From Archangium lipolyticum (GTDB lineage Bacteria > Myxococcota > Myxococcia > Myxococcales > Myxococcaceae), in contig NZ_JANKBZ010000020.1 of NCBI RefSeq assembly GCF_024623785.1, positions 124,001 through 188,000 of the forward strand: a stretch of DNA of 64,000 bases, given 5' to 3'. Position numbers and translations under genes: made by a program. The notes below the pieces were generated by a model that was not told the DNA's origin, did not search any database, and saw only the letters and a list, made by a program, of their open reading frames with translations. Below, piece after piece: positions 1 to 64,000 of this stretch. The stretch's first letter is position 1. Each line of letters opens with the position of its first letter.

Positions 1-3000
1 GCTGCCGGCGACCCTGGCCTTCAACTTCCCGAACCTCCAGTCGCTCACGGAGCACCTGTCGTCGCTGGTGGAAGCGGGGCTGCCCAAGACCAGCACGGCC
101 GAGCCCCGGAGGCGGAGGCAGTCGGACGAGCCGATCGCCATCGTGGGACTGGCCTGCCGGTTCCCCGGTGGCGCGGAAACGCCGGAGGCCTTCTGGGAGC
201 TGCTGCGCCAGGGGACGGACGCCACCGTGGAGGTCCCCGGGGACCGGTGGGACGCGGACGCCTGGTACGACGCGGACCCCGACGTGCCCGGGAAGATGTA
301 CGTGCGCCGCGGAGGCTTCCTGCGGGACGTGGCCGGCTTCGAGCCGCGTTTCTTCGGCATCTCCCCGCGCGAGGCGGAGAGCATGGATCCGCAGCAGCGG
401 CTGCTGCTGGAGGTGGCCTGGGAGGCGCTGGAGAACGCGGGGCAGGATCCGCACGCGCTGCGCAACTCGCGCACGGGCGTCTTCGTGGGCATCTCCGCGT
501 CCGAGTATTCGCGGCTGATGCTCGGAGGAGACCCGACGGAGCTGGACGCGTACCTGTCCTCGGGCACGGCGCTGAACGTGGCGGCCGGACGGCTGTCCTA
601 CACGCTGGGCCTGCAGGGGCCGAGCATGGCGGTGGACACGGCGTGCTCGTCGGCGCTGGTGTCGTTGCACCTGGCCTGCCAGAGCCTGCGCAGCGGCGAG
701 TCCAGCATGGCGCTGGCGGCGGGAGTGAACCTGGTCTTCTCGCCGGAGGTGACGCTGTCGGCCTGCAAGGCGCGGATGCTGGCGGCGGACGGCCGGTGCA
801 AGACGTTCGACGCGTCGGCCAACGGCTTCGCGCGCGGCGAGGGCTGTGGCGTGCTGGTGCTCGAGCGGCTGTCGGAGGCGCGGGCGAAGGGACACACGGT
901 GCTGGCCCTCATCCGGGGCTCGGCGGTGAACCAGGACGGGCCGAGCAGCGGGCTCACGGTGCCGAACGGACTGGCGCAGCAGGCGGTCATCCAACAGGCG
1001 CTGCGGGCGGCGGGAGTGTCGCCCCCGGAGGTGAGCTACCTGGAGGCGCACGGGACGGGCACGTCGCTGGGAGACCCCATCGAGGCGGAGGCGATGTGGT
1101 CCGTGTTCAAGCAGGGGCGCAAGGGCGGCGAGTCGCTGTGGATGGGCTCGGTGAAGACGAACATCGGCCACCTGGAATCCGCGGCGGGGATCGCCGGGGT
1201 GGCGAAGGTGGTGCTGGCGATGCGGCACCGGCAGCTGCCGGCGCACCTGCACATGAAGACGCCCAACCCGCACATCGACTGGAAGGGGATGGGGGTGACG
1301 GTGCCGGTGGAGCTGACGGCCTGGGAGCCGACGCAGGGCCGGCGGATCGCCGGAGTGAGCTCGTTCGGCTTCAGCGGGACGAACGCGCACGTGGTGCTGG
1401 AGGAGGCACCGCCGATGCCGGAGCGGAAGCAGGAGGTGGAGAGGCCGGAGCACGTGCTGGTGCTGTCGGCGCGGAGCCCGGAGGCGCTGCGAGCGCTGTC
1501 GGGCAGCTACGCGCGGCTCCTGGAGGAGGGCGGCGAGTCCCTGGGAGACGTGTGCTTCACGGCGGCGGTGGGGCGTGCGCCGCTGGAGCACCGGCTGGCG
1601 GTGGTGGGAGGGAGCGGAGCGCTGCTGCGCGAGCGGCTGGAGGCGGTGGCGGCGGGGCGAGAGGTGGAGGGCGTCATCCGGGGGAGCCCGGCGGGCGCGG
1701 CGCCGAAGGTGGCGTTCGTGTTCGGCGGGGAGCTCTGGGCGGGACTGGGGCGGGAGCTGGACGAGACGCAGCCCGTCTTCCGCGAGGCGCTGGGTAGGTG
1801 CGAGGAGGCGCTGAAGGAGGTGCTGGAGAAGCCGCTGCGGCAGGTGCTGTACGGGCCCGGGCTCGCGCTGTTGAAGGAGCGGGCGTACGCGAGGGCGGCG
1901 GTCTTCGCGCTGGAGTGGTCGCTGGCCCAGCTGTGGAAGGCGTGGGGCGTGAAGCCGGAGGAGGTGGTGGGGCTGGGGGTGGGCGAGCACGTGGCGGCGG
2001 TGGAGCGGGGCGCCGTCGGCCTGGAGGAGGGCTTGCGGCTGGCGGTGGGCGGGCGAGGCGCGGTGGGTGGGCAATGGGACGTGCTGGCGAAGGAGCTGCG
2101 GGCGCGCGGGGTGGAGGTGGCCCTGGTGGTGGGCTCCCATCCAGAGGGGCGGGGCATGGCGGGCGGACTGGCCTCGGTGCGTCCTGGCCGGGGCGAGTGG
2201 ACGCAGCTGCTGGAGACCCTGGGAACGCTGTACGTGCGGGGAGTGGTGGTGGACTGGGCGTCCTACGACGCACCTTATGATCGTCGCCGGGTGCGGCTGC
2301 CCACCTATCCCTTCCAGCGCCAGCGCTACTGGTGGAGGGGCGCGGCCTCGCGCACGGTGGCGTCCACGCCCCGGGGCGAGGAGAACGTCCGGCCGCACCT
2401 CGGCCGCCGGTTGCGCTCGCCAGCGCTCGACGCGCTCGTCTACGAGGCGACCTATTCGGCGTCGCGGCCAGCGCACCTCGAGGACCATCGCCTCTTCGGC
2501 ACCGTCGTCGTGGCGGGATCCTCGCACGTGTCACTGGCGCTCTCCGCCGTGGAGGAGGCCCACGGCTCACCGGCGTGCACGCTGGAGAACCTGACCTTCT
2601 CCCAGGCGCTGGTGCTCGCGGACGGCGAGGAGCGCACGCTTCAGGTCATCCTCACGCCTCGTGAGAAGGGGAGCGCGTTCGAGGTGAAGTCGCTGGGCCA
2701 CCGCGACGGCTCCGAGTCCTGGGTCCTGCACGCCACGGGCGAGCTGCGCCCGGGGAAGGCCGTGGAGCCCGAGCCCTGGGCCTCGCGAGCGGAGCTCCAC
2801 GCCCGCTGCATGGAGCGGCGCTCGGGAGCGGACTTCTACCGCGTCATGCTCGAGCGGGGTTACACGCTGGGGCCCGGCTACCAGTGGATCCACCTGCTGG
2901 GGCGCCAGGGCAACGAGATCCTCGGGGAGATGAGGCCGCCCCCGCTGAAGGACAGACTGGAGGACTACCCGCTCCACCCGGGGCTCATCGACTCGTGCAT

Positions 3001-5215
3001 CCAGGTGCTCGCGGGTTGGGCGCTGGACCGCTCGCGTGGCGCGAACACGCTGTTCATCCCGTTCAGCATCTCGCGGTTCAGCATGTACCGCCGACCGAGG
3101 GGCACGGTGTGGGTCCATGCCCGGGTGGAAGAGGGCGCGCGGGCCTCGTCCGATGAGTTCCTCGGGGGAGATCTGCGGATCCTCGACGAGCTGGGCGTGG
3201 TGGCGGAGCTCTCCGGCTTCCGCGGGCGGCTGACGAGCCGGGACAACCTGCGCACCGCCATGGAGCCGAAGCAGGAGGCGGCGCGCTACGCGATCCACTG
3301 GCGGCCCGAGTCCACGCCCCGGCCCGCCTCGGCACCGGAGTTGGACGGCGGGCCGTGGGTGCTGCTGATGGATGGACAGGGCGTGGGCGAGCGGCTCGCA
3401 CGCATGCTGGAGGAGCACGGCGCGCCCGTGATCCGCGTCCGTCCGGGCGCCGCGTTCCAGGCACTCGGGCCCGGGGTGTTCGAGCTCGATGCGCGCCGCC
3501 CCCAGGACTTCGCGCGCCTGTTGAACGAGGCCCTCGGGCAGGACGGCTGCGCGGGCGTGGTGTACCTGTGGGGCCTGGACCAGCCGGCCTTGGAGGACAC
3601 CTCCGCCGAGGCGATGCAGCGCGCCGCGCTGACGGCGAGCGGTGGTGCGCTGCACCTCGTGCAGGCACTGGCGAGCCGGAGAGGCGCTCCGGCCCCGCTG
3701 TGGCTCGTCACCCGAGGGGCGCAGGCGGTGAAGGAGACGCGCCCGACGCTGGCGCTCGCCCAGGCTCCGCTGTGGGGCTTCGGCCGGGTGTTGGACGTGG
3801 AGCGCCCGGAGCTGCGCTGCACCCGCGTGGACCTGGATCCGGAGGATGCCGAGAGCAGTCTCCGGCTCCTCGTCGCCGAGCTGGGACGCGGAGGAGACGC
3901 TCCCGAGCGGGAGGTGGCCTTCCGTGGAGGCGTGCGCCTGCACCCGGTGCTGAGGCCGGAGACGGGCACTCGCGACGGAGCCCCCACGCTCCGGCCGGAT
4001 GCCACGTACCTCCTCACGGGAGGACTCGGAGGGCTGGGCCTGGAGTTGGCGAAGTGGATGGTGGAACAGGGCGCGCGTCACCTGGTGCTGGTGGGACGCC
4101 GGGCCCCCTCCGCCGCGGCCTCCGAGGTGGTGCGTGGGCTCGAGCGGGTGGGCGCCCGGATCGCCATCGCCTCCGTGGACGTCTCGCGGGATGAGGAGGT
4201 GGCGCGGCTGCTCCAACGGCTCGACGCGGCCTCGCCACCGCTGCGAGGCATCATCCACGCGGCGGGTGTGCTCGATGACGGGGCGCTCCCGCAGCTGGAC
4301 CTGGAGCGCTTCGAGCGGGTGATGGCGCCGAAGGTGGCGGGGGCGTGGAACCTGCACCGGCGCACCCAGGGCCGGCCGCTGGACTTCTTCGTCCTCTTCT
4401 CCTCGGCGTCGGCGACGCTCGGCTCGGCGGGCCAGGGCAACTACGCGGCGGCGAACGCCTTCCTGGACGCGCTCGCGCACGAGCGGCGCGCACGTGGGCA
4501 GGTGTGCCAGTCGCTCGACTGGGGACCGTGGGCCGAGGTGGGCATGGTGGGGGCGGCGGACGGGCACGTGGCGCGAGTGCTCGAGCACCGGGGCATCCGG
4601 CCGCTGCCGACGCGGCGGGCGCTCGAGCTGTTCTCCGAGGCGCTCGCGAGTGGCGGGCCCCAGGTGGCGCTGCTGTCCATCCAGTGGCCGGTGTACCTGG
4701 AGGGACTCGGGGCCGTGGGGCGCTCGTCCTTCTACGAGGCGCTGGCACCGGCCCGGAGCGCGGCGCCGCGGACGAGCGCGCAGCCGGCGTCCTCCCAGTA
4801 CCCGCTCATGGAGAAGCTCCGGGCGGCACCGCCGCGGGAGCGCGAGCGCCTGCTGGCTCGAATCCTTCAGGAGGACGTGGCGCGCATCCTCCATCTCTCC
4901 GTCCAGGAGGTCGACTGGCGGCAGGGGTTCGCGGAGCTCGGCATGGATTCGCTGATGGCCATCGAGCTGCGCAATGTGTTGCAGAAGGGGTTCGGTGCGT
5001 CCATCCCCGCGACGGTGGCGTTGGATCACCCGACCATCGACTTCCTGGTGAAACACCTGCTGGGAGAGGTGCTGAAGCTCGACATGGGAGAGGCTCCGAA
5101 GCCGATACCCGTTCCCGTACGCGAGCCCGAGGATGGGCTCGTGAAGGATCTCGACGCACTGTCCGACGCCGATCTGGCGCGGCTGGTGGCCGAGGATCTC
5201 GCCAAGGATTCGTGA
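1..5215 (+). CDS. Modular type I polyketide synthase, 5' end outside window (ACP end, then KS-AT*-DH-KR-ACP)
   Basis: The frame is open from base 2 and starts in the C-terminal helices of an upstream ACP (LPATLAFNFPNLQSL), so the gene begins before the window. One full module follows. The KS (about 128-1400) has the active-site Cys in VDTACSSA (Cys codon 644) and both histidines (EAHGTGT, KTNIGH). The AT-like region (about 1704-2290) is degenerate: GHSxG reads GLGVGE (1970-1987), with Ser replaced by Gly, and the core that should carry the HAFHS-type motif is missing. The DH (about 2400-3235) keeps the catalytic His in DHRLFG and Asp in LIDSCIQ. The KR (about 4008-4560) has TGGLGGLG, an LDD motif (B-type) and the Ser/Tyr pair. 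The ACP has GMDSLMAIEL (Ser codon 4949). An acidic C-terminal tail looks like a docking segment for the next protein. The module would add and reduce one extender unit, but only if an acyltransferase acts in trans. That is inference. Confidence 0.95.
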   Translation, partial: LPATLAFNFPNLQSLTEHLSSLVEAGLPKTSTAEPRRRRQSDEPIAIVGLACRFPGGAETPEAFWELLRQGTDATVEVPGDRWDADAWYDADPDVPGKMYVRRGGFLRDVAGFEPRFFGISPREAESMDPQQRLLLEVAWEALENAGQDPHALRNSRTGVFVGISASEYSRLMLGGDPTELDAYLSSGTALNVAAGRLSYTLGLQGPSMAVDTACSSALVSLHLACQSLRSGESSMALAAGVNLVFSPEVTLSACKARMLAADGRCKTFDASANGFARGEGCGVLVLERLSEARAKGHTVLALIRGSAVNQDGPSSGLTVPNGLAQQAVIQQALRAAGVSPPEVSYLEAHGTGTSLGDPIEAEAMWSVFKQGRKGGESLWMGSVKTNIGHLESAAGIAGVAKVVLAMRHRQLPAHLHMKTPNPHIDWKGMGVTVPVELTAWEPTQGRRIAGVSSFGFSGTNAHVVLEEAPPMPERKQEVERPEHVLVLSARSPEALRALSGSYARLLEEGGESLGDVCFTAAVGRAPLEHRLAVVGGSGALLRERLEAVAAGREVEGVIRGSPAGAAPKVAFVFGGELWAGLGRELDETQPVFREALGRCEEALKEVLEKPLRQVLYGPGLALLKERAYARAAVFALEWSLAQLWKAWGVKPEEVVGLGVGEHVAAVERGAVGLEEGLRLAVGGRGAVGGQWDVLAKELRARGVEVALVVGSHPEGRGMAGGLASVRPGRGEWTQLLETLGTLYVRGVVVDWASYDAPYDRRRVRLPTYPFQRQRYWWRGAASRTVASTPRGEENVRPHLGRRLRSPALDALVYEATYSASRPAHLEDHRLFGTVVVAGSSHVSLALSAVEEAHGSPACTLENLTFSQALVLADGEERTLQVILTPREKGSAFEVKSLGHRDGSESWVLHATGELRPGKAVEPEPWASRAELHARCMERRSGADFYRVMLERGYTLGPGYQWIHLLGRQGNEILGEMRPPPLKDRLEDYPLHPGLIDSCIQVLAGWALDRSRGANTLFIPFSISRFSMYRRPRGTVWVHARVEEGARASSDEFLGGDLRILDELGVVAELSGFRGRLTSRDNLRTAMEPKQEAARYAIHWRPESTPRPASAPELDGGPWVLLMDGQGVGERLARMLEEHGAPVIRVRPGAAFQALGPGVFELDARRPQDFARLLNEALGQDGCAGVVYLWGLDQPALEDTSAEAMQRAALTASGGALHLVQALASRRGAPAPLWLVTRGAQAVKETRPTLALAQAPLWGFGRVLDVERPELRCTRVDLDPEDAESSLRLLVAELGRGGDAPEREVAFRGGVRLHPVLRPETGTRDGAPTLRPDATYLLTGGLGGLGLELAKWMVEQGARHLVLVGRRAPSAAASEVVRGLERVGARIAIASVDVSRDEEVARLLQRLDAASPPLRGIIHAAGVLDDGALPQLDLERFERVMAPKVAGAWNLHRRTQGRPLDFFVLFSSASATLGSAGQGNYAAANAFLDALAHERRARGQVCQSLDWGPWAEVGMVGAADGHVARVLEHRGIRPLPTRRALELFSEALASGGPQVALLSIQWPVYLEGLGAVGRSSFYEALAPARSAAPRTSAQPASSQYPLMEKLRAAPPRERERLLARILQEDVARILHLSVQEVDWRQGFAELGMDSLMAIELRNVLQKGFGASIPATVALDHPTIDFLVKHLLGEVLKLDMGEAPKPIPVPVREPEDGLVKDLDALSDADLARLVAEDLAKDS

Positions 5216-5223
5216 GGCCAGAG

Positions 5224-7578
5224 ATGTCCGAGGAGCCCAATTACCGCCAGCTGTTGCAGCAGCAGTTGGTGAAGATTCGCAAGCTGGAGGCCCGGCTGGA
5301 GCAGGCCGAGGCCGCCCGCCGCGAGCCGATCGCGATCATCGGCATGGGGTGCAGGCTTCCGGGGGGCGTGGAGAGCCCGGAGGCCTTCTGGGACATGCTG
5401 TCGAGGGGAGTCGATGCCACCGGTGAGCTCCCACCGGACCGCTGGGACGCCGCGGCCCTGTACGATCCGGATCCCCGCGCGAAGGGGAAGATCCGCTCGA
5501 CGCGGGGCGGCTTCCTGAAGAACGTGGACCGGTTCGACGCGCGGTTCTTCGGCATTCCGCCGCGGGAGGCGGAGAGCATGGATCCGCAGCAGCGGCTGGT
5601 GTTGGAGGTGGCCTGGGAGGCGCTGGAGCGGGCCGGGCACGCGGTGGAGCGTGGCGGTCGCGAGCGGGTGGGCGTCTTCGTCGGGGTGATGAACAACGAC
5701 TACGGGCAGCGCGTGCTGGACGCGGGAGGCCTGGAGGGCATCGACGCCGGCTTCCTGGGGGCGCGAGCCAACTGCGCCATCTCCGGACGTCTGTCCTATC
5801 TGTTTGGCTTCCAGGGGCCGAGCCTGGTGGTGGACACGGCGTGCTCGTCCTCACTCGTGGCGGTGCATCTGGCCTGCCAGAGCTTGAGGAACGGAGAGTG
5901 CGCGATGGCGCTGGCGGGGGGCGTGAACCTCGTCCTCTCGCCGGAGGTGAGTGTCTATCTCTCCCAGAGCGGGGTGCTCTCTCCGGACGGGAGATGCAAG
6001 GCCTTCGATGCCTCCGCGGATGGCTATGGCCGCGCGGAGGCCTGTGGCGTGCTGGTGCTCAAACGCTTGTCGGAGGCGCAGGCCCAGGGAGACACCATCC
6101 TGGCGGTCATCCGGGGCTCGGCGGTGGGGCACGATGGCCCGAGCAGCGCGTTCACGGTGCCCAATGGCGTGGCGCAGCAGGAGGTCATCCGTCAGGCATT
6201 GCGGAACGCGGGAGTGCCACCGGCGGAGGTGAGCTACCTGGAGGCGCACGGCACGGGGACGGCGATGGGAGACCCCATCGAGGCGGAGGCGATGTGGGCG
6301 GTGTTGAGGGAGGGGCGCAAGGGCGGAGAGTCGCTGTGGATGGGCTCGGTGAAGACGAACCTCGGCTACCCGGAGGCGGCTTCGGGCGTGGTGGGGATGA
6401 TGAAGGTGGTGCTGGCGATGCAGCACCGGGAGCTGCCGGCGCACCTGCACCTGAAGAATCCCAATCCCTATATCGACTGGGCGGAGATGGGGGTGAAGGT
6501 GCCGGTGGAGCCGACGCCGTGGGAGCCGACGCAGGATCGGCGCATCGCGGGGGTGACCTCGTACGGGCGGACTGGCACCCTGGCGCACGTGGTGCTGGGG
6601 GAGGCGCCGGCGCGGTTGGAGGTGAAGCGGGAGGTGGAGAGGCCGGAGCACCTCCTGGTGCTGTCGGCGCGGAGCCCGGAGGCGCTGCGTGCGCAGGCGG
6701 GCCGTTACGCGCGCTTCCTGGAGGGCAGCGGGGTGGAGCTGGGAGACGTGTGCTTCACGGCCGCGGCCGGGCGGGCGCACTTCGAGCACCGGCTGGCGGT
6801 GGTGGGAAGCGACGCACGGGCGATGCGCGAGCGGCTCCTCGAGGTGGAGGCGGGTCGGGAATTGGAGGGCTCGCGGCCGGGCCGCGCGGGAAGCATCGCG
6901 CCGAACGTGGCCTTCATCTTCGGTGGGGAAGGCGGGCGGTACGCGGAGATGGGCCGGGTGCTGTACGAGACACAGCCCGTCTTCCGTGACGCGCTGGAGG
7001 AGTGCGGAGCGGCGCTGAAGGGCGTGTTGGAGACGCCCCTGATCTGGGTGCTGTGCGGCCCCGAGTCCGAGCGGGTGAAGGAGGAGGCGTACGGGAGGGC
7101 GGCGGTCTTCGCGCTGGAGTGGGGCCTGTCGCGGATGTGGCGGGCGTGGGGCGTGGTGCCGCGGGCGGTGGTGGGGCGGGGCGTGGGGCAGCTGGTCGCG
7201 GCGGTGGATGGGGGCGTCTTCGGCCTGGAGGAGGGGCTGAGGCTGGCGGCCGGCGGGCCGTCCCAGACGGAAGCCTACACGGCGCCCCAGCTGCTCTCGT
7301 TGAACGAGGAGACGGAGCAGGCCCTGCGCGAGCACGGCGTGGACGTGTGTCTGGAATTGGGACCCCGGCCGGAGGGAAGGCCCGAGGCCGGTTGGCTGAC
7401 CTCACTCCAGCGGGGCCGCTCGGAGTGGGCCCAGCTCCTGGAGACGCTGGGGATGCTGTATGTGAAGGGGGTGAAGGTGGACTGGGAGGCCTATGACGCG
7501 CCCTACCACCGGCGCCGGGTTCCCCTGCCCACCTATCCCTTCGAGCGCCAGCGTCATTGGCTCACTTCGGCTCGATGA
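5224..7578 (+). CDS. Truncated type I polyketide synthase (docking segment-KS*-AT*), no ACP or release domain
   Basis: The ATG lies 8 bp after the preceding PKS stop, so the two are co-transcribed. The first 30 residues form a charged helix (QLLQQQLVKIRKLEARLEQ), typical of an N-terminal PKS docking coiled coil, and then the KS starts. The KS keeps the nucleophile (VDTACSSS, Cys codon 5842) and EAHGTGT, but the catalytic KTNIGH His is Tyr (KTNLGY, codon 6367) and the usual GTNAHV reads GTLAHV (codon 6580). The AT is reduced like that of the upstream module and its GHSxG reads GRGVGQ (7174-7191). The protein ends right after the post-AT linker (LPTYPFERQRHW), 784 residues in all, where DH/KR/ACP would normally follow. 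The last codons overlap the 3' end of the opposing regulator gene. It is most likely a decaying remnant. A role as a non-elongating, protein-binding module cannot be excluded. Confidence 0.88.
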   Translation: MSEEPNYRQLLQQQLVKIRKLEARLEQAEAARREPIAIIGMGCRLPGGVESPEAFWDMLSRGVDATGELPPDRWDAAALYDPDPRAKGKIRSTRGGFLKNVDRFDARFFGIPPREAESMDPQQRLVLEVAWEALERAGHAVERGGRERVGVFVGVMNNDYGQRVLDAGGLEGIDAGFLGARANCAISGRLSYLFGFQGPSLVVDTACSSSLVAVHLACQSLRNGECAMALAGGVNLVLSPEVSVYLSQSGVLSPDGRCKAFDASADGYGRAEACGVLVLKRLSEAQAQGDTILAVIRGSAVGHDGPSSAFTVPNGVAQQEVIRQALRNAGVPPAEVSYLEAHGTGTAMGDPIEAEAMWAVLREGRKGGESLWMGSVKTNLGYPEAASGVVGMMKVVLAMQHRELPAHLHLKNPNPYIDWAEMGVKVPVEPTPWEPTQDRRIAGVTSYGRTGTLAHVVLGEAPARLEVKREVERPEHLLVLSARSPEALRAQAGRYARFLEGSGVELGDVCFTAAAGRAHFEHRLAVVGSDARAMRERLLEVEAGRELEGSRPGRAGSIAPNVAFIFGGEGGRYAEMGRVLYETQPVFRDALEECGAALKGVLETPLIWVLCGPESERVKEEAYGRAAVFALEWGLSRMWRAWGVVPRAVVGRGVGQLVAAVDGGVFGLEEGLRLAAGGPSQTEAYTAPQLLSLNEETEQALREHGVDVCLELGPRPEGRPEAGWLTSLQRGRSEWAQLLETLGMLYVKGVKVDWEAYDAPYHRRRVPLPTYPFERQRHWLTSAR

Positions 7579-8056
7579 GGGAGAGCGCGAGCTGGCGGAC
7601 CTGTTGGCCATTGAAGGGCTTGCGCAGCTCCGTCAGCAATTGAGACCTGCCGAACTCCCGGACGAGCTCCCCCCAGGAGTAGTCGGAGTAGGCCGAGCAG
7701 AGCACCACGCGCAGCGAGGGAGACACCAGGCGCAGGCGCCTGAGTGTCTCGGCGCCGTTCCAACCCGGCGGCATCCGGTAGTCGAGGAAGATGAGCGAAT
7801 AGGGACGGCCGGTGATGAGCGACTCGTTGACCTTGCTCACTCCCTCCTGGCCCTGGAAGGCCGAGTCCATTTCGAACTCCGAGTCGCCGGAGTGTGTCTC
7901 CTGGGCGGAATTCGAGCCGAAGAGGGCCTCTTCCAGCATGTCCAGATCGTCCCTGCTCTTGCGCGTCTCCGGGCAGAGGATGCGGCGGAAGTCGGTGTGG
8001 ATGGCCTCGGAGTCATCGATGACGAGGATTCGCTTCTTGCTTGCGCAGTTGCTCAT
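7562..8056 (-). CDS. Single-domain response regulator with a long insertion (paralogue of the gene at 10436-10939)
   Basis: This is a 164-residue receiver protein without an output domain. RILVIDDSEAIH supplies the acidic pair (D14, D15), SLIFLDYRMPPG the phospho-acceptor (D92), CSAYSD the Ser/Thr position (S121) and ELRKPF the conserved Lys (K146). The first acidic pair and the acceptor are about 77 residues apart, against about 44 in a standard CheY-like receiver. The extra 30-odd residues lie between strand 1 and strand 3. I chose the ATG at 8056 because its ATGA overlaps the stop of the sensor kinase gene, implying translational coupling and a cognate pair. It presumably signals through protein contact. 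The C-terminus (EPK) departs from its paralogue (EPRNPG) exactly where the gene meets the truncated PKS. Confidence 0.88.
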   Translation of the reverse strand: MSNCASKKRILVIDDSEAIHTDFRRILCPETRKSRDDLDMLEEALFGSNSAQETHSGDSEFEMDSAFQGQEGVSKVNESLITGRPYSLIFLDYRMPPGWNGAETLRRLRLVSPSLRVVLCSAYSDYSWGELVREFGRSQLLTELRKPFNGQQVRQLALSLIEPK

Positions 8057-10245
8057 GGGGTCTCCGGAGCGGGAACGAAGGGCATGTCCAGGGTGAAGGT
8101 GGCGCCGCATCCTGGCCCCTCGCTGTGGACGTCCAGCGTGCCGCCCAGCTCCTGGGCCGCGAGGGCACTGGAGTGCAGGCCGAAGCCATGTCCATCCGGG
8201 CGGGTGGTGAAGCCGTATTTGAAGATGCGCGTGAGCATCTCGGGTGCGATGCCCATTCCGTTGTCACGGACTTCGATGCGGACGTGCTCGTCCCGGGTGT
8301 GTTCCAGCTTCACGCTCAGGAGCCGCTCGTCCCTCGGTACGCCATCCATGGCGTATTTGGCATTGCTGACCAGGTTGACGAGGATCATCAGGATCTTGTG
8401 TTTGTCGGCCAGCATGGGAGGCATCTGCGAGATGTGGCGCTGCACCTTCACCTGGTGGCGGGTGAGTCCGGCCGAGTTGATGCGGATGGCGTCTTCCAGC
8501 AGGTCGGCGAGGACGACCGGCTCATGGACCCGGGGAATCCTGGCGTAGTTCTGTTGGACCTTGACGATGTCGCCGATGTGCTCGGTGTAGCGGCCCACGT
8601 CGTCGAGCAGGGTGATGACCTCGTTGCGCTCGTCCTGGAGGCTCTGGCTCAACCGGGACAGGAAGGGCATGACATGCCGGCCGCGCTCGTCCTGGGTGAG
8701 GAAGGTGGCGATGTTGGACTGGTTCTGCTCGAGCATGTTCGCCACCCGGCCCACGTGCTCCAGCCGCATCTCGCTCACCCGCTCCTTGGCGACCTGGGAC
8801 GAGGTGTAGACGCTGTTGAGCACGTTGCCCACGTTGTGCAGCACGTTGGTGGCGATCTCCGCCATGCCGGCGCGGCGGGCCGTCTGCACCAACTGCTGGT
8901 GGATGTGCTTGAGCTCCCGGGTGCGCTCATCGACGCGCTGCTCCAGGCCCTCGTTGGCCTGGCGCAGGGCCTCCTCGCGATGTTGGACCTTGTCCGCCAT
9001 GAGCTGGAAGGAGCGGGCCAGCTGCCCCAGCTCGTCACAGCGATGGGTGTCCAGCTCCACCTTGAAGTCACCGGCCGCCACCTTGTCGGTGGCCTCGCTC
9101 AAGGACAGCAGCGGGCGGGAGATCTGCTGCTGGAGGACCCAGTACATGATGGCCAGCTCCACCAGCAGCGACAGGATGCCGAGCAGCAGGACATAGCGCG
9201 TCGCCTGGAAGGCGGGCTGGGACACCACGCTCTCGGGGAGCACCGTGGTGAAGTACCAGCCGGTCCCCTGCATGCGGGCCGTGGCGATGTACTCATCGGA
9301 CTCCGGGAGCTCCAGCACGTCCTGGCCATCGGCACGCTCCTTCATCCGCTCGAAGACGCGGCGCAGGTGCTCCTGGCTCGCCGCGGACCCGGACGGAGGG
9401 GCCGCGCCTTCCGTCTGTCCGGGGTAGGCGATGAGCTGTCCGTCCTCGCGGAAGATGACGTTGTAGGCGCCGGGGAGGTGGTCCGCGATGGTACGGCCCA
9501 GCAGGTCCGCGAGGGGAACGTCGTGGCTGAGCGACGCGACATGGCGGCCGTCCATGTCCAACGGCCTGGTGACCGAGGTCAGCGACTGGCCGCTCACCGA
9601 GTCCACGTAGACGCCGGACCAGGCCGTCAGCCTCTTCGGATTGTTCTCCGGCAGGCTGATGGGGAAGTAGTCCTGGGTGATGACCGAGTCGGTGGGTCTG
9701 GCGTCCTGGCACCAGGTGGAGCGCTCGGGCCAGTAGAGCGCGATGGGACCCTCGGGCAGCGTGATGTAGGTGTCCGTGAAGCGCACATGGAAGGCGGGTC
9801 CATACTGGGCGAGCACGTCGTGCGAGGCGACGAGCCGGCGGCGCAGGTCCTGATCGACGGTCACTCCCGAGGGGACGAAGACGCACACATTCTTCTTGCC
9901 GTCGAAGCCCTCGGGACGGCTGCGCACCGTGCCATCGGGAAGGTTCGCGAACAGGAGCTCGAAGCGGGTGTTCACTTCCTCCGGGGTGAGGGCGCGGATC
10001 CTCTCCTCGAGGGCCTTCTCGAGGATGGCCAGGTTGTCCTGGGCGAGCACGAAGATGCCCTGCTCGCGCTGCGCACGCTCTGACACATGCTGCTCCAGCT
10101 GCGCGAGGGCCTCGGTGCGCAGGGTGCCGAACATGTGGAGGTAGCTGAACAGGGTGGTCAGTGCGATGACCACCGCGATGCGTACGCCCATGTGGATGAG
10201 CGTGGAGCGGGCAAGGGGCGCACGAGGGCGGGAGGTTGGCTGCAT
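8053..10245 (-). CDS. Membrane sensor histidine kinase (periplasmic sensor, HAMP, ATPase)
   Basis: The 730-residue protein has an N-terminal membrane segment (about 20-42), a large predicted periplasmic sensor region (about 43-345) resembling double-Cache sensors, a second membrane segment (about 350-372), a HAMP linker (ISRPLLSLSEATDKVAAGDF) and a coiled coil. Its dimerisation/phosphorylation helix is atypical, with the candidate His in VLHNVGNVLNSV (about residue 470). The C-terminal ATPase shows the N box (LVNLVSNAKYAMDG), G1 (DNGMGIAP) and G2 (HGFGLHSSA). It overlaps the downstream regulator by 4 bp and is preceded by a paralogous regulator, so one kinase may serve both. The signal is unknown. 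Confidence 0.9.
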   Translation of the reverse strand: MQPTSRPRAPLARSTLIHMGVRIAVVIALTTLFSYLHMFGTLRTEALAQLEQHVSERAQREQGIFVLAQDNLAILEKALEERIRALTPEEVNTRFELLFANLPDGTVRSRPEGFDGKKNVCVFVPSGVTVDQDLRRRLVASHDVLAQYGPAFHVRFTDTYITLPEGPIALYWPERSTWCQDARPTDSVITQDYFPISLPENNPKRLTAWSGVYVDSVSGQSLTSVTRPLDMDGRHVASLSHDVPLADLLGRTIADHLPGAYNVIFREDGQLIAYPGQTEGAAPPSGSAASQEHLRRVFERMKERADGQDVLELPESDEYIATARMQGTGWYFTTVLPESVVSQPAFQATRYVLLLGILSLLVELAIMYWVLQQQISRPLLSLSEATDKVAAGDFKVELDTHRCDELGQLARSFQLMADKVQHREEALRQANEGLEQRVDERTRELKHIHQQLVQTARRAGMAEIATNVLHNVGNVLNSVYTSSQVAKERVSEMRLEHVGRVANMLEQNQSNIATFLTQDERGRHVMPFLSRLSQSLQDERNEVITLLDDVGRYTEHIGDIVKVQQNYARIPRVHEPVVLADLLEDAIRINSAGLTRHQVKVQRHISQMPPMLADKHKILMILVNLVSNAKYAMDGVPRDERLLSVKLEHTRDEHVRIEVRDNGMGIAPEMLTRIFKYGFTTRPDGHGFGLHSSALAAQELGGTLDVHSEGPGCGATFTLDMPFVPAPETP

Positions 10246-10435
10246 GGCGACCTGTCAGCCTTGGCTCCACTGGTGCGAGCGCACGGCTCAGGCGCTATCT
10301 GCGTGTGCCCCGGTTACGTCCAGCGAGAGTTCGGCTGTGGCCAGTTGGACAGCAATCCGGTCGCCGGAATTCCGCCCCGGGGCAGGCGTGGACCTGCCTG
10401 CCCGCATCTCCATCCGGGCCTCGGGAGGGGAGCGG

Positions 10436-10939
10436 CTAGCCTGGATTCCGGGGCTCGGTGAGGGAGAGCGCCATCTGCCGCACCTCCTGACCGTTGAAGG
10501 GCTTCCTCAGCTCCCGCAGGACCTGGGATTTGCCGAACTCCCGCATGAGCTCCGTCCACGAGTAGTCGGAGTAGGCCGAGCAGAGCACCACGGGGAGCGA
10601 GGGAGCCACCACCCGGAGGCGCTTGAGCGTCTCGGCCCCGTTCCAGCCCGGCGGCATGCGGTAGTCGAGGAAGATGAGCGAATAGGGGCGGCCAGAGGAC
10701 AGGGACTCGGTGACCTTGGCAACTCCCTCCTGCCCCTGGAAGGCCGAGTCCAGCTCGAACTCCGGCTCGTTGGGGCCCTCGCCGCGGGAGGGCGCCGGGC
10801 CGAAGAGCGCCTCCTCCAGCATGTCCAGGTCGTTCTTGCTCCTGCGTGGCTCCGGGCAGAGGATCCGGCGGAAGTCGGTGTGGATGGCCTCTGAGTCATC
10901 GATGACGAGGACTCGTCTCTTGCTCGCGGATGGGCTCAT
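10436..10939 (-). CDS. Single-domain response regulator with a long insertion (paralogue of the gene at 7562-8056)
   Basis: This 167-residue receiver protein is very similar to the regulator on the other side of the kinase. It has RVLVIDDSEAIH, SLIFLDYRMPPG (acceptor Asp), CSAYSD and ELRKPF, with the same kind of insertion between the acidic pair and the acceptor. Two in-frame ATGs lie 6 bp apart. An AGGAG directly abuts the one at 10945 but sits 6 nt before the one at 10939, so the latter (MSPSASKRR) is the likely start. A 190-bp gap separates it from the kinase. The duplicated regulator around one kinase suggests a tandem duplication or a branched phosphorelay. Confidence 0.86.
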   Translation of the reverse strand: MSPSASKRRVLVIDDSEAIHTDFRRILCPEPRRSKNDLDMLEEALFGPAPSRGEGPNEPEFELDSAFQGQEGVAKVTESLSSGRPYSLIFLDYRMPPGWNGAETLKRLRVVAPSLPVVLCSAYSDYSWTELMREFGKSQVLRELRKPFNGQEVRQMALSLTEPRNPG

Positions 10940-11044
10940 GATCATCTCCTGGGCCGGACGGCGGGGCCTGTCATGGATGTCGCGACGGCGCGCGAAAAGC
11001 GGATCGCCAGGACGTCCGCTGGCGTTTCTCGCATGCTGGCGGAT

Positions 11045-11067
11045 GCTCCCTTTCCCGTAAAGGGAGC
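11045..11067 (-). terminator. Perfect 9-bp hairpin downstream of the 11094-16110 operon
   Basis: GCTCCCTTT (11045-11053) pairs perfectly with AAAGGGAGC (11059-11067) around a 5-nt loop. It lies between the end of the exported-protein operon and the start of the regulator gene, both on the minus strand. No run of U follows, so it is either a factor-dependent terminator or a 3' mRNA-stabilising hairpin. Confidence 0.45.
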
Positions 11068-11093
11068 CGCCCGCTTCCCAGGAGCGTTCGGTT

Positions 11094-11918
11094 TCACATC
11101 CGATAGGTGAGCTTCAGTCCGCCAATGGCCAGGGCGCGCTCGGGGCCGAGCACGGGCATGCTCGCGCCGAGCTCCGCGCCGAAGTGCTCGCCCGCGCGGA
11201 AGCGCAGCCCGATGGCGGGCGCCAGGTAGTCGAGCGCGGCCCGGTGCCCGAAGTGCAGGTTGGCATCCAGCACGGCGGCGAAGCCGCTACAGAGCGCGTA
11301 CTCGGTGCCGACGTTCACCAGGAAGCCCGCCCGGGGCAACGCCGCGGCGGCCCCCAGGCTCATGGCCGTGTCCACCCCCGCGTACCCGTGCACCTCGAAG
11401 CGGTTGACGGGCCGGTACAGCACGGCGGCGCCCACCTCTCCGCCCAGGGTGCGCGTGCGCGGGCTCGCGAAGGACGTGGGCAGCTGGAGCCGCACGCTCG
11501 GGGACACCACGAGCGGTCCGCGCGTCAGCGCCATCCAGGTGCCGCCCACGGTGAGCTGCCCGAGGGAGATGACCGTCCCGGTGAGGGTGGCGTTCTGCAC
11601 GTACTGGACGCGCACGGCCTCCAGGGTGGCGAAGACCTCGAGGTCCGGACGCACGGCGAGGCTGCCGGAGAGGAGGCCGGCACCGGTGACGGCGCCGTAG
11701 AGGTTGGCCGTCTCGATGATGGCGCCGCCCTGGACGCCGAAGCCCACCTCGGTGCGGGGGCAGGCGCGGCGGCCGGTGGCGACATCGGCGGACAGGAAGC
11801 CGAAGGTGACGGGGCCCTCGGCGAGCGCGGGGGAGATCCACTCCTCACACCCTCCCTCCGCGCGGACGGCGGAGGGCAGGAGCAGCAGGGCGACGAGGGG
11901 GACGAGCAGTCGGGACAT
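11094..11918 (-). CDS. Exported protein, probably an outer-membrane beta-barrel
   Basis: The 274-residue protein starts with a clear signal peptide (MSRLLVPLVALLLLPSAVRA, cleaved before EGGCEEW). The mature part is rich in alternating polar/hydrophobic strands with Gly and Tyr (GFGVQGGAII, GEVGAAVLYR, EVHGYAGVD, LRFRAGEHFGAELGAS) and ends LKLTYRM. A terminal aromatic-containing strand of this kind is typical of outer-membrane barrels. Translation could instead begin at a GTG (11924) or at a TTG (11942) that overlaps the stop of the lipoprotein gene upstream. It is the last gene of a three-gene operon and may anchor or export with the two preceding secreted proteins. No specific function is recognisable. 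Confidence 0.75.
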   Translation of the reverse strand: MSRLLVPLVALLLLPSAVRAEGGCEEWISPALAEGPVTFGFLSADVATGRRACPRTEVGFGVQGGAIIETANLYGAVTGAGLLSGSLAVRPDLEVFATLEAVRVQYVQNATLTGTVISLGQLTVGGTWMALTRGPLVVSPSVRLQLPTSFASPRTRTLGGEVGAAVLYRPVNRFEVHGYAGVDTAMSLGAAAALPRAGFLVNVGTEYALCSGFAAVLDANLHFGHRAALDYLAPAIGLRFRAGEHFGAELGASMPVLGPERALAIGGLKLTYRM

Positions 11919-11938
11919 GTTCACGATGGGCCCTCGAT

Positions 11939-14900
11939 TCAAGGAGCGGCCACGCCGGGGGCATCGAAGCGTCCGTTGCCGTTCCGGTCGAGGAGGAAGG
12001 GGTTGGTGAAGGCCATCGGGAAGCCGCCGGTGACCACCTGGGCGAAGTGGAAGATCGGATCCGCCTCGCTGGAGGGCGGCGGAGGCGTGCGCAGCGGACC
12101 GTAGGAGGAGTCCTTGCCGATGTCGTTGCGATCCACCACGCCGTCCCCGTTGTTGTCGCCGGTGTCGGGGATGCCATCCGGACCCTCGCCGGCCGGGCCA
12201 CCGAAGTCGGCGGCGGGAGGCAGGCGGGTGCCGGCCTCCACCACGAGCCAGGCATCGCCCGAGCGGGTGAGCAGCTCGGAGAGCGGGATGCTGCCCTCGT
12301 AGCGCAGGAGCCCGGCGGTGACGGCCGGATCGATCGGACCGGGGTTGAAGGGATCGAACGGATCCCTCGGGTGGGAGAGCGCCGCGCCGTCCAGCGTCTT
12401 CACGACGACGCCGTTGACGATGATGCGCACCTCGTCCAGGGGCACCCAGGGCGCGGCGGAGATCTTGAGATGGAGCTTCGCGTCGGCCGAGGGCACCACG
12501 GGAGCGGTTCCGAAGCGCGCGGGACCGTTGGCGGTGTCGAGGGTGGCCTCGATGACGGGGCCGTTGGTGCCGAAGGAGGCGCCGGCCTTCAGGGCGGCGT
12601 TGAAGCGGGCGGTGTCGAACCCGGTGCCAGGGCGGGTGTCCGCGTAGACGATGTTGCGCGGCACGCCCGCGGTGTTGTCGGTGAGGCTGTGCGAGTCGCT
12701 GTTGGCGGTGCCCGTCACGGCCTGGCCCTGGCCGAGCGTGTAGAACCAGAAGGCGCGGTAGGGCAGCAGCATGTCGTTCTGCGTGCCGTTCATCACCTCC
12801 TGGGCGTGCTGGCCGTTGTTGGCGAAGCCGCCCTTGGGCGAGCGCACGTACATGCCGGCGCTGGTGCCATCGTCGCGCGAGGGCAGGTTCTTGAGCGTGT
12901 TGATCGCGAGCGCGCGCGGGTAGCCCAGGTCGCGGCCGAACTCGGCGTCGGCCCAGGGGTGGTTGAGCTGGGCGATGAACTGATCCCTCAGGGCGGGCGG
13001 GGCGCTGGCCTTCACGCGGTCCATCAGCTCACCGGGCTCGACGAGCTCGTCGGACGGGGCGCCGTTGCGGGCCTTCGTCGGGTCGTACTCGAGCGGCCAG
13101 AAGTTGTAGTGGCCCACCACGAGGGGGAGGTCGGAGCCGGGGCGCTTCATCCAGAGGATGTGGCCGGTGGTCTCCAGCCCCACCACGGTGCTCATCTTCT
13201 CCTGAAGGCCCAGGCTCCGGACGACCTGGCCGTAGTCATAGATGACGTCGTGGTCGGTGGAGACGATGACGTCCAGGTCCGTGGCGGCGAAGGACAGCAC
13301 GCGGTCCAGGTCGGGGATGGAGCTGTCGAAGCTGGCGCCGCCGTGCACGTGCAGGTCCGCGCCCACGGTGCCGGAGGGCTGGAGGGGCAGCTTGCGCAGC
13401 TTGAACGTGAGGAGGGTGTCCTCGGCGCCGAGCGTCACCGTCTCCCGGGCGAGCGTCCAGAAGGGGCCCTTGAAGGCGTAGATGTGGAAGCGGCCCATGG
13501 GGGCGTCCACGGAGGTGTCCGCGGGGGAGTTGCCGTTGACGAGGAAGCGGTTGCACGCGGGCGAGGGGCCCGGGGGCGGACCGAGCCACGGCGCGCACGT
13601 GCCGAAGCGGCCGTGCAGCGAGCCCTCGGAGTCCTTCTGGATGGAGGCGTCCACGGGGACGACGAAGACCTCGGCGGTGAGCTTCTGGCCGGGGTGGTCG
13701 GCGTCCTCCACCCTCACGGTGAGGCGGGTGTTGCCGGGCACGGCGAGCGTGCCCACGTCGGTGTCCGCGTCCACGTCGTCGAGCTGCCGGTCGGCCACCT
13801 TGCGGCCGAAGGCGTGCAGCTCCACCGAGTAGGTGCGGCCGGCGGGGACGCGGGCCTGGAAGTTGCCCTCCTTGTCGGGCGTCACCTGGGTCCACGGGAT
13901 GCGGGTGCCCGGGTCGGCGGCGAGGTCGCCCTCGCTGACGATGACGCTGACCTCGCGGCCGGAGGTGAGCGGCGTCTGGCGGCGGCTCACCTTCCCGCGC
14001 AGCGTCACGTACTTCTCGCCATGGAGCTTCTGCCGGGCCTCCAGGGCCAGATCCGCGGCGCTGGCCACGTCGCCGCGCTCGGACACGGCGAGGAAGCGCT
14101 CGAAGACGAGGTAGTCCCGCGAGGCCACCACGGTGCGCGGCAGGCCGGAGGAGGAGATCTGATCGCTCTGGAAACCCTCGAGCACGTCCGTCTTCCCGCA
14201 GGCGACCTCGGCGTAGCTGCTGGCCGGGTCGGAGGCGAGGGCCGCCGTCAGGTAGGGGAACTTGCGGAAGGCGTCGCCGATGGTGAGCAGGCTGAAGGAG
14301 GGGTGCTGGTAGCCGGCGCCCTGGGAGGGGGTGAAGGGCAGGGCCTCGCGGCCGCTCCAGTAGAAGCCGTCGGCCAGGGCCCAGAGCTGCGGGTCCACGG
14401 AGGTGTTGAGGACCTCGGTGCGCACGCGGATGCCGGGCTCGCACGGACGCATCTCGTAGAGGGTGGCGATGGGGAACTCGGGCTTGCCGTCGAGCGTGCC
14501 GCGCAGTTGCACCGCCACGCGGGTGGGACGCTCGTCGATGATCTCCAGGGAGGTGTAGTGCGCGGCATCCGCGGGGAGGATGCCCACCACCTGGAGCACC
14601 TGGTTGAGGCCGTCGTTGTCCTTGCCGCGGGCGCTCAGGTCGAGCAGCGCGCCACCGCCGGGATCCAGCAGGTGCGTGTTGCCGATGCCGGCGATGACGG
14701 CCACCGCCCGGTCGTTACCCAGGAGGATGTCGCCACGGGCGGCGATGGCGTTGAGACCACCGGGCACGGTGGCGTTGCCGGAGGTGGGGGCGTTGCTGCC
14801 GGCGCGCTTGTCGTCGGGCGTGAGGACGCGCACCTCGAGCGCGGAGCCGGAGGAGGCTTCACAGGAATAACTCAGCTTCTCGCAGGGGCTGGCGACCCGG

Positions 14901-15001
14901 CAGCCATCTTCATTGCCGAGGCAGCTCTCCTTCTTGCAGCCAGCGAGCGTGAGTCCGAGGAGGACCAGGCCCGAGGCCAGGAGGCGGAGGGGGGAGGGCA
15001 T
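11939..15001 (-). CDS. Lipoprotein with PHP/CehA-McbA-like metallohydrolase domain
   Basis: The 1020-residue protein has a lipoprotein signal peptide ending in LTLAGC. The ATG at 15001 is preceded by AAGGG at good spacing. After beta-rich repeats comes a PHP-type metal site: DLHVHG (about residue 549), STDHDVIYDYG (about 580) and NSDSHSLTDN downstream. This is the pattern of CehA/McbA-family metal-dependent hydrolases. The C-terminus carries two EF-hand-like calcium loops (DNNGDGVVDRND and DRNGNGRFDAPG). It therefore is probably a lipid-anchored, calcium-binding cell-surface hydrolase; the substrate is unknown. It lies 14 bp downstream of a secreted protein gene and 20 bp upstream of a barrel-like protein gene. 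Confidence 0.8.
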   Translation of the reverse strand: MPSPLRLLASGLVLLGLTLAGCKKESCLGNEDGCRVASPCEKLSYSCEASSGSALEVRVLTPDDKRAGSNAPTSGNATVPGGLNAIAARGDILLGNDRAVAVIAGIGNTHLLDPGGGALLDLSARGKDNDGLNQVLQVVGILPADAAHYTSLEIIDERPTRVAVQLRGTLDGKPEFPIATLYEMRPCEPGIRVRTEVLNTSVDPQLWALADGFYWSGREALPFTPSQGAGYQHPSFSLLTIGDAFRKFPYLTAALASDPASSYAEVACGKTDVLEGFQSDQISSSGLPRTVVASRDYLVFERFLAVSERGDVASAADLALEARQKLHGEKYVTLRGKVSRRQTPLTSGREVSVIVSEGDLAADPGTRIPWTQVTPDKEGNFQARVPAGRTYSVELHAFGRKVADRQLDDVDADTDVGTLAVPGNTRLTVRVEDADHPGQKLTAEVFVVPVDASIQKDSEGSLHGRFGTCAPWLGPPPGPSPACNRFLVNGNSPADTSVDAPMGRFHIYAFKGPFWTLARETVTLGAEDTLLTFKLRKLPLQPSGTVGADLHVHGGASFDSSIPDLDRVLSFAATDLDVIVSTDHDVIYDYGQVVRSLGLQEKMSTVVGLETTGHILWMKRPGSDLPLVVGHYNFWPLEYDPTKARNGAPSDELVEPGELMDRVKASAPPALRDQFIAQLNHPWADAEFGRDLGYPRALAINTLKNLPSRDDGTSAGMYVRSPKGGFANNGQHAQEVMNGTQNDMLLPYRAFWFYTLGQGQAVTGTANSDSHSLTDNTAGVPRNIVYADTRPGTGFDTARFNAALKAGASFGTNGPVIEATLDTANGPARFGTAPVVPSADAKLHLKISAAPWVPLDEVRIIVNGVVVKTLDGAALSHPRDPFDPFNPGPIDPAVTAGLLRYEGSIPLSELLTRSGDAWLVVEAGTRLPPAADFGGPAGEGPDGIPDTGDNNGDGVVDRNDIGKDSSYGPLRTPPPPSSEADPIFHFAQVVTGGFPMAFTNPFLLDRNGNGRFDAPGVAAP

Positions 15002-15015
15002 GGTTGACCCTTGTA

Positions 15016-16110
15016 TCAACCTCCGAGGTGATTCCTCCAGTAGCCCAGACCGTGCGCGGCGTGGCACGAATCTCCAATGAGGTCCAGGTACGACTGGGAT
15101 TGCGTCGTCTTCAGTGACTCCATGTCACGGAAGGCCCCGGACATGTCGAGTCGACGCACCGCGCCATCGAGCAGTGCGCGTGCCTGCTCGACCGCCTGGA
15201 GCTGCGCGGGCGAGGGCTTCCAGCGCGTCTCCTCGCGGTAGCGGCCGAGTGCCTCGAGGAAGTGCCCGTAGAACTTCACCATTTGTATGAGCACGGGCAG
15301 GCGGTACTGGGGAGGTGCGGAGGAGAGGGCGGCGTCGTACTGCCGGGACTCGGAGACCAGCCGGTAGAAGAGGACCTCCACCTGGGCATCGAGGCGCGAG
15401 CCCCACGCCTTGCGCACGGCGGGGTGGCGCGCGTGGGTGGCGACGGCCTGGAAGAGGTGCAGTCCGCCACAGGGGTGCGCGTAGATGCCCTGCTTGCGCT
15501 TGGGCACCTGGGGAAGCCCGGCCTTCATGCCATTCATCAGCTCCGACTGTTCACGTTCGAGCAATGCGAGGGCCTCGTCCATGACGGCATCGAAGCGGAT
15601 GGGCTCACCAGCACCGTTGGTGAACGTGGAGCCGGGGGGCAGCACATGGGAGAGGGCATCGAGCGTCCAGGCGCCATGGGGTGAGAGGGCGGAGTCGCGG
15701 CGGAAGTCGCGCTTCAGGTCCTCCACGAGCGCACCGAGGGTGACGCGGCCCCAGCCTGCCTGGAAGGAGTGCGAGAGCGGGTAACCCGCGAGCAGGAGCG
15801 TCTTCACCTGGAGGTTCGGGTGGGGCTCGACGGGGGTGCCATCGGAGGAGAAGGCCTCGAAGCGGAGATCCGCGTTGGGACCCGCGACCTCGCGGCGGAG
15901 GAAGCCGGAGACGATGACGTCCGCGGCGGGGCGGCCATCGCGGGCCTTGAAGGAGCGGCCCTCGAGGGTGATGCCATGAGCGAGGGCCCAGGGGTTCTTG
16001 GGGTCGGAGGCCCAGGTCCGGCATTGAGCGCGGAGCACCTCCTCGGCCGTGGGCCGGGCGGCCGGTGTGGCGGTGAGGAGCGCGAGGATCGCGAGGGTGA
16101 CAGAAGCCAT
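15016..16110 (-). CDS. Secreted protein of unknown function
   Basis: The 364-residue protein has an N-terminal signal sequence (MASVTLAILALLTATPAARP) and an AAGGA ribosome site 6 nt before the ATG. The rest is mostly helical and has no motif I recognise. A C-terminal CHAAHG is not a CxxCH haem site. It is the first gene of the operon with the PHP-type lipoprotein and the barrel-like protein, so a role at the cell envelope with them is likely. The gene diverges from the acyl-CoA dehydrogenase gene. Confidence 0.72.
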   Translation of the reverse strand: MASVTLAILALLTATPAARPTAEEVLRAQCRTWASDPKNPWALAHGITLEGRSFKARDGRPAADVIVSGFLRREVAGPNADLRFEAFSSDGTPVEPHPNLQVKTLLLAGYPLSHSFQAGWGRVTLGALVEDLKRDFRRDSALSPHGAWTLDALSHVLPPGSTFTNGAGEPIRFDAVMDEALALLEREQSELMNGMKAGLPQVPKRKQGIYAHPCGGLHLFQAVATHARHPAVRKAWGSRLDAQVEVLFYRLVSESRQYDAALSSAPPQYRLPVLIQMVKFYGHFLEALGRYREETRWKPSPAQLQAVEQARALLDGAVRRLDMSGAFRDMESLKTTQSQSYLDLIGDSCHAAHGLGYWRNHLGG

Positions 16111-16146
16111 GGGACGTCCTTGTTCGCGAGAGAGACCCTTGTACTA

Positions 16147-16162
16147 TTGACTCATCAATCAA
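16147..16162. promoter_or_regulatory. AT-rich imperfect palindrome between divergent genes, candidate operator
   Basis: TTGACTCATCAATCAA matches its own reverse complement at 12 of 16 positions (TTGA-N8-TCAA with matching central bases). It sits 24 bp upstream of the acyl-CoA dehydrogenase start, in a conspicuously AT-rich patch. TetR-family fatty-acid regulators bind sites of this general form. No such regulator gene is present in the window, so this is a suggestion only. Confidence 0.3.
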
Positions 16163-16186
16163 TCACCCCGAGGAGCCACAGCGACC

Positions 16187-17326
16187 ATGCCGAATCCGTT
16201 CACAGAGGAGCATGAGGCCTTCCGTAAGACGGTGCGCGCGTTCGTGGAGAAGGAGATGACGCCGCACGCGCTGGAGTGGGACCGGGCGGGCATCTTCCCC
16301 AGAGAGCTCTTCCAGAAGTGCGGCGAGCTGGGCTTCTTGGGAATCAACCATGATCCGAAGTACGGCGGGAGCGGACTGGACTACTGGTACGTGACGGCGT
16401 TCACGGAGGAGCTGACGCGGAGCCGGAACGCGGGCGTGAACATGGCGTTGCTGGTGCAGAGCCAGATGGCGACGCCGATCATCAACGAGATCGGCACGGA
16501 CGAGCAGAAGAGGGAGTTCCTGGCGCCGGCGCTGGCGGGGGAGAAGATCGCCGCGTTGGGCATCAGCGAGCCGGGATGCGGCTCGGACGTGGCGAGCATC
16601 CAGACGACGGCGAAGCGGGACGGGGACGACTACGTCATCAACGGCTCGAAGATGTGGATCACCAACGGGACGCGAGCGGACTTCATCACGCTGGCGGTGC
16701 GGACGGGAGGGCCGGGGTACGGGGGAGTGTCGTTGGTGACGTTCCCGACGGACGTGAAGGGGTTCGGAGTGTCGAAGAAGCTCGACAAGGTGGGGAACCT
16801 GTCCTCGGACACGGCGATCCTCTACTTCGAGGACTGCCGGATTCCGTGTCGGTACGTGCTGGGGGAGGAGAACGAGGGCTTCTACCACGTCATGACGAAC
16901 TTCCAGGGAGAGCGGCTGGTGGGGGCGCTCTGCGCGGTGGGTGGGATGGAGAGGATGATCGAGGACGCGCTGGAGTACGGGAAGGAGAGGAAGGCGTTCG
17001 GCAAGCCGCTGCTAGGATTCCAGGTGTGGCGCCACAAGCTGGTGGAGCACATGGCGGCGATCGAGGCGGCGAAGAGGCTGACGTACCACGCGGTGGAGAT
17101 CTTCGACCGGAAGGAGAACGCGGTGCGAGAGATCTCCATGGCGAAGCTATTCGCGGGAGATCTGGCGCAGAAGGTGGCGTACGACGTGCAGCAGTTCTTC
17201 GGTGGGATGGGCTACATCGAGGAGACACACATCGCGAGGGCGTGGCGAGACATCCGGCTGATCAGCATTGGAGGAGGAACGTCGGAGGTGATGAAGGAGA
17301 TCCTCTCGAAGATGTCTGGCTTCTAG
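16187..17326 (+). CDS. Acyl-CoA dehydrogenase
   Basis: The 379-residue flavoenzyme oxidises an acyl-CoA to the 2,3-enoyl-CoA, passing electrons to ETF. Family signatures are [16 protein letters not shown] (FAD/substrate site), KMWITNG and the C-terminal [13 protein letters not shown]. The usual catalytic Glu just before GTSE is Gly here, whereas a Glu is present in NFQGERLV (residue 242). That is where isovaleryl-CoA and long-chain acyl-CoA dehydrogenases carry their base, so it probably belongs to that catalytic subgroup. GAGGAG precedes the ATG. It is monocistronic, with a repeat element between it and the convergent kinase gene. Confidence 0.92.
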
Positions 17327-17343
17327 AGCACACCCGTGTATGC

Positions 17344-17379
17344 CCCCTCTCCCTCTGGGAGAGGGCTGGGGTGAGGGTA
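17344..17379 (+). repeat. REP-like palindromic repeat, copy 1
   Basis: The core CCCTCTCCC-tctg-GGGAGAGGG hairpin is followed by ctGGGGTGAGGGTA. It lies between two convergent genes and could end transcription from both sides. Five further copies occur in the window. Confidence 0.85.
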
Positions 17380-17390
17380 TAGGGGGTTGC

Positions 17391-20300
17391 TCACCTGGGG
17401 GCCCGTGAAACGGAGCTGGGGATCGAGGCTTCGAGCCCGGGATTCTCGTGCTCGGGGGGCCCAGAGCAAGGGAGCTCCACGGTAAAGGTAGCGCCCTCGC
17501 CGGGTTTGCTCTCCACCCTGACGGAGCCACCCAGGGCGGTCACGATCTCGTGAACGATGTAGAGGCCGAGACCGAGTCCTCCATAGTTCACGGAGGAGAC
17601 GGCGCGTTCGAAGCGGCCGAAGATATGAGGCATGCGGTCGGGAGCGATGCCGATGCCCTGGTCCTTGACGACGAGGCGGGCGGTGCCGCCCTCGCGAGAG
17701 AGGGAGAATTCGATGGGGCGGCCGGGGGCGAACTTGATGGCATTGGACAGCAGATTCCCGACCACCTGCTCCAGCCGGGAGCGGTCCCAGCGGCCCGTCA
17801 CTGCCTCCTGGACGTGGAGTGTCAGCGGACACTCGGCGCGGGTCAGGGACTGGCCATGGCGCTCGATGACCTCGCGAAGCACGGAGGAGAGATCCATCCA
17901 TTCGAGCTGGAGGTGGAGGCGGCCGGCGTGGATGCGAGAGACCTCGAGCAGTTCCTTGATCAACCCGGCGAGCTTGCGGGTTTGCTGTTCGGCGGTGCGG
18001 AGGGCGCGCTGGGCGGTTTGAGGCAGCTCGGAGTCGGCGCGCCGCATGAGCCCCTGGACGGAGAGGCGGAGGGAGGTGATGGGGGTGTTGAGCTCGTGCG
18101 AGGCGACGGACAGGAAGTCATCGCGCAGGTGGATGGCTTCCTGGGCTTCCCGGTACAGCCAGGCATTGTCGATGCAGACGGCGGCGCGGCGGGCCATCTC
18201 CTGGGCCAGGTCGAGCTCGGCCTCGGAGTAGCGGCGCCTGGCGGCGGACGACACGAAGAGGATGCTTCCGAGCGTCTTTCCGCGAGCGACGAGCGGGACG
18301 ACCATGCCGGTGCGGAAGGAGATGGTCCGAAGGATGTCGAAGTACCGCTCATCCCGGCTGAGGTTGGCCTTGCGCACGACCTGCTCGTCGAGGTTGGCGA
18401 GGAGCACGGGCTGGCCGGTGCGCAGGGTGCGGGCGATCGGCTCCGGGGAGTCCCACGTGGGAGGATAGTTCTCCGAGAGCTCGCGCAGGAGTTGCTCCTT
18501 GGCGGGCTCCTTATGGGCCAGCGCCACCCGGCGGATCCTGCTGTCCTTCTCGACCACGTCGACGACGCACCAGTCGGCCAGGTAGGGGACCACCGAGCGG
18601 GTCACCTTGGCCAGCGTCGTCTCGAAGTCGAGGGACTCGGACAGGGTGAGGCTCCACTCGGCCAGGGAGCGCACGGCCTGCTCCGCGCGCCTGCGCTCTT
18701 CCACCTCGATGCGCAGCTGTTCGAAGAGGAGGCTGTTCTCCAGGGAGATGGCGATCTGTGAGGAGAGCAGCCGCAGGACGCGGACGCGCTCGGGGGTGAA
18801 GGCGCGGGTGGCCAGGTTGTTCTCGAGGTAGAGGACACCCACTGTCCTGCCGGTCCGTTGGATGGGAATGGCGAGGGCGGACTTCACGGCGTGCTGGACG
18901 ACGTAGGGGTCGGAGGAGAAGCGTCCTTGCCGGGCGGCATCCGCCAGGACGAGGGTCTCTCCCGACCGGTAGGCGTGTTCGATGACGGTGCCAGGCACCT
19001 GGCCCGATTCCTCCAGGGTGGAGTGCAACAGCGAGACGGGCTCGGAGACGGTGCCCACCGCGCGCAAGCAGAGGGAGTCCTTCTCCTCGAGCACGAGCGC
19101 GCCACGCTGGGCTCCCGCCGCCTCGAGACAGACGCCCATGAGCTTCTCGAGGAGGCGCTCCAGGACGACCTCGCTGACGAGCGTCTCGGCGGACTTGAGG
19201 AGGGTGAGCAGATCGAGGGTGGAGCCCGCCGGCCCGGGACGCTCCGAGGTGGGGGCCGGGGGGTCCCAGTGAGTGGGCTCGATTGGCGTCAGGTCGGAGA
19301 ACTCCTCCTCGAGATCCGACACCTTGGCCTGGGCGCCCCAACGGGCATGGCCCTCGAGGGCGGAGCGCAGATAGCCGTGGGCGAGGCGCTTGCCACCGAC
19401 GGAGAGGTAGTAGCGGCCCGCGAGCTCGTTGGCGAGTGCCTCCTCGTGGATGAACTGCTCGCGATGGGCGCCCTCGATGGCCTGGTCGTAGAGCCGCAGG
19501 GCCTCGAGGTGTCTTCCCTCGATGCGGGCGAGCTCGGCGCTGACGAGCAGGTGTTTGTGGCGGTAGTTCTCCGGGCAGTTCTCCGCCCAGATGGCGAGCT
19601 GGCGCTGGTTGGCCGCGAGCTCCTCCAGGAGGTGGGCCTTCTCCCCGGGCGAAGCCTTGTCGTAGCGGGCCGTCAGGCTCAGCGAGGTGTAGAAGTTGTG
19701 TTCAGTGAGGAGGTGCCACCCTTGCAGGAACAGGAGGAATCCCTGGCCCCGCCGCGACATCTCCCGGGCGTCCTCGATGTCGCCCAGGAGGTAGGACACC
19801 TGGAGGCGCTGGATCCAGTACATGCCCAGGACGGTGGGCACCTCCCGGTTCTTGGCGAGGAACGCTTCCTCGTCGAACGTGTCATCCTCGAAGCGGGCGT
19901 GCTCGCGAGTCCGATCCTGCAGGCAGCGGATGGCCTGACGGAGGCTGATGAGGGATTGAATGCGCCAGAGCAGGCCCGCCTTCCGGACGTAGGCCAGGTC
20001 GGTCTCGATCTCCGCGAGCACCTGGGAGAGCCCGGTGCCCATCGCGAACAAGGTGTTCACCGTGGCGGGGAACGTGTAGCTGGCCAGGTGGAGATCGCCG
20101 CTCGCATGCGCGGAGGTGAAGGCCTGACGGAGGATGGGCATGCTGGTGCGTAGGGGCGCCCGCCAATGATTCACACCCAGCCCGAACGTGACCAGCGCCC
20201 TGCTCCTCTGCCGGAGATCCGTGTACCGTCGGCACAGCTCCACGCCCAGGCACCCGAAGGCATGGCCGGTGGCGTAGTCACCCAGCCGTGAGGCCAGGAT

Positions 20301-23093
20301 CCCTCCGTACACGGCATACGACGTGGGCGCATGGCGTGTATTGCCATGCTTCAACGACAGGTTGACGACACGGGTGTTGATGAAGGCGAACAGTTGGGGA
20401 TCGATGTACATGGTCGCCAGGCCCGTCTCCGTCAGGAGCCGCATGCAGGCCAGATGATCCGGGTCCTCCGCCGTGGGTTCCTCGAGGATCTCCTCCATGG
20501 AGCGGCCCCTCGTGTTCTCCTTCACCCTGGCGAACTCGGCCTGGAGCGCCTGGGGGGCGTCCTGCTTTTCTGGCAGCTCCACGCCGAACAACCGCAATCC
20601 CTCTCGTCCCCACTGAAGCGCATCCGGGAAGGCCTGTCTCATCATGCCGGCGAGGATCCGGAGGATGTAGAGATCCGCCTTCTCGAAGCGCGACGAGGCA
20701 TGGACCAGTGCGGAGGAGATGATTCCCTCGGCGGACTCCAGGGCGCTCGCGAGGTACGCACACTCCGCCGCCTCCTTGTGGAGCCGGAAGGTCTGCTCGT
20801 AGCTCGTCCGCCACGCATCCCCGGGGAGGAGCTCGATGCCGCGGGTGAGGTAGCCGAGCGCGGAGCGGAAGGCCGCCGAGGCCTTGGCCTTGGCTCCCGC
20901 CTGGAAGTTGAGCCGGACCAGGTCCAGCCGTTCCGTTTCACTCGTCACCAGGTCCGCGCCCAGGTCGAGCTGATCCACCATGTCGAAGAGCCGCTCGTCC
21001 TGCTCGCGTTCGAGGGCGGCCCGCATCTGGCGTCCCGCCTCGAGGTGGAAGCGCTTCTTCTCGTCCTCGGACAGGAGCGAATACGCGGCCTGCTGGACGC
21101 GGTCGTGGGCGAAGCGGTAGGTGGTGTTCTGGGGGATGAGGAGCCCTTCCTGGATGGCGCTCCTGAGCGCGCCGGCCGTGTCGCCCACGGGCCTGTGCAC
21201 CAGCGCGGCGAGCAGGGGGAGGTCCACCTGGTGCCCCAGACAGGCCGCCACCTTCAGCAGGCGCTGGGTCCGCTCGGGAAGCCGGCGGATGGTCGCGAGC
21301 ATCAGCTCGACCACGTTCTCGGTCACGTCCACCTGGGCGATCCGCGAGAGCGTCCAGTCCCAGGTGCCGCGCTGGACGTCGAAGCTCAACAGGCCGGCGT
21401 GGTGGAGGTACTTGAGGAAACGGGTGACGAAGAGGGGGTTGCCCGCCGTCTTGTGCAGCACGAGCTCCGCCAGGGGCCGGACGTCCGCGGCCTCGCGGCG
21501 CAGGGTGTCGCCGCAGAGTGCCGTGATCGCCTCGAGGTCCAGGGGGCGCACCTCGATGACGTGGATGTCGAGCTTCTTCTGCCGGATGGCCTCGAGGGCC
21601 CGGGTGACCGGGTGCTCCGGTCCGACCTCCTCGGCCCGGCAGGAGCTCGACCACAACACGTGGTTCGAGTCCGGATCCGAGGCGAGGTGCTGCAAGAGCT
21701 TGACCGAGGCGGGATCGGCCCACTGGAGGTCATCCAGGAACAGCAGGAGGGGCCGTTCCGGGGTGGCGAGTGCCTGGATGAATGCCTGGAAGGTCAGGAG
21801 GAAGACGCGCTCGGCCTCCGTGGGCCTGAGGTCGGGCACGGGAGGCTGCGGACCGAGGAACTGCTCCAATCCGGGGACGAGCCCGAGGATGACGCGGCCG
21901 TTGGTTCCCAGGGCCTTCGAGAGCCGGCTCCGCCACGTCTCCTGGACGTCGGCCGGTTCCCTGGACAACCCGTCCAGCAACCCCTGGAAGGCCGCCACCA
22001 GCGGGGCGTAGGGCACGTTGCCCTGGAGCTGGTCGAACTTGCCGGAGAGGAACCAGCCTCCACGCCCGAGGCGTTGGCCCAACTCCTGGACGAGGGCCGA
22101 CTTGCCGATGCCCGCCGGGCCCGTGAGCATCACCCGCTCACTCGGGCCCGTCCGGACGCGCTTCAGGGCGTCCTCGAGCAGGGTCAGCTCGCGCTCGCGC
22201 CCGTAGAGCCGCTCCGGAATGGGGAGCTGCCGGGCGGAGTCGAGCCGGCCGAGCTCGAAGGTCTCGAGTCCGCTGGAGGTCCGCTTGCGCCTCCGCGCCT
22301 CCTGGAGATCGGCCAGGAGGGAGTCAGTGCTCTGGTAGCGCTCCTCGGGCATCTTGGCGAGCAGCTTGAGCACGAGCGCCGAGAGGATCTCCGGGATGCG
22401 GGGGTTGGCGTGAACGGGCGGCAGGGGAGGCCGGGCGAGGTGGGCGTGGACGAGCTCGATCGGGTCGGAGGACAGGAACGGAGGCTGGCCCGTGAGCAGC
22501 TCGTAGAAGGTCGCGCCCAATGAATAGAGGTCGGCACGGTGATCGACGAGGCGATCCATGCGCCCCGTCTGCTCGGGCGCGATGTAGGGCAGCGCCAGCT
22601 CGAGCTCGCCGAGGATGTTCGCGGGAGGGGTGGGTCCAGCGGCCCGGATGGCGAGGTCGAAGTCGATCACCGTCAGGTGGATGGACCCCGGCCTCACGAT
22701 GATGTTGGTCGGGTTGATGTCCCGGTGGATGACGTCGTGCCGGTGGATGTGTCCGAGGATCTCCGTCAGCTGGATGGCCAGCTCCAGGAAGGTGTCGGGC
22801 TCGAACGGATGGTGTTTCGACCAGTCCCGGAGGTCTCGAGGGCCAGCGTCCTCGAGGACGAGCGCTGGCATTCCGGCTGTGTCCTCGAGGGAGAGGGCCC
22901 TCACCACGCCCGGCGTCCCCAACCTCTCGAGCTCCCGAAGCAGCTCGAGCTCGTGGTGGAGCATCGCCGTGCTGCTGGGGGCGAGGGGGCCATGGCGGGC
23001 CCGTTTGAGGACCAGGGATTCAGCGTCCCCCTTCCAGAGGCGGGACACGCTGTACCGGCGTCCTCGGTGGATCTCCTGCGACAACCCCATCAT
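17391..23093 (-). CDS. Giant hybrid sensor: Ser/Thr kinase, AAA ATPase, TPR-like region, two GAF domains, histidine kinase
   Basis: The 1900-residue protein has a Ser/Thr kinase domain (1-270) with Lys30 in LVLKRA, HRDINPTN (123-130) and DFD in place of DFG (144-146). Next is an ATPase with Walker A GPAGIGKS (Lys331) and Walker B LLLFLDDLQW, then a long TPR-like helical region (about 700-1250) and two GAF-like domains (about 1315-1650). A histidine kinase core follows, with His1666 in VASHELNTP, N box NLLSNAIKF, G1 DQGIGIAP and G2 GLGLGLYI. No membrane segment is seen, so it is probably a cytoplasmic integrator with both kinase chemistries. The second methionine (23090) is an equally possible start. 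No regulator is adjacent. A paralogue lies at 45438-51056. Confidence 0.93.
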   Translation of the reverse strand: MMGLSQEIHRGRRYSVSRLWKGDAESLVLKRARHGPLAPSSTAMLHHELELLRELERLGTPGVVRALSLEDTAGMPALVLEDAGPRDLRDWSKHHPFEPDTFLELAIQLTEILGHIHRHDVIHRDINPTNIIVRPGSIHLTVIDFDLAIRAAGPTPPANILGELELALPYIAPEQTGRMDRLVDHRADLYSLGATFYELLTGQPPFLSSDPIELVHAHLARPPLPPVHANPRIPEILSALVLKLLAKMPEERYQSTDSLLADLQEARRRKRTSSGLETFELGRLDSARQLPIPERLYGRERELTLLEDALKRVRTGPSERVMLTGPAGIGKSALVQELGQRLGRGGWFLSGKFDQLQGNVPYAPLVAAFQGLLDGLSREPADVQETWRSRLSKALGTNGRVILGLVPGLEQFLGPQPPVPDLRPTEAERVFLLTFQAFIQALATPERPLLLFLDDLQWADPASVKLLQHLASDPDSNHVLWSSSCRAEEVGPEHPVTRALEAIRQKKLDIHVIEVRPLDLEAITALCGDTLRREAADVRPLAELVLHKTAGNPLFVTRFLKYLHHAGLLSFDVQRGTWDWTLSRIAQVDVTENVVELMLATIRRLPERTQRLLKVAACLGHQVDLPLLAALVHRPVGDTAGALRSAIQEGLLIPQNTTYRFAHDRVQQAAYSLLSEDEKKRFHLEAGRQMRAALEREQDERLFDMVDQLDLGADLVTSETERLDLVRLNFQAGAKAKASAAFRSALGYLTRGIELLPGDAWRTSYEQTFRLHKEAAECAYLASALESAEGIISSALVHASSRFEKADLYILRILAGMMRQAFPDALQWGREGLRLFGVELPEKQDAPQALQAEFARVKENTRGRSMEEILEEPTAEDPDHLACMRLLTETGLATMYIDPQLFAFINTRVVNLSLKHGNTRHAPTSYAVYGGILASRLGDYATGHAFGCLGVELCRRYTDLRQRSRALVTFGLGVNHWRAPLRTSMPILRQAFTSAHASGDLHLASYTFPATVNTLFAMGTGLSQVLAEIETDLAYVRKAGLLWRIQSLISLRQAIRCLQDRTREHARFEDDTFDEEAFLAKNREVPTVLGMYWIQRLQVSYLLGDIEDAREMSRRGQGFLLFLQGWHLLTEHNFYTSLSLTARYDKASPGEKAHLLEELAANQRQLAIWAENCPENYRHKHLLVSAELARIEGRHLEALRLYDQAIEGAHREQFIHEEALANELAGRYYLSVGGKRLAHGYLRSALEGHARWGAQAKVSDLEEEFSDLTPIEPTHWDPPAPTSERPGPAGSTLDLLTLLKSAETLVSEVVLERLLEKLMGVCLEAAGAQRGALVLEEKDSLCLRAVGTVSEPVSLLHSTLEESGQVPGTVIEHAYRSGETLVLADAARQGRFSSDPYVVQHAVKSALAIPIQRTGRTVGVLYLENNLATRAFTPERVRVLRLLSSQIAISLENSLLFEQLRIEVEERRRAEQAVRSLAEWSLTLSESLDFETTLAKVTRSVVPYLADWCVVDVVEKDSRIRRVALAHKEPAKEQLLRELSENYPPTWDSPEPIARTLRTGQPVLLANLDEQVVRKANLSRDERYFDILRTISFRTGMVVPLVARGKTLGSILFVSSAARRRYSEAELDLAQEMARRAAVCIDNAWLYREAQEAIHLRDDFLSVASHELNTPITSLRLSVQGLMRRADSELPQTAQRALRTAEQQTRKLAGLIKELLEVSRIHAGRLHLQLEWMDLSSVLREVIERHGQSLTRAECPLTLHVQEAVTGRWDRSRLEQVVGNLLSNAIKFAPGRPIEFSLSREGGTARLVVKDQGIGIAPDRMPHIFGRFERAVSSVNYGGLGLGLYIVHEIVTALGGSVRVESKPGEGATFTVELPCSGPPEHENPGLEASIPSSVSRAPR

Positions 23094-23161
23094 GACCCCC
23101 AGGGTCTGAACATTCGACCGGGGTCCCCCTCCGGGGAAGTGTTCCCGGCGGTCCTTCTCCC

Positions 23162-23449
23162 TTACGTCTTCTTGAACAGCGCCTCCGCGGCGGACAGGAA
23201 TGCGTCCTTGCCCTGCTTCGCGTGCAGGCCGCCCTCGCCAATCTGGAAGAGCTCACAGAAATTGGCTTCGTCCTTGTCCGAGGGGACCTCGGCGAAGGGC
23301 TCCTTGCACTGCTTCGCCACCCTCTCGTCGAAGTGGCGGCAGTTGCGGCACGAGTGCACTTCCTCGCCGCAGTGGGGGCACGTGTCGCGCCGCCCCACCT
23401 GATTACCCACGATGTCGAGTTCGCGTCCGCAGTGCGCGCAGCCAGGCAT
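23162..23449 (-). CDS. Small cysteine-rich zinc-ribbon protein
   Basis: The 95-residue protein opens with three CxxC pairs (CAHC, CPHC, CRNC) and further cysteines (QCKEP, NFCELF), a pattern of one or two zinc ribbons. The C-terminal third is a charged helix ending in LFKKT. No enzyme motif is present. Zinc-stabilised protein or nucleic acid binding is likely from the fold alone. It lies upstream of, and on the same strand as, the giant hybrid kinase. Confidence 0.75.
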   Translation of the reverse strand: MPGCAHCGRELDIVGNQVGRRDTCPHCGEEVHSCRNCRHFDERVAKQCKEPFAEVPSDKDEANFCELFQIGEGGLHAKQGKDAFLSAAEALFKKT

Positions 23450-23512
23450 GCTCCACCTCCACTCGGGGGGTGGACCAGTCTATGCCAGCGCGGCCGCCTC
23501 GCCGCGAGTCCC

Positions 23513-23920
23513 CTACGAACGGGAGGGACGGATGGCCGCCCGCACAGGGACCGGCTCGGCCGCTGGAGCGGACTCCAGCTCGCCCGCGGCCTCGTCCAGC
23601 TCTCCGTTCAGCCGGCGCAGCATCCTCAGCATCCAGGCGCACGCCGCCGCGAGCACCGCCACCATGACGCCCAGCTCCTGGCCACGCTGCCACACGTGCG
23701 CCCGCTCCAGCACCGCCCGGCGCTTCGCGAACGTCTCCAGCTGCTGGGCTGCCTGCGTGTCGTCGAGGCTCCGCGCGTACTCGCTCGCCTGGGCCTTGCT
23801 CCGCTCCAGCAGCCAGTCCGCCTCCGAGCGCAGCAGCTCCGCGCGGTACCAGCACCCCACCGCGCACGCCGCCGACAACAGGGAGACGAACACCGCTGTT
23901 GTCACGCTGAACAGTCGCAT
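23513..23920 (-). CDS. Small membrane protein of unknown function
   Basis: The 135-residue protein has an N-terminal hydrophobic segment (LFSVTTAVFVSLLSAACAVGC), a helical region of about 60 residues, a second hydrophobic segment (LGVMVAVLAAACAWML) and a Glu/Ala-rich tail. This fits a two-pass membrane protein with a helical extracytoplasmic loop. I chose the ATG at 23920 because GGAGG precedes it closely and the membrane segment starts there. No family is recognised. Confidence 0.65.
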   Translation of the reverse strand: MRLFSVTTAVFVSLLSAACAVGCWYRAELLRSEADWLLERSKAQASEYARSLDDTQAAQQLETFAKRRAVLERAHVWQRGQELGVMVAVLAAACAWMLRMLRRLNGELDEAAGELESAPAAEPVPVRAAIRPSRS

Positions 23921-24014
23921 GACCCCTCCGGACCGCCATTTCCACGGATGCCGGACACCCGGGACTGCTCCGGCTTCCCGAAGACAGTAGCCGATGGTAG
24001 GGAGCCCTACCGCC

Positions 24015-24653
24015 ATGGGCAAGCCCTACCGTCCGAAAGACCACTATTTCAAGAAAGCCAAGCAAGAAGGGCTGAGGGCCCGTTCCGCCTTCAAGGTGGA
24101 TGAAATCCTCAAGCGCTTCCCCTTCTTGAAGAAGGGCGCCTCGGTGCTCGACCTGGGTGCGGCGCCCGGGGGCTTCTTGCAGATCCTCGCCGACGTGGTG
24201 GGCCCCCAGGGCCGGGTCATCGGGGTGGACATCGTCCCCATCCGGCCCTTCTCCCAGCCGTACGTGAAGACGGCGGTGCTGGACGTGCTCGCCGACGACT
24301 TCGACGCGAAGCTGCGCGAGCTGTACGACGGGCCCTTCGACGCCGTCATCTCCGACATGGCCCCCAAGACGAGCGGCATCCGCACCACGGACGAGGCGCG
24401 CAGTCTGCGGCTGGCCCGCAAGGCGCTCGAGGTGTCGGTGACCCGCGGCCGTCCGGGCTCGGCCTTCGTCGCCAAGCTCTTCATGGGCGGCGAATTCGAG
24501 GAGTTCCGCGGCGAGGTGCGTGCCGCCTTCGAGGAGGTCAAACTGGTTCGCCCCGAGGCCACTCGCGGCGCCAGCATGGAGGTGTACATCGTGGGCCTGC
24601 GCCGCAGGGCTCCGGCGCCCCCCTCGGTGACGACGGGTCCGGCGGCGTCCTAG
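24015..24653 (+). CDS. rlmE: RlmE/FtsJ-family 23S rRNA 2'-O-methyltransferase
   Basis: The 212-residue protein has the RrmJ/FtsJ fold. SAM-binding motif I is LDLGAAPGGF. The K-D-K-E catalytic tetrad is visible as Lys in SAFKVDE, Asp in SDMAPKTSG, Lys in VAKLFMGG and Glu in MEVYIVG. Members methylate the ribose of a uridine in the peptidyl-transferase loop of 23S rRNA. The ATG at 24015 (MGKPYRPKDHYF) matches the usual family start. It is followed closely by an unrelated small gene on the same strand. Confidence 0.9.
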   Translation: MGKPYRPKDHYFKKAKQEGLRARSAFKVDEILKRFPFLKKGASVLDLGAAPGGFLQILADVVGPQGRVIGVDIVPIRPFSQPYVKTAVLDVLADDFDAKLRELYDGPFDAVISDMAPKTSGIRTTDEARSLRLARKALEVSVTRGRPGSAFVAKLFMGGEFEEFRGEVRAAFEEVKLVRPEATRGASMEVYIVGLRRRAPAPPSVTTGPAAS

Positions 24654-24666
24654 ATTGGGCGGTCTC

Positions 24667-25389
24667 ATGCGGCCCATGGACACCTTCATCATCGATGAGA
24701 TCAACGAGGCCCACGGCTTCGCCCGTCTGCGCGCGGAGAGTGGCGCGGGTCTCTTCCACTGTGGGCTCTTTCCCGAGCTGCCCGGAGGGGAGCTGAGCCC
24801 CTTGCGCCTCCAGGTGGGAGATCGGGTGTCCGGTCTCCGGCGCGGGCAGACGGTCTCCCACATCCAGTGGCTCTCCCGGGCCGCGCCGCCGGAGGAGCTG
24901 GTGCGGCGGATGGAGGAGCTGTTGCGGCAGCTCGAGGCACGGGGGTTGCCGGTGGACCTGGCGCCCGAGCCGCTCGCGGACCACCAGTGGCGCGAGGGCG
25001 CGGGCAGCCCGCTGCTGAAGGCGCTGAAGCCGAAGCTCCGGCTCTTCTTCGACTGGGAGGCGGCGCACCCCTTCGAGGACGAGCGGCTGCTGGACCGGGT
25101 GGAGCAGGCCACGCAGGAGCACCTGCCCGGCTTCTCGGTGCTGCCCATCCCCGGACAGGCCCGATTCCGGGTGGAGCCCGGGTCGCTCGTCATCGTCGGC
25201 GGCGAGCCGGACTGGGACGAGCCGGTCCGGCTCTTCGGGCCGCTCGTGGAGCACATCAACCGGGAGCTCGGGAGCACCGGGGCGCGGGTGCGCTGGGTGC
25301 CCGTGCGCGACAACTGGGTGCTCGCGTCCCCCGAACTGGTGGAGCTGCTGGTGGCCAACGGCGTCCTGCAGGGGCGGGCGTTGGCCTGA
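24667..25389 (+). CDS. Conserved-looking protein of unknown function
   Basis: The 240-residue soluble protein starts MRPMDTFIIDEINEAHGFARL. Its first 70 residues could form a small beta-barrel of OB or cold-shock type (GFARLR, LFHCGLF, GDRVSGL). The remainder is mixed alpha/beta without a catalytic motif I can name. It follows rlmE by 13 bp, so the two may be co-transcribed. Its stop codon and that of the convergent SRAP gene lie in one short palindrome. Confidence 0.7.
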   Translation: MRPMDTFIIDEINEAHGFARLRAESGAGLFHCGLFPELPGGELSPLRLQVGDRVSGLRRGQTVSHIQWLSRAAPPEELVRRMEELLRQLEARGLPVDLAPEPLADHQWREGAGSPLLKALKPKLRLFFDWEAAHPFEDERLLDRVEQATQEHLPGFSVLPIPGQARFRVEPGSLVIVGGEPDWDEPVRLFGPLVEHINRELGSTGARVRWVPVRDNWVLASPELVELLVANGVLQGRALA

Positions 25390-25392
25390 GCG

Positions 25393-26085
25393 TCAGGTCA
25401 GGAGCGAGGCCTGGCTCGCCACGCGCTCCACGCAGGCCGCCACGTCGTTCGTCGGCGAGTTCACCACGCGCCCCACCTCCCAGGCCTCCAGGGGCTCGTC
25501 CTCGTTGGGCACCAGCAGCGGTTGCAGCACCGAGGCCTCCTGCGGCTCCGGGCGCAGCCACACGTCCCGGGCCGCGGGCGGCAGGATGACGGGCATCCGG
25601 TCGTGGATGGGGGCCATCAGCGCGTTGGGCCCGGTGGTGATGAGGGTGCAGGTGCGCAGCACCTCTCCGGTGTCCGGAGCGGTCCACTCCTCCCAGAGTC
25701 CGGCGAAGGTCATGGGCAGGCCATCCTTGCGGCGGAAGAGGTAGGGCGTCTTGGGCTTCGTGCTCTGCTTCCACTCGAACCAGCCGTCCACCAGCACCAG
25801 GCAGCGCCGGCGCTTGAGCGCGGAGCGGAAGCTGGGCTTCTCCGCCACCGTCTCGCCGCGGGCGTTGATGAGCTTGTTGCCGATGGAGGCTTCCTTCGCC
25901 CAGGAGGGGATGAGGCCCCAGCGGTAGGCGTCCAGCATCCGCTCCCCGTCGTTGATGACCACGGGCATCAGCTGGGTGGGGGCGAGGTTGTAGCGGGGGC
26001 GCTCGAGGGCGGTGCGGATGCCGGTGAGGGCGAACTCACGGGCGATCGCCAGGGCGGGGGTCTGGATGGTGACGCGGCCACACAT
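25393..26085 (-). CDS. yedK: SOS-response-associated (SRAP/YedK/HMCES) protein
   Basis: The 230-residue protein starts MCGRVTI, and the Cys exposed after Met removal is the catalytic residue that forms a covalent DNA-protein crosslink at abasic sites in single-stranded DNA. Other conserved positions are visible: NARGET, GWFEWK (Glu) and MAPIHDRMPVIL (His). I set the start at 26085 because Cys must be residue 2. It is transcribed toward the preceding plus-strand gene and diverges from the alpha-2-macroglobulin gene. Confidence 0.9.
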   Translation of the reverse strand: MCGRVTIQTPALAIAREFALTGIRTALERPRYNLAPTQLMPVVINDGERMLDAYRWGLIPSWAKEASIGNKLINARGETVAEKPSFRSALKRRRCLVLVDGWFEWKQSTKPKTPYLFRRKDGLPMTFAGLWEEWTAPDTGEVLRTCTLITTGPNALMAPIHDRMPVILPPAARDVWLRPEPQEASVLQPLLVPNEDEPLEAWEVGRVVNSPTNDVAACVERVASQASLLT

Positions 26086-26183
26086 GGCTCTCAGTATGCC
26101 CCGCCCGGGTGGGGTGCTCCACAAGCGTGACCGGGAGCCACTTCCCGGATCCCAGGCGGACGGGCTGTGCCTAGAGTGCCCAC

Positions 26184-29100
26184 ATGTCGCTACTTCCGAG
26201 CCCCCGGATGCTCGCCGCCCTCCTGGCGGCCGCCATCCTCGTCCTCTCCGTTCCAGCTGCCCGGGCCCAGCCTCCGTCCGTGCCCTCGTGGAAAGCCATC
26301 GACGCGCTGGTGGAGCAGCAGAAATTCGAGGCCGCCCTCCAGGGCGCCGAGGCCCGCCTGGCGCAGGCCCGCTCGCGGAGTGACGAGGACGAGTGGGTGC
26401 GGGCGCTCGTGCGCGTGGTGCAGCTGCGCACCGGGCTCCACGGGTACGAGACGGCGGTGCGCTTCCTCCGGGAGCAGCCCTGGCCCCAGGGGCTGCTGCC
26501 CCGCACCACGCTCGAGCTCTATTACGCGAGCGCGCTCATCACCTACGCCGAGCAGTACGGCTGGGAGGTGCGCCAGCGCGAGCAGGTGGTGTCCGGCGGG
26601 CCGGTGGATCTGAAGCGGTGGACGGCCGAGCAGATCTTCACCGAGGCCCGGCGCGCGCTCTCGGAGGCGTGGGCGGAGCGGGAGCGGCTGGGCGCGGAGA
26701 AGGTGGGGGCGCTCGCGGGCGTCCTCCAGCCGAACACCTACCCGCCGGGAATCCGGGACACGCTGCGTGACGCGGTGACGTACCTCTGGGTGGAGATGTT
26801 GGCGGACGAGAACCAGTGGCGTCCGGGGCAGACCGAGGAGCTGCACCGCCTGGACGTGGACGAGCTGCTGCGGGGCTCGCCCCGGGTGGACCTGGTGGGG
26901 CCGGCGGAGCACCCGCTGCGGAAGGTGGCCGCCGTGCTGGCGGACCTGGAGGCGTGGCACCTCGCCGCGGGCCGGCGCGAGGCGGCGCTGGAGGCGCACC
27001 TGGCACGTGGCCGGCTCCTCCACGACTCCTTCGCGGAGGAAGCGGACAAGGCCCGTGTCCGCGCTCACGTGGCCGAGCACCTGGAGGGCTACCGGAACGT
27101 GCCGTGGTGGGCCATGGGGCAGGGATGGCTGGTGGAGAGCGAGGAGTCCGCGGATCGGCCGGTGCGCGCGCACACGCTGGCGAAGGCGTGCGTGGCGGCC
27201 TATCCGAAGAGCATCGGGGGCCAGCGGTGTGCCCGGCTGGTGGCGAAGCTCGAGGCGCCGGAGTTCTCCGTGGCCAGCATGCGCGCGGATGGTGCCCGCA
27301 GGCGCTCCATCGAGGTGACGCACCGCAACCTGCCCCGGTTGCACTTCCGGGCCTATGTGCACGATCTGGAGTCGCGGCTCACCGGGGGCAACTTGTTCGA
27401 GGGGCTCCTGGATGAAGGGGAGGACTCCCTGCGCCGCCTCATCGCGCGCGAGCGGCCCGTGGCGTCCTGGAGCGAGTCGTTGCCGGAGACGCCGGACTTC
27501 CGGTCGCACCGCACCTTCGTGGTGCCGCCGCTGACGGAGCCGGGCAGCTACCTCATCGTCGCCTCGGCGCGCGAGGACTTCCAGGAGAAGGGCAACCAGG
27601 TGGTCGCGACCCTGATGACGGTGACTCCCTGGGTCTACATCACCCACAAGGATCGTCAGGGCCGGGTGGAGGTGCGGGTGATGGAGGGTGAGAGCGGCCA
27701 GCCCGCGCCGGGCGTGGAGGTGCGCCTCGTGCAGGCGGGTGATGGCAACCGGGTGGTGCGGACGCTGAAGACGGACGCCCGGGGCGAGGCCGTCCTCACC
27801 GGGCTGCCGGAGCAGAAGAGCTCCTTCGTCGTGCTGGGACGGGGCCGGCAGGTGCTGCTCGCCCTGGAGCCTTTCTACGGGTACAGGCGCCCGCGGGAGA
27901 GGGAGCGGATGGATGCGCTCGTCTTCACGGATCGCTCCGTGTACCGCCCGCTGCAGAAGGTGTCGTGGAAGGTGGTGGCCTTCAGGGGGAGCGGGGAGCA
28001 AGCGCGCTACCAGACGCTGCCGAGGCAGCGGTTGACGGTGTCGCTGGTGGACGCGAATGGCCAGGCCGTCGAGAAGCGCGAGGTGAAGACCAATGACTTC
28101 GGCTCGGCGGCGGGCGAGTTCACCCTGCCCACCGGGCGGCTGCTCGGCATGTGGCGCGTGGATGCCAGCGTGGGCGAGGACAACCTGGGCAACGCGGCGG
28201 TGCGTGTGGAGGAGTACAAGCGGCCCACCTTCGAGGTGACGCTGAAGGACCCGGACGCGGCGCTGCGCCTCAACCGTCCGGCCACCTTCCGCGGCGAGGC
28301 GCGCTACTACTTCGGGCTCCCGGTGACACGGGGCACCGTGCGCTGGAGCGTCCGGCGCGAGCCCCTCCTCCCCGTGTGGTGGCGGACGATGGGGGGGGCC
28401 CGGCCGTTCTCGTCCCGCGTCGTGGCCAGTGGCACCTCGGCGCTGGGGGAGGACGGGGGTTTCCAGCTCACCTTCACCCCGGAAGCGGATGAGCGGACCG
28501 CCGCCTCGCGCGACTTCTCCTGGCGCTACCGCGTGGAGGCGGACGTGACGGACGAGGGCGGGGAGACACGCTCGGCGAACCGTGCCTTCCGGCTCGGCCT
28601 GGTGGCGGTGGAAGGCCGCGTGGACGCGGACGAGGAGTTCTTCCGCGAGGGCGTGGCCTCCGAGGTGCGGTTGATGCGCTCCAACCTCGATGGAGCGCCG
28701 CTGCCCGGGGCGGGGCGGTGGCGGCTGGTGGCGCTGAAGCAGCCCTCGCGGCCGGTGCTGCCCGTCGAGCAGCCCCTCGTGACTCCGCCCGGGTTGTCCG
28801 TGGAGGCGGACGTCCGGGCCACCACACCGGGAGACGCACTGCGGCCCCGGTGGGGGGCGGAGGATGCTCCGGTGGAGGAGTCCTTGCGGAGCTGGGCCGA
28901 GGGCGAGGAGATGGCGCGGGGCTCGGTGGCGCACGACGCGCAGGGGCTCGCGCGGGTGAAGCTGCCCGCGGTGCCCGCTGGTGCCTACCGCGTGCACTAC
29001 GAGACGGAGGATGCCTTTGGCGAGCGCTTCACCACCTCGCGCGAGGTGCTGGTGGTGGGCGGAAGTGCCCCGATCGCGCTGCCGGCGCTGCTCCGGGTCG

Positions 29101-32100
29101 AGCGCACCACGGTGCGGGTGGGAGAGACGGCGCGCGTGCTGGCGCTCTCCGGCTTCGAGGGCCAGCCGCTGTACCTGGAGCTCTACCAGGGAGAGCAGCT
29201 GGTGCGGCGGAGTGTGCTCACAGCGGGGAAGGACCCGGCGGTGGTGGAGCTGCCCGTCACCGAGTCCATGCGAGGAGGCTTCACGCTCGCGCTGGTGGCG
29301 GTGCGGGACTACCAGGTGCTGCGGTTCGTGCAGCCGGTGTTCGTGCCCTTCGACGACAAGGAGCTGAAATTGGAGTTCGCCACCTTCCGCGATCGCCTGC
29401 GCCCCGGCGCGAAGGAGACGTGGCGGGTGTCGGTGAAGGGACCCCAGGGGGCGAAGGTGGAAGCGGGGGCCGCCGAGCTGCTCGCGTACATGTATGACCA
29501 GTCGTTGGAGCTCTTCGCGCCGCACTCGCCTCCGGACGTGAAGAACTACTACGCGCAGCGTGCGCAGTGGGTGGACCTGAACGTCAGTCAGGGCCTGGCC
29601 CCCGGGCGGTGGCTCTTCGGCGAGGATTTCGGGCGCGTGCCGGAATGGAGCCACCCCAGGGGTGACTCGCTCGTCATGGAGGGCGGATATGGCGTGGGTG
29701 GACCGGGGCGGCGCGCCATCCCGCTGCCGCTGACGCTGAGACCCCTGCACCTGATGAGTGGGCGTGCCACCATGGAGGACTCGGGGTCCGTTGCCAGGGC
29801 GCCGAGGGTTTCCAGGCGAAGCGCCAGGGCGGATGCGGTCGTGCAGGAGGCAGCGGTAGCGGTGTCTGGAGGCGGAGTTCCTCACGAGCAGGCCGCGACG
29901 GCCTCCGCGCCCGCCGTCCCCCCGGAAGCGGTGCGCGGCAACTTCGCGGAGACGGCCTTCTGGGTGCCGCGGCTCCTCACGGGGGCGGACGGCTCGGCCG
30001 TGCTGGAGTTCACCGTGCCGGACTCGGTGACGGCGTGGAGCGTCTGGGTGCACGCGCTGACGAAGGACCTGAAGGGCGGCTCGCTGCAACGTCAGACCCG
30101 GAGCGTGAAGGAGCTGATGGTGCGCCCGTACGTGCCGCGCTTCCTGCGCGAGGGAGACAGGGCCGTGCTGGAGGTGGTGGTGAACGACGCGGGGGAGCGC
30201 GCGCTGGAGGGCTCGCTCGCGCTGGACATCATCGACCCGGAGACGAACGCGAGCCTGCTGTCCCGCTTCGGCGTGGAGACGGCGCGCCAGCCCTTCCGGG
30301 TGGAGGCGGGGAAGGGGACGACGGCGCGCTTCCCGCTGACGGTGCCGGCGGGGCTGGGGCCGGTGGCCTTCCGTGTCACCGCGCGGGCTGGGGACTTCAG
30401 TGACGGCGAGCTGCGCCCGCTGCCGGTGCTCCCCGGACGCATGCGCCTGTCGCAATCGCGCTTCGTGGCGCTGCGGGGTGGCGAGCGCAAGACGATGGAG
30501 TTCGCGGACATGCGGCGCCGGGACGACCCGAGCCTGCTCCACGAGCAGCTCGTCGTCTCGGTGGACGCGCAGCTCTTCCACGCGGTGTTGGGGGCGATGC
30601 CGTACCTGATGGAGTACCCGTACGAGTGCACGGAGCAGGTGCTCAACCGCTTCGTGTCCACGGGCATCGTGTCGAGCCTGTATGGCCGCTACCCGGAGGT
30701 GGCGAAGCTGGCGAAGTCGCTGAGCACGCGCACCACGCGCTTCGACACGTGGGATGCGATGGATCCCAACCGGAAGATGGCGCTGGAGGAGTCGCCCTGG
30801 CTTCAGGAGTCACGGGGCGGGAAGGACGAGGGCCTCCGGCTGGCGAAGGTGTTGGATCCAGAAGTGGCGAAGGCCGAGCGCGAGGCGGCACTGGTGAAGC
30901 TGCGCGAGGCGCAGACCTCGGGGGGCGGCTTCCCCTGGTGGCCGGGCGGGCCGCCGTCGCCGTACATGACGCTCTACATCCTCCACGGGCTCGCGCGCGC
31001 GGCGGATCACGGGGTGGACGTGGACCGGAACATGACGACGCGGGCCTGGCAGTACCTCGCGAGCCATTACCGCGCGGAGTACGCGGAGAAGCTGCGCAAG
31101 GAGGGCTGCTGCTGGGAGTTCCTCACCCTGCTCGGCTACGTGGCCTCGAGCTTCCCGGACGCGAGCTACACGGGCAACGCGCTCACCCCGGAGGAGCGCG
31201 CGAGGATCCTCGACTACGGCTTCGCGCACTGGAAGGAGCACTCGCCGTACCTGAAGGGCTACCTGGCGCTGACGCTGAAGCGGGCGGGGCGGGTGGAGGA
31301 CGCGCGGCGCGTCTTCGCGAGCGTGATGGACTCGGCGAAGACGAGCGAGGAGCTGGGCACGTACTGGGCGCCGGAGGAGCGGAGCTGGCTCTGGTACAAC
31401 GACACCACGGAGACGCATGCCTTCGCGCTGCGCACGCTGCTGGAGCTGAGCCCGGAGGACGCGCGGCGGCACGGGCTGGCGCAGTGGCTGCTGTTGGACC
31501 GGAAGCTGGGGCACTGGAAGTCCACGCGGGCCACGGCGGAGGCGGTGTACGCGCTGGTGAAGTACCTGGAGCGCGAGGGCGCCCTGGGCGTGCGCGAGGA
31601 CGTGAAGGTGACGGTGGGCGGTCAGACGACGGCGTTCGCCTTCAAGCCGGCCGAGTACACGGGGAAGGGGAACCGGGTGGTGGTGCCGGGGCCGGAGGTG
31701 AAGCCGGAGACGAGCAGCTCGGTGGGGGTGGAGAAGACGGGGAAGGGGCTCGCGTTCGCCTCGGCCACCTGGCACTTCTCGACGGAGCGGCTGCCGGAGG
31801 AGGAGCGGGGTGACTTCTTCGCCGTCTCGCGCCGTTATTTCCTCCGCGAGCGGGTGGGGACGGAGGCGGTGCTGCGCCCGCTGGAGGAGGGGACGAGCGT
31901 GGGGCCGGGAGACGAGGTGGAGGTTCACCTGTCACTGCGGACGAAGCACGCGGCGGAGTACGTGCACCTGAGAGACCCGCGAGCGGCGGGGTTCGAGCCG
32001 GGGACTACCGGATCCCGGCACCGGTATGACCTTGGGATTGTCTGGTACGAGGAGCCGAGGGACTCGGGGACGAACTTCTTCTTTGAGTGGCTGCCAGCGG

Positions 32101-32240
32101 GCGAGTACACGTTCCGTTACCGGCTGAGGGCGAACATGGCGGGCACGTTCCGTGTGGGGCCAGCGACTGTTCAATCCCTGTACGCACCCGAGTTCACGGC
32201 ATATTCGAAGGGCGCCGTACTTTCGGTGGGCCGCGAGTGA
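26184..32240 (+). CDS. Alpha-2-macroglobulin family protein with intact thioester
   Basis: The 2018-residue exported protein has a signal peptide ending ...SVPAARAQPP. Macroglobulin-type domains are recognisable, including the MG2-like FTDRSVYRPLQKVSWK. A low-complexity stretch near residues 1200-1250 could be the bait region. The thioester motif CTEQ lies in YPYECTEQVL (Cys about residue 1482), followed by the helical thioester domain (GGFPWWPGG). Such proteins trap attacking proteases in the envelope. Many bacterial copies are lipoproteins paired with a PBP1C transpeptidase gene. Here there is no lipobox and no such neighbour. A CoA-transferase gene follows 17 bp downstream. Confidence 0.92.
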   Translation: MSLLPSPRMLAALLAAAILVLSVPAARAQPPSVPSWKAIDALVEQQKFEAALQGAEARLAQARSRSDEDEWVRALVRVVQLRTGLHGYETAVRFLREQPWPQGLLPRTTLELYYASALITYAEQYGWEVRQREQVVSGGPVDLKRWTAEQIFTEARRALSEAWAERERLGAEKVGALAGVLQPNTYPPGIRDTLRDAVTYLWVEMLADENQWRPGQTEELHRLDVDELLRGSPRVDLVGPAEHPLRKVAAVLADLEAWHLAAGRREAALEAHLARGRLLHDSFAEEADKARVRAHVAEHLEGYRNVPWWAMGQGWLVESEESADRPVRAHTLAKACVAAYPKSIGGQRCARLVAKLEAPEFSVASMRADGARRRSIEVTHRNLPRLHFRAYVHDLESRLTGGNLFEGLLDEGEDSLRRLIARERPVASWSESLPETPDFRSHRTFVVPPLTEPGSYLIVASAREDFQEKGNQVVATLMTVTPWVYITHKDRQGRVEVRVMEGESGQPAPGVEVRLVQAGDGNRVVRTLKTDARGEAVLTGLPEQKSSFVVLGRGRQVLLALEPFYGYRRPRERERMDALVFTDRSVYRPLQKVSWKVVAFRGSGEQARYQTLPRQRLTVSLVDANGQAVEKREVKTNDFGSAAGEFTLPTGRLLGMWRVDASVGEDNLGNAAVRVEEYKRPTFEVTLKDPDAALRLNRPATFRGEARYYFGLPVTRGTVRWSVRREPLLPVWWRTMGGARPFSSRVVASGTSALGEDGGFQLTFTPEADERTAASRDFSWRYRVEADVTDEGGETRSANRAFRLGLVAVEGRVDADEEFFREGVASEVRLMRSNLDGAPLPGAGRWRLVALKQPSRPVLPVEQPLVTPPGLSVEADVRATTPGDALRPRWGAEDAPVEESLRSWAEGEEMARGSVAHDAQGLARVKLPAVPAGAYRVHYETEDAFGERFTTSREVLVVGGSAPIALPALLRVERTTVRVGETARVLALSGFEGQPLYLELYQGEQLVRRSVLTAGKDPAVVELPVTESMRGGFTLALVAVRDYQVLRFVQPVFVPFDDKELKLEFATFRDRLRPGAKETWRVSVKGPQGAKVEAGAAELLAYMYDQSLELFAPHSPPDVKNYYAQRAQWVDLNVSQGLAPGRWLFGEDFGRVPEWSHPRGDSLVMEGGYGVGGPGRRAIPLPLTLRPLHLMSGRATMEDSGSVARAPRVSRRSARADAVVQEAAVAVSGGGVPHEQAATASAPAVPPEAVRGNFAETAFWVPRLLTGADGSAVLEFTVPDSVTAWSVWVHALTKDLKGGSLQRQTRSVKELMVRPYVPRFLREGDRAVLEVVVNDAGERALEGSLALDIIDPETNASLLSRFGVETARQPFRVEAGKGTTARFPLTVPAGLGPVAFRVTARAGDFSDGELRPLPVLPGRMRLSQSRFVALRGGERKTMEFADMRRRDDPSLLHEQLVVSVDAQLFHAVLGAMPYLMEYPYECTEQVLNRFVSTGIVSSLYGRYPEVAKLAKSLSTRTTRFDTWDAMDPNRKMALEESPWLQESRGGKDEGLRLAKVLDPEVAKAEREAALVKLREAQTSGGGFPWWPGGPPSPYMTLYILHGLARAADHGVDVDRNMTTRAWQYLASHYRAEYAEKLRKEGCCWEFLTLLGYVASSFPDASYTGNALTPEERARILDYGFAHWKEHSPYLKGYLALTLKRAGRVEDARRVFASVMDSAKTSEELGTYWAPEERSWLWYNDTTETHAFALRTLLELSPEDARRHGLAQWLLLDRKLGHWKSTRATAEAVYALVKYLEREGALGVREDVKVTVGGQTTAFAFKPAEYTGKGNRVVVPGPEVKPETSSSVGVEKTGKGLAFASATWHFSTERLPEEERGDFFAVSRRYFLRERVGTEAVLRPLEEGTSVGPGDEVEVHLSLRTKHAAEYVHLRDPRAAGFEPGTTGSRHRYDLGIVWYEEPRDSGTNFFFEWLPAGEYTFRYRLRANMAGTFRVGPATVQSLYAPEFTAYSKGAVLSVGRE

Positions 32241-32257
32241 CCGAGCACAGGACTTCA

Positions 32258-33796
32258 ATGAGCACATTGCAAGAGCGAATCGAGAACGCCGAGCTGTTGG
32301 CCAAGGTCGTCCCCGTCGAGGAGGCGGTGAAGCACGTCACCGATGGCTGCACCGTCGCCATCAGCGGCTTCACCAAGTCGGGCGAGCCGAAGACCTTCTT
32401 CCCGGCGCTCGCCCGGCACTTCGCCGCGACGGCGCCCCAGTCCCGCATCACCCTGCTGAGTGGCGCTTCGCTCTCGGATGACGTGGAGGGGCCCATGGCG
32501 CCCTTCATCCGCAAGCGCGGGCCGTACATGTCCTCGGCCATCTCGCGCAAGCTCATCCACTCGGGCGAGATGGACTTCACCGACGTCCACCTCTCCGCCT
32601 TCGCGCGCAACCTGATGTACGGGTTCTATGGGGAGATCGACGTCGCCGTCGTCGAGGTGTCTCGCATCCGCGAGGACGGCAGCGTCGTCCTGTCCTCCTC
32701 GGTTGGCGTCTCCGCCGAGGCGCTCGCCCGGGCGCGCAAGGTCATCCTCGAGGTGAACACCGCGACGCCGGACTACACGGGCTTCCACGACATCGTCCTG
32801 CCCGCCGTGCACCCCAAGGTGGGCTGGCCACTGCCGCTGGTGAACGTGCGTGACCGCATCGGCACGCCCTACGTCGAGTTCGATCGCAGCAAGGTGGTGG
32901 CCGTCGTCGAGTCCCGCACGCCCGACCACCCGGTGCCCTTCAAGGCCGCGAGCGAGACGGACCGCCGCATCGCGCAGAACGTCATCGACTTCCTCATGCA
33001 GTGCCGCAAGCAGTTCGACTGGGGCAAGCGTCTTCCCCCCATCCAGTCCGGCGTGGGCAACGTGGCCAACGCCATCATCGGCGAACTCTACGCGTCCCCG
33101 TTCCAGAAGATCCGCTTCTGGACCGAGGTCTTCCAGGACGGAATGCTGCGCTACGTGGAGGATGACGCGAAGTTCGAGAACGCCTCGGCTACCGCGGTCT
33201 CCTTCTCGGCCGAGGGGCGCCGGCGCTTCATGGAGCTGTTCGAGCGTTGCCGGGACAAGCTGGTGCTGCGGCCCATGTGGCTGTCCAACAGCCCGGAGAT
33301 CATCTCGCGCCTGTTCGTCATCGCGATGAACACCCCCATCGAGGTGGACATCTATGGCCACGTCAACTCCACGCACATCGACGGCTCGCGCATCGTCAAC
33401 GGGCTGGGTGGCTCGGGAGACTTCTTCCGCAACGCCTACCTCAGCATCGTGCACACGCCGTCCACCCGGCGGCTGAAGGACGGGCGCACGGTGAGCTGCG
33501 TGATGCCGTACGTGCGGCACATCGACCACACGGAGCACGACATCAAGTGCGTCGTCACCGAGCACGGCTACGCGCTCAACATGGACATCCGCTCGCCCAA
33601 GCGGCGCGCGGTGGACATCATCGAGAAGTGCGCGCACCCGCACTTCCGCCCGCTGCTGCACGCCTACCTGGACATGGCGGGCGCGGGAGACGAGCCCCGG
33701 CCCACCGATATGAAGGCCCTGGAGGGCTGGTGGAAGGACTACGACGCGGCCTGCCGCTCCTTCCCCCAGAGCGGGTCTACGCCCGCCGCAGAGTGA
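32258..33796 (+). CDS. Acetyl-CoA hydrolase/CoA-transferase family protein (class I CoA transferase)
   Basis: The 512-residue protein belongs to the acetyl-CoA hydrolase/succinyl-CoA:acetate CoA-transferase family. It has GCTVAISGF near the N-terminus, the glycine-rich SGVGNVANAI, and the probable catalytic Glu in FWTEVFQDG (about residue 289), which would form the glutamyl-CoA intermediate. The C-terminal half has VNGLGGSGDFFRNAYLS and VVTEHGYALN. The acceptor (acetate, propionate or succinate) cannot be read from sequence. I chose the ATG at 32258 (MSTLQERIE). The 3' end overlaps the convergent phosphoesterase gene by 20 bp. Confidence 0.88.
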   Translation: MSTLQERIENAELLAKVVPVEEAVKHVTDGCTVAISGFTKSGEPKTFFPALARHFAATAPQSRITLLSGASLSDDVEGPMAPFIRKRGPYMSSAISRKLIHSGEMDFTDVHLSAFARNLMYGFYGEIDVAVVEVSRIREDGSVVLSSSVGVSAEALARARKVILEVNTATPDYTGFHDIVLPAVHPKVGWPLPLVNVRDRIGTPYVEFDRSKVVAVVESRTPDHPVPFKAASETDRRIAQNVIDFLMQCRKQFDWGKRLPPIQSGVGNVANAIIGELYASPFQKIRFWTEVFQDGMLRYVEDDAKFENASATAVSFSAEGRRRFMELFERCRDKLVLRPMWLSNSPEIISRLFVIAMNTPIEVDIYGHVNSTHIDGSRIVNGLGGSGDFFRNAYLSIVHTPSTRRLKDGRTVSCVMPYVRHIDHTEHDIKCVVTEHGYALNMDIRSPKRRAVDIIEKCAHPHFRPLLHAYLDMAGAGDEPRPTDMKALEGWWKDYDAACRSFPQSGSTPAAE

Positions 33797-34865
33797 GGAC
33801 CGTGAGCTCCGCCGGAGCGCCCAGCCGCGCGGGCGGTCCGGTGGTGCCAGCGCCGCGGTTCACGTAGAGCCACGAGCGGCCCTGCCGGTACAGCCCCGCG
33901 GTCCAGCGGGAGACGAACCGGGCCAGGGACAGGCGGCGGACGCCCGGGACTCCGAGCTGTCCGCCGTGCGTGTGGCCCGAGAGGGTCAGCTCGACGGAGC
34001 GGGCCTGGGCCTGGGGAAACAGCTCGGGGTCGTGGGCGAGCAGCACGGTGGGGACGCCCTCGGGCCGCTTCGCGAGCGCCCGTGCCACGTCGTCGCGCGA
34101 GGTCCAGGTGTCATCCACACCCGCGACGTACAGGCGCGCCCCTCCCCGCTGGACGACGACTCCCCGGTTGCGCAGGACGGTCACGCCCCGCCGCTCCAGC
34201 TCCCGGACGAGGTGCTCTCCATCGGTGAAGTAGTCGTGATTGCCCATACAGGCGAACGCACCATCCTTCGCCCGCAGGCCACCGAGCGCCCGCGCCACCG
34301 CCTCGACGTGCGAGGAGCCGTGGGTGATGAGATCGCCGGTGACGGTCACCAGGTCGAGCTCGAGTGCGTTGAGGCGTGCGACCCAGGAGGAGACCCGGCT
34401 CTCGGGCGCATTCGGGCCACAATGGACATCGGAGATCTGGCCGATGCGGTAGCCATCCAGCTCCGGGGCGAGCCCCTCCACGCGGACCACGTGCTTGCGG
34501 AGCCTCGGCCGGCCGAGGACCGAATCAACACCCATGGTGAGCGCGATGGCTCCCGCGAGGCCCCAGGTCACGCCCCTGGGCATGCCCGCCTGGACGGCCA
34601 GGGCGGCGGGGAGCATGAGCACGTCGAACACCGCGCAGGCGGCCCACCAGCCCAGTGCCAGGTAGGTCGACAATGAGGGAGCCGTGGTGTGCCAGGGGGT
34701 CTGCAGCTGGCGCAGGTACGGCCACGAGACCGGCACGGCGAGGGCCAGGGGGAGGGGCGTGCGCGTGAACCAGCAGAGCCAGAGCACCGTGGGGAGCTGG
34801 ACGAGGGTGACGAGGAATGTCGCGAGCAGCTGGAAGCGGCCCCGAAGTCGGGTTCGGCTGGACAT
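33777..34865 (-). CDS. Membrane-anchored metallophosphoesterase (YkuE-like)
   Basis: The 362-residue protein has about three hydrophobic segments in the first 110 residues and a calcineurin-type catalytic domain. Its metal-binding motifs occur in order: QISDVHCG, VTGDLITHG, CMGNHDYF, LLAHDPELF and LSGHTHGGQLG. The order and spacing match YkuE-like membrane phosphoesterases. The substrate is unknown; a lipid or nucleotide phosphoester is possible. It diverges from the metallo-beta-lactamase lipoprotein gene. Confidence 0.87.
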   Translation of the reverse strand: MSSRTRLRGRFQLLATFLVTLVQLPTVLWLCWFTRTPLPLALAVPVSWPYLRQLQTPWHTTAPSLSTYLALGWWAACAVFDVLMLPAALAVQAGMPRGVTWGLAGAIALTMGVDSVLGRPRLRKHVVRVEGLAPELDGYRIGQISDVHCGPNAPESRVSSWVARLNALELDLVTVTGDLITHGSSHVEAVARALGGLRAKDGAFACMGNHDYFTDGEHLVRELERRGVTVLRNRGVVVQRGGARLYVAGVDDTWTSRDDVARALAKRPEGVPTVLLAHDPELFPQAQARSVELTLSGHTHGGQLGVPGVRRLSLARFVSRWTAGLYRQGRSWLYVNRGAGTTGPPARLGAPAELTVLTLRRA

Positions 34866-34979
34866 GTGAGCAGATGTTTAACCCGCTCACGCTTCGCATG
34901 CTGAGGGGCCCTGGATTTCCCCTCGCTGGTCCCCACGCCAGCTAGGCTGAGCCCGGTAGTTCCCCCTGCTTCGGAGAGA

Positions 34980-35753
34980 ATGATGCTCAAGGCCCGGTTG
35001 CTCGCGTCCGTGGTGGCGGTGCTCGCGTTGGCGTTGTCCTCGTGCAAATCCCCCGAGGAGACGCCTCCTCCCGAGCCGGCCATGTCGGGAGATACCTTCC
35101 CGACGTCCCGGGGTGATTTGATCGTTCATCCGGTCAATCACGCCACCTTCCTCATGAACTGGGCAGGCAAGACGATCTACGTCGACCCGGTTGGTGGCAC
35201 CGCACCCTTCCAGGGCCTTCCCGCCCCCGACGTGATCCTCGTGACGGACATCCACGGCGACCACCTGAACGCCGACACCCTGACGGCCATCGTCCGGCCG
35301 GAGACGGTGATCGTCGCCCCCCAGGCCGTCCGTGACACCCTGCCCGAGGCCCTCCATGGGGCCACGCGAGTCCTCGCCAATGGAGGGACGCTGAACGTGG
35401 CGGACATCTCCATCGAGGCCATCCCCATGTACAACCTCACGGCCGAGCGTCTCCAATACCACCCGAAGGGCCGGGGCAATGGCTACGTCGTGACCTTTGG
35501 AGACAAGCGCGTCTACATCGCTGGCGACACGGAAGACATCCCCGAGATGCGGGCGCTGAGGGACATCGACATCGCCTTCGTCCCCATGAACCTGCCCTTC
35601 ACCATGACGGTGGAGCAGGCCGCGGACGCGGTGCGCGAGTTCAGGCCGAAGGTCGTCTATCCCTATCACTCGCGCGGCAGCGACGTGAACGAGTTCACCC
35701 GGCTCGTCGGCACGGATGTGGGCGTCGAGGTGCGCGTGGGTGACTGGTACTGA
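34980..35753 (+). CDS. Metallo-beta-lactamase-fold lipoprotein
   Basis: The 257-residue protein has a lipoprotein signal (ALALSSCKSPEE) and an MBL fold of the UlaG-like/YtkL type. VNHATFLMNW and IYVDPVGG lead to the metal motif VTDIHGDHLN, then VYIAGDTED and VYPYHSRGSD. The first His of the canonical HxHxDH is Asp here, a variant I associate with a subset of this family. A second in-frame ATG three bases on is an equally good start. It is probably a surface-anchored hydrolase of unknown substrate. Confidence 0.83.
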   Translation: MMLKARLLASVVAVLALALSSCKSPEETPPPEPAMSGDTFPTSRGDLIVHPVNHATFLMNWAGKTIYVDPVGGTAPFQGLPAPDVILVTDIHGDHLNADTLTAIVRPETVIVAPQAVRDTLPEALHGATRVLANGGTLNVADISIEAIPMYNLTAERLQYHPKGRGNGYVVTFGDKRVYIAGDTEDIPEMRALRDIDIAFVPMNLPFTMTVEQAADAVREFRPKVVYPYHSRGSDVNEFTRLVGTDVGVEVRVGDWY

Positions 35754-35768
35754 CCGGCGGTTGCCTCG

Positions 35769-36794
35769 TCACTCGCGGCAGGTGGGCTTCTCGTCGGTGG
35801 GGTACAGCGAGGCGATGCCGTAGGTGCCATTGCGCGTCCCGCACCAGACGCGCCACGAAGTGCCGCCGAGGTCCGGCGCCGAGTACACGCCGCCCTCCTT
35901 CATTCCGCCTCCACGCGCACAGCAGCGCGCGAAGGCGCGGGTGCCCACGGCCACCATGGCCACCGGGTCCGACTCCATCGTGAAGCCGCCGAGCTTCTTC
36001 TCGGCGCAGGACCAGGGAGCCACGCCGCGGAAGCGGATGAGGTACTGAGAGCCCTGGATCGCCTTGCCTCCGCGGCCGGGGCCGTCGAAGCAGATCTTCC
36101 CCTCGGACTCGAGCTGCGCGTAGCGGGGGAGGAAGTGGAGCCCGCCAACGGTCTTGGTGGTCCACTCGTCACCGCAGAACACGTGGGTGAAGGCGTTGCG
36201 CGGTCCGGTGCTCACCCAGAGGCCGGTGAGCCACTCGATGTTGGCCTGCCGCGAGCCGGGGCGTCCCGCCACCGACAGGGCCCGCTGGATGCGCGGATCG
36301 TCATAGTGCGCGGACATGAAGCGCTGCACGTCGCCACGGCTCACCGAGGCGTCCGGCCGTGCCGGGCACATGTCGAGCACCTCGCGCTCCACAGGCTTGA
36401 GCGCCGGAGCCTGGCGGAAGAGGGGAGGGTTCTTGCAGGTGGTGGCGCAGCCCGTGGCCGCGGGGGCGTCGGAGGGCAGGGGAGCGGCCTCCTGCTTCCG
36501 GTCGTGGGCGGCCAGGAACTCACCGCTCAGGCGCGGCTTCTCCGGCAGGTCCGCCGTGCCGTCGCACTTCACCCAGCCCTCGCCCGTGGCTCCCTTGAGC
36601 TTGCACCAGGCGCGCTCGGGGCCTCCCTTCTTGATGACCGGGTAGGCCGTGTCCGGCTCGACGGTGAAGACGACCTTCGTGGAGCCGGGCTCCGCCACGG
36701 CCTCCAGCCGGTTGCTGGAGACGAAGGCCCCCGCGGCGTGGGCGCGGAAGGGGAGGGTGCACAGGGCGAGCAGGAGGAGGAGCAGGATCCGCAT
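35769..36794 (-). CDS. Secreted EndoU-like protein with N-terminal SH3-like region
   Basis: The 341-residue protein has a signal peptide (MRILLLLLLALCTLPFRAHA). An SH3b-like stretch comes next (about 25-80, ending GEGWVKCDGT). The C-terminal half resembles the EndoU/XendoU RNase fold: FTHVFCGDEW (His204) and VGGLHFLPRY (His220) match the two catalytic histidine motifs. Lys266 or Lys267 could be the third residue. AVGTRAFARC and IASLYP match the late conserved strands. Eleven cysteines suggest disulphides outside the cytoplasm. EndoU proteins are metal-dependent or -independent RNases, often used as toxins. The assignment rests on motif order only. It diverges from an AT-rich lipoprotein gene pair. 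Confidence 0.6.
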   Translation of the reverse strand: MRILLLLLLALCTLPFRAHAAGAFVSSNRLEAVAEPGSTKVVFTVEPDTAYPVIKKGGPERAWCKLKGATGEGWVKCDGTADLPEKPRLSGEFLAAHDRKQEAAPLPSDAPAATGCATTCKNPPLFRQAPALKPVEREVLDMCPARPDASVSRGDVQRFMSAHYDDPRIQRALSVAGRPGSRQANIEWLTGLWVSTGPRNAFTHVFCGDEWTTKTVGGLHFLPRYAQLESEGKICFDGPGRGGKAIQGSQYLIRFRGVAPWSCAEKKLGGFTMESDPVAMVAVGTRAFARCCARGGGMKEGGVYSAPDLGGTSWRVWCGTRNGTYGIASLYPTDEKPTCRE

Positions 36795-36855
36795 GGAGCG
36801 GGAGAATACCCTCTCTTTGGCGCGATTGCTGGCGGTGCGGAGGGTGGTGGACCGG

Positions 36856-36884
36856 TTGGCGGTGCCCTCGGCATCGTTTACAAT
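36856..36884 (+). promoter_or_regulatory. Sigma-70-type promoter candidate for the AT-rich gene pair
   Basis: TTGGCG (36856-36861) and TACAAT (36879-36884) are separated by exactly 17 bp. The -10 box matches the consensus at 5 of 6 positions and the -35 box at 4 of 6. It faces the lipoprotein gene, whose start is 86 bp downstream. Confidence 0.5.
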
Positions 36885-36969
36885 CTATGCTTTCGGGACG
36901 GCTCCGGTTCTTTCGATTTCAAGCAAGACATCAGTCGAGCAAGGTCGCGCGGCATGAGAGGACAGGGAA

Positions 36970-37470
36970 ATGCACTCAATGGGGCTGGCGAGACTGATGG
37001 CTTTGTTGCTGACGGTAGGCTTCGGATGTGTCCACACTCGGCAGCCAGAGCGAAAAATCTACATCATTTCCGAGGACGCGAGCGGAGTTGGCTCCACGGT
37101 CGAGAGTGGAACTGGCGGCGCTGGCGTCGACGCTTACTGCAACGAAATTCAAAAACAGTGCTTCAGTAAATGCTGGAGGCGGAAGCCCGAATATTCAGGC
37201 ATCAAGAAGCACTCTGGAGATCATTACAGGCACTGCGACGAAAAATGTCTCAAAGTGTTCATGCAGTGTGTCAAGGAGCAGGAGGAGTTGGAACGGCAGG
37301 AGTCACAGAAGAAGGAGCTTCATTTCCCAACCTTGGACGCAGCACTCGACTGGATCAGGGAGCACAAGACCGAGGTTGCGATTGGAACCGTCGTCATCGT
37401 GGGGGGCGTGCTTGCCGCTCCTTACGTCATTGCCATACTGGGTGGCGCGCTGGTTCTGGCACCCCTCTAA
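36970..37470 (+). CDS. AT-rich small lipoprotein-like, cysteine-rich protein of unknown function
   Basis: The 166-residue protein has an N-terminal signal ending LLTVGFGC, probably a relaxed lipobox. A cysteine-rich middle (YCNEIQKQC, FSKCWRRK, HYRHCDEKC, QCVKEQEEL) is followed by a C-terminal hydrophobic segment (VAIGTVVIVGGVLAAPYVIAI) that could insert in a membrane. Hand counts give 45% GC for 37141-37200, far below the neighbouring genes. The next gene starts 3 bp after the stop. In layout it resembles the anchor half of polymorphic toxin lipoproteins with a downstream partner, but it carries no recognisable toxin domain. Translation may start at the second ATG (36979). Confidence 0.6.
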   Translation: MHSMGLARLMALLLTVGFGCVHTRQPERKIYIISEDASGVGSTVESGTGGAGVDAYCNEIQKQCFSKCWRRKPEYSGIKKHSGDHYRHCDEKCLKVFMQCVKEQEELERQESQKKELHFPTLDAALDWIREHKTEVAIGTVVIVGGVLAAPYVIAILGGALVLAPL

Positions 37471-37473
37471 GCC

Positions 37474-37887
37474 GTGAGCACCCCTGGTGACAACATGACA
37501 TACGATCCAGATTTCGATTTGAAAGACATGCTGGGCGTTCTGAATTCTCTCATCGAGAATTACGCGGAGGGAACGAAGGAGAGGGATGTCGCCAAGCTCG
37601 CGCAGATTGCGTTGCTCTATATTCGCGACAATGAGAAGGAGGCTGATTTCGCCAGATACTACAAAGGATGTACTGAGACCTCATTCAAGATTGAAGTCGC
37701 TCATGAGTTTGCTACGCGCGAGGAGGCAGAAGAATGGCTTGCCAGCGGAAAGGCCCAACACGCCGAACATGTCAAGATCGCTGGCAGGGGCTTTCTGGTT
37801 GTCCAGCTGCCAGGGCGGATGACATTGATTGACAGGCCACTGCCGGAAGAGTTGATGGCGGAAGAATGGAAGAAGGATTCCGAGTAG
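37474..37887 (+). CDS. AT-rich small acidic protein of unknown function, possible partner of the preceding gene
   Basis: The 137-residue soluble acidic protein (MSTPGDNMTYDPDFD...) begins with a GTG 3 bp after the preceding stop; an in-frame ATG at 37495 is an alternative. It is mostly helical with KIEVAHEFATREEAEEW and a terminal ELMAEEWKKDSE. GC is about 42% at 37501-37560 and 47% at 37621-37680. The tight coupling, acidic character and small size fit an immunity- or chaperone-like partner. That is inference, as no family was recognised. Confidence 0.6.
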   Translation: MSTPGDNMTYDPDFDLKDMLGVLNSLIENYAEGTKERDVAKLAQIALLYIRDNEKEADFARYYKGCTETSFKIEVAHEFATREEAEEWLASGKAQHAEHVKIAGRGFLVVQLPGRMTLIDRPLPEELMAEEWKKDSE

Positions 37888-38023
37888 GAAATCCAGATTG
37901 CCGGGAGGCGGGCGCGCCACCGGAGTCTGGATGCATGCGAGTGCCATCAGCTCCCTCGTCACTGGATGTAGGCAGCCTGAACCCGGGAGAGGTCCAGGCG
38001 CCCCACCGTGATGCCCGTCACGG

Positions 38024-39190
38024 TCACGTCATCGGCGTCCACTTGCGCTCGCTGGCGGCGGATTCCACCGTCTTCTCGATGAAGCGCACACCCCGCGCGC
38101 CCTCGGTGACTCGCGGATAGTCGGCGGCGATCGGATCCGCTTCCACCCCGGCCAGCCGGGCGCGGATGTCCGCCGCGACGCCGAGGTACACGTTGGCGAA
38201 CGCCTCGATGAACGCCTCCGGATGACCGGAGGGCACGCGGCAGGCTCGGCGCGAGGACTCGCTCAGCCACGGTGAGCCGCGCGTGAGGATGCGCCTCGGC
38301 CCGTCGAGCGGTGCATGCACGAGCTGGTTTGGCTCCTCCTGCCGCCATTCGAGCGAGCCCGTGGAGCCGAACACGCGCAGGCGCAGGTCGTTCTCGTAGC
38401 CAGCGGCGATCTGCGAGGCGATCAGCACGCCCCGCACGCCGCCGCGCCAGCGCAGGAGCAGGTTGCCATCGTCGTCGAGCCGGCGCCCGGGAACGAGCGC
38501 CCCGAGATCCGCGCAGATGGCTTCGATCTCGAGGCCGGTGACGGTGGCGGCCAGGTTCTCGGCATGCGAACCGATGTCCCCCATGGCGCCCGCCAGGCCG
38601 CTCCTCGCCGGGTCCGTGCGCCAGCTCGCCTGCTTGTTGTCCTGGCCCTCGAGGTACGTGGCGAGCCAGCCCTGGTTGTACTCGACGGTCACCTTGCGCA
38701 GCTCGCCAATGGCGCCGCGCTTCACCAGCTCGCGCGCCTCGCGCACCATCGGATAGCCGGTGTAGTTGTAGGTGACGCCGAAGACGATGCCGGTCCGCTC
38801 CACCGTGCGCACCAGGTTGTCGGCCTGCTCGCTGGTGTGCACGAGCGGCTTGTCACACACCACGTGGATGCCGGCCTCGGCGAACGCCTTCGCCACCGGG
38901 TAGTGCACGTGGTTGGGCGTGACGATGGAGACGAAGTCGATGCGCTCGTCCGCGGGGCGCTTCAGCTCGTCGGCCAGCAGGTCCTCCCAGCGGCCGTGAT
39001 TGCGCGCGTCGGCCAGGCCCAGGTCACGGCCGGACGCGCGCGCCTTGTCCGGGTGGGACGAGAGCGCTCCGGCGACCAGCTCCATCTGCCCGTCCAGCGC
39101 CATGGCCCGGCGGTGCACGGAGCCGATGAACGCGTCGCGTCCACCGCCGACCATCGCGTAGCGCAGCTTGCGGTTGTGCGAGGTGCTCAT
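38024..39190 (-). CDS. Gfo/Idh/MocA-family NAD(P)-dependent oxidoreductase
   Basis: The 388-residue protein has the nucleotide-binding motif [11 protein letters not shown], then the family EKP-like motif as CDKPLVHT and the downstream [13 protein letters not shown] with the candidate catalytic Asp/His. These enzymes oxidise sugars, sugar acids or cyclitols. The ATG at 39190 overlaps the stop of the TIM-barrel gene (ATGA), so the two are translationally coupled and probably act consecutively on one compound. It is the last gene of the sugar operon. Confidence 0.9.
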
Positions 39191-40209
39191 CCGCCAGCCC
39201 GCGCTTGCTTGTCCTTGTCGAACACGGCGTCGAACGCCCCCGCCGCGGCGGGGAAGTCGAGCCGCTTGCAGAAGGCCGCGCTCTCGGTCGCCCCGTGCAC
39301 GCGGTCCATCCGGCTGTCTTCCCACTCCACGCTCAACGGGCCCGCATAGCCGATGTCGTTGAGCGCGACGATGATGGACTCGAAGTCGATCATGCCCCGG
39401 CCGAGGCTGCGGAAGTCCCAGAATCGGCGCGGATCTCCGAAGCTGGTATGGCCCCCGAACACGCCGACGGTTCCATCGCCACGGCCCCACCACACGTCCT
39501 TCATGTGGACGTTGTAGATGCGGCCCGCGAACGTGCGGATGAACTTCACGTAGTCCACCCCCTGGTACCCGAGGTGGCTGGGGTCGAAGTTGAAGCCGAA
39601 GCGGCGGTGGCCATTCACGGCCGCGATGGCGCGCTGGGCGGAGGCGGTGTCGAAGGCGATCTCCGTCGGGTGCACCTCGAGCGCGAAGTTGATGCCCTGT
39701 GTCTCGAACTCGTCGAGGATCGGTGTCCAGCGGCGGCCGAAGTCGGCGAAACCCTTGTCCCAGAACGCCTGCGACGTGGGCGGAAAGGCATAGGTTGCAT
39801 GCCACACCGAGGAGCCGGTGAATCCGGTGACGGTCTTCACGCCGAAGGCGGCGGCGGCGCGTGCCGTGTCCCGCATCTCCTGGGCGGCCCGCTGGCGCAC
39901 GCCCTCGGGGTCACCATCGCCCCACACGTGCGCGGGCACGATGGACTTGTGCCGCTCATCGATCAGGTCGCACACGGCCTGGCCAACCAGGTGGTTGCCA
40001 ATGGCCAGACATTTCAAGCCGTGGGACTCGAGCAGTGCCCTCTTGTCCCGGACATAGGTCTTGGAAGCGAGCGCCTCCTGGACGTTGAAATGGTCGCCCC
40101 AGCAGGCCAGCTCCAGGCCGTCGTAGCCCATGCGTCTGGCCAGCGGTGCGAGCTCGGAGAGGGGCAGATCGGCCCATTGACCGGTGAACAGCGTAACGGG
40201 TCTTGGCAT
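39187..40209 (-). CDS. Sugar phosphate isomerase/epimerase-like TIM-barrel protein
   Basis: The 340-residue protein is of the xylose isomerase/AP endonuclease-2 TIM-barrel type. Likely metal ligands appear in order: Glu in [10 protein letters not shown], Asp/His in NFDPSHLGY, His in IYNVHMKD and Glu in LSVEWEDS. Relatives isomerise or epimerise sugars, inosose or keto-sugars, or act as dehydratases. Overlap with the oxidoreductase gene and position after the ABC transporter genes indicate a role in breaking down the imported sugar or cyclitol. The substrate is not readable. Confidence 0.88.
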
Positions 40210-40229
40210 GTGTCGATATCCGTGGATGT

Positions 40230-40265
40230 CCCCTCTCCCTCTGGGAGAGGGCTAGGGTGAGGGTA
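40230..40265 (+). repeat. REP-like palindromic repeat, copy 2
   Basis: CCCTCTCCC-tctg-GGGAGAGGG is followed by ctaGGGTGAGGGTA. It lies between the substrate-binding protein and isomerase genes of the sugar operon and faces copy 3 in inverted orientation. Confidence 0.85.
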
Positions 40266-40337
40266 TTGGCCTTGGATTGCGTTGCTGCCTGCGCCGCGCC
40301 GCGATGCGATTCGGGGTGAGGAACACGGGGGGTGACA

Positions 40338-40373
40338 TACCCTCACCCCCCGCCCTCTCCCAGAGGGAGAGGG
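40338..40373 (-). repeat. REP-like palindromic repeat, copy 3 (inverted)
   Basis: This is the same element in reverse (TACCCTCACCC then CCCTCTCCC-caga-GGGAGAGGG), 72 bp from copy 2. The inverted pair could form a larger stem-loop that tunes expression between the transporter and catabolic genes. Confidence 0.82.
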
Positions 40374-40389
40374 AGCATGCGCAACACGA

Positions 40390-41361
40390 CTAGAAGGGCG
40401 AGTCCGGGAAGTAGAAGTCCTTCGCGTTCTCCTTCGTGATCAGCACCGAGGGAATGATCGTGTTCGGCGGCAGCTTCTCGCCCTTCACGCGCGCTTCGGC
40501 CGTCAGTTTGATCGCGTCGTAGATGAACTTGGGCGAGTAGGAGACATCGGCCTGGATCAGCTTGTTCTTGCCGTCGATGATCGTCTTGACCATGCCCTTG
40601 GCGCCCGCACCGCCGAACACTTCCTTGATGTCCGTGCGCTTGGCCTGCTCGATCGCCTTGAGCACCCCCACCGCCATGTCGTCATCGGCGGCCCACACGG
40701 CGTCGATCTGCTTGAAGCGCGTCAGGTAGTCCTGCATCACCTTGAAGGCATCGTCGCGGTTCCAGTTGGCGTACCGGGCATCGAGCAGCTTGATGTCCGG
40801 GTAGTTCTTCATCACGGCGTTGAACGCGTCCATGCGCTCGTTGTCGATCGTGGTCGGGATGCCGCGCAGCGCCACGATGTTGCCCTTGCCGTTGAGTTTC
40901 TTGGCCAGGTACTCCGCCGCGAGCTTGCCGAACGCGGTGTTGTCGCCGGCCACGTAGGCGTCCTGGGCGCTGGTGTCGGTCAGGCCCCGGTCGACCACCG
41001 TGACGTAGACGCCCTTGCTCTTCACCTGTGCGACCGGCTTGGTGAGCGAGGCAGACTCGAATGGGAAGACGACCAGCGTGTTGATCTTGTTGACGGTCAG
41101 CAGGTCCTGCAGCTGGTTGGCCTGCTCGGGCGCGTTGGCCGCCGTCTTCACGGTGATCTTCAGGCCCGGGTGCGCCTTCTCCAGGTCTTTCTTGGCCTGG
41201 TTGGCCCACCACACGATGCCGCCGGTGAAGCCGTGGGTGGCCGCGGGGATGGCGACACCCATGTTGACCTGGTTCTGGGTCTGCGCGAGCGCACCCGAGG
41301 CGGTGAGCAGCGCGGCCACGGTGGAGGCACCGAGGGCGAGTTTGCGGAGGACGGATTTCAT
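40390..41361 (-). CDS. Sugar ABC transporter periplasmic binding protein (RbsB-like)
   Basis: The 323-residue protein has a signal peptide ([21 protein letters not shown]) and the pentose/hexose-binding fold of the RbsB/XylF group. It shows [39 protein letters not shown] and [14 protein letters not shown] lies 9 nt before the ATG at 41361. It delivers a sugar to the permease encoded 88 bp upstream. The 3' end is followed by two inverted repeat elements, a common place for differential mRNA stability in transport operons. Confidence 0.92.
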
Positions 41362-41449
41362 GCGGGCTATCTCCTGGGGGTAAGGGGAGCACGACATGGC
41401 AGCGGCCCGCTGCCGGAGGACTACGACGACGAGACATCTGTCACGACGC

Positions 41450-42508
41450 TCATTTGCGACGGCGCTGCATGAACGCCACGCCAATGATCACGAAGCCCTG
41501 CACCGCCGAGTTGAGATACACGCTGATGATGCTGGTGAGGTTCAGGATGTTGCTGATGACGGACAACAGCACGGCACCGACGACGGTGCCGGTGATGGTG
41601 CCGGAGCCGCCCTTGAGTGCGGTGCCGCCGACGATCACCGCCGCGATCGCCTCCAGCTCCCACAACAGGCCGGTGGTGGGCGAGGCCGACCCGAGGCGCG
41701 GCACGTACAGCACGGTGGCGATTCCCACGCAGATGCCGAGCAGCATGTACGTGAGCACCTTGATGCGATTCACGTCCACGGCCGCGTAGCGCGCCACCTG
41801 CTCGTTGGAGCCGATGGCCTGCACGTACCGGCCGTACGCGGTGCGGTTCAGGATCAACCCGCCCAGCAGCGCCACGGCGAGGAACACCCAGACAGGAATC
41901 GGGATGCCCAGGAGGTTGGCGTAGTAGACCGGGCTGTAGGCGTCGGACAGATCCATGTCCAACGTGAGGGCGCCGCCATCCGCGAAGTACGTGAGGTACG
42001 CACGGAAGATGCCCAGCGTGCCGAGCGTCACGATGAAGGGCTCGATGCCGCCCCGGGTGATCAGCAGCCCGTGCGTCAGCCCGAACAGCGCGCCGAGCAG
42101 CAGCGCGAGGCCGATGCCGAGGGCGATCACGGACGTGGGCGAACCGAGCGACGGCGCCAGCCGGTTCATCACGAGGATCATCGCACCGGCGATCAACGCG
42201 GCCATCGAGCCCACCGACAGATCGATGCCCCCGGAGATGATGACGAAGCACATGCCCACCGCGATGATGCCAATGAAGGCGGTGCGCGTGAGCACGTTCA
42301 TCACGTTGTCGAGCGTGGCGAAGTCACCATTCAGCAGGGTGCCGGTGATGCACAGCACGACGAGCCCGAGGACGGGCCCGAGGCCGTGCAACAGGGCTCG
42401 CGCGCGGCCTCCGGCACGGGTGCCGGGCTCCGCAGGGCGCAGTGCCCCTCCCGTGGCGGCCGGTGTGGCCGCGCCCTGCTTCACGGCGTCAGTGGGTTCC
42501 GGTGGCAT
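41450..42508 (-). CDS. Sugar ABC transporter permease (RbsC-like)
   Basis: The 352-residue inner-membrane protein has about eight to ten hydrophobic segments. Signatures are [13 protein letters not shown] (the conserved RbsC-type motif), [14 protein letters not shown], and the cytoplasmic [23 protein letters not shown]. The 5' end overlaps the ATPase gene by 20 bp. It forms the channel of the transporter with the ATPase and the binding protein. Confidence 0.92.
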
Positions 42509-43976
42509 GGGCGATGAGTTCCTCTTCGGTCAGGTGGCTGGCATCGAGCGTGGCTTGCAGATGGCCGCCGCGCATCACCGCGACGCGGTGGCACAGCCCG
42601 ATCAGCTCCATCAGCTCGGATGAGATGACGATGACGGCGCGTCCCTCGCGGGCCAGCGCCTCGATCAGGAAATAGATGTCGCGTCTGGCGCCCACGTCGA
42701 CGCCGCGCGTGGGCTCGTCGAGCACCACCACCTTCGGGTCGGGGTGCAGCACCTTGGCGAGCGCGAGCTTCTGCTGGTTGCCTCCGGACAGCGCCGAGGC
42801 CGGGTTGTCCAGTGAGCCGGTGCGGATGCCGAAGCGCTTCACGGCCTCCTCGAGCGCCTGCCGCTCGGCCTCGGGTTTCAGCCACGGGGTGGCGTAGCGC
42901 GAGAGCGCCATCAGCGTCAGGTTCTCGCGCAGGCCGAAGTGCACGTGCAGGCCTTTGCCCTTGCGGTCCTCGCTGAGGTACGTGAGCCCCTGGTTGGCGG
43001 CATCGCGTGGGTTGCGCCAGCGCACCGGACGCCCATCGAGCTCGACGCGCTCCACCGTGTGCGGCCGCAAGCCCAACAGTCCCTCGAACAGCTCGGTGCG
43101 GCCGGCGCCGACCAGCCCCGCGAACCCGAGGATCTCTCCGGGGCGCACCTCGAAGCTTACCCCCTGCGCCCAGCCCGGCACCGTCAGGCCCTGGACGCGC
43201 AGCAGCGGCGGGGCGGTGGCCGGTGGCGGCGCCTTGGGCGGGTAGAGGTCCGACAGCTCCCGGCCGACCATCAGGTTGGCCATCTGGTGGCGCGTCACGT
43301 CGCGCGTCGCCGCGCGGGTGACGAAGCGGCCATCGCGCATCACCACCACCTCGTCGGTGATGCGCTCGACCTCGTCGAGCTTGTGCGAGATGTAGAGCAG
43401 CGTGACGCCGTCGGCCTTGAGCTGCGCGATCAGCGCGAACAGGCGCTCCGTCTCGCCGGGCGTCAGCGTGGCCGTTGGCTCGTCCATGATCAGCAGCCGC
43501 GCTTTCCGGGCGAGCGCCTTGGCGATCTCCACCAGCTGCTTCTCCGCCACGATGAGCTGGCGCACCGGCGTCTCGGGGCTGAGCCGCAGGCCCACCTGCT
43601 CGAGGACACGCGCGGACTCGCGGTTCATCGCCGCGTCGTCCAGCAGCCAGCCCCGCTTCTTCTCGTGACCGAGGAAGATGTTCTGCGCGATCGTCAGATC
43701 CTCGGCGAGGTTGAACTCCTGGTGGATGAGGACGATGCCTTCCGCCTCCGCCGCGCGCGAGCCGTTGAAGTGGACCGGACGGCCGTTGACGAGCAGCTCG
43801 CCCCCGGTGGCCCGCTCGTAGCCGGAGAGGATCTTCATCAGCGTGGACTTGCCCGCGCCGTTCTCGCCCAGCAGGCCCACCACCCGGCCCGGTTGCAGCG
43901 CGAAGCTGACACCGTGCAGCACCTGCACCGGGCCGAACGCCTTCACGATGTCGCGGAACTCGATGGCAACGCTCAT
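42489..43976 (-). CDS. Sugar ABC transporter ATPase with two nucleotide-binding domains (RbsA-like)
   Basis: The 495-residue protein has tandem ATPase halves. The first has Walker [10 protein letters not shown] and Walker [12 protein letters not shown]. The second has the degenerate P-loop GLVGAGRTE usual for RbsA/XylG proteins, with [13 protein letters not shown] and [11 protein letters not shown] intact. It energises import of a monosaccharide or cyclitol. The ATG overlaps the stop of the ROK regulator gene by 4 bp. Confidence 0.93.
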
Positions 43977-45229
43977 CGTGCGGCTCCTTTCATCCGCAGG
44001 GTCTCCTGCATGGCCAGCACCCCGGCGCCGATGAGCCCCGACTGCTCTCCGAGCGGGGTGACCTGGATCTCCAGCTGGCGCGTGGAGAGCGCCAGCGAGC
44101 GGTGGTAGATGCTCTGCCGCAGCGACGCGAGGAACAGCGGGCCGATGCGCATCATCGAGCCGCCGAAGAAGACGTGCGACGGGTTGAAGAAGTTCACGAC
44201 CGACGCGAGCATCTGTCCGATCAGGCTGCCCGCGCGCTGCACGATGGCGTTCGCCGCCGCGTCACCCGCGCGGCTGGCCCGGGCCACGTCCTCGGGGAGG
44301 ATGGTACTGGTGGCCGCCAGCGTCTCCGCGAGCAGCGCGCTCTCTCCCGCTTCCACCGCCGCGCGCGCCATGCGGGCGATCGCCGGCCCCGCCGCCATCG
44401 CCTCCACGCACCCCACGTTGCCGCAGTGACAGCGCGGACCGGCCGGGTCCACGCAGATGTGGCCCACGTCTCCGGCCGAGCCGGTCGCGCCCCGGTACAC
44501 CTGGCCGTTGCAGACGATGCCGCAGCCGATGCCGGTGCCCACCTTGATCACCAGGAAGTTGCGCAGCGAGCGCTGCAGGCCCCACAGCTCGCCCAGCGCC
44601 ATGATGTTGACGTCGTTGTCCACGAACACCGGCGCGGCGAAGTCCGCCTTCATGTCGTCGCGGATCGAGAAGCTGTCCCACTCGGGCATCAGCGGCGGGT
44701 TGACGAGCTGCCCTGTTTCGAAGTTGACGGGTCCCGGCACGCCGATGCCTATCCCGATGACCTCACGCGGCGTGACACCGGCCTGCTCCAGCAATTGACG
44801 CATCAGCGTCCGGACGCGCGACAGGACGAGCTCGGGTCCCTTTCTCACGTCCGCCGACTCCACATGCCGTGCCATCACCTGGAGGTCCGGCGTCAGCACG
44901 CCGACGCGCAGGCCGGTGGCTCCCAGATCCGCCGCCAGCACCACGCCCAGCCCGCGGTGCAGCCGCAGCTTCTCGGCCCGCCGGCCTCCCGACGACGCCA
45001 GCAGACCGGCTTCTTCCAGCAGCCCCCGCTCCAGCAGGTTGGCGACAGCCGTGTTGGCCCGGGTCTTCGAGAAGGAGGAACGGAGCGCGAGCGCATCGCG
45101 CGACAAGCCGCCGGACCAGAACACCGTGTCCAGCAGCGCGAACTCTCCGGGAGTCAAACCGTTCCAGCGGCTCAATGTCTGTCTCCGCCGACGTCGTCGT
45201 TCCGGCCTTCCTAGAAGGCCCGAAGACAA
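43973..45229 (-). CDS. ROK-family transcriptional regulator of the sugar operon
   Basis: The 418-residue protein has an N-terminal winged helix (LTPGEFALLDTVFWSGGLSR) and a ROK sugar-binding domain with DLGATGLRVGV, GIGIGVPGPV, and the zinc motif CHCGNVGCVEAM. It is the first gene of the operon and overlaps the ATPase gene. The TTG at 45229 is the longest start. A TTG at 45175 has GGAGA 6 nt upstream and would begin MSRWNGLTPGEF just before the winged helix, so it may be the true one. In that case the palindrome at 45204-45220 lies in its leader and could be its own operator. Confidence 0.88.
   Translation of the reverse strand: MSSGLLGRPERRRRRRQTLSRWNGLTPGEFALLDTVFWSGGLSRDALALRSSFSKTRANTAVANLLERGLLEEAGLLASSGGRRAEKLRLHRGLGVVLAADLGATGLRVGVLTPDLQVMARHVESADVRKGPELVLSRVRTLMRQLLEQAGVTPREVIGIGIGVPGPVNFETGQLVNPPLMPEWDSFSIRDDMKADFAAPVFVDNDVNIMALGELWGLQRSLRNFLVIKVGTGIGCGIVCNGQVYRGATGSAGDVGHICVDPAGPRCHCGNVGCVEAMAAGPAIARMARAAVEAGESALLAETLAATSTILPEDVARASRAGDAAANAIVQRAGSLIGQMLASVVNFFNPSHVFFGGSMMRIGPLFLASLRQSIYHRSLALSTRQLEIQVTPLGEQSGLIGAGVLAMQETLRMKGAAR
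45204..45220. promoter_or_regulatory. Perfect inverted repeat GGCCTTC-cta-GAAGGCC, candidate ROK operator
   Basis: Both 7-bp arms are perfect. It lies at the head of the ROK regulator gene, upstream of the TTG start candidate at 45175. Autoregulation by the ROK protein is a reasonable guess but is not shown by sequence alone. Confidence 0.35.
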
Positions 45230-45437
45230 CGCTAGCGAGTTGAACTTTCGACCGGCAAGTGCAATCTTTGACCTGAAACGGTCCGAACTTCACCCAAAAG
45301 GGGCTCGGGAGCCATCCAGACGTTGCCCGCCCGGGGGCCGATGGGGGTCTCGATCCCTGGCTGCCCGAGTTTTCGGGGACCTACATATTCGAAGGCTGTT
45401 CTGCCTTGATGGGGGACCATTCATTGAGAGGGGTGGC

Positions 45438-48400
45438 GTGCTTCCAGGGGAATCTTCCGAGATTCATCGCTGCCGGCGCTTCGTGCTCCGCAGGCAGGTA
45501 ACCGAGAGCGGGACGGTCGTGCTCAAGACCCTCTCCGGGAAGGTTCCGGTGCCGCGCTGGGCCCGGCTGATGCACGACGAGTATGCCGTTCTGCGCAGGC
45601 TCGACGTGCCTGGGGTCGAGCGGCCGATTGCTCTCGAGGGGCCGGAGGATGCGCCCACCCTCGTCCTCGAGGACGCGGGTTCCGAGGATCTCGAGCAGCG
45701 GCTGACCGGGGGACCGCTCCCGCTCGAAGGCTTCTTCGACCTCGCCCTTCAGCTCGCCGACGTGTGCGCTCGCATTCACGAGAAGGGGGTCGTCCACCGG
45801 GCCATCTCTCCTTCCCATGTGGTGCTCGGGGCCGACGAACGGGTGCGCCTGGTGCACTTCGTCGACGCGGCCGAGCTCGCGAGCATTGCCCGGGCGATCG
45901 AGCCCGAGCAGGTGTCCGCCCTGGTCTGGGCGTCACCGGAACAGACGGGACGGATGAACTGGCTCGTCGATTGGCGAGCGGACCTCTACTCCCTGGGCGC
46001 CACGCTCTACGCGATGCTCATTGGCGCGCCTCCCTTCCGCTCCTCGGATCCGCTCGAGCTCGTGCATGCGCACGTGGCGAAGATGCCGGTGCCCGCGTCG
46101 GTCGCGAATCCGCGCGTCCCGCAGGTGCTCTCCGACATCGTCCAGAAGCTCCTCGCCAAGATGCCGGAGCGGCGCTACCAGAGCGCGGAGGCCCTCGGGG
46201 CCGATCTCCGGGAGGCGCGGAGACAATGGCTCGTCTCCGGCACCATCGAGCCCTTCGAGCTGGGCCGGCTCGATCTCGCCCGGGAGCTACCGCTGCCGGA
46301 GCGGCTGTATGGACGTGACCACGAGCTCGCCGTGCTGCGGGATGCTCTCATCCGCGTCGCGGCGAACAGGACCGAGCTGGTGCTCGTGGCGGGTGAGGCC
46401 GGCTCCGGCAAGACGGCCCTCGTCGGGGCCGTACGGGATGCGGTCCTCATGGCCGAGGGCCGGTTCGTCTCGGGCAAGTTCGATCTGCGCGCGGCGAACA
46501 TGCCGTATGCGTCCGTGGTGGAGGCGCTCCGGGCCCTCGCGCTCACGCTCCTCTCCGAGCCCATGGCGCGCCGGGAGGAGGTGTCCCGGCGGCTGCGGGA
46601 GGCGGTTCAGGCGAACGGCCGTGTGTTGATCGAGCTCATTCCGGAGCTTCGGGACGTGCTCGGTGCGCTGCCCGAGGTGCCCGGGCTCGGTCCCGTGGAG
46701 GCGGAGAACCGCTTCCACCTCACGCTCCAGGCCTTCGTCCGGGCGGTGGCCGCGGACCGGCCGCTCGTGTTCTTCCTGGATGATCTGCAATGGACCGACG
46801 CGGCGTCGTTGCGGATCCTGCGTGCGCTGGCCAAGGATCCGGAGAGCCGGCACGTCCTCCTGCTCGGTGCGTTCCGGACACGGGAGGTCGGTTCCAAGCA
46901 CCCGTTGGTTCGCACCCTCGAGGAGATCCGGGACGCGGGCACGGCCGTCACGCGGCTGGAGGTGGGCCCCCTGTCGACCGGAGCGCTCGTCGCGCTGCTC
47001 TCCGACGTCCTCCGCTGTGAGCCGGAACGGGCGATGCCTCTCGTGGAGCTCATCCAGGGAAAGACGGCGGGCAATCCCTTCTTCGTCCGGCAGTTGCTCC
47101 GCTCGCTTCAGCGCGGCGGGCTGCTCGTCTTCGACGAGGGGCGGGGGACGTGGCTGTGGGAGCTGCGGCAGATCGAGCGGGTGGAGATCACCGAGAACGT
47201 GGTCGAGCTGATGGCGGCGGCCATCCGGAGGCTGTCGGAGGAGGCGCAGCAGCTCCTGCAGCTCGCGGCGTGCATCGGCAAGCGGTTGGAGCTCCATCTG
47301 CTCGCGGCCGCCTGGGGCAGGTCCGTGGATGAGATGGCCACGCGGTTGGGTGAGGTGCTCCGGGAAGGGCTGCTCGTGCCCGAGGATGAGCGCACGCCGC
47401 GCACGGAGGTGGCCTTCCGGTTCATCCACGATCGCGTGCAGCAGGCCGCCTACTCGCTGCTGTCCGAGGAGCGGCGGAAGCGGCTCCATCTGCGGATCGG
47501 CCGTGGCCTCCTGGAGCTCTTCCGCGAGGAGGGATTGGACGAGAAGCTGTTCGATGTCGTGGACCAGCTCAATCTCGGGAGCGAGTTGCTCACGGGGGAC
47601 CGGGAGCGGGAGGAGCTCGCCCGATTGAACTACCGGGCCGGGGTCAGGGCGCGGCGCTCCGCCGCCTACGGGCCGGCACTCGCGTATTTCCGGAGTGGCC
47701 TTGCCCTGCTGCCCGGAGACGCGAGGCCCGTCCACGACGAGTTCTCGTTCCTTCTTCACCGGGACGCGGCCGAGTGCGCCTCGCTGACGGGCGAACATGG
47801 CCTGTGCCACTCGCTGGCGCGGGAGGGACTCCGCCACGCCGGCTCGATGGAGGAAGCCGCGGACCTTCACGCCCTGCGGATCTCGAGCGCGACGGTCACG
47901 GGTGAATACGAACTGGCGCTCCAGTGGGGATGGGAGGCGTTGCGCTCCTTCTTCGGGACCGAGCGGCCGAAGGAGGGCTTCGACGAGGAGAGCTTCGTAC
48001 AGCGGGAGGCCATCGGGAGGCTCCTCGCGGGGCGCTCGCCCGAGAGCTTCGTCGACCAACCCCTCGTGACCCGGTCCGAGGCGCGGGTCTACATGAAGAT
48101 CGTCTCCGCCATGCTGTTCCCCGCATGGTTCGTCGACCGCAAGCTCCTCATGCTCCTCACGGCCCGTGGGGTCTGCTTCACGCTGGAGCACGGTCACAGC
48201 AACGACTCGATCATGCCGTACGCCGTCTATGCGCAGCTGCTGCTGGGCATGGGAGAGCTTCGGGCCGCCGAGGGCTTCAGCCGTCTCTCCGTGGAGCTCG
48301 CGCGGAGGTTCGAGGATCGCCTGCAGGAGGTCCGCGCCTTCCAGCTGTACAACAACTTCGTGCGAGCGTGGCTGGCTCCACTCTCCACCTGTGTGACGGG

Positions 48401-51056
48401 AGCCCATCAGATCTTCGAGATGGGGCTGCGGTTCGGCGAGTTCCAGAACGCCGTCTATGGCCGCACGATGATCGTCATCTACTCGTTCACCGCGGGGATG
48501 GAGCTGGACCGGATCCTGGTCGAGCTGGATGAGGGGCTGGGGTTCTGCCGGCAGGTCAGGAGCGAGGGCGCGATCCTGAATCACCTGGCCTACCGGCAGG
48601 CCATCCGCTGTCTGAAGGGGCTCACGAGGGAGCTCAACCGGTTCGACGACGACGAGTTCACCGAGCAGGCGTTCCTCGCGGCCACATTGAACGAGCCGAC
48701 GACGCGGTGCATGTACGACATCCTGAGGCTCCAGACCTCGTTCCTCTTCCGGGAGCTGGCCGAGGCGGATGCGCGGTCCGAGTCGGCGGCCCGTTTCCTG
48801 GACTTCCTGGGGGGTTACATTCCCTCGGCCGAGCACACGTTCTACACGGCGCTGAACCTCCTGGCGCGTTGTGATGGGGCCACGTTCCAGGAGCGCGCCG
48901 AGCGGCTCGGGCGTGTGGCCGCCCTGCGCGAGAAGCTGAGGCAGTGGGAGGAGGGGTGTGCGGAGAACTTCCGCCACAAGCGCCTGCTCGTGGACGCGGA
49001 GGTCGCCCGGGTCCAGGGCCAGTTCCTCGAGGCCACCGAGCTGTACGACCAGGCCATCGAGGCGGCGGCGAAGGCCCGCTTCCTCCAGGACGAGGCGCTG
49101 GCCAACGAGCTCTGCGGGCGGCTCTATCACGGGCACGGCCGGACCCGTGTCGCCCACCTGTACCTGTGCGCGGCCCAGAAGGGCTGGGCCCAGTGGGGAG
49201 CCCTGGCCAAGGCGCGGGCGCTGGATGACGAGTTCGACCTCAGTGGGGGCTCCGTGGGGCCAGGCGCCGTCGACGAGCGTGCCCCGCGGGCGGCGCTCGA
49301 TGCCCTGAGCCTGCTCAAGACGGCGGAGACCATCTCGGGGGAGATCGAGCTCGAGCGTCTGCTGGGAAAGTTGATGGAGGTGTGCATCCAGGCGGCGGGC
49401 GCCGAGCGGGGCGTGCTCGTCGTCGAGGAGGAAGAAGGACCGTTCGTGCGGGCGGTCGGAGGCGCCACGCTTCCGGTCTCCACCGAAAGGGCGCCGCTCG
49501 CCGAGTCGCACGAGCTTCCCCGGGAGCTCATCGAGCACGTGCGCAGGACGCGGCGGGTCCTCGTGCTCGAGGATGCCTCCCGGGATCCGCGGTTCGCTTC
49601 CACGCCCTATTTCGAGGAGGGCAACGTGATGTCCGTCCTGGTGCTTCCCATCCAGCGCCAGGAGGCCCTGCTCGGCACGTTCTTCTTCGAGAACGATCTG
49701 ACTCCACGCGCGTTCACGCGGGAGCGCGTCCGGGTGTTGGAGCTCCTGTCCGCCCAGATCGCCATCGCCCTCGAGAACAGCCTCCTGTTCGAGAAGTTCA
49801 AGGTGGAGGTGGAGGAGCGGAGGCGGGCGGAGCGGGCCGTGCGCTTCCTGGCCGATGTGAGCGCGCTGCTCGCCGAGTCGCTCGATTATCCGACGACCCT
49901 CCGCAACCTGGCGTCCTTCATGGCGCCTGCGTTCGCAGACTGGTGCATCGTCGACGTGATGGGGGAGGGTGGACGGATCCAGCGATTGGCCGGGGTGCAC
50001 GTCGAGCCCTCGAAGGAGCGGAGTCTCCGCGAGCTCGAGGAGCGGTATCCGCTCGAAATGGGCTCGACCCAACCGGCGGCGCGTGTCCTGGCCTCGGGCA
50101 GGTCGCTCCTGCTGGCGGATTTCACGGATGACGTGCTGCGGGCCCACTGTCTCGACGCCGAACACTTCCGGCTCATCCGTGAGCTCGGGTCCCGGAGCAT
50201 CATGGCCGTGCCGCTCGTGGCTCGCGGCAGGACGCTGGGGGCGATCACCGTCGGCTCCGCGGATCCGAAGCGCTCCTTCGGGCGGTCGGATCTGGCGCTC
50301 GCCGAGGAGCTGGCCCGCCGGGCCGCCATCGCCATCGACAACGCCCACCTCTACCAGGAGGCCCAGGAGGGAATCCGCGTCCGCGAGGAGTTCCTCTGCG
50401 TCGCGGCGCACGAGCTGAAGACCCCCATCACCTCCATGAGCATCGGACTCCAGTCGGTGGTCCGCAAACGCGAGCGCCCCTCGGAGGAACGTCTCCTCCG
50501 GGTCCTCCAGTCGACGGACAGGCAGGTGCAGCGGCTCTCGCGCCTGGTCGATGACGTGCTCGATGTCTCACGGCTCCACGCTGGGCGGCTCGAGCTCCAT
50601 CTCGAGCGGGTGGACCTCCCGGCGGTCGTGGCCGACGTCGTGGAGCGTTTCGGCGAGAGCATCGCCCAATCCGGGTCGCGGGTGGACGTCCGGGCCGAAG
50701 CGCCCGTCGAGGGGCTGTGGGACAGGAGCAGGTTGGATCAGGTGGTCGCCAACCTGCTCGGCAACGCCCTCAAGTTTGGAGAGGGCCAGCCCATCGAAAT
50801 CTCCGTCGTCCGGAGGGACGGCACGGCCGAGCTCTCGGTGGTGGACCACGGCATCGGTATCGCCCCCGATCGCCTTCCCCACATCTTCGAGCGGTTCGAG
50901 CGCGCGGTGCCGACCCGTCACTATGGCGGGTTCGGGCTGGGCCTCTACATCGTGAAGAGCATCACGGAAGCGCTCGGTGGCACGGTGCGCGTGGAGAGCA
51001 CACCGGGCCAGGGTTCGAGGTTCACGGTGGTGCTCCCCGGGCTCACGCCAGCTTGA
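45438..51056 (+). CDS. Giant hybrid sensor with pseudokinase: Ser/Thr pseudokinase, AAA ATPase, TPR-like region, two GAF domains, histidine kinase
   Basis: This 1872-residue paralogue of the protein at 17391-23093 has the same domain order. The kinase domain keeps Lys30 (VVLKTL), but the catalytic loop reads HRAISPSH (120-127), losing both Asp and Asn, and the DFG position reads HFV (140-142). It is therefore predicted to be a pseudokinase. The ATPase has GEAGSGKT and FFLDDLQW. GAF-like domains follow the TPR region, and the histidine kinase is intact: VAAHELKTPITS, NLLGNALKF, DHGIGIAP, GFGLGLYI. I chose the GTG at 45438 because AGGGG precedes it and MLPGESSEIHRCRRF then aligns with the paralogue's start. 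The 3' end overlaps tyrS by 14 bp. Confidence 0.92.
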   Translation: MLPGESSEIHRCRRFVLRRQVTESGTVVLKTLSGKVPVPRWARLMHDEYAVLRRLDVPGVERPIALEGPEDAPTLVLEDAGSEDLEQRLTGGPLPLEGFFDLALQLADVCARIHEKGVVHRAISPSHVVLGADERVRLVHFVDAAELASIARAIEPEQVSALVWASPEQTGRMNWLVDWRADLYSLGATLYAMLIGAPPFRSSDPLELVHAHVAKMPVPASVANPRVPQVLSDIVQKLLAKMPERRYQSAEALGADLREARRQWLVSGTIEPFELGRLDLARELPLPERLYGRDHELAVLRDALIRVAANRTELVLVAGEAGSGKTALVGAVRDAVLMAEGRFVSGKFDLRAANMPYASVVEALRALALTLLSEPMARREEVSRRLREAVQANGRVLIELIPELRDVLGALPEVPGLGPVEAENRFHLTLQAFVRAVAADRPLVFFLDDLQWTDAASLRILRALAKDPESRHVLLLGAFRTREVGSKHPLVRTLEEIRDAGTAVTRLEVGPLSTGALVALLSDVLRCEPERAMPLVELIQGKTAGNPFFVRQLLRSLQRGGLLVFDEGRGTWLWELRQIERVEITENVVELMAAAIRRLSEEAQQLLQLAACIGKRLELHLLAAAWGRSVDEMATRLGEVLREGLLVPEDERTPRTEVAFRFIHDRVQQAAYSLLSEERRKRLHLRIGRGLLELFREEGLDEKLFDVVDQLNLGSELLTGDREREELARLNYRAGVRARRSAAYGPALAYFRSGLALLPGDARPVHDEFSFLLHRDAAECASLTGEHGLCHSLAREGLRHAGSMEEAADLHALRISSATVTGEYELALQWGWEALRSFFGTERPKEGFDEESFVQREAIGRLLAGRSPESFVDQPLVTRSEARVYMKIVSAMLFPAWFVDRKLLMLLTARGVCFTLEHGHSNDSIMPYAVYAQLLLGMGELRAAEGFSRLSVELARRFEDRLQEVRAFQLYNNFVRAWLAPLSTCVTGAHQIFEMGLRFGEFQNAVYGRTMIVIYSFTAGMELDRILVELDEGLGFCRQVRSEGAILNHLAYRQAIRCLKGLTRELNRFDDDEFTEQAFLAATLNEPTTRCMYDILRLQTSFLFRELAEADARSESAARFLDFLGGYIPSAEHTFYTALNLLARCDGATFQERAERLGRVAALREKLRQWEEGCAENFRHKRLLVDAEVARVQGQFLEATELYDQAIEAAAKARFLQDEALANELCGRLYHGHGRTRVAHLYLCAAQKGWAQWGALAKARALDDEFDLSGGSVGPGAVDERAPRAALDALSLLKTAETISGEIELERLLGKLMEVCIQAAGAERGVLVVEEEEGPFVRAVGGATLPVSTERAPLAESHELPRELIEHVRRTRRVLVLEDASRDPRFASTPYFEEGNVMSVLVLPIQRQEALLGTFFFENDLTPRAFTRERVRVLELLSAQIAIALENSLLFEKFKVEVEERRRAERAVRFLADVSALLAESLDYPTTLRNLASFMAPAFADWCIVDVMGEGGRIQRLAGVHVEPSKERSLRELEERYPLEMGSTQPAARVLASGRSLLLADFTDDVLRAHCLDAEHFRLIRELGSRSIMAVPLVARGRTLGAITVGSADPKRSFGRSDLALAEELARRAAIAIDNAHLYQEAQEGIRVREEFLCVAAHELKTPITSMSIGLQSVVRKRERPSEERLLRVLQSTDRQVQRLSRLVDDVLDVSRLHAGRLELHLERVDLPAVVADVVERFGESIAQSGSRVDVRAEAPVEGLWDRSRLDQVVANLLGNALKFGEGQPIEISVVRRDGTAELSVVDHGIGIAPDRLPHIFERFERAVPTRHYGGFGLGLYIVKSITEALGGTVRVESTPGQGSRFTVVLPGLTPA

Positions 51057-52305
51057 TGCGCGCGGACTTGTGCTTGCCCACCTGGACCAGGTACTCGCCC
51101 GCGTCCAGCTCGTGCTTGGGGTCCGTGGCCTTCTCGCCGTTCACCCGCACGCCGCCCTGGCCCATCAGCTTGCGCGCCTCCGTGACGGAGGCCACCAGCT
51201 TCGCCTCCGCCAGCGCCTTGGCCAGCAGCAGCTTCGGGGCGCCCGCCATCGGCACCTCCACCAGCGGCTGATCCTCGGCGACGATCTTCTTCTGGGAGTA
51301 GCGCTCCTCCCACGCCTGCATCGCCTTCTGGGCCGACTCCGCGTCGTGGAAGCGCGCGGCGATCTCCAGCGCGAAGCCCGACTTCGCCGCCTTCGGGTGC
51401 AGCTCCCCGCGCAGCACCTTCTCCTTCAGCTCGGCCAGCTCCTTGAGCGTCCGGGACGACAGCAGCTCGTAGTAGCGCCACATCAGGTCGTCCGTGATGC
51501 TCATCAGCTTGCCGTAGATCTGCTCCGGCGACTCGCTGATGCCCACGTAGTTGTCCAGGCTCTTGGACATCTTGTCGCCGGTGATCTTCCCGTCGACCAT
51601 CTTCGCGTCCAGACCCTCGAGGATGGGCCCGGTCATGATGACCTGCGGCTCCAGACCCTCTTCCTTCATGAGCTGCCGGCCCACCATCAGGTTGAAGAGC
51701 TGATCCGTCGCGCCCAGCTCCACGTCCGCCTTGAGCGCCACCGAGTCGTAGCCCTGCAGCAGCGGGTAGAGGAACTCGTGGAGGGCGATGGAGCGGTTCT
51801 CGCGGAAGCGCTTCTTGAAGTCATCGCGCTCCAGGATGCGCTGGAGCGAGTAGCGCGCCGCCAGGCGGATCATCCCCTCGGTGCCCAGCTTGTCCAACCA
51901 CTCGGAGTTGAAGCGCACCTGCGTCTTCGCCGCGTCCAGCACCTTGAAGACCTGCTCCTGGTACGTCTTCGCGTTGACCTTCACCTCGTCGCGCGTGAGC
52001 GCGGGGCGCGTGGTGTTCTTCCCCGTGGGGTCGCCGATCAGCGCGGTGAAGTCGCCGATGAGGAACACCACCTGGTGGCCGAAGTCCTGGAAGCGCCGCA
52101 TGCGCGTGAGCAGCAGCGAGTGGCCCAGGTGCAGGTCCGGGCGGCTCGGATCGAAACCGGCCTTGATGACGAGCGGCTTGCCCGTCTCATACGAGCGCTC
52201 GAGCTTCCTCTTCAGATCCTCGGGCACCTGGAGATCCACGGTGCCGCGGGTCACTTCCTCGAACTGCTCCTGGGGCGTCGCCTTGCGCAAAGCGTTTTCG
52301 GACAT
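51043..52305 (-). CDS. tyrS: Tyrosyl-tRNA synthetase
   Basis: The 420-residue class I synthetase charges tRNA-Tyr. The HIGH motif appears as HLGHS (about 59-63) and KMSKS is intact in ITGDKMSKSLDN. ELGATDQLFNL and the DPTGKN loop match the TyrRS fold. A C-terminal S4 RNA-binding domain (KLMGQGGVRVNG) completes it. I chose the ATG at 52305 (MSENALRKATP). It overlaps the convergent kinase gene by 14 bp at the 3' end. Confidence 0.95.
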   Translation of the reverse strand: MSENALRKATPQEQFEEVTRGTVDLQVPEDLKRKLERSYETGKPLVIKAGFDPSRPDLHLGHSLLLTRMRRFQDFGHQVVFLIGDFTALIGDPTGKNTTRPALTRDEVKVNAKTYQEQVFKVLDAAKTQVRFNSEWLDKLGTEGMIRLAARYSLQRILERDDFKKRFRENRSIALHEFLYPLLQGYDSVALKADVELGATDQLFNLMVGRQLMKEEGLEPQVIMTGPILEGLDAKMVDGKITGDKMSKSLDNYVGISESPEQIYGKLMSITDDLMWRYYELLSSRTLKELAELKEKVLRGELHPKAAKSGFALEIAARFHDAESAQKAMQAWEERYSQKKIVAEDQPLVEVPMAGAPKLLLAKALAEAKLVASVTEARKLMGQGGVRVNGEKATDPKHELDAGEYLVQVGKHKSARIKLA

Positions 52306-52357
52306 GGCGCAGCGCACCCTACCCGAAAATTTGACATAGGGGCCCGGAAACGGGGGG

Positions 52358-53149
52358 TTACGTGCCCGGCAGGTGCTCGCGCACCCGCTCGATGCTCCGC
52401 GCCTTGCCCGTCTTGTCATCCAGGTCGATCACCACGCCCTGGAGGTACACGAGGTTCTTGGCCACCTCGTAGGGGGTGTGGCGCAGGGTGATGAAGCGCT
52501 CGATGGAGAGCTCCTTCTTCACGCCGATGACGGAGTCCAGCGGGCCACACATGCCCACGTCGGTGATGAAGGCCGTGCCCCCCGGGAGGATGCGCTCGTC
52601 GGCCGTCTGCACGTGGGTGTGGGTGCCCACCACGGCGGACACCTTGCCGTCCAGGTGGGCGCCCATGGCGTTCTTCTCGCTGGTGGCCTCGCAGTGCATG
52701 TCCACCAGGATGCAGGGGGTCTGCTTGCGCAGCTCGGCCACCAGGTCCAGCGCCACCGTGAACGGGTTGTCCAGCGGCTTCATGAAGACGCGGCCCTCGA
52801 GGTTGAGCACCCCGAGCTTGCGCCCGTCCGGCGTCTGGATGACGGTGTGCCCCTTGCCTGGTGCGCCCTTGGGATAGTTGGCCGGGCGCAGCAACAGGTT
52901 GGGGTTGTCCTCCACCCAGGGGAGGATCTGCTTCTTGGTCCAGAAATGGTTGCCGCTCGTCAGGAGGTTGACCTCACTGCCGAGCAGCGCCTCGGCCGAC
53001 TCGGGGGAGATGCCGGCGCCGCCTTCGCTGTTCTCCGCGTTGGCGACGACCAGATCCACCGAGTGGCGCGCGATGAGCTTGGGCAGAAGGGTGCGCACGG
53101 CCAGGAGCCCTGGCCGGCCCACCACATCGCCCATGAAGAGTACTTTCAC
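52358..53149 (-). CDS. YmdB-family metallophosphoesterase
   Basis: The 263-residue protein has the full YmdB motif set: FMGDVVGRPG, VVANAENSEGG, TSGNHFW, LVDMHCEATSEK and VVGTHTHVQTADE. Family members hydrolyse 2',3'-cyclic nucleotides and influence RNA turnover and multicellular behaviour in Bacillus. Its ATG overlaps the stop of the upstream cyclo-ligase gene by 4 bp, so the pair is translationally coupled. It ends 52 bp before tyrS starts. Confidence 0.93.
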   Translation of the reverse strand: MKVLFMGDVVGRPGLLAVRTLLPKLIARHSVDLVVANAENSEGGAGISPESAEALLGSEVNLLTSGNHFWTKKQILPWVEDNPNLLLRPANYPKGAPGKGHTVIQTPDGRKLGVLNLEGRVFMKPLDNPFTVALDLVAELRKQTPCILVDMHCEATSEKNAMGAHLDGKVSAVVGTHTHVQTADERILPGGTAFITDVGMCGPLDSVIGVKKELSIERFITLRHTPYEVAKNLVYLQGVVIDLDDKTGKARSIERVREHLPGT

Positions 53150-53772
53150 GTGTCGACGAAGTCCCAGTCGCGGTACAGCCCGCGCAGTGTCTCCGACTCG
53201 GTGACGACGAGGTCCATGTCCACGTCCTCACTGGTGGTCGGCATGGTGTCGACGACCTGATCTCCGAAGGCCAGTCCCACCCGGCGGCTGCGCGCCGAGG
53301 CCGCCCGGAGCGTGGCGTCGTAGTACCCGCCGCCACGTCCCAGCCGCTTGCCATCTCGTGTGAAGCCCAGTCCGGGCACCACGAACAGATCGATCTGGTC
53401 CACCGGGATGAGCTCGGCGGAGTTGGTGGGCTCGCGTACTCCGAGCCTGCCAGGCTCCAGCTCCGCTTCGGACTTGATGGCCCGGAAGGACAGGATACGT
53501 CCATGGACGTGGGACAGCGGGTAGCAGACGATCTTCTCGTCCTGCAACGCCGCGATCAGGATGTCCCGTGTGGGCACCTCGCCCCGAATGGGGGCGTAGA
53601 GGGCCACCGTCCTCGCCTTTTGGTAATAGGGCGTTGCCAGGAATCGGGCCTGAACCTTCAACCCGCGCTCGTCGATGATGTCCGGCGTCATCGCCTTGCG
53701 CCGCGCCGTCAGCTCCTCGCGCAGCGACACCTTCCGAGCTGCCCCCTCTTGCGCCACCGTCTCGCTCGCCAC
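53146..53772 (-). CDS. fau: 5-formyltetrahydrofolate cyclo-ligase
   Basis: The 208-residue protein has ELTARRKAM near the start, VALYAPIRGEV, VVPGLGFTRDGKRLGRGGGYYD (the ATP/folate signature) and VGLAFGDQVV. It converts 5-formyl-THF to 5,10-methenyl-THF using ATP. I chose the GTG at 53772 because GGGGAG lies about 8 nt upstream. The upstream gap holds a folded candidate RNA on the opposite strand. In many proteobacteria this gene is linked to the 6S RNA gene. Confidence 0.9.
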   Translation of the reverse strand: MASETVAQEGAARKVSLREELTARRKAMTPDIIDERGLKVQARFLATPYYQKARTVALYAPIRGEVPTRDILIAALQDEKIVCYPLSHVHGRILSFRAIKSEAELEPGRLGVREPTNSAELIPVDQIDLFVVPGLGFTRDGKRLGRGGGYYDATLRAASARSRRVGLAFGDQVVDTMPTTSEDVDMDLVVTESETLRGLYRDWDFVDT

Positions 53773-53821
53773 CTGCCCCGCTCCCCGACAAGAGTAAGAA
53801 AAAGTCCCCCGCCGTATGGCC

Positions 53822-53976
53822 GTGTGCCTAGCGTCCATTGAACCCTAAAAAGCCAGGTGGGGTTCGAAGTCGTGGACCCGTAGGCTTCCCTCATCCCGCG
53901 AGGGGAGGGCTTGCACATGGGACTCGAAACGGACCCCGTGATGGACGTATCGGTTCGAATTTCTGCTGGGCATCAC
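53822..53976 (+). ncRNA. Candidate structured RNA with a rod-like fold and central bubble (6S-like architecture)
   Basis: Nested complementary arms pair in order: 53826-53832 with 53965-53971 (7 bp), 53838-53844 with 53952-53958 (7 bp), 53853-53855 with 53942-53944, and 53858-53862 with 53934-53938. A bubble follows (53863-53876 opposite 53922-53933), then 53877-53881 with 53917-53921 and a terminal hairpin 53885-53892 with 53900-53907 (8 bp). Most of the long stems use G-U pairs that would be A-C mismatches on the other strand, so the plus strand is the likely transcript. A closed rod with one large central bubble beside fau recalls 6S RNA, although 6S normally lies on the same strand as fau. 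No coding frame fits here. Confidence 0.4.
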
Positions 53977-54153
53977 GCGCCCCGCAGGGGACAGCCCTTC
54001 AACAAACCTCTCCGTACGGCAAATCCTTGAAACTCCTGGGAAAACCCCAGGAGCAACTGAGGGAATGATAAGAACGTGGAGCGGATGGGTCAAGCCATCG
54101 GTGCGCGTTTACAACTCAGCCGACGGCCTCCTATGATGGAGGTGCTCCCGCCC
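53977..54153. other. Non-coding stretch with an 8-bp perfect hairpin
   Basis: No convincing gene is seen between the folded RNA and the TPR gene. CTCCTGGG (54033-54040) pairs perfectly with CCCAGGAG (54046-54053) around AAAAC. No U-run follows on the plus strand, so it is not a classic terminator. It could end the candidate RNA by another mechanism or lie in the leader of the TPR gene. Confidence 0.4.
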
Positions 54154-55089
54154 ATGGCGTCCGTGTTCAGAACAATCGGCCTCGCGGTCCTCGTCGCCGC
54201 GGCCCCTGGTGCCGCGTGGGCGGGGTCTCGTCCCTCGGGCAGCTATCGGGCGGACGTCTGGGGTCAGGTGGAGCTGAGCCTGACGCAGGAGCGCCTGGTC
54301 GCCTACACGGCCGGGGAGGGTGGGGCCTGTGGCTTCGCGCCCCGGAGCGCGGTGTTGGAGGGCGAGTTCCAGGGCAACGTGCTGGTGGGAGAGCTGACCG
54401 TGTGCCTGCGAGGGGAGTCGTGCCCGGAGGTGGACCGGCTGCCCGTGCTCGCCTTCTATGGCCCCTCGGACGGGACGCTGACGGCCTACGTGCGGCCGCG
54501 CGAGGGGTGTCAGGCGCCGGAGCTGGGCCCGGGGGGGCTGTTGGTGTTGAAGCCGGCCTGGGAGGAGGCGGAGGAGCCCGCGGCGGGTGTCTCACGCGCG
54601 GGGGGCTCGACCCTGGCGCGGCTGCGCACGGAGAAGAGGGACCCCGCGGCCGCCAAGGAGTCGCTGGAGAAGGGCACCCGGCTGCTGGGGGCGAAGGACT
54701 GGAGCGGCTCGGCGACCGAGTTCGAGCGAAGCATCACCCAGGATGACCGCAACTGGGTGGCCTTCTTCGGGCTGGGCACCGCCCAACTGATGCGCGGTCA
54801 GGCGCGTGACGCCGTGGAGGCCCTGGACAGGGCCCGCGTCCTCAACGCGCGCGAGCCGAGCATCCACTACCACCTGGCCTGCGCCCACAGCCGGCTCGGT
54901 GACAAGCGGAAGGCCATGGACTCCCTGAGGCAGGCGGTGAAGCTGGGCTTCGCCATCCCCGAGGGCTCGTTCCAGGATGTCGAGCTGGATCGGTTCCTGG
55001 GCTCGGAGCCCGAGTACCTGGGACTCACCAACCAGGCCATCCGGAACTACAAGTCGCCCGCCGGACGGCGGCAATACACGGGACCCTGA
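54154..55089 (+). CDS. Exported TPR-repeat protein
   Basis: The 311-residue protein has a signal peptide (MASVFRTIGLAVLVAAAPGAAWA), a cysteine-containing beta-rich domain of about 120 residues, and TPR repeats from about residue 180 (NWVAFFGLGTAQLMRGQ, PSIHYHLACAHSRLGDKR). GGAGG 11 nt upstream supports the ATG at 54154 over an earlier ATG at 54133. The following Ser/Thr kinase gene starts 4 bp after its stop, so the two are co-transcribed and may work together in an envelope signal. Confidence 0.78.
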   Translation: MASVFRTIGLAVLVAAAPGAAWAGSRPSGSYRADVWGQVELSLTQERLVAYTAGEGGACGFAPRSAVLEGEFQGNVLVGELTVCLRGESCPEVDRLPVLAFYGPSDGTLTAYVRPREGCQAPELGPGGLLVLKPAWEEAEEPAAGVSRAGGSTLARLRTEKRDPAAAKESLEKGTRLLGAKDWSGSATEFERSITQDDRNWVAFFGLGTAQLMRGQARDAVEALDRARVLNAREPSIHYHLACAHSRLGDKRKAMDSLRQAVKLGFAIPEGSFQDVELDRFLGSEPEYLGLTNQAIRNYKSPAGRRQYTGP

Positions 55090-55093
55090 GCGC

Positions 55094-56035
55094 GTGAGCA
55101 CTTCTCCCACGCCGCGGATTCCCCGCATCCTCGGCCCCTACGAAATCCTGTCGCAGCTCGGCAAGGGCGGAATGGCCGAGGTCTTCCGGGCCCGGGTCCG
55201 CGCCGGTCCCCGTCAGGGCTGGACCGTGGCCGTCAAGCGGCTGCTGCCCGCGCTCACCAAGGATCCCGCCTCCGTCTCCCTCTTCGCCGCCGAGGCCCGC
55301 CTCACCAAGCAGCTGGATCATCCCAACATCGTCCAGGTGCTCGACGTGGGGCTGGTGGAGGGCCAGTACTTCATCGTCATGGAGCTGGTGGATGGCCGCG
55401 ACCTGGGCCACATCCTCCGCCGCTGCAAGCACCGCGGCATCTATCTGCCCCTGGACTTCGCCGTCTACCTGGGCCGCGTGCTGCTCGAGGCCCTGAGCTA
55501 CGCCCACTCCGCCACCGGCCCCACCGGCGAGCCGCTGGGCATCGTCCATTGCGATATCTCGCCCTCGAACCTGTTCATCTCCCGGTTGGGCGATATCAAG
55601 CTCGGTGACTTCGGCGTGGCCCGCCTGCGCGTGGATGGGGTGCTCCAGGGTGGTGAGGTGCTCGGCAAGCCCTACTACCTGTCTCCCGAGGCCCTGCAGG
55701 GCGCGATCGATCCGTCGGTGGACCTGTGGGCCGCCACCGTCGTGCTCTACGAGCTGCTGACGCTGCAGCGGCCCTTCACGGGCTCCACTCCGGAAGAGGT
55801 CTTCACGAAGATCGTCTACCGGGACTACCTGCCGCCGAGCCTCATCCGCCCGGAGATCCCCGAGGCGCTGGACGAGATCATCCACAAGGGCTTCGCGGTG
55901 AATCCCGAGGACCGGTTCCCCTCGGCCGAGGCCTTCGCCGAGGCCCTGGCCCCCCACTACGACGAGCGCGTGGGCACCCCGTTGGCCATCGCCGCCGTGG
56001 TGCGCGGACTGTTCGGAATCAGCGACACGACATGA
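55094..56035 (+). CDS. Ser/Thr protein kinase
   Basis: The 313-residue soluble kinase has GKGGMAEVFRA (glycine loop), VAVKRLLP (ATP Lys), HCDISPSN (catalytic loop with HCD for HRD but Asp and Asn present) and LGDFGVAR. Next come YYLSPEAL (in place of APE) and the usual C-lobe motifs (DLWAATVVLYELLT). There is no long sensor tail or membrane segment, only a short C-terminus. The catalytic residues are present, so activity is expected. The GTG start lies 4 bp after the TPR gene stop. Confidence 0.92.
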   Translation: MSTSPTPRIPRILGPYEILSQLGKGGMAEVFRARVRAGPRQGWTVAVKRLLPALTKDPASVSLFAAEARLTKQLDHPNIVQVLDVGLVEGQYFIVMELVDGRDLGHILRRCKHRGIYLPLDFAVYLGRVLLEALSYAHSATGPTGEPLGIVHCDISPSNLFISRLGDIKLGDFGVARLRVDGVLQGGEVLGKPYYLSPEALQGAIDPSVDLWAATVVLYELLTLQRPFTGSTPEEVFTKIVYRDYLPPSLIRPEIPEALDEIIHKGFAVNPEDRFPSAEAFAEALAPHYDERVGTPLAIAAVVRGLFGISDTT

Positions 56036-56072
56036 CTCCCTCTCCCTCCGGGAGAGGGCCGGGGTGAGGGTA
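56036..56072 (+). repeat. REP-like palindromic repeat, copy 4
   Basis: CCCTCTCCC-tcc-GGGAGAGGG is followed by ccGGGGTGAGGGTA, directly after the kinase gene stop. It forms a direct pair with copy 5, 29 bp on. Confidence 0.85.
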
Positions 56073-56101
56073 TCTCGCCCCCAGGGTTGGCTCCGTGTCC
56101 G

Positions 56102-56138
56102 CCCCCTCTCCCCCTGGGAGAGGGCTGGGGTGAGGGTC
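56102..56138 (+). repeat. REP-like palindromic repeat, copy 5
   Basis: CCCCCTCTCCCC-ct-GGGAGAGGG is followed by ctGGGGTGAGGGT, in direct orientation with copy 4. Confidence 0.85.
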
Positions 56139-56240
56139 AGCGCCTTCCTGCCTGTCCGCCCGTGGGATGCCGGTTGCCCGCCGCGTGTCGATCTTTCCCC
56201 GTACGACGGTGCGCGCCCATCGCGCGAGGGAGGATTCGAC

Positions 56241-56408
56241 ATGGCGACCGAGCAGGAGAAGAAGCCCCGCGAGACCCGTGAGGCTGACACGGAGCGCAAG
56301 GACGAGCGCAAGCAGACGACCCCCAACGAGTCCCATGAGGGCATGCCGGGCTATGGCCAGGCTCCCGAGGATGTCCGCGAGAAGAAGCTCCCTGATCAGA
56401 AGTGGTGA
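56241..56408 (+). CDS. Small, highly charged, probably disordered protein
   Basis: The 55-residue protein (MATEQEKKPRETREADTERK...) has GGGAGG 8 nt before its ATG. Over half the residues are charged and the tail is PGYGQAPEDVREKKLPDQKW. No fold or family is recognised. It sits isolated between repeat elements and its good ribosome site is the main support. Confidence 0.55.
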   Translation: MATEQEKKPRETREADTERKDERKQTTPNESHEGMPGYGQAPEDVREKKLPDQKW

Positions 56409-56451
56409 GTCCGGGAGGCGCTGGGACGGAGTGGATGCACGGGCTGGGGAG

Positions 56452-56488
56452 ACCCTCACCCCAGCCCTCTCCCAGAGGGAGAGGGGGC
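56452..56488 (-). repeat. REP-like palindromic repeat, copy 6 (inverted), with a partial copy at 56518-56530
   Basis: ACCCTCACCCCAG and CCCTCTCCC-caga-GGGAGAGGG form the element in reverse. A further ACCCTCACCCCGG fragment follows, suggesting a decayed additional copy. It lies downstream of both the small charged gene and the convergent cysteine desulfurase gene. Confidence 0.82.
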
Positions 56489-56534
56489 AGACACGGAAGC
56501 AACCTGGGATTCGAATTACCCTCACCCCGGGGGG

Positions 56535-57683
56535 TTACTCCTGATTCAGGGCCCGGGCCCTCGGGACGTGCGTGGTGAGCGCCTCCAGCACTCGTTCCAC
56601 CTCCACCTCCGTCGTCGTCGGCCCCAGGGAGAAGCGCAGTGAGCCGTGCGCCTGTGCCGGTGTCAGGCCCATCGCCAGCAGCACGTGCGAGGGCGTCAGT
56701 GTCCCCGATGCACACGCCGCCCCCGAGGACGCGCAGATGCCCTCCAGGTCCAACGCGATCAGCAGCGCCTCTCCATCCGCCCCGTGGAAGCACAGGTTGC
56801 TCGTGTTCGGCACTCGCGGCGCTCCTTCTCCGCTCACCGTCACGTCCGGGATGCGTGTGCGCACCTCCCGTTCGAACCCGTCCCGGAGCTTCTCCACCCT
56901 CGCCGCGTGCGCCGGCTGCTCCTCGTTCGCCAGTTCCAGGGCCAGGGCCAGCGCCTCCGCGTAGGGCACGTTCTGTGTCCCCCCACGCAGTCCCGCTTCC
57001 TGGTGCCCCGGTGTCAGCGCCTGCACCTCCACGCCCTTGCGCACCACCAGCACCCCCGCTCCTGGCGGGCCTCCGAACTTGTGCGCCGACAGCGCCAGCA
57101 GATCCGCGTCCACCTCGCGCAGGTTCGCCGGCAGTTTTCCCACCGCCTGCACCGCGTCCGTGTGGAACAGGATTCCCCGCTGGCGGCATGCCCTCGACAG
57201 CTCCGCCACCGGCTGCACCACGCCCGTCTCGTTGTTCGCCCACATCAACGAGCACAACAGCGTCTCCGGCGTCAGCGCCTCCAGCATCGCTTCCAGTGGC
57301 ACCCGGCCGTCACGTCCCGGCCGCACTCGCACCACCTCCGCGCCCAGCGCCTCCAACTGCTTCACGGCCGCCAGTACCGACGGGTGCTCGATGGCCGAGG
57401 TCACCACGCGCCTTCTCCGGGACTCCTTCCGCGCCAGCCAGGTGCCCTTCAGCGCCAGCGCGTCCGCTTCCGAGCCCGAGCCGGTGAAGCACACCTCCTT
57501 CGGCTCACAACCCAGCACGCGCGCCACCCGGGCCCTCGCGGCATCCAGCCGCCCCCGGGCCTCGCGTCCACCCCGGTGCACGCTGGAGGGGTTGCCCCAG
57601 TGCCCCTCGGAGAAGGCCCGCGCCAGCAACGTGGCCACCTCCGGCCGTACCGGCGCGGCCGCGTTGTGGTCCCAGTAGATCAC
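56535..57683 (-). CDS. Cysteine desulfurase (NifS/IscS family)
   Basis: The 382-residue PLP enzyme takes sulfur from cysteine for Fe-S clusters or other thio-cofactors. WDHNAAAP and FTGSGSEADALAL start the fold. AIEHPSVL, FHTDAVQAVGK and LSAHKFGGPPGAG (PLP Lys) follow, then the loop with the persulfide Cys in SSGAACASGTL. IscU and ferredoxin genes are not nearby, so its sulfur acceptor is unclear. The ATG overlaps the DHH gene stop by 4 bp; it is the last gene of the Fic-led operon. Confidence 0.92.
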   Translation of the reverse strand: MIYWDHNAAAPVRPEVATLLARAFSEGHWGNPSSVHRGGREARGRLDAARARVARVLGCEPKEVCFTGSGSEADALALKGTWLARKESRRRRVVTSAIEHPSVLAAVKQLEALGAEVVRVRPGRDGRVPLEAMLEALTPETLLCSLMWANNETGVVQPVAELSRACRQRGILFHTDAVQAVGKLPANLREVDADLLALSAHKFGGPPGAGVLVVRKGVEVQALTPGHQEAGLRGGTQNVPYAEALALALELANEEQPAHAARVEKLRDGFEREVRTRIPDVTVSGEGAPRVPNTSNLCFHGADGEALLIALDLEGICASSGAACASGTLTPSHVLLAMGLTPAQAHGSLRFSLGPTTTEVEVERVLEALTTHVPRARALNQE

Positions 57684-58810
57684 GGCGACGGCGCGGACAG
57701 CAGCGCCACCGGCCGCTCATCCGCCACTCCAAAGGCCTCGAGAAAGCGGCGCACCAGCTCCCGCTTGAGCGCCTTGCGCTGCGTCGCCCGTCCCGACAGC
57801 GGAATCCTCGCGCCCGCCATGCTGCCGTGGCCTCCCGCCGAGCCGCCGTAGTCCTCGCAGATCTCCCGGATGAGCCGGCCCGCGTTCATCCGCCGATCCT
57901 TCACCCTCAGCGAGAGGAACAGCTGGTTGTGGTACGTGGCGTACGCCAGCGACCACTTCATTCCGTCCAGGAACATCAGCCGCTCGGCCACCTCGGCCAC
58001 CATGTCCGGCGAGTAGACCTCTTCCAGGTCCGTCACGATCGCCGTGTCCCCGTATACCTTCGCCCGCTCGAAAGCCGTGTGGTACAGCTGGAAGTACCGC
58101 GCCGGCAGCTCCGGATGCTCGATCTGGCTCAGCAGCTGCTTGTCCATCCGCGGGAACAGCCACAGGTACGTGTCGATGTCCGTCTGGGTCGTCTCGCGTC
58201 CCAGATCCCTCGTGTCCGCCTTCACGCCGTAGAAGAGCGCGGTGGCCACCTCCACCGAGGGCTCCAGCCGCGCGGCGCGCAGGTACTCCGCCAGCATCGT
58301 CGACGTGGCTCCGAAGTCACCCCCCACGTCCGCGAAGGGTGCCTCGAGGCTCTCGTTTCGCAGCGGGTGGTGGTCGATGACGATGTCCACCTCACTGCGC
58401 AGCCGCGGTGGAATGGCGTGGTTGCCCGTCGGGGGCTGCGTGTCCACCAGCGCCAGCAGGTCGTACTCGTCCAGATCCAACTGGGCGATGGGCACCACGG
58501 GCAGGCGCAGCACCTTCACGAAGGCGAGGTTCTCCGCCCGGCCGATGATGCCGCCGTAGCCCACCCGGGCCTCCTCCACATCCGCCCGCTCCTTCAACAG
58601 CTGCGTCAGCGCCACCGCCGCCGCCAGGGAGTCCGGATCCGGGTTGTCGTGGGTGAGCACGAGGGCCTTCTTGTGTCCCTTGGCTACCCTCAAGAGCCGC
58701 TCCAGCTTGGCGCGTGCCGGCAGGCTCGCGATGCGTGGTGGCGGGGACTCCGTGCCCTCTCCGCCCCCCGGCGTCGATCTGCGGCTGTTGGCTGTCGGTG
58801 TAGCAGGCAT
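57680..58810 (-). CDS. DHH-DHHA1 family phosphoesterase (NrnA-like)
   Basis: The 376-residue protein has the DHH metal motifs: LTHDNPDPDSLA, LLALVDTQPP, IDHHPLRN, and the DHHA1 substrate motif GSAGGHGSMAGARIP. Relatives degrade nanoRNA, pAp or cyclic dinucleotides. The Pro/Ser-rich first 25 residues are probably disordered. It overlaps the cysteine desulfurase start by 4 bp and is 11 bp downstream of the endonuclease IV stop. Confidence 0.9.
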   Translation of the reverse strand: MPATPTANSRRSTPGGGEGTESPPPRIASLPARAKLERLLRVAKGHKKALVLTHDNPDPDSLAAAVALTQLLKERADVEEARVGYGGIIGRAENLAFVKVLRLPVVPIAQLDLDEYDLLALVDTQPPTGNHAIPPRLRSEVDIVIDHHPLRNESLEAPFADVGGDFGATSTMLAEYLRAARLEPSVEVATALFYGVKADTRDLGRETTQTDIDTYLWLFPRMDKQLLSQIEHPELPARYFQLYHTAFERAKVYGDTAIVTDLEEVYSPDMVAEVAERLMFLDGMKWSLAYATYHNQLFLSLRVKDRRMNAGRLIREICEDYGGSAGGHGSMAGARIPLSGRATQRKALKRELVRRFLEAFGVADERPVALLSAPSP

Positions 58811-58821
58811 GGGTGCGGTGT

Positions 58822-59655
58822 TTACTTCCTCCGGCTCAGCGATTCGAGAAGCCTGATGGCTTCTGGATAACGCTCGGGGAAAGGGGTCTCCAGGATTCCA
58901 ATGGTGTTGACGAAGCGCGGATCCTTCACGAGGCAGCGAAAAGGCGTGAGCCCGATTGCTCCCTTGCCTACCTCTTCATGGCGATCCACCCGGCACCCCA
59001 GCGGCTTCTTGCTGTCGTTGAGGTGGATGCAGTGCACCCGCTCCAGCCCCAGCACCCGGTCACACTCGGCCATTACCTCATGGTAACCGGCTTCCGTCGA
59101 AAGATCGTATCCGGCGGCGAACAGATGGCAGATGTCCAGGCAGATGCCCAGGCGCCCCGCATCGCCTACCCGGGACAGGATCTCCCCCAGGTGTTCGAAG
59201 CGCCAACCCAGGCAGTTTCCCTGGCCCGCCGTCACCTCCAGGCACAGACGTGACCGGAAGCGCGGCGTGCGCGCGTGCACCTCGTCCAGGGCCCGGGCGA
59301 TCAGCTCCAGCCCCCGGCGCTCGTCCGGGTGTCCTCCCGGGTGGAAGATGAGGAAGGGGATGCCGAGGCGCTCGCAGCGGGTGAGCTCCTCGACGACGCA
59401 GTCCAGCGACTTCTCGCGCTGCGCTGGCTCCTCCGTCCCGAGGTTCACCAGGTAGCTGCCGTGCGCCACCACCGGCAGCCCCGTGCGCCGCACCTCCGCG
59501 TGGAAGGCGCGGCACTCCTCCTCGGTCAGGGGTGGGGCCTTCCAGCCCCGGGCGTTCTTCGTGAAGACCTGCAGGCTGCGCGCGCCATGCTCCTCGGCTC
59601 GCGCCAGGGCCCGGCTCACGCCTCCTGCGATGGACTCGTGAGCCCCGACACGCAC
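58822..59655 (-). CDS. nfo: Endonuclease IV (AP endonuclease, Nfo)
   Basis: The 277-residue TIM-barrel enzyme has the zinc ligands of the family: VGAHESIAGG (start), VVAHGSYLVNL, IFHPGGH, LCLEVTAGQGN, CLDICHLFAAGYD, CIHLNDSK, DRHEEVGKG and LETPFPE. It nicks DNA 5' of abasic sites in base excision repair. Translation starts with GTG at 59655, 3 bp after the Fic-like gene stop. The DHH gene follows 11 bp on. Confidence 0.94.
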   Translation of the reverse strand: MRVGAHESIAGGVSRALARAEEHGARSLQVFTKNARGWKAPPLTEEECRAFHAEVRRTGLPVVAHGSYLVNLGTEEPAQREKSLDCVVEELTRCERLGIPFLIFHPGGHPDERRGLELIARALDEVHARTPRFRSRLCLEVTAGQGNCLGWRFEHLGEILSRVGDAGRLGICLDICHLFAAGYDLSTEAGYHEVMAECDRVLGLERVHCIHLNDSKKPLGCRVDRHEEVGKGAIGLTPFRCLVKDPRFVNTIGILETPFPERYPEAIRLLESLSRRK

Positions 59656-59658
59656 GGC

Positions 59659-60495
59659 CTAGTTGATGGCCTTGTACCGGCGGCCCAGGTCCTTGAAGTA
59701 CTTCACGCCGTTGTCCAACGAGTTCTCGATGGCGTCCATCAGCAGCGCGCGGAACAGACCCTCGGCGCCTCGCAGGGACTCGTAGTACCGCTGGCGATCG
59801 ATCGAGTGGATGATCGCCGGCATGTAGCCGTTGCGCAGCAGCACGAGGTTCGTGAGCATCCGGCCGACCTTCCCGCTGTTCTCCGTGAAGGGGAAGATCT
59901 GCATGAACTTGTGCTGCGCCACCGCCGCCTGCTTGATGGGGTGGAACTCGCGGAACTCGGCGCTGCCCGTGTAGTCCACCAGCTTCTCCAGCATCGGCTG
60001 GATCTTCGCGGGCTGGGCGATCTCGTGGAAGTAGGTGCGGTGCAGGGGCATGTCCTTGCGGTAGCCACTGCGATCGCGCTCCTTCGCCAGCTCCTTCTCC
60101 GTCCGCTCGCGCCGCTCGATGTTGGCCCGGATCGCCTGCGCCTCCGGCGTGTTGCCGCACAGCAGATCGTGGATGCGCTTGATGGTCGTCAGCGTGATCT
60201 GCGTCTGCTTCTTGCCGTTGGCGGCGGCGTCCTCGCGCAGGTAGTCACACGCGGCCTTGTGGTTGCGGATCTCCAGCACCACGGGGATCATCGCCGGGTC
60301 CATGCTGGCCCGCTCGGGGAACAACGCCGACACCAGCTCCTGCTGGGTGTACACGGTCCCTTCGAGCGCCGCGTCGTGGTAGATCCACGACATCTCGAAC
60401 TTCTCGAGGAAGTCGCGACCCTTCTCCTTGAAGATGCCAAGGTAGTCGCGCAGCGCTTCGTTCTTCTCGTCGATCTCTTGGTAGCGTTCCTTCAC
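59659..60495 (-). CDS. Fic-domain protein with degenerate active-site motif
   Basis: The 278-residue protein has the Fic fold pattern. An N-terminal helix carries YHDAALEGT, resembling the inhibitory motif but with Asp where Ser/Thr is expected. The Fic loop reads FPFTENSGKVGRML, where the canonical form is HPFxDGNGRxxR. The catalytic His is Phe (residue 201), and the G-N-G has changed to N-S-G, while the terminal Arg remains. Normal AMP transfer is therefore not expected. Altered activity or a binding role is possible. A clear promoter lies upstream. The gene heads an operon with nfo, a DHH phosphoesterase and a cysteine desulfurase. Confidence 0.85.
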   Translation of the reverse strand: MKERYQEIDEKNEALRDYLGIFKEKGRDFLEKFEMSWIYHDAALEGTVYTQQELVSALFPERASMDPAMIPVVLEIRNHKAACDYLREDAAANGKKQTQITLTTIKRIHDLLCGNTPEAQAIRANIERRERTEKELAKERDRSGYRKDMPLHRTYFHEIAQPAKIQPMLEKLVDYTGSAEFREFHPIKQAAVAQHKFMQIFPFTENSGKVGRMLTNLVLLRNGYMPAIIHSIDRQRYYESLRGAEGLFRALLMDAIENSLDNGVKYFKDLGRRYKAIN

Positions 60496-60583
60496 GGACT
60501 TGACGCTCCTTCACACCGGCTCACGGCAAGGACCGGCGGGTCGGACCGTGATGAGCCCGACCAGCGGGGACAACGGGTGCCGG

Positions 60584-60612
60584 ATTGTAGAAATTCCAGG
60601 CATTTAGGACAA
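60584..60612 (-). promoter_or_regulatory. Sigma-70-type promoter for the Fic-nfo-DHH-desulfurase operon
   Basis: Read on the minus strand, TTGTCC and TACAAT are exactly 17 bp apart, in an AT-rich patch about 90 bp upstream of the Fic-like gene. The -10 box has 5 of 6 consensus bases and the -35 box 4 of 6. Confidence 0.55.
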
Positions 60613-60631
60613 TTAAAACGCTACTCTCCGC

Positions 60632-61966
60632 TCACAGGCTGACGAGGAAGACCTCGCATGCCTGGTCGAGCAGATCCTTGGACAGGGCCGGAGGAATCTG
60701 CCGGTAACGCGCCGCGTCCTTGATGAGCTGCACCAGATCGCGCGGGTGGCAGGCGCGCATCTGCATGCTCCGGGGCTTGTAGTAGTGCTCGATGAGGTAG
60801 GTGACGGCCTGCTCCACGTAGGGGATGCCGGCCGCCTCGCACACGCGGGCGAAGATCTCCCGGTACGTCTCCTCGTCGGGGTTCGTCACCTCGATCTTGT
60901 ACTTGATGCGCCGCAGGAAGGCCTCGTCCACCAGCTCCTTGGGGTCCAGATTGGTGGAGAAGACGAGCAGCTGATCGAAGGGGATTTCGAACTTCTTGCC
61001 CGTGTGCAGGGTGAGGAAGTCGATCCGCTTCTCCAGGGGGACGATCCACCGGTTGAGCAGATCCGTCGGATGGACCTTCTGGCGGCCGAAGTCGTCGATG
61101 AGGAGCATCCCGCCGTTGGCCTTCACCTGGAACGGGGCCTCGTAGAAGCGCGCCGTGGGCGAATAGATGAGGTCCAACGTCTCCAGCGTCAGCTCGCCGC
61201 CCACCACCACGGCGGGGCGCCGGCACAGCTGCCAGCGGTTGTCCATCTCGAAGGTCTGCCGGCGGCCCGCCGCGTCGCGCTCGGACTCCAGCGTCACGGG
61301 GACGTGGTTGAGGGCGTCGAAGACCTTGATGATCTGGTTGTCGATCTCCAGACAGTGGGGGATGAAGACCTCGCCACCGAACATGCGGCTGATGGCCTCG
61401 GCGAGGCTCGTCTTGCCGTTGCCCGGAGGGCCATACAGGAACAACGAGCGGCCCGAGTTCACCGCCGGGCCCAGCCTGTCCATCAGGTCCGCGGAGACGG
61501 TGAGATGGGACAGGCCCACCACCAGGTCCTCGTTGCTGATGACGGGGCTCTCCTCCGTCTGCGCGGTGATGAGGGCGTTGTACTGCTCGATGGGCACGGG
61601 GGCGGGGCCCACGTAGGTGCTGCGCTCGATGGCGCCGCGCGCGTACTCGCGCCCCTTCTCCGAGAGGATGAAGTCCACCGAGGCGCGCCCGAAGCCCTTG
61701 CCTCCCCGGAGGTCCACCAGCTTCTCGCCGGCCAGGAAGTCCACCACCTTCTCGATGACGCCGGGCCAGGGCAGCCGCAGCTCCTGGGCGATGTCCATGC
61801 CCGTGGCGGTACCCTGGTAGTACAGGTACCGCAGGGCGATATCCGACAGCAGGCCGATCTTCAGCCCCGTCTCCTCCAAGGACTTCGGCTCTGGAGGAGC
61901 GATGTCGAGGATGGCCGGGTTCTCGAGGTTGAAGGGATTGGGAATGACACCGGGCTCGGGACGCAT
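60632..61966 (-). CDS. AAA ATPase with N-terminal winged-helix-like region
   Basis: The 444-residue protein has an N-terminal helical part (about 40-115, LSDIALRYLYYQGTATGMDIAQEL) like a winged helix. An AAA core follows, with Walker A YGPPGNGKTSL, Walker B GGMLLIDDFGRQ, a sensor-like FSTNLD and the C-terminal lid. There is no protease or helicase domain. I read it as a stand-alone remodelling ATPase or a regulator; the substrate is unknown. It lies upstream of the Fic-like gene on the same strand but is separated by 136 bp holding a promoter. Confidence 0.85.
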   Translation of the reverse strand: MRPEPGVIPNPFNLENPAILDIAPPEPKSLEETGLKIGLLSDIALRYLYYQGTATGMDIAQELRLPWPGVIEKVVDFLAGEKLVDLRGGKGFGRASVDFILSEKGREYARGAIERSTYVGPAPVPIEQYNALITAQTEESPVISNEDLVVGLSHLTVSADLMDRLGPAVNSGRSLFLYGPPGNGKTSLAEAISRMFGGEVFIPHCLEIDNQIIKVFDALNHVPVTLESERDAAGRRQTFEMDNRWQLCRRPAVVVGGELTLETLDLIYSPTARFYEAPFQVKANGGMLLIDDFGRQKVHPTDLLNRWIVPLEKRIDFLTLHTGKKFEIPFDQLLVFSTNLDPKELVDEAFLRRIKYKIEVTNPDEETYREIFARVCEAAGIPYVEQAVTYLIEHYYKPRSMQMRACHPRDLVQLIKDAARYRQIPPALSKDLLDQACEVFLVSL

Positions 61967-62032
61967 CGGCCCCAGGTTCTAGCCGATCCGCCCCCTTCCG
62001 GCACGTCCCGTGAGCCCCTGGCCGCCAGGCAC

Positions 62033-62980
62033 TCAGACGTAGGTGAGCCACTCGGTGTAGCGCGGCTCCTGGCCCCGGACGGCGCGGAAGTAGGTCTCCT
62101 GCACATACTGGGTGATGGGGCCGGGCTTTCCGGTACCCACCATCCGGTTGTCCACCTCGCGCACCGGGGTGATCTCCGCCGCGGTGCCGGTGAAGAAGAC
62201 CTCGTTGCAGATGTAGAGGGCGTCACGGGTGACGGTGACCTCCTCCACCTCGCGGCCGGAGTCGCGGAGGATCCGGAGCACCGAGTCGCGGGTGATGCCG
62301 TCGAGGATGGGCGAGGAGAGGGGAGGGGTCTTGATGATGCCCTTCTTGTTGACGAGGAAGATGTTCTCCCCGGAGGCCTCGGCGACGAAGCCGCTGATGT
62401 CCAGGAGGATGGCCTCGTCATAGCCGGCGAGCACGGCCTCGCGCTTGGCGAGGATGGAGTTGACGTACTGGCCGGAGATCTTCCCGCGAACCATGTTCAC
62501 GTTCACGTGCAGCCGGGTGAAGGAGCTCACCTTGGCGCGGATGCCCTCGCGGATGCCCTTGTCCCCGAGGTACGCACCCCAGTCCCAGGCGGTGATGGCC
62601 ACGCGCGTGGGGTTGATGGCGCCCAGGCCCATGGCGCCGTCGCCCATGAAGGCGATGGGGCGCAGGTAGGCCCCGTTGGCGAAGAGATCCTTCTGCTTGC
62701 GCAGCAGCTCCAGGCACGCCTCGCTCAGCTGCTCCGGGGTGAAGGGCAGCTTCATCATGCAGATGTGCGCCGAGTCGAACAGGCGATCGATGTGTTCGCG
62801 AAGGCGGAACACCGCGAGCCGTCCATCGTAGGTGCGGTAGGCCCGGATGCCCTCGAAGACCCCCAGCCCGTAGTGCAGGGCGTGGGTCATCACGTGCACC
62901 TGGCCTTCGTCCCATTTGATCAGCTTTCCATCGAGCCAGATCTGGTCGGAGCGCAGGACGTTGGCGGAGGTCGAGCTCAT
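62033..62980 (-). CDS. ilvE: Branched-chain amino acid aminotransferase
   Basis: The 315-residue fold-type IV PLP enzyme carries out the last step of Val, Leu and Ile synthesis and the first step of their breakdown. Signatures are HYGLGVFEGIRAY, YLRPIAFMGDGAMGLG, SILAKREAVLAGYDEAILLD (PLP Lys in the start of this segment) and EASGENIFLV, TPVREVDNR near the end. AGAGGA precedes the ATG. In myxobacteria this enzyme also feeds iso-branched fatty acid synthesis, which is general knowledge rather than something seen here. Confidence 0.93.
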   Translation of the reverse strand: MSSTSANVLRSDQIWLDGKLIKWDEGQVHVMTHALHYGLGVFEGIRAYRTYDGRLAVFRLREHIDRLFDSAHICMMKLPFTPEQLSEACLELLRKQKDLFANGAYLRPIAFMGDGAMGLGAINPTRVAITAWDWGAYLGDKGIREGIRAKVSSFTRLHVNVNMVRGKISGQYVNSILAKREAVLAGYDEAILLDISGFVAEASGENIFLVNKKGIIKTPPLSSPILDGITRDSVLRILRDSGREVEEVTVTRDALYICNEVFFTGTAAEITPVREVDNRMVGTGKPGPITQYVQETYFRAVRGQEPRYTEWLTYV

Positions 62981-63039
62981 TCGGGGTTCCTCTTCGTCGG
63001 GAAGGAGAAGACGGCCCCGAGGTTTTCTTCCAGATGGAC

Positions 63040-63053
63040 CTTTGAAGTCAAAG
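63040..63053. promoter_or_regulatory. Perfect inverted repeat CTTTGA-ag-TCAAAG upstream of ilvE
   Basis: Two 6-bp perfect arms separated by 2 bp overlap a TTGACT on the minus strand that could act as the -35 element of ilvE. No good -10 box is seen at the right distance, so a regulator site is only a possibility. It also lies just downstream of the patatin-like gene. Confidence 0.25.
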
Positions 63054-63060
63054 CATGCGG

Positions 63061-64000
63061 TCAGCCGAGGTACGGAAGTGGAGAGAGCATGCGCGTCAGG
63101 AAGGGCATGTCCGGGCCGAGCTGCTTGCGGCCGAAGTGCATGGCCTTGGTGGCGAGTTGTACGGAAGGCACCAGCTCCAGGGGAGAGAGGGTGGGGCCGA
63201 AGCGCTTCACCTGGTGGGCGTAGGGGAGGTTGGGCGCCACCGTCATGGCGGCGAGCCGTTGCAGCGGCAGCCAGAAGGGCGTGCTGAGCCGGGGCGCGAA
63301 GCCATCCAGCGCGAGGATGAAGGCGTTGCGCGTGCCGAGGTTGCCATGGTGCACCGCCTTCCAGGCCGCCTTCACCGGGAGGTTGTCCACCAGCCCTCCG
63401 TCCATCAGCCGGAAGATGCCCTTCTCCTCCATCAGCCCGTTGAGCAGGCCGTGCATGTTCGTGTCGTCGCGCAGCACGTCGTAGTGGATGACCCCGGGCA
63501 GCGCCGAGGAGAAGCCCGCCGCGTCGATCGCGTCGAAGTGGGACGTCTTCTCGTCCAGCCCCAGGTGGAGCTTCACCATGATCTCCGGCCGGGTGAAGAA
63601 CTCGGCCAGCGTGCCCATCACCGCCTGGATGCGGCGCGCCACGCCCGCGGGGCTCAGCAGGCTCACCGGGCTCGTGCCCAACAGGCGCTCGTAGTACTCG
63701 AGCGGCCTGGGCAACATGCCCCGCCGGATGCCCCCCACCGCGACGAGGATGGGCACCGGGAGATCCTTCAGCCGCAGGCCACCCGCCTGGTTCGGTCCCG
63801 CGTCGAAGTAGCGGCCCAGGCCCGCGCGCAGGAAGAGGCGCAGCGCCGCCGGCAGCCCGTAACGGTTCTCCGTGGAGATGAACCGGAAGAGCTTGCGCCA
63901 GGACAGGCTGCGGATGATGCCCACCAGATCCGACTGGTCGAAGCGCGCCATCCGCGAGCGCATCAGCATCAGGATGGCGCCCATCGAGGTGCCCGCCAGC
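63061..64000 (-). CDS. Patatin-like phospholipase, 5' end outside window
   Basis: The frame stays open to the window edge and there reads AGTSMGAIL, the GxSxG nucleophile elbow of patatin-like lipases. The partner Asp lies in RLMDGGLVDNLPV, the usual DG[GA] motif. About 310 residues are present; the N-terminal strand and oxyanion loop are beyond the edge. It probably hydrolyses phospholipids or acyl esters at or near a membrane. It lies 80 bp upstream of ilvE on the same strand. Confidence 0.85.
   Translation of the reverse strand, partial: LAGTSMGAILMLMRSRMARFDQSDLVGIIRSLSWRKLFRFISTENRYGLPAALRLFLRAGLGRYFDAGPNQAGGLRLKDLPVPILVAVGGIRRGMLPRPLEYYERLLGTSPVSLLSPAGVARRIQAVMGTLAEFFTRPEIMVKLHLGLDEKTSHFDAIDAAGFSSALPGVIHYDVLRDDTNMHGLLNGLMEEKGIFRLMDGGLVDNLPVKAAWKAVHHGNLGTRNAFILALDGFAPRLSTPFWLPLQRLAAMTVAPNLPYAHQVKRFGPTLSPLELVPSVQLATKAMHFGRKQLGPDMPFLTRMLSPLPYLG

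Follow-up and report, generated by a model that had tools for sequence, protein, structure and literature searches.

The polyketide synthases (PKSs) that come closest to the locus analyzed here contain inactive or displaced acyltransferase (AT) domains. In module 12 of the irumamycin PKS, the AT is inactive, the module is used, and a neighboring AT has been proposed to serve the respective ACP (PMC11672594). For algal PKSs, displacement of ATs in trans has been proposed, and a terminal, altered ketosynthase (KS), denoted KS0, has been proposed to function in release or transfer (PMC4661987). Archangium and Melittangium are mentioned as having in common a conserved T1PKS cluster with an unknown product (PMC12766979), which may be the same locus as the one described below. 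A literature search, with most subscription journals outside its range, retrieved nothing direct on truncated ATs in myxobacteria and no description of vestigial ATs accompanied by a terminal KS-AT0 protein in this group, and the origin of AT-less modules from cis-AT lines has so far been argued mostly from finished trans-AT systems. The tandem-AT loading modules of myxobacterial cis-AT PKSs (stigmatellin/myxothiazol type), which make up another relevant group, are represented in the same genome by a separate large PKS (C28:48001-60000). Its ACP-KS-AT-AT loading module has Gln in place of the extender Arg in the first AT.

The present locus is a variant cis-AT PKS rather than a trans-AT PKS, and it is real, conserved and unusual. 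Trans-AT PKSs lack integrated ATs throughout and usually encode a discrete, extender-loading AT in the cluster; here, two of the five integrated ATs are intact, and the discrete ATs are limited to FabD and an unlinked protein of predicted starter type. The KS and AT domains group with those of cis-AT systems in trees of cis-AT PKSs from the same genome, with no trans-AT KSs included. A typical cis-AT line has an active AT in each extension module, whereas the AT of module 3 lacks the serine and the core and is absent altogether in the sister genus. As in irumamycin module 12, an inactive AT resides within an otherwise used module; the irumamycin case, however, involves a single module with a thioesterase (TE), whereas here three ATs are dead, one of them is wholly deleted in sister species, and there is no TE. 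The locus shares with the algal PKSs the loss of integrated ATs and the altered terminal KS, but in the algal systems nearly all modules are AT-less and the KS0 change affects the HGTGT motif, whereas this PKS is mostly cis-AT and has lost the other histidine.

The window, a stretch of 64,000 nucleotides (G000:C20:124001-188000) from a 12.6 Mb genome in 75 contigs, opens inside the second gene of a three-gene PKS cluster (A, B and C) that starts upstream, at C20:111757. As judged from open frames and Pfam matches, gene A (2590 aa) has the organization KS-AT0-AT-DH-ER-KR-ACP and gene B (3229 aa) KS-AT-KR-ACP-KS-AT0-DH-KR-ACP, where AT0 denotes a dead AT; gene C (784 aa) consists of a docking segment, a KS and an AT0, with neither an ACP nor a TE. 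A thioesterase domain was found in none of the three genes. The features are as follows.

2..5215, + strand: 3' portion of gene B, which starts upstream of the window at C20:119526, with the end of the module 2 ACP, module 3 (KS-AT0-DH-KR-ACP) and a C-terminal docking segment (open frame, Pfam)
128..1255, + strand: KS3, Cys-His-His intact, DTACSS 635-652, HGTGT 1049-1063, NIGHLE 1160-1177 (Pfam, motifs)
1715..2059, + strand: AT0 of module 3, the N-terminal third of an AT with GLGVGE at 1970-1987 and no core (Pfam 2-118/319; truncated or deleted in 10 genomes)
2297..2314, + strand: post-AT motif LPTYPF, retained even in genomes with the AT deletion (motif, cross-genome comparison)
2393..3250, + strand: module-3 DH, Ala for the motif proline (DHRLFGTVVVAG, 2483-2518) (Pfam, motif)
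4001..4537, + strand: module-3 KR (Pfam)
4865..5059, + strand: ACP3, serine motif GMDSL 4940-4954, without a cognate AT (Pfam, motif)
5224..7578, + strand: PKS gene C (open frame, Pfam, orthologues in 10 genomes)
5224..5319, + strand: coiled coil for docking at the N terminus of the gene C protein (dN/dS about 0)
5323..6453, + strand: KS4, Cys (5833-5850) and first His (6247-6261) retained (Pfam, motifs)
6367..6369, + strand: gene C codon 382, second catalytic His replaced by Tyr (in 10/10 orthologues; 38/38 of the other KSs compared have His)
6913..7251, + strand: AT0 of gene C, GRGVGQ at 7174-7191 and no core (Pfam 2-114/319)
C20:113440-114129, upstream of the window: first AT of gene A, an AT0 with GHGVGE and a missing core, ahead of an intact AT (profile gap)

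The sequence-only reading of the window had called attention to two consecutive modules with serine-less GHSxG motifs, and both motifs lie exactly where it placed them. The two are consecutive KS-AT units but belong to separate proteins, and gene C, a KS-AT0 with no ACP or TE, is not a full module. The catalytic core is absent from both ATs, as proposed: the matches to the 319-position Pfam Acyl_transf_1 profile cover only the first third of each domain, so that the small subdomain is absent, as is the His that serves as second catalytic residue. Frameshift decay had been discounted, in agreement with the open frames and the retained post-AT motif. The suggested look upstream for further modules revealed a third dead AT of the locus, the first of the two tandem ATs of gene A, with a profile gap between about 130 and 236; the second AT of gene A and the first AT of gene B are intact.

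Among 96 genomes of the family, the complete cluster was found in two genera. Genes A, B and C are syntenic and adjoin the same core genes in all six genomes of the window's genus, Archangium (g1), and in all four of the sister genus (g11, probably Cystobacter/Melittangium); at the threshold used, gene C orthologues were not detected in any of the other 86 family genomes. The ten genomes are mutually nearest by RpoB identity (97-99%, compared with 96% or less for the others) and thus form one clade. The fragmentary genome G008 (86% complete) contains pieces of genes A and B. A scan of genome contigs revealed relatives of gene C in Archangium lansinium and A. violaceum Cb vi76, the remaining matches being generic KSs, and a plasmid search with gene C yielded only generic KS matches, under 60%.

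The module-3 AT differs among these genomes. The window genome and G003 have lost the core but keep a C-terminal piece; in G001, G002, G004 and G005, the deletion is bigger; in the four g11 genomes, only the KS linker and a TYPFxRQRYW motif remain where the domain would lie, and the deletion ends differently in G015; and G008 shows a separate deletion, unlike the others. The KS, KR and ACP motifs that flank the lost domain are intact. Because related species carry the same AT in states that range from truncated through more heavily truncated to wholly deleted, in a module under selection, the order of loss becomes readable. The presence of AT deletions in both genera indicates that the ATs were lost before the split of the genera and that the rest of the PKS has been maintained since, so that a recent cis-to-trans conversion, as envisaged in the sequence-only reading, is not supported.

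The ratios of nonsynonymous to synonymous substitutions (Nei-Gojobori, close pairs) are 0.11-0.27 for KS3, 0.10-0.25 for KS4 and 0.08-0.20 for the intact AT of module 2 (AT2); the docking segment of gene C has a ratio of about 0. The low values for the KS domains bear out the idea of a PKS of cis-AT ancestry that lost ATs while the remainder stayed under selection. For the module-3 AT0, the ratio is 0.18-0.81, and for the gene A AT0, 0.13-0.31. The AT0 domains of genes A and C are retained in all ten genomes and accordingly may have a structural role. Intact upstream ATs combined with neutral drift of the two modules had been named in the sequence-only reading as a refutation of its proposal; two of the upstream ATs are indeed intact, but the modules are not drifting, and only the AT remnants are relaxed. 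Nor does the suggestion that the locus no longer makes product fit an architecture common to ten genomes, with intact and constrained KS1-3, KR and ACP motifs.

The relationships of gene A point to its origin. The KS of gene A (KS1) is the sister of the KS of the C28 loading module (support 99/92), and the second AT of gene A (AT1) pairs with the second of the two ATs there (96/89), so that gene A looks like a former tandem-AT loading module. In contrast to the C28 module, however, gene A lacks an N-terminal ACP for the starter, which counts against starter loading in trans; its first AT is dead, and a loading-type AT is encoded separately and unlinked. The first AT of gene A is a putative former loading AT, its sequence not distinguishing between the loading and the extender type.

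Of the 24 AT matches detected in the genome, only FabD, encoded in a fab operon at C34, and a 351 aa protein encoded at C3 (G000:C3:347655-348707), unlinked to the cluster, stand alone. Given this second protein, FabD was rejected as the sole discrete AT. In the AT tree, this C3 AT is the sister of the first (loading) AT of the C28 tandem-AT module (100/100), so that both the KS1/AT1 pair of gene A and the discrete AT have their closest relatives within a tandem-AT module. The catalytic Ser and His of the C3 AT are intact. The alignment shows Gln in every discrete C3-type AT and in the loading AT of C28 at a position where each of the other ATs has Arg, the residue that binds the carboxylate of malonyl-type extenders; in the lack of this residue, the C3 AT resembles starter-loading ATs specific for monocarboxylic units. 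It also has a VAAH motif in place of HAFH; acyl-CoA-selective loading ATs with GAAH replacing HAFH have been described (PMC12843615).

Stand-alone orthologues of the C3 AT occur in precisely the ten genomes that carry gene C, with none in the rest of the 96, and are under purifying selection (dN/dS 0.15-0.32); no match was found in G008, a genome only 86% complete. Given that the ten genomes form one clade, this co-distribution may reflect common descent alone. The lack of linkage between the C3 AT gene and the cluster likewise counts against its role as a supplier. A discrete AT, as had been surmised from the window, thus exists in the genome and is stand-alone only in cluster-bearing genomes, but its signature is that of a starter-unit AT, not of one that loads extenders. 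The possibility that it assists a C28-like cluster is disfavored by G002, G005, G061 and G062, where the AT matches above the threshold number just two, one of them the discrete AT, so that the C3 AT does not appear to be tied to such a cluster.

Gene C has a distinct origin and an altered active site, the latter overlooked in the sequence-only reading, where the lack of one catalytic histidine in its KS was missed. KS4 is the sister of KS3 in the KS tree (100/99), and by these sequence relationships gene C arose through duplication of the module-3 KS-AT0, an event older than the split of the genera. In all ten gene C orthologues, the active-site Cys is retained, as is the HGTGT His, but Tyr replaces the second catalytic His, which is conserved in each of the 38 other KSs compared, many of which are orthologues of one another. 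In addition, the whole clade departs from other KSs at twelve of their invariant or nearly invariant positions, several of them near the active site. With the condensation His lost and the Cys retained, KS4 has the sequence hallmarks of a KS0. From KS chemistry, decarboxylative condensation would be expected to suffer once one His is gone, and with no ACP an extended chain cannot be held; together, these features imply that gene C should not elongate. A transacylase-like role in release, hand-over or gating appears plausible, making gene C a candidate way of ending a polyketide chain without a thioesterase. An AlphaFold model of gene C (mean pLDDT 57, shallow alignment) was set aside.

Taking these observations together, we give an even chance to the following reading: the locus encodes a functional, three-protein PKS derived from a cis-AT line, with three of five ATs lost, an unlinked starter AT, an ACP3 loaded by a neighbor, and gene C at the end of the line. 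It builds on the observed architecture, conservation, lesions and selection, and on the ancestry of KS4 and the discrete AT; we infer the pairing of ATs with ACPs, the trans loading of the starter and what gene C does. The C3 AT would load the starter in trans, most likely replacing the dead first AT of gene A; its starter-type signature makes this likelier than replacement of the module-3 or gene C ATs. Module 1 would then add a unit picked by AT1, with a VASH motif that is presumably methylmalonyl-like, and module 2 would add malonyl (HAFH). Module 3 would extend, with ACP3 charged most likely by AT2 of the same polypeptide, or else by FabD. Gene C would dock on gene B, might take the finished chain on its Cys, and most likely would serve release, hand-over or gating at the line end. 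The predicted outcome is a delta-hydroxy alpha,beta-unsaturated tetraketide, subject to the activity of the module-3 DH, which is in doubt because the DH has Ala at the motif proline in all genomes where the motif was found; this domain may be inactive or altered. More tentatively, and with the balance of probability against it, we consider that this could be a cis-AT line part-way through AT loss, in which the loading AT moved to an unlinked trans gene and an ACP-less Cys-His-Tyr KS became a release or transfer enzyme.

Several other readings compete with this scheme. Conversion of the line for extension, in which the C3 AT would load malonyl-type extenders on ACP3 and the locus would be an intermediate towards a trans-AT PKS, draws on the intact catalytic Ser and His of that enzyme and on its stand-alone occurrence in exactly those genomes with an AT-less module 3, but we regard it as decidedly doubtful: the extender Arg is Gln in all orthologues aligned, as only in the C28 loading AT, the motif is VAAH rather than HAFH, and the nearest relative is a loading AT. 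It is unlikely, too, that module 3 does not extend and simply passes the chain on, with gene C a remnant or scaffold and the product resulting from two extensions; the missing cognate AT of ACP3 and the DH substitution would fit, but KS3 keeps Cys-His-His, the ACP3 Ser and KR motifs are retained, and the module is under purifying selection.

A purely structural role for gene C as cap or gate, in which it transfers no acyl group, its docking segment and KS4 dimer stabilize gene B, and hydrolytic release takes place elsewhere, would agree with the nearly invariant docking segment, the retention of its AT0 in all ten genomes and the absence of a TE from the cluster. The active-site Cys and first His, present in 10/10 orthologues, would be needless in a pure scaffold, which makes this reading improbable as well. 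The least probable by far, to the point of being nearly negligible, is a recent pseudogene or an assembly collapse of repetitive PKS DNA. The latter had been raised as a possible source of the missing segments, and the 75 contigs of the window genome and the 62% likeness between the KS3 and KS4 units gave reason to consider it; however, the same genes occur in the same order in single-contig assemblies (G002, G003, G004 and G063), and the deletion ends differ by clade. Recent decay is ruled out by the architecture shared among ten genomes and the low dN/dS with no stops.

Some neighbors of the cluster deserve mention. Genes for an SCP2-like protein and a CoA-transferase III precede gene A (C20:109838-111452) in all ten genomes; the CoA-transferase was rejected as a cluster enzyme because it is not specific, being present in 89 of the 96 family genomes, and the PKS thus adjoins core genes. 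On the other side, response regulator and histidine kinase genes (window 7562-10245, - strand) are convergent with gene C and conserved at this position in Archangium; in G015, no match to these genes adjoins the cluster. Further very long open frames, each of 1900-2046 aa, lie in the window at 17391-23093 (- strand), 26184-32240 (+ strand) and 44916-51056 (+ strand).
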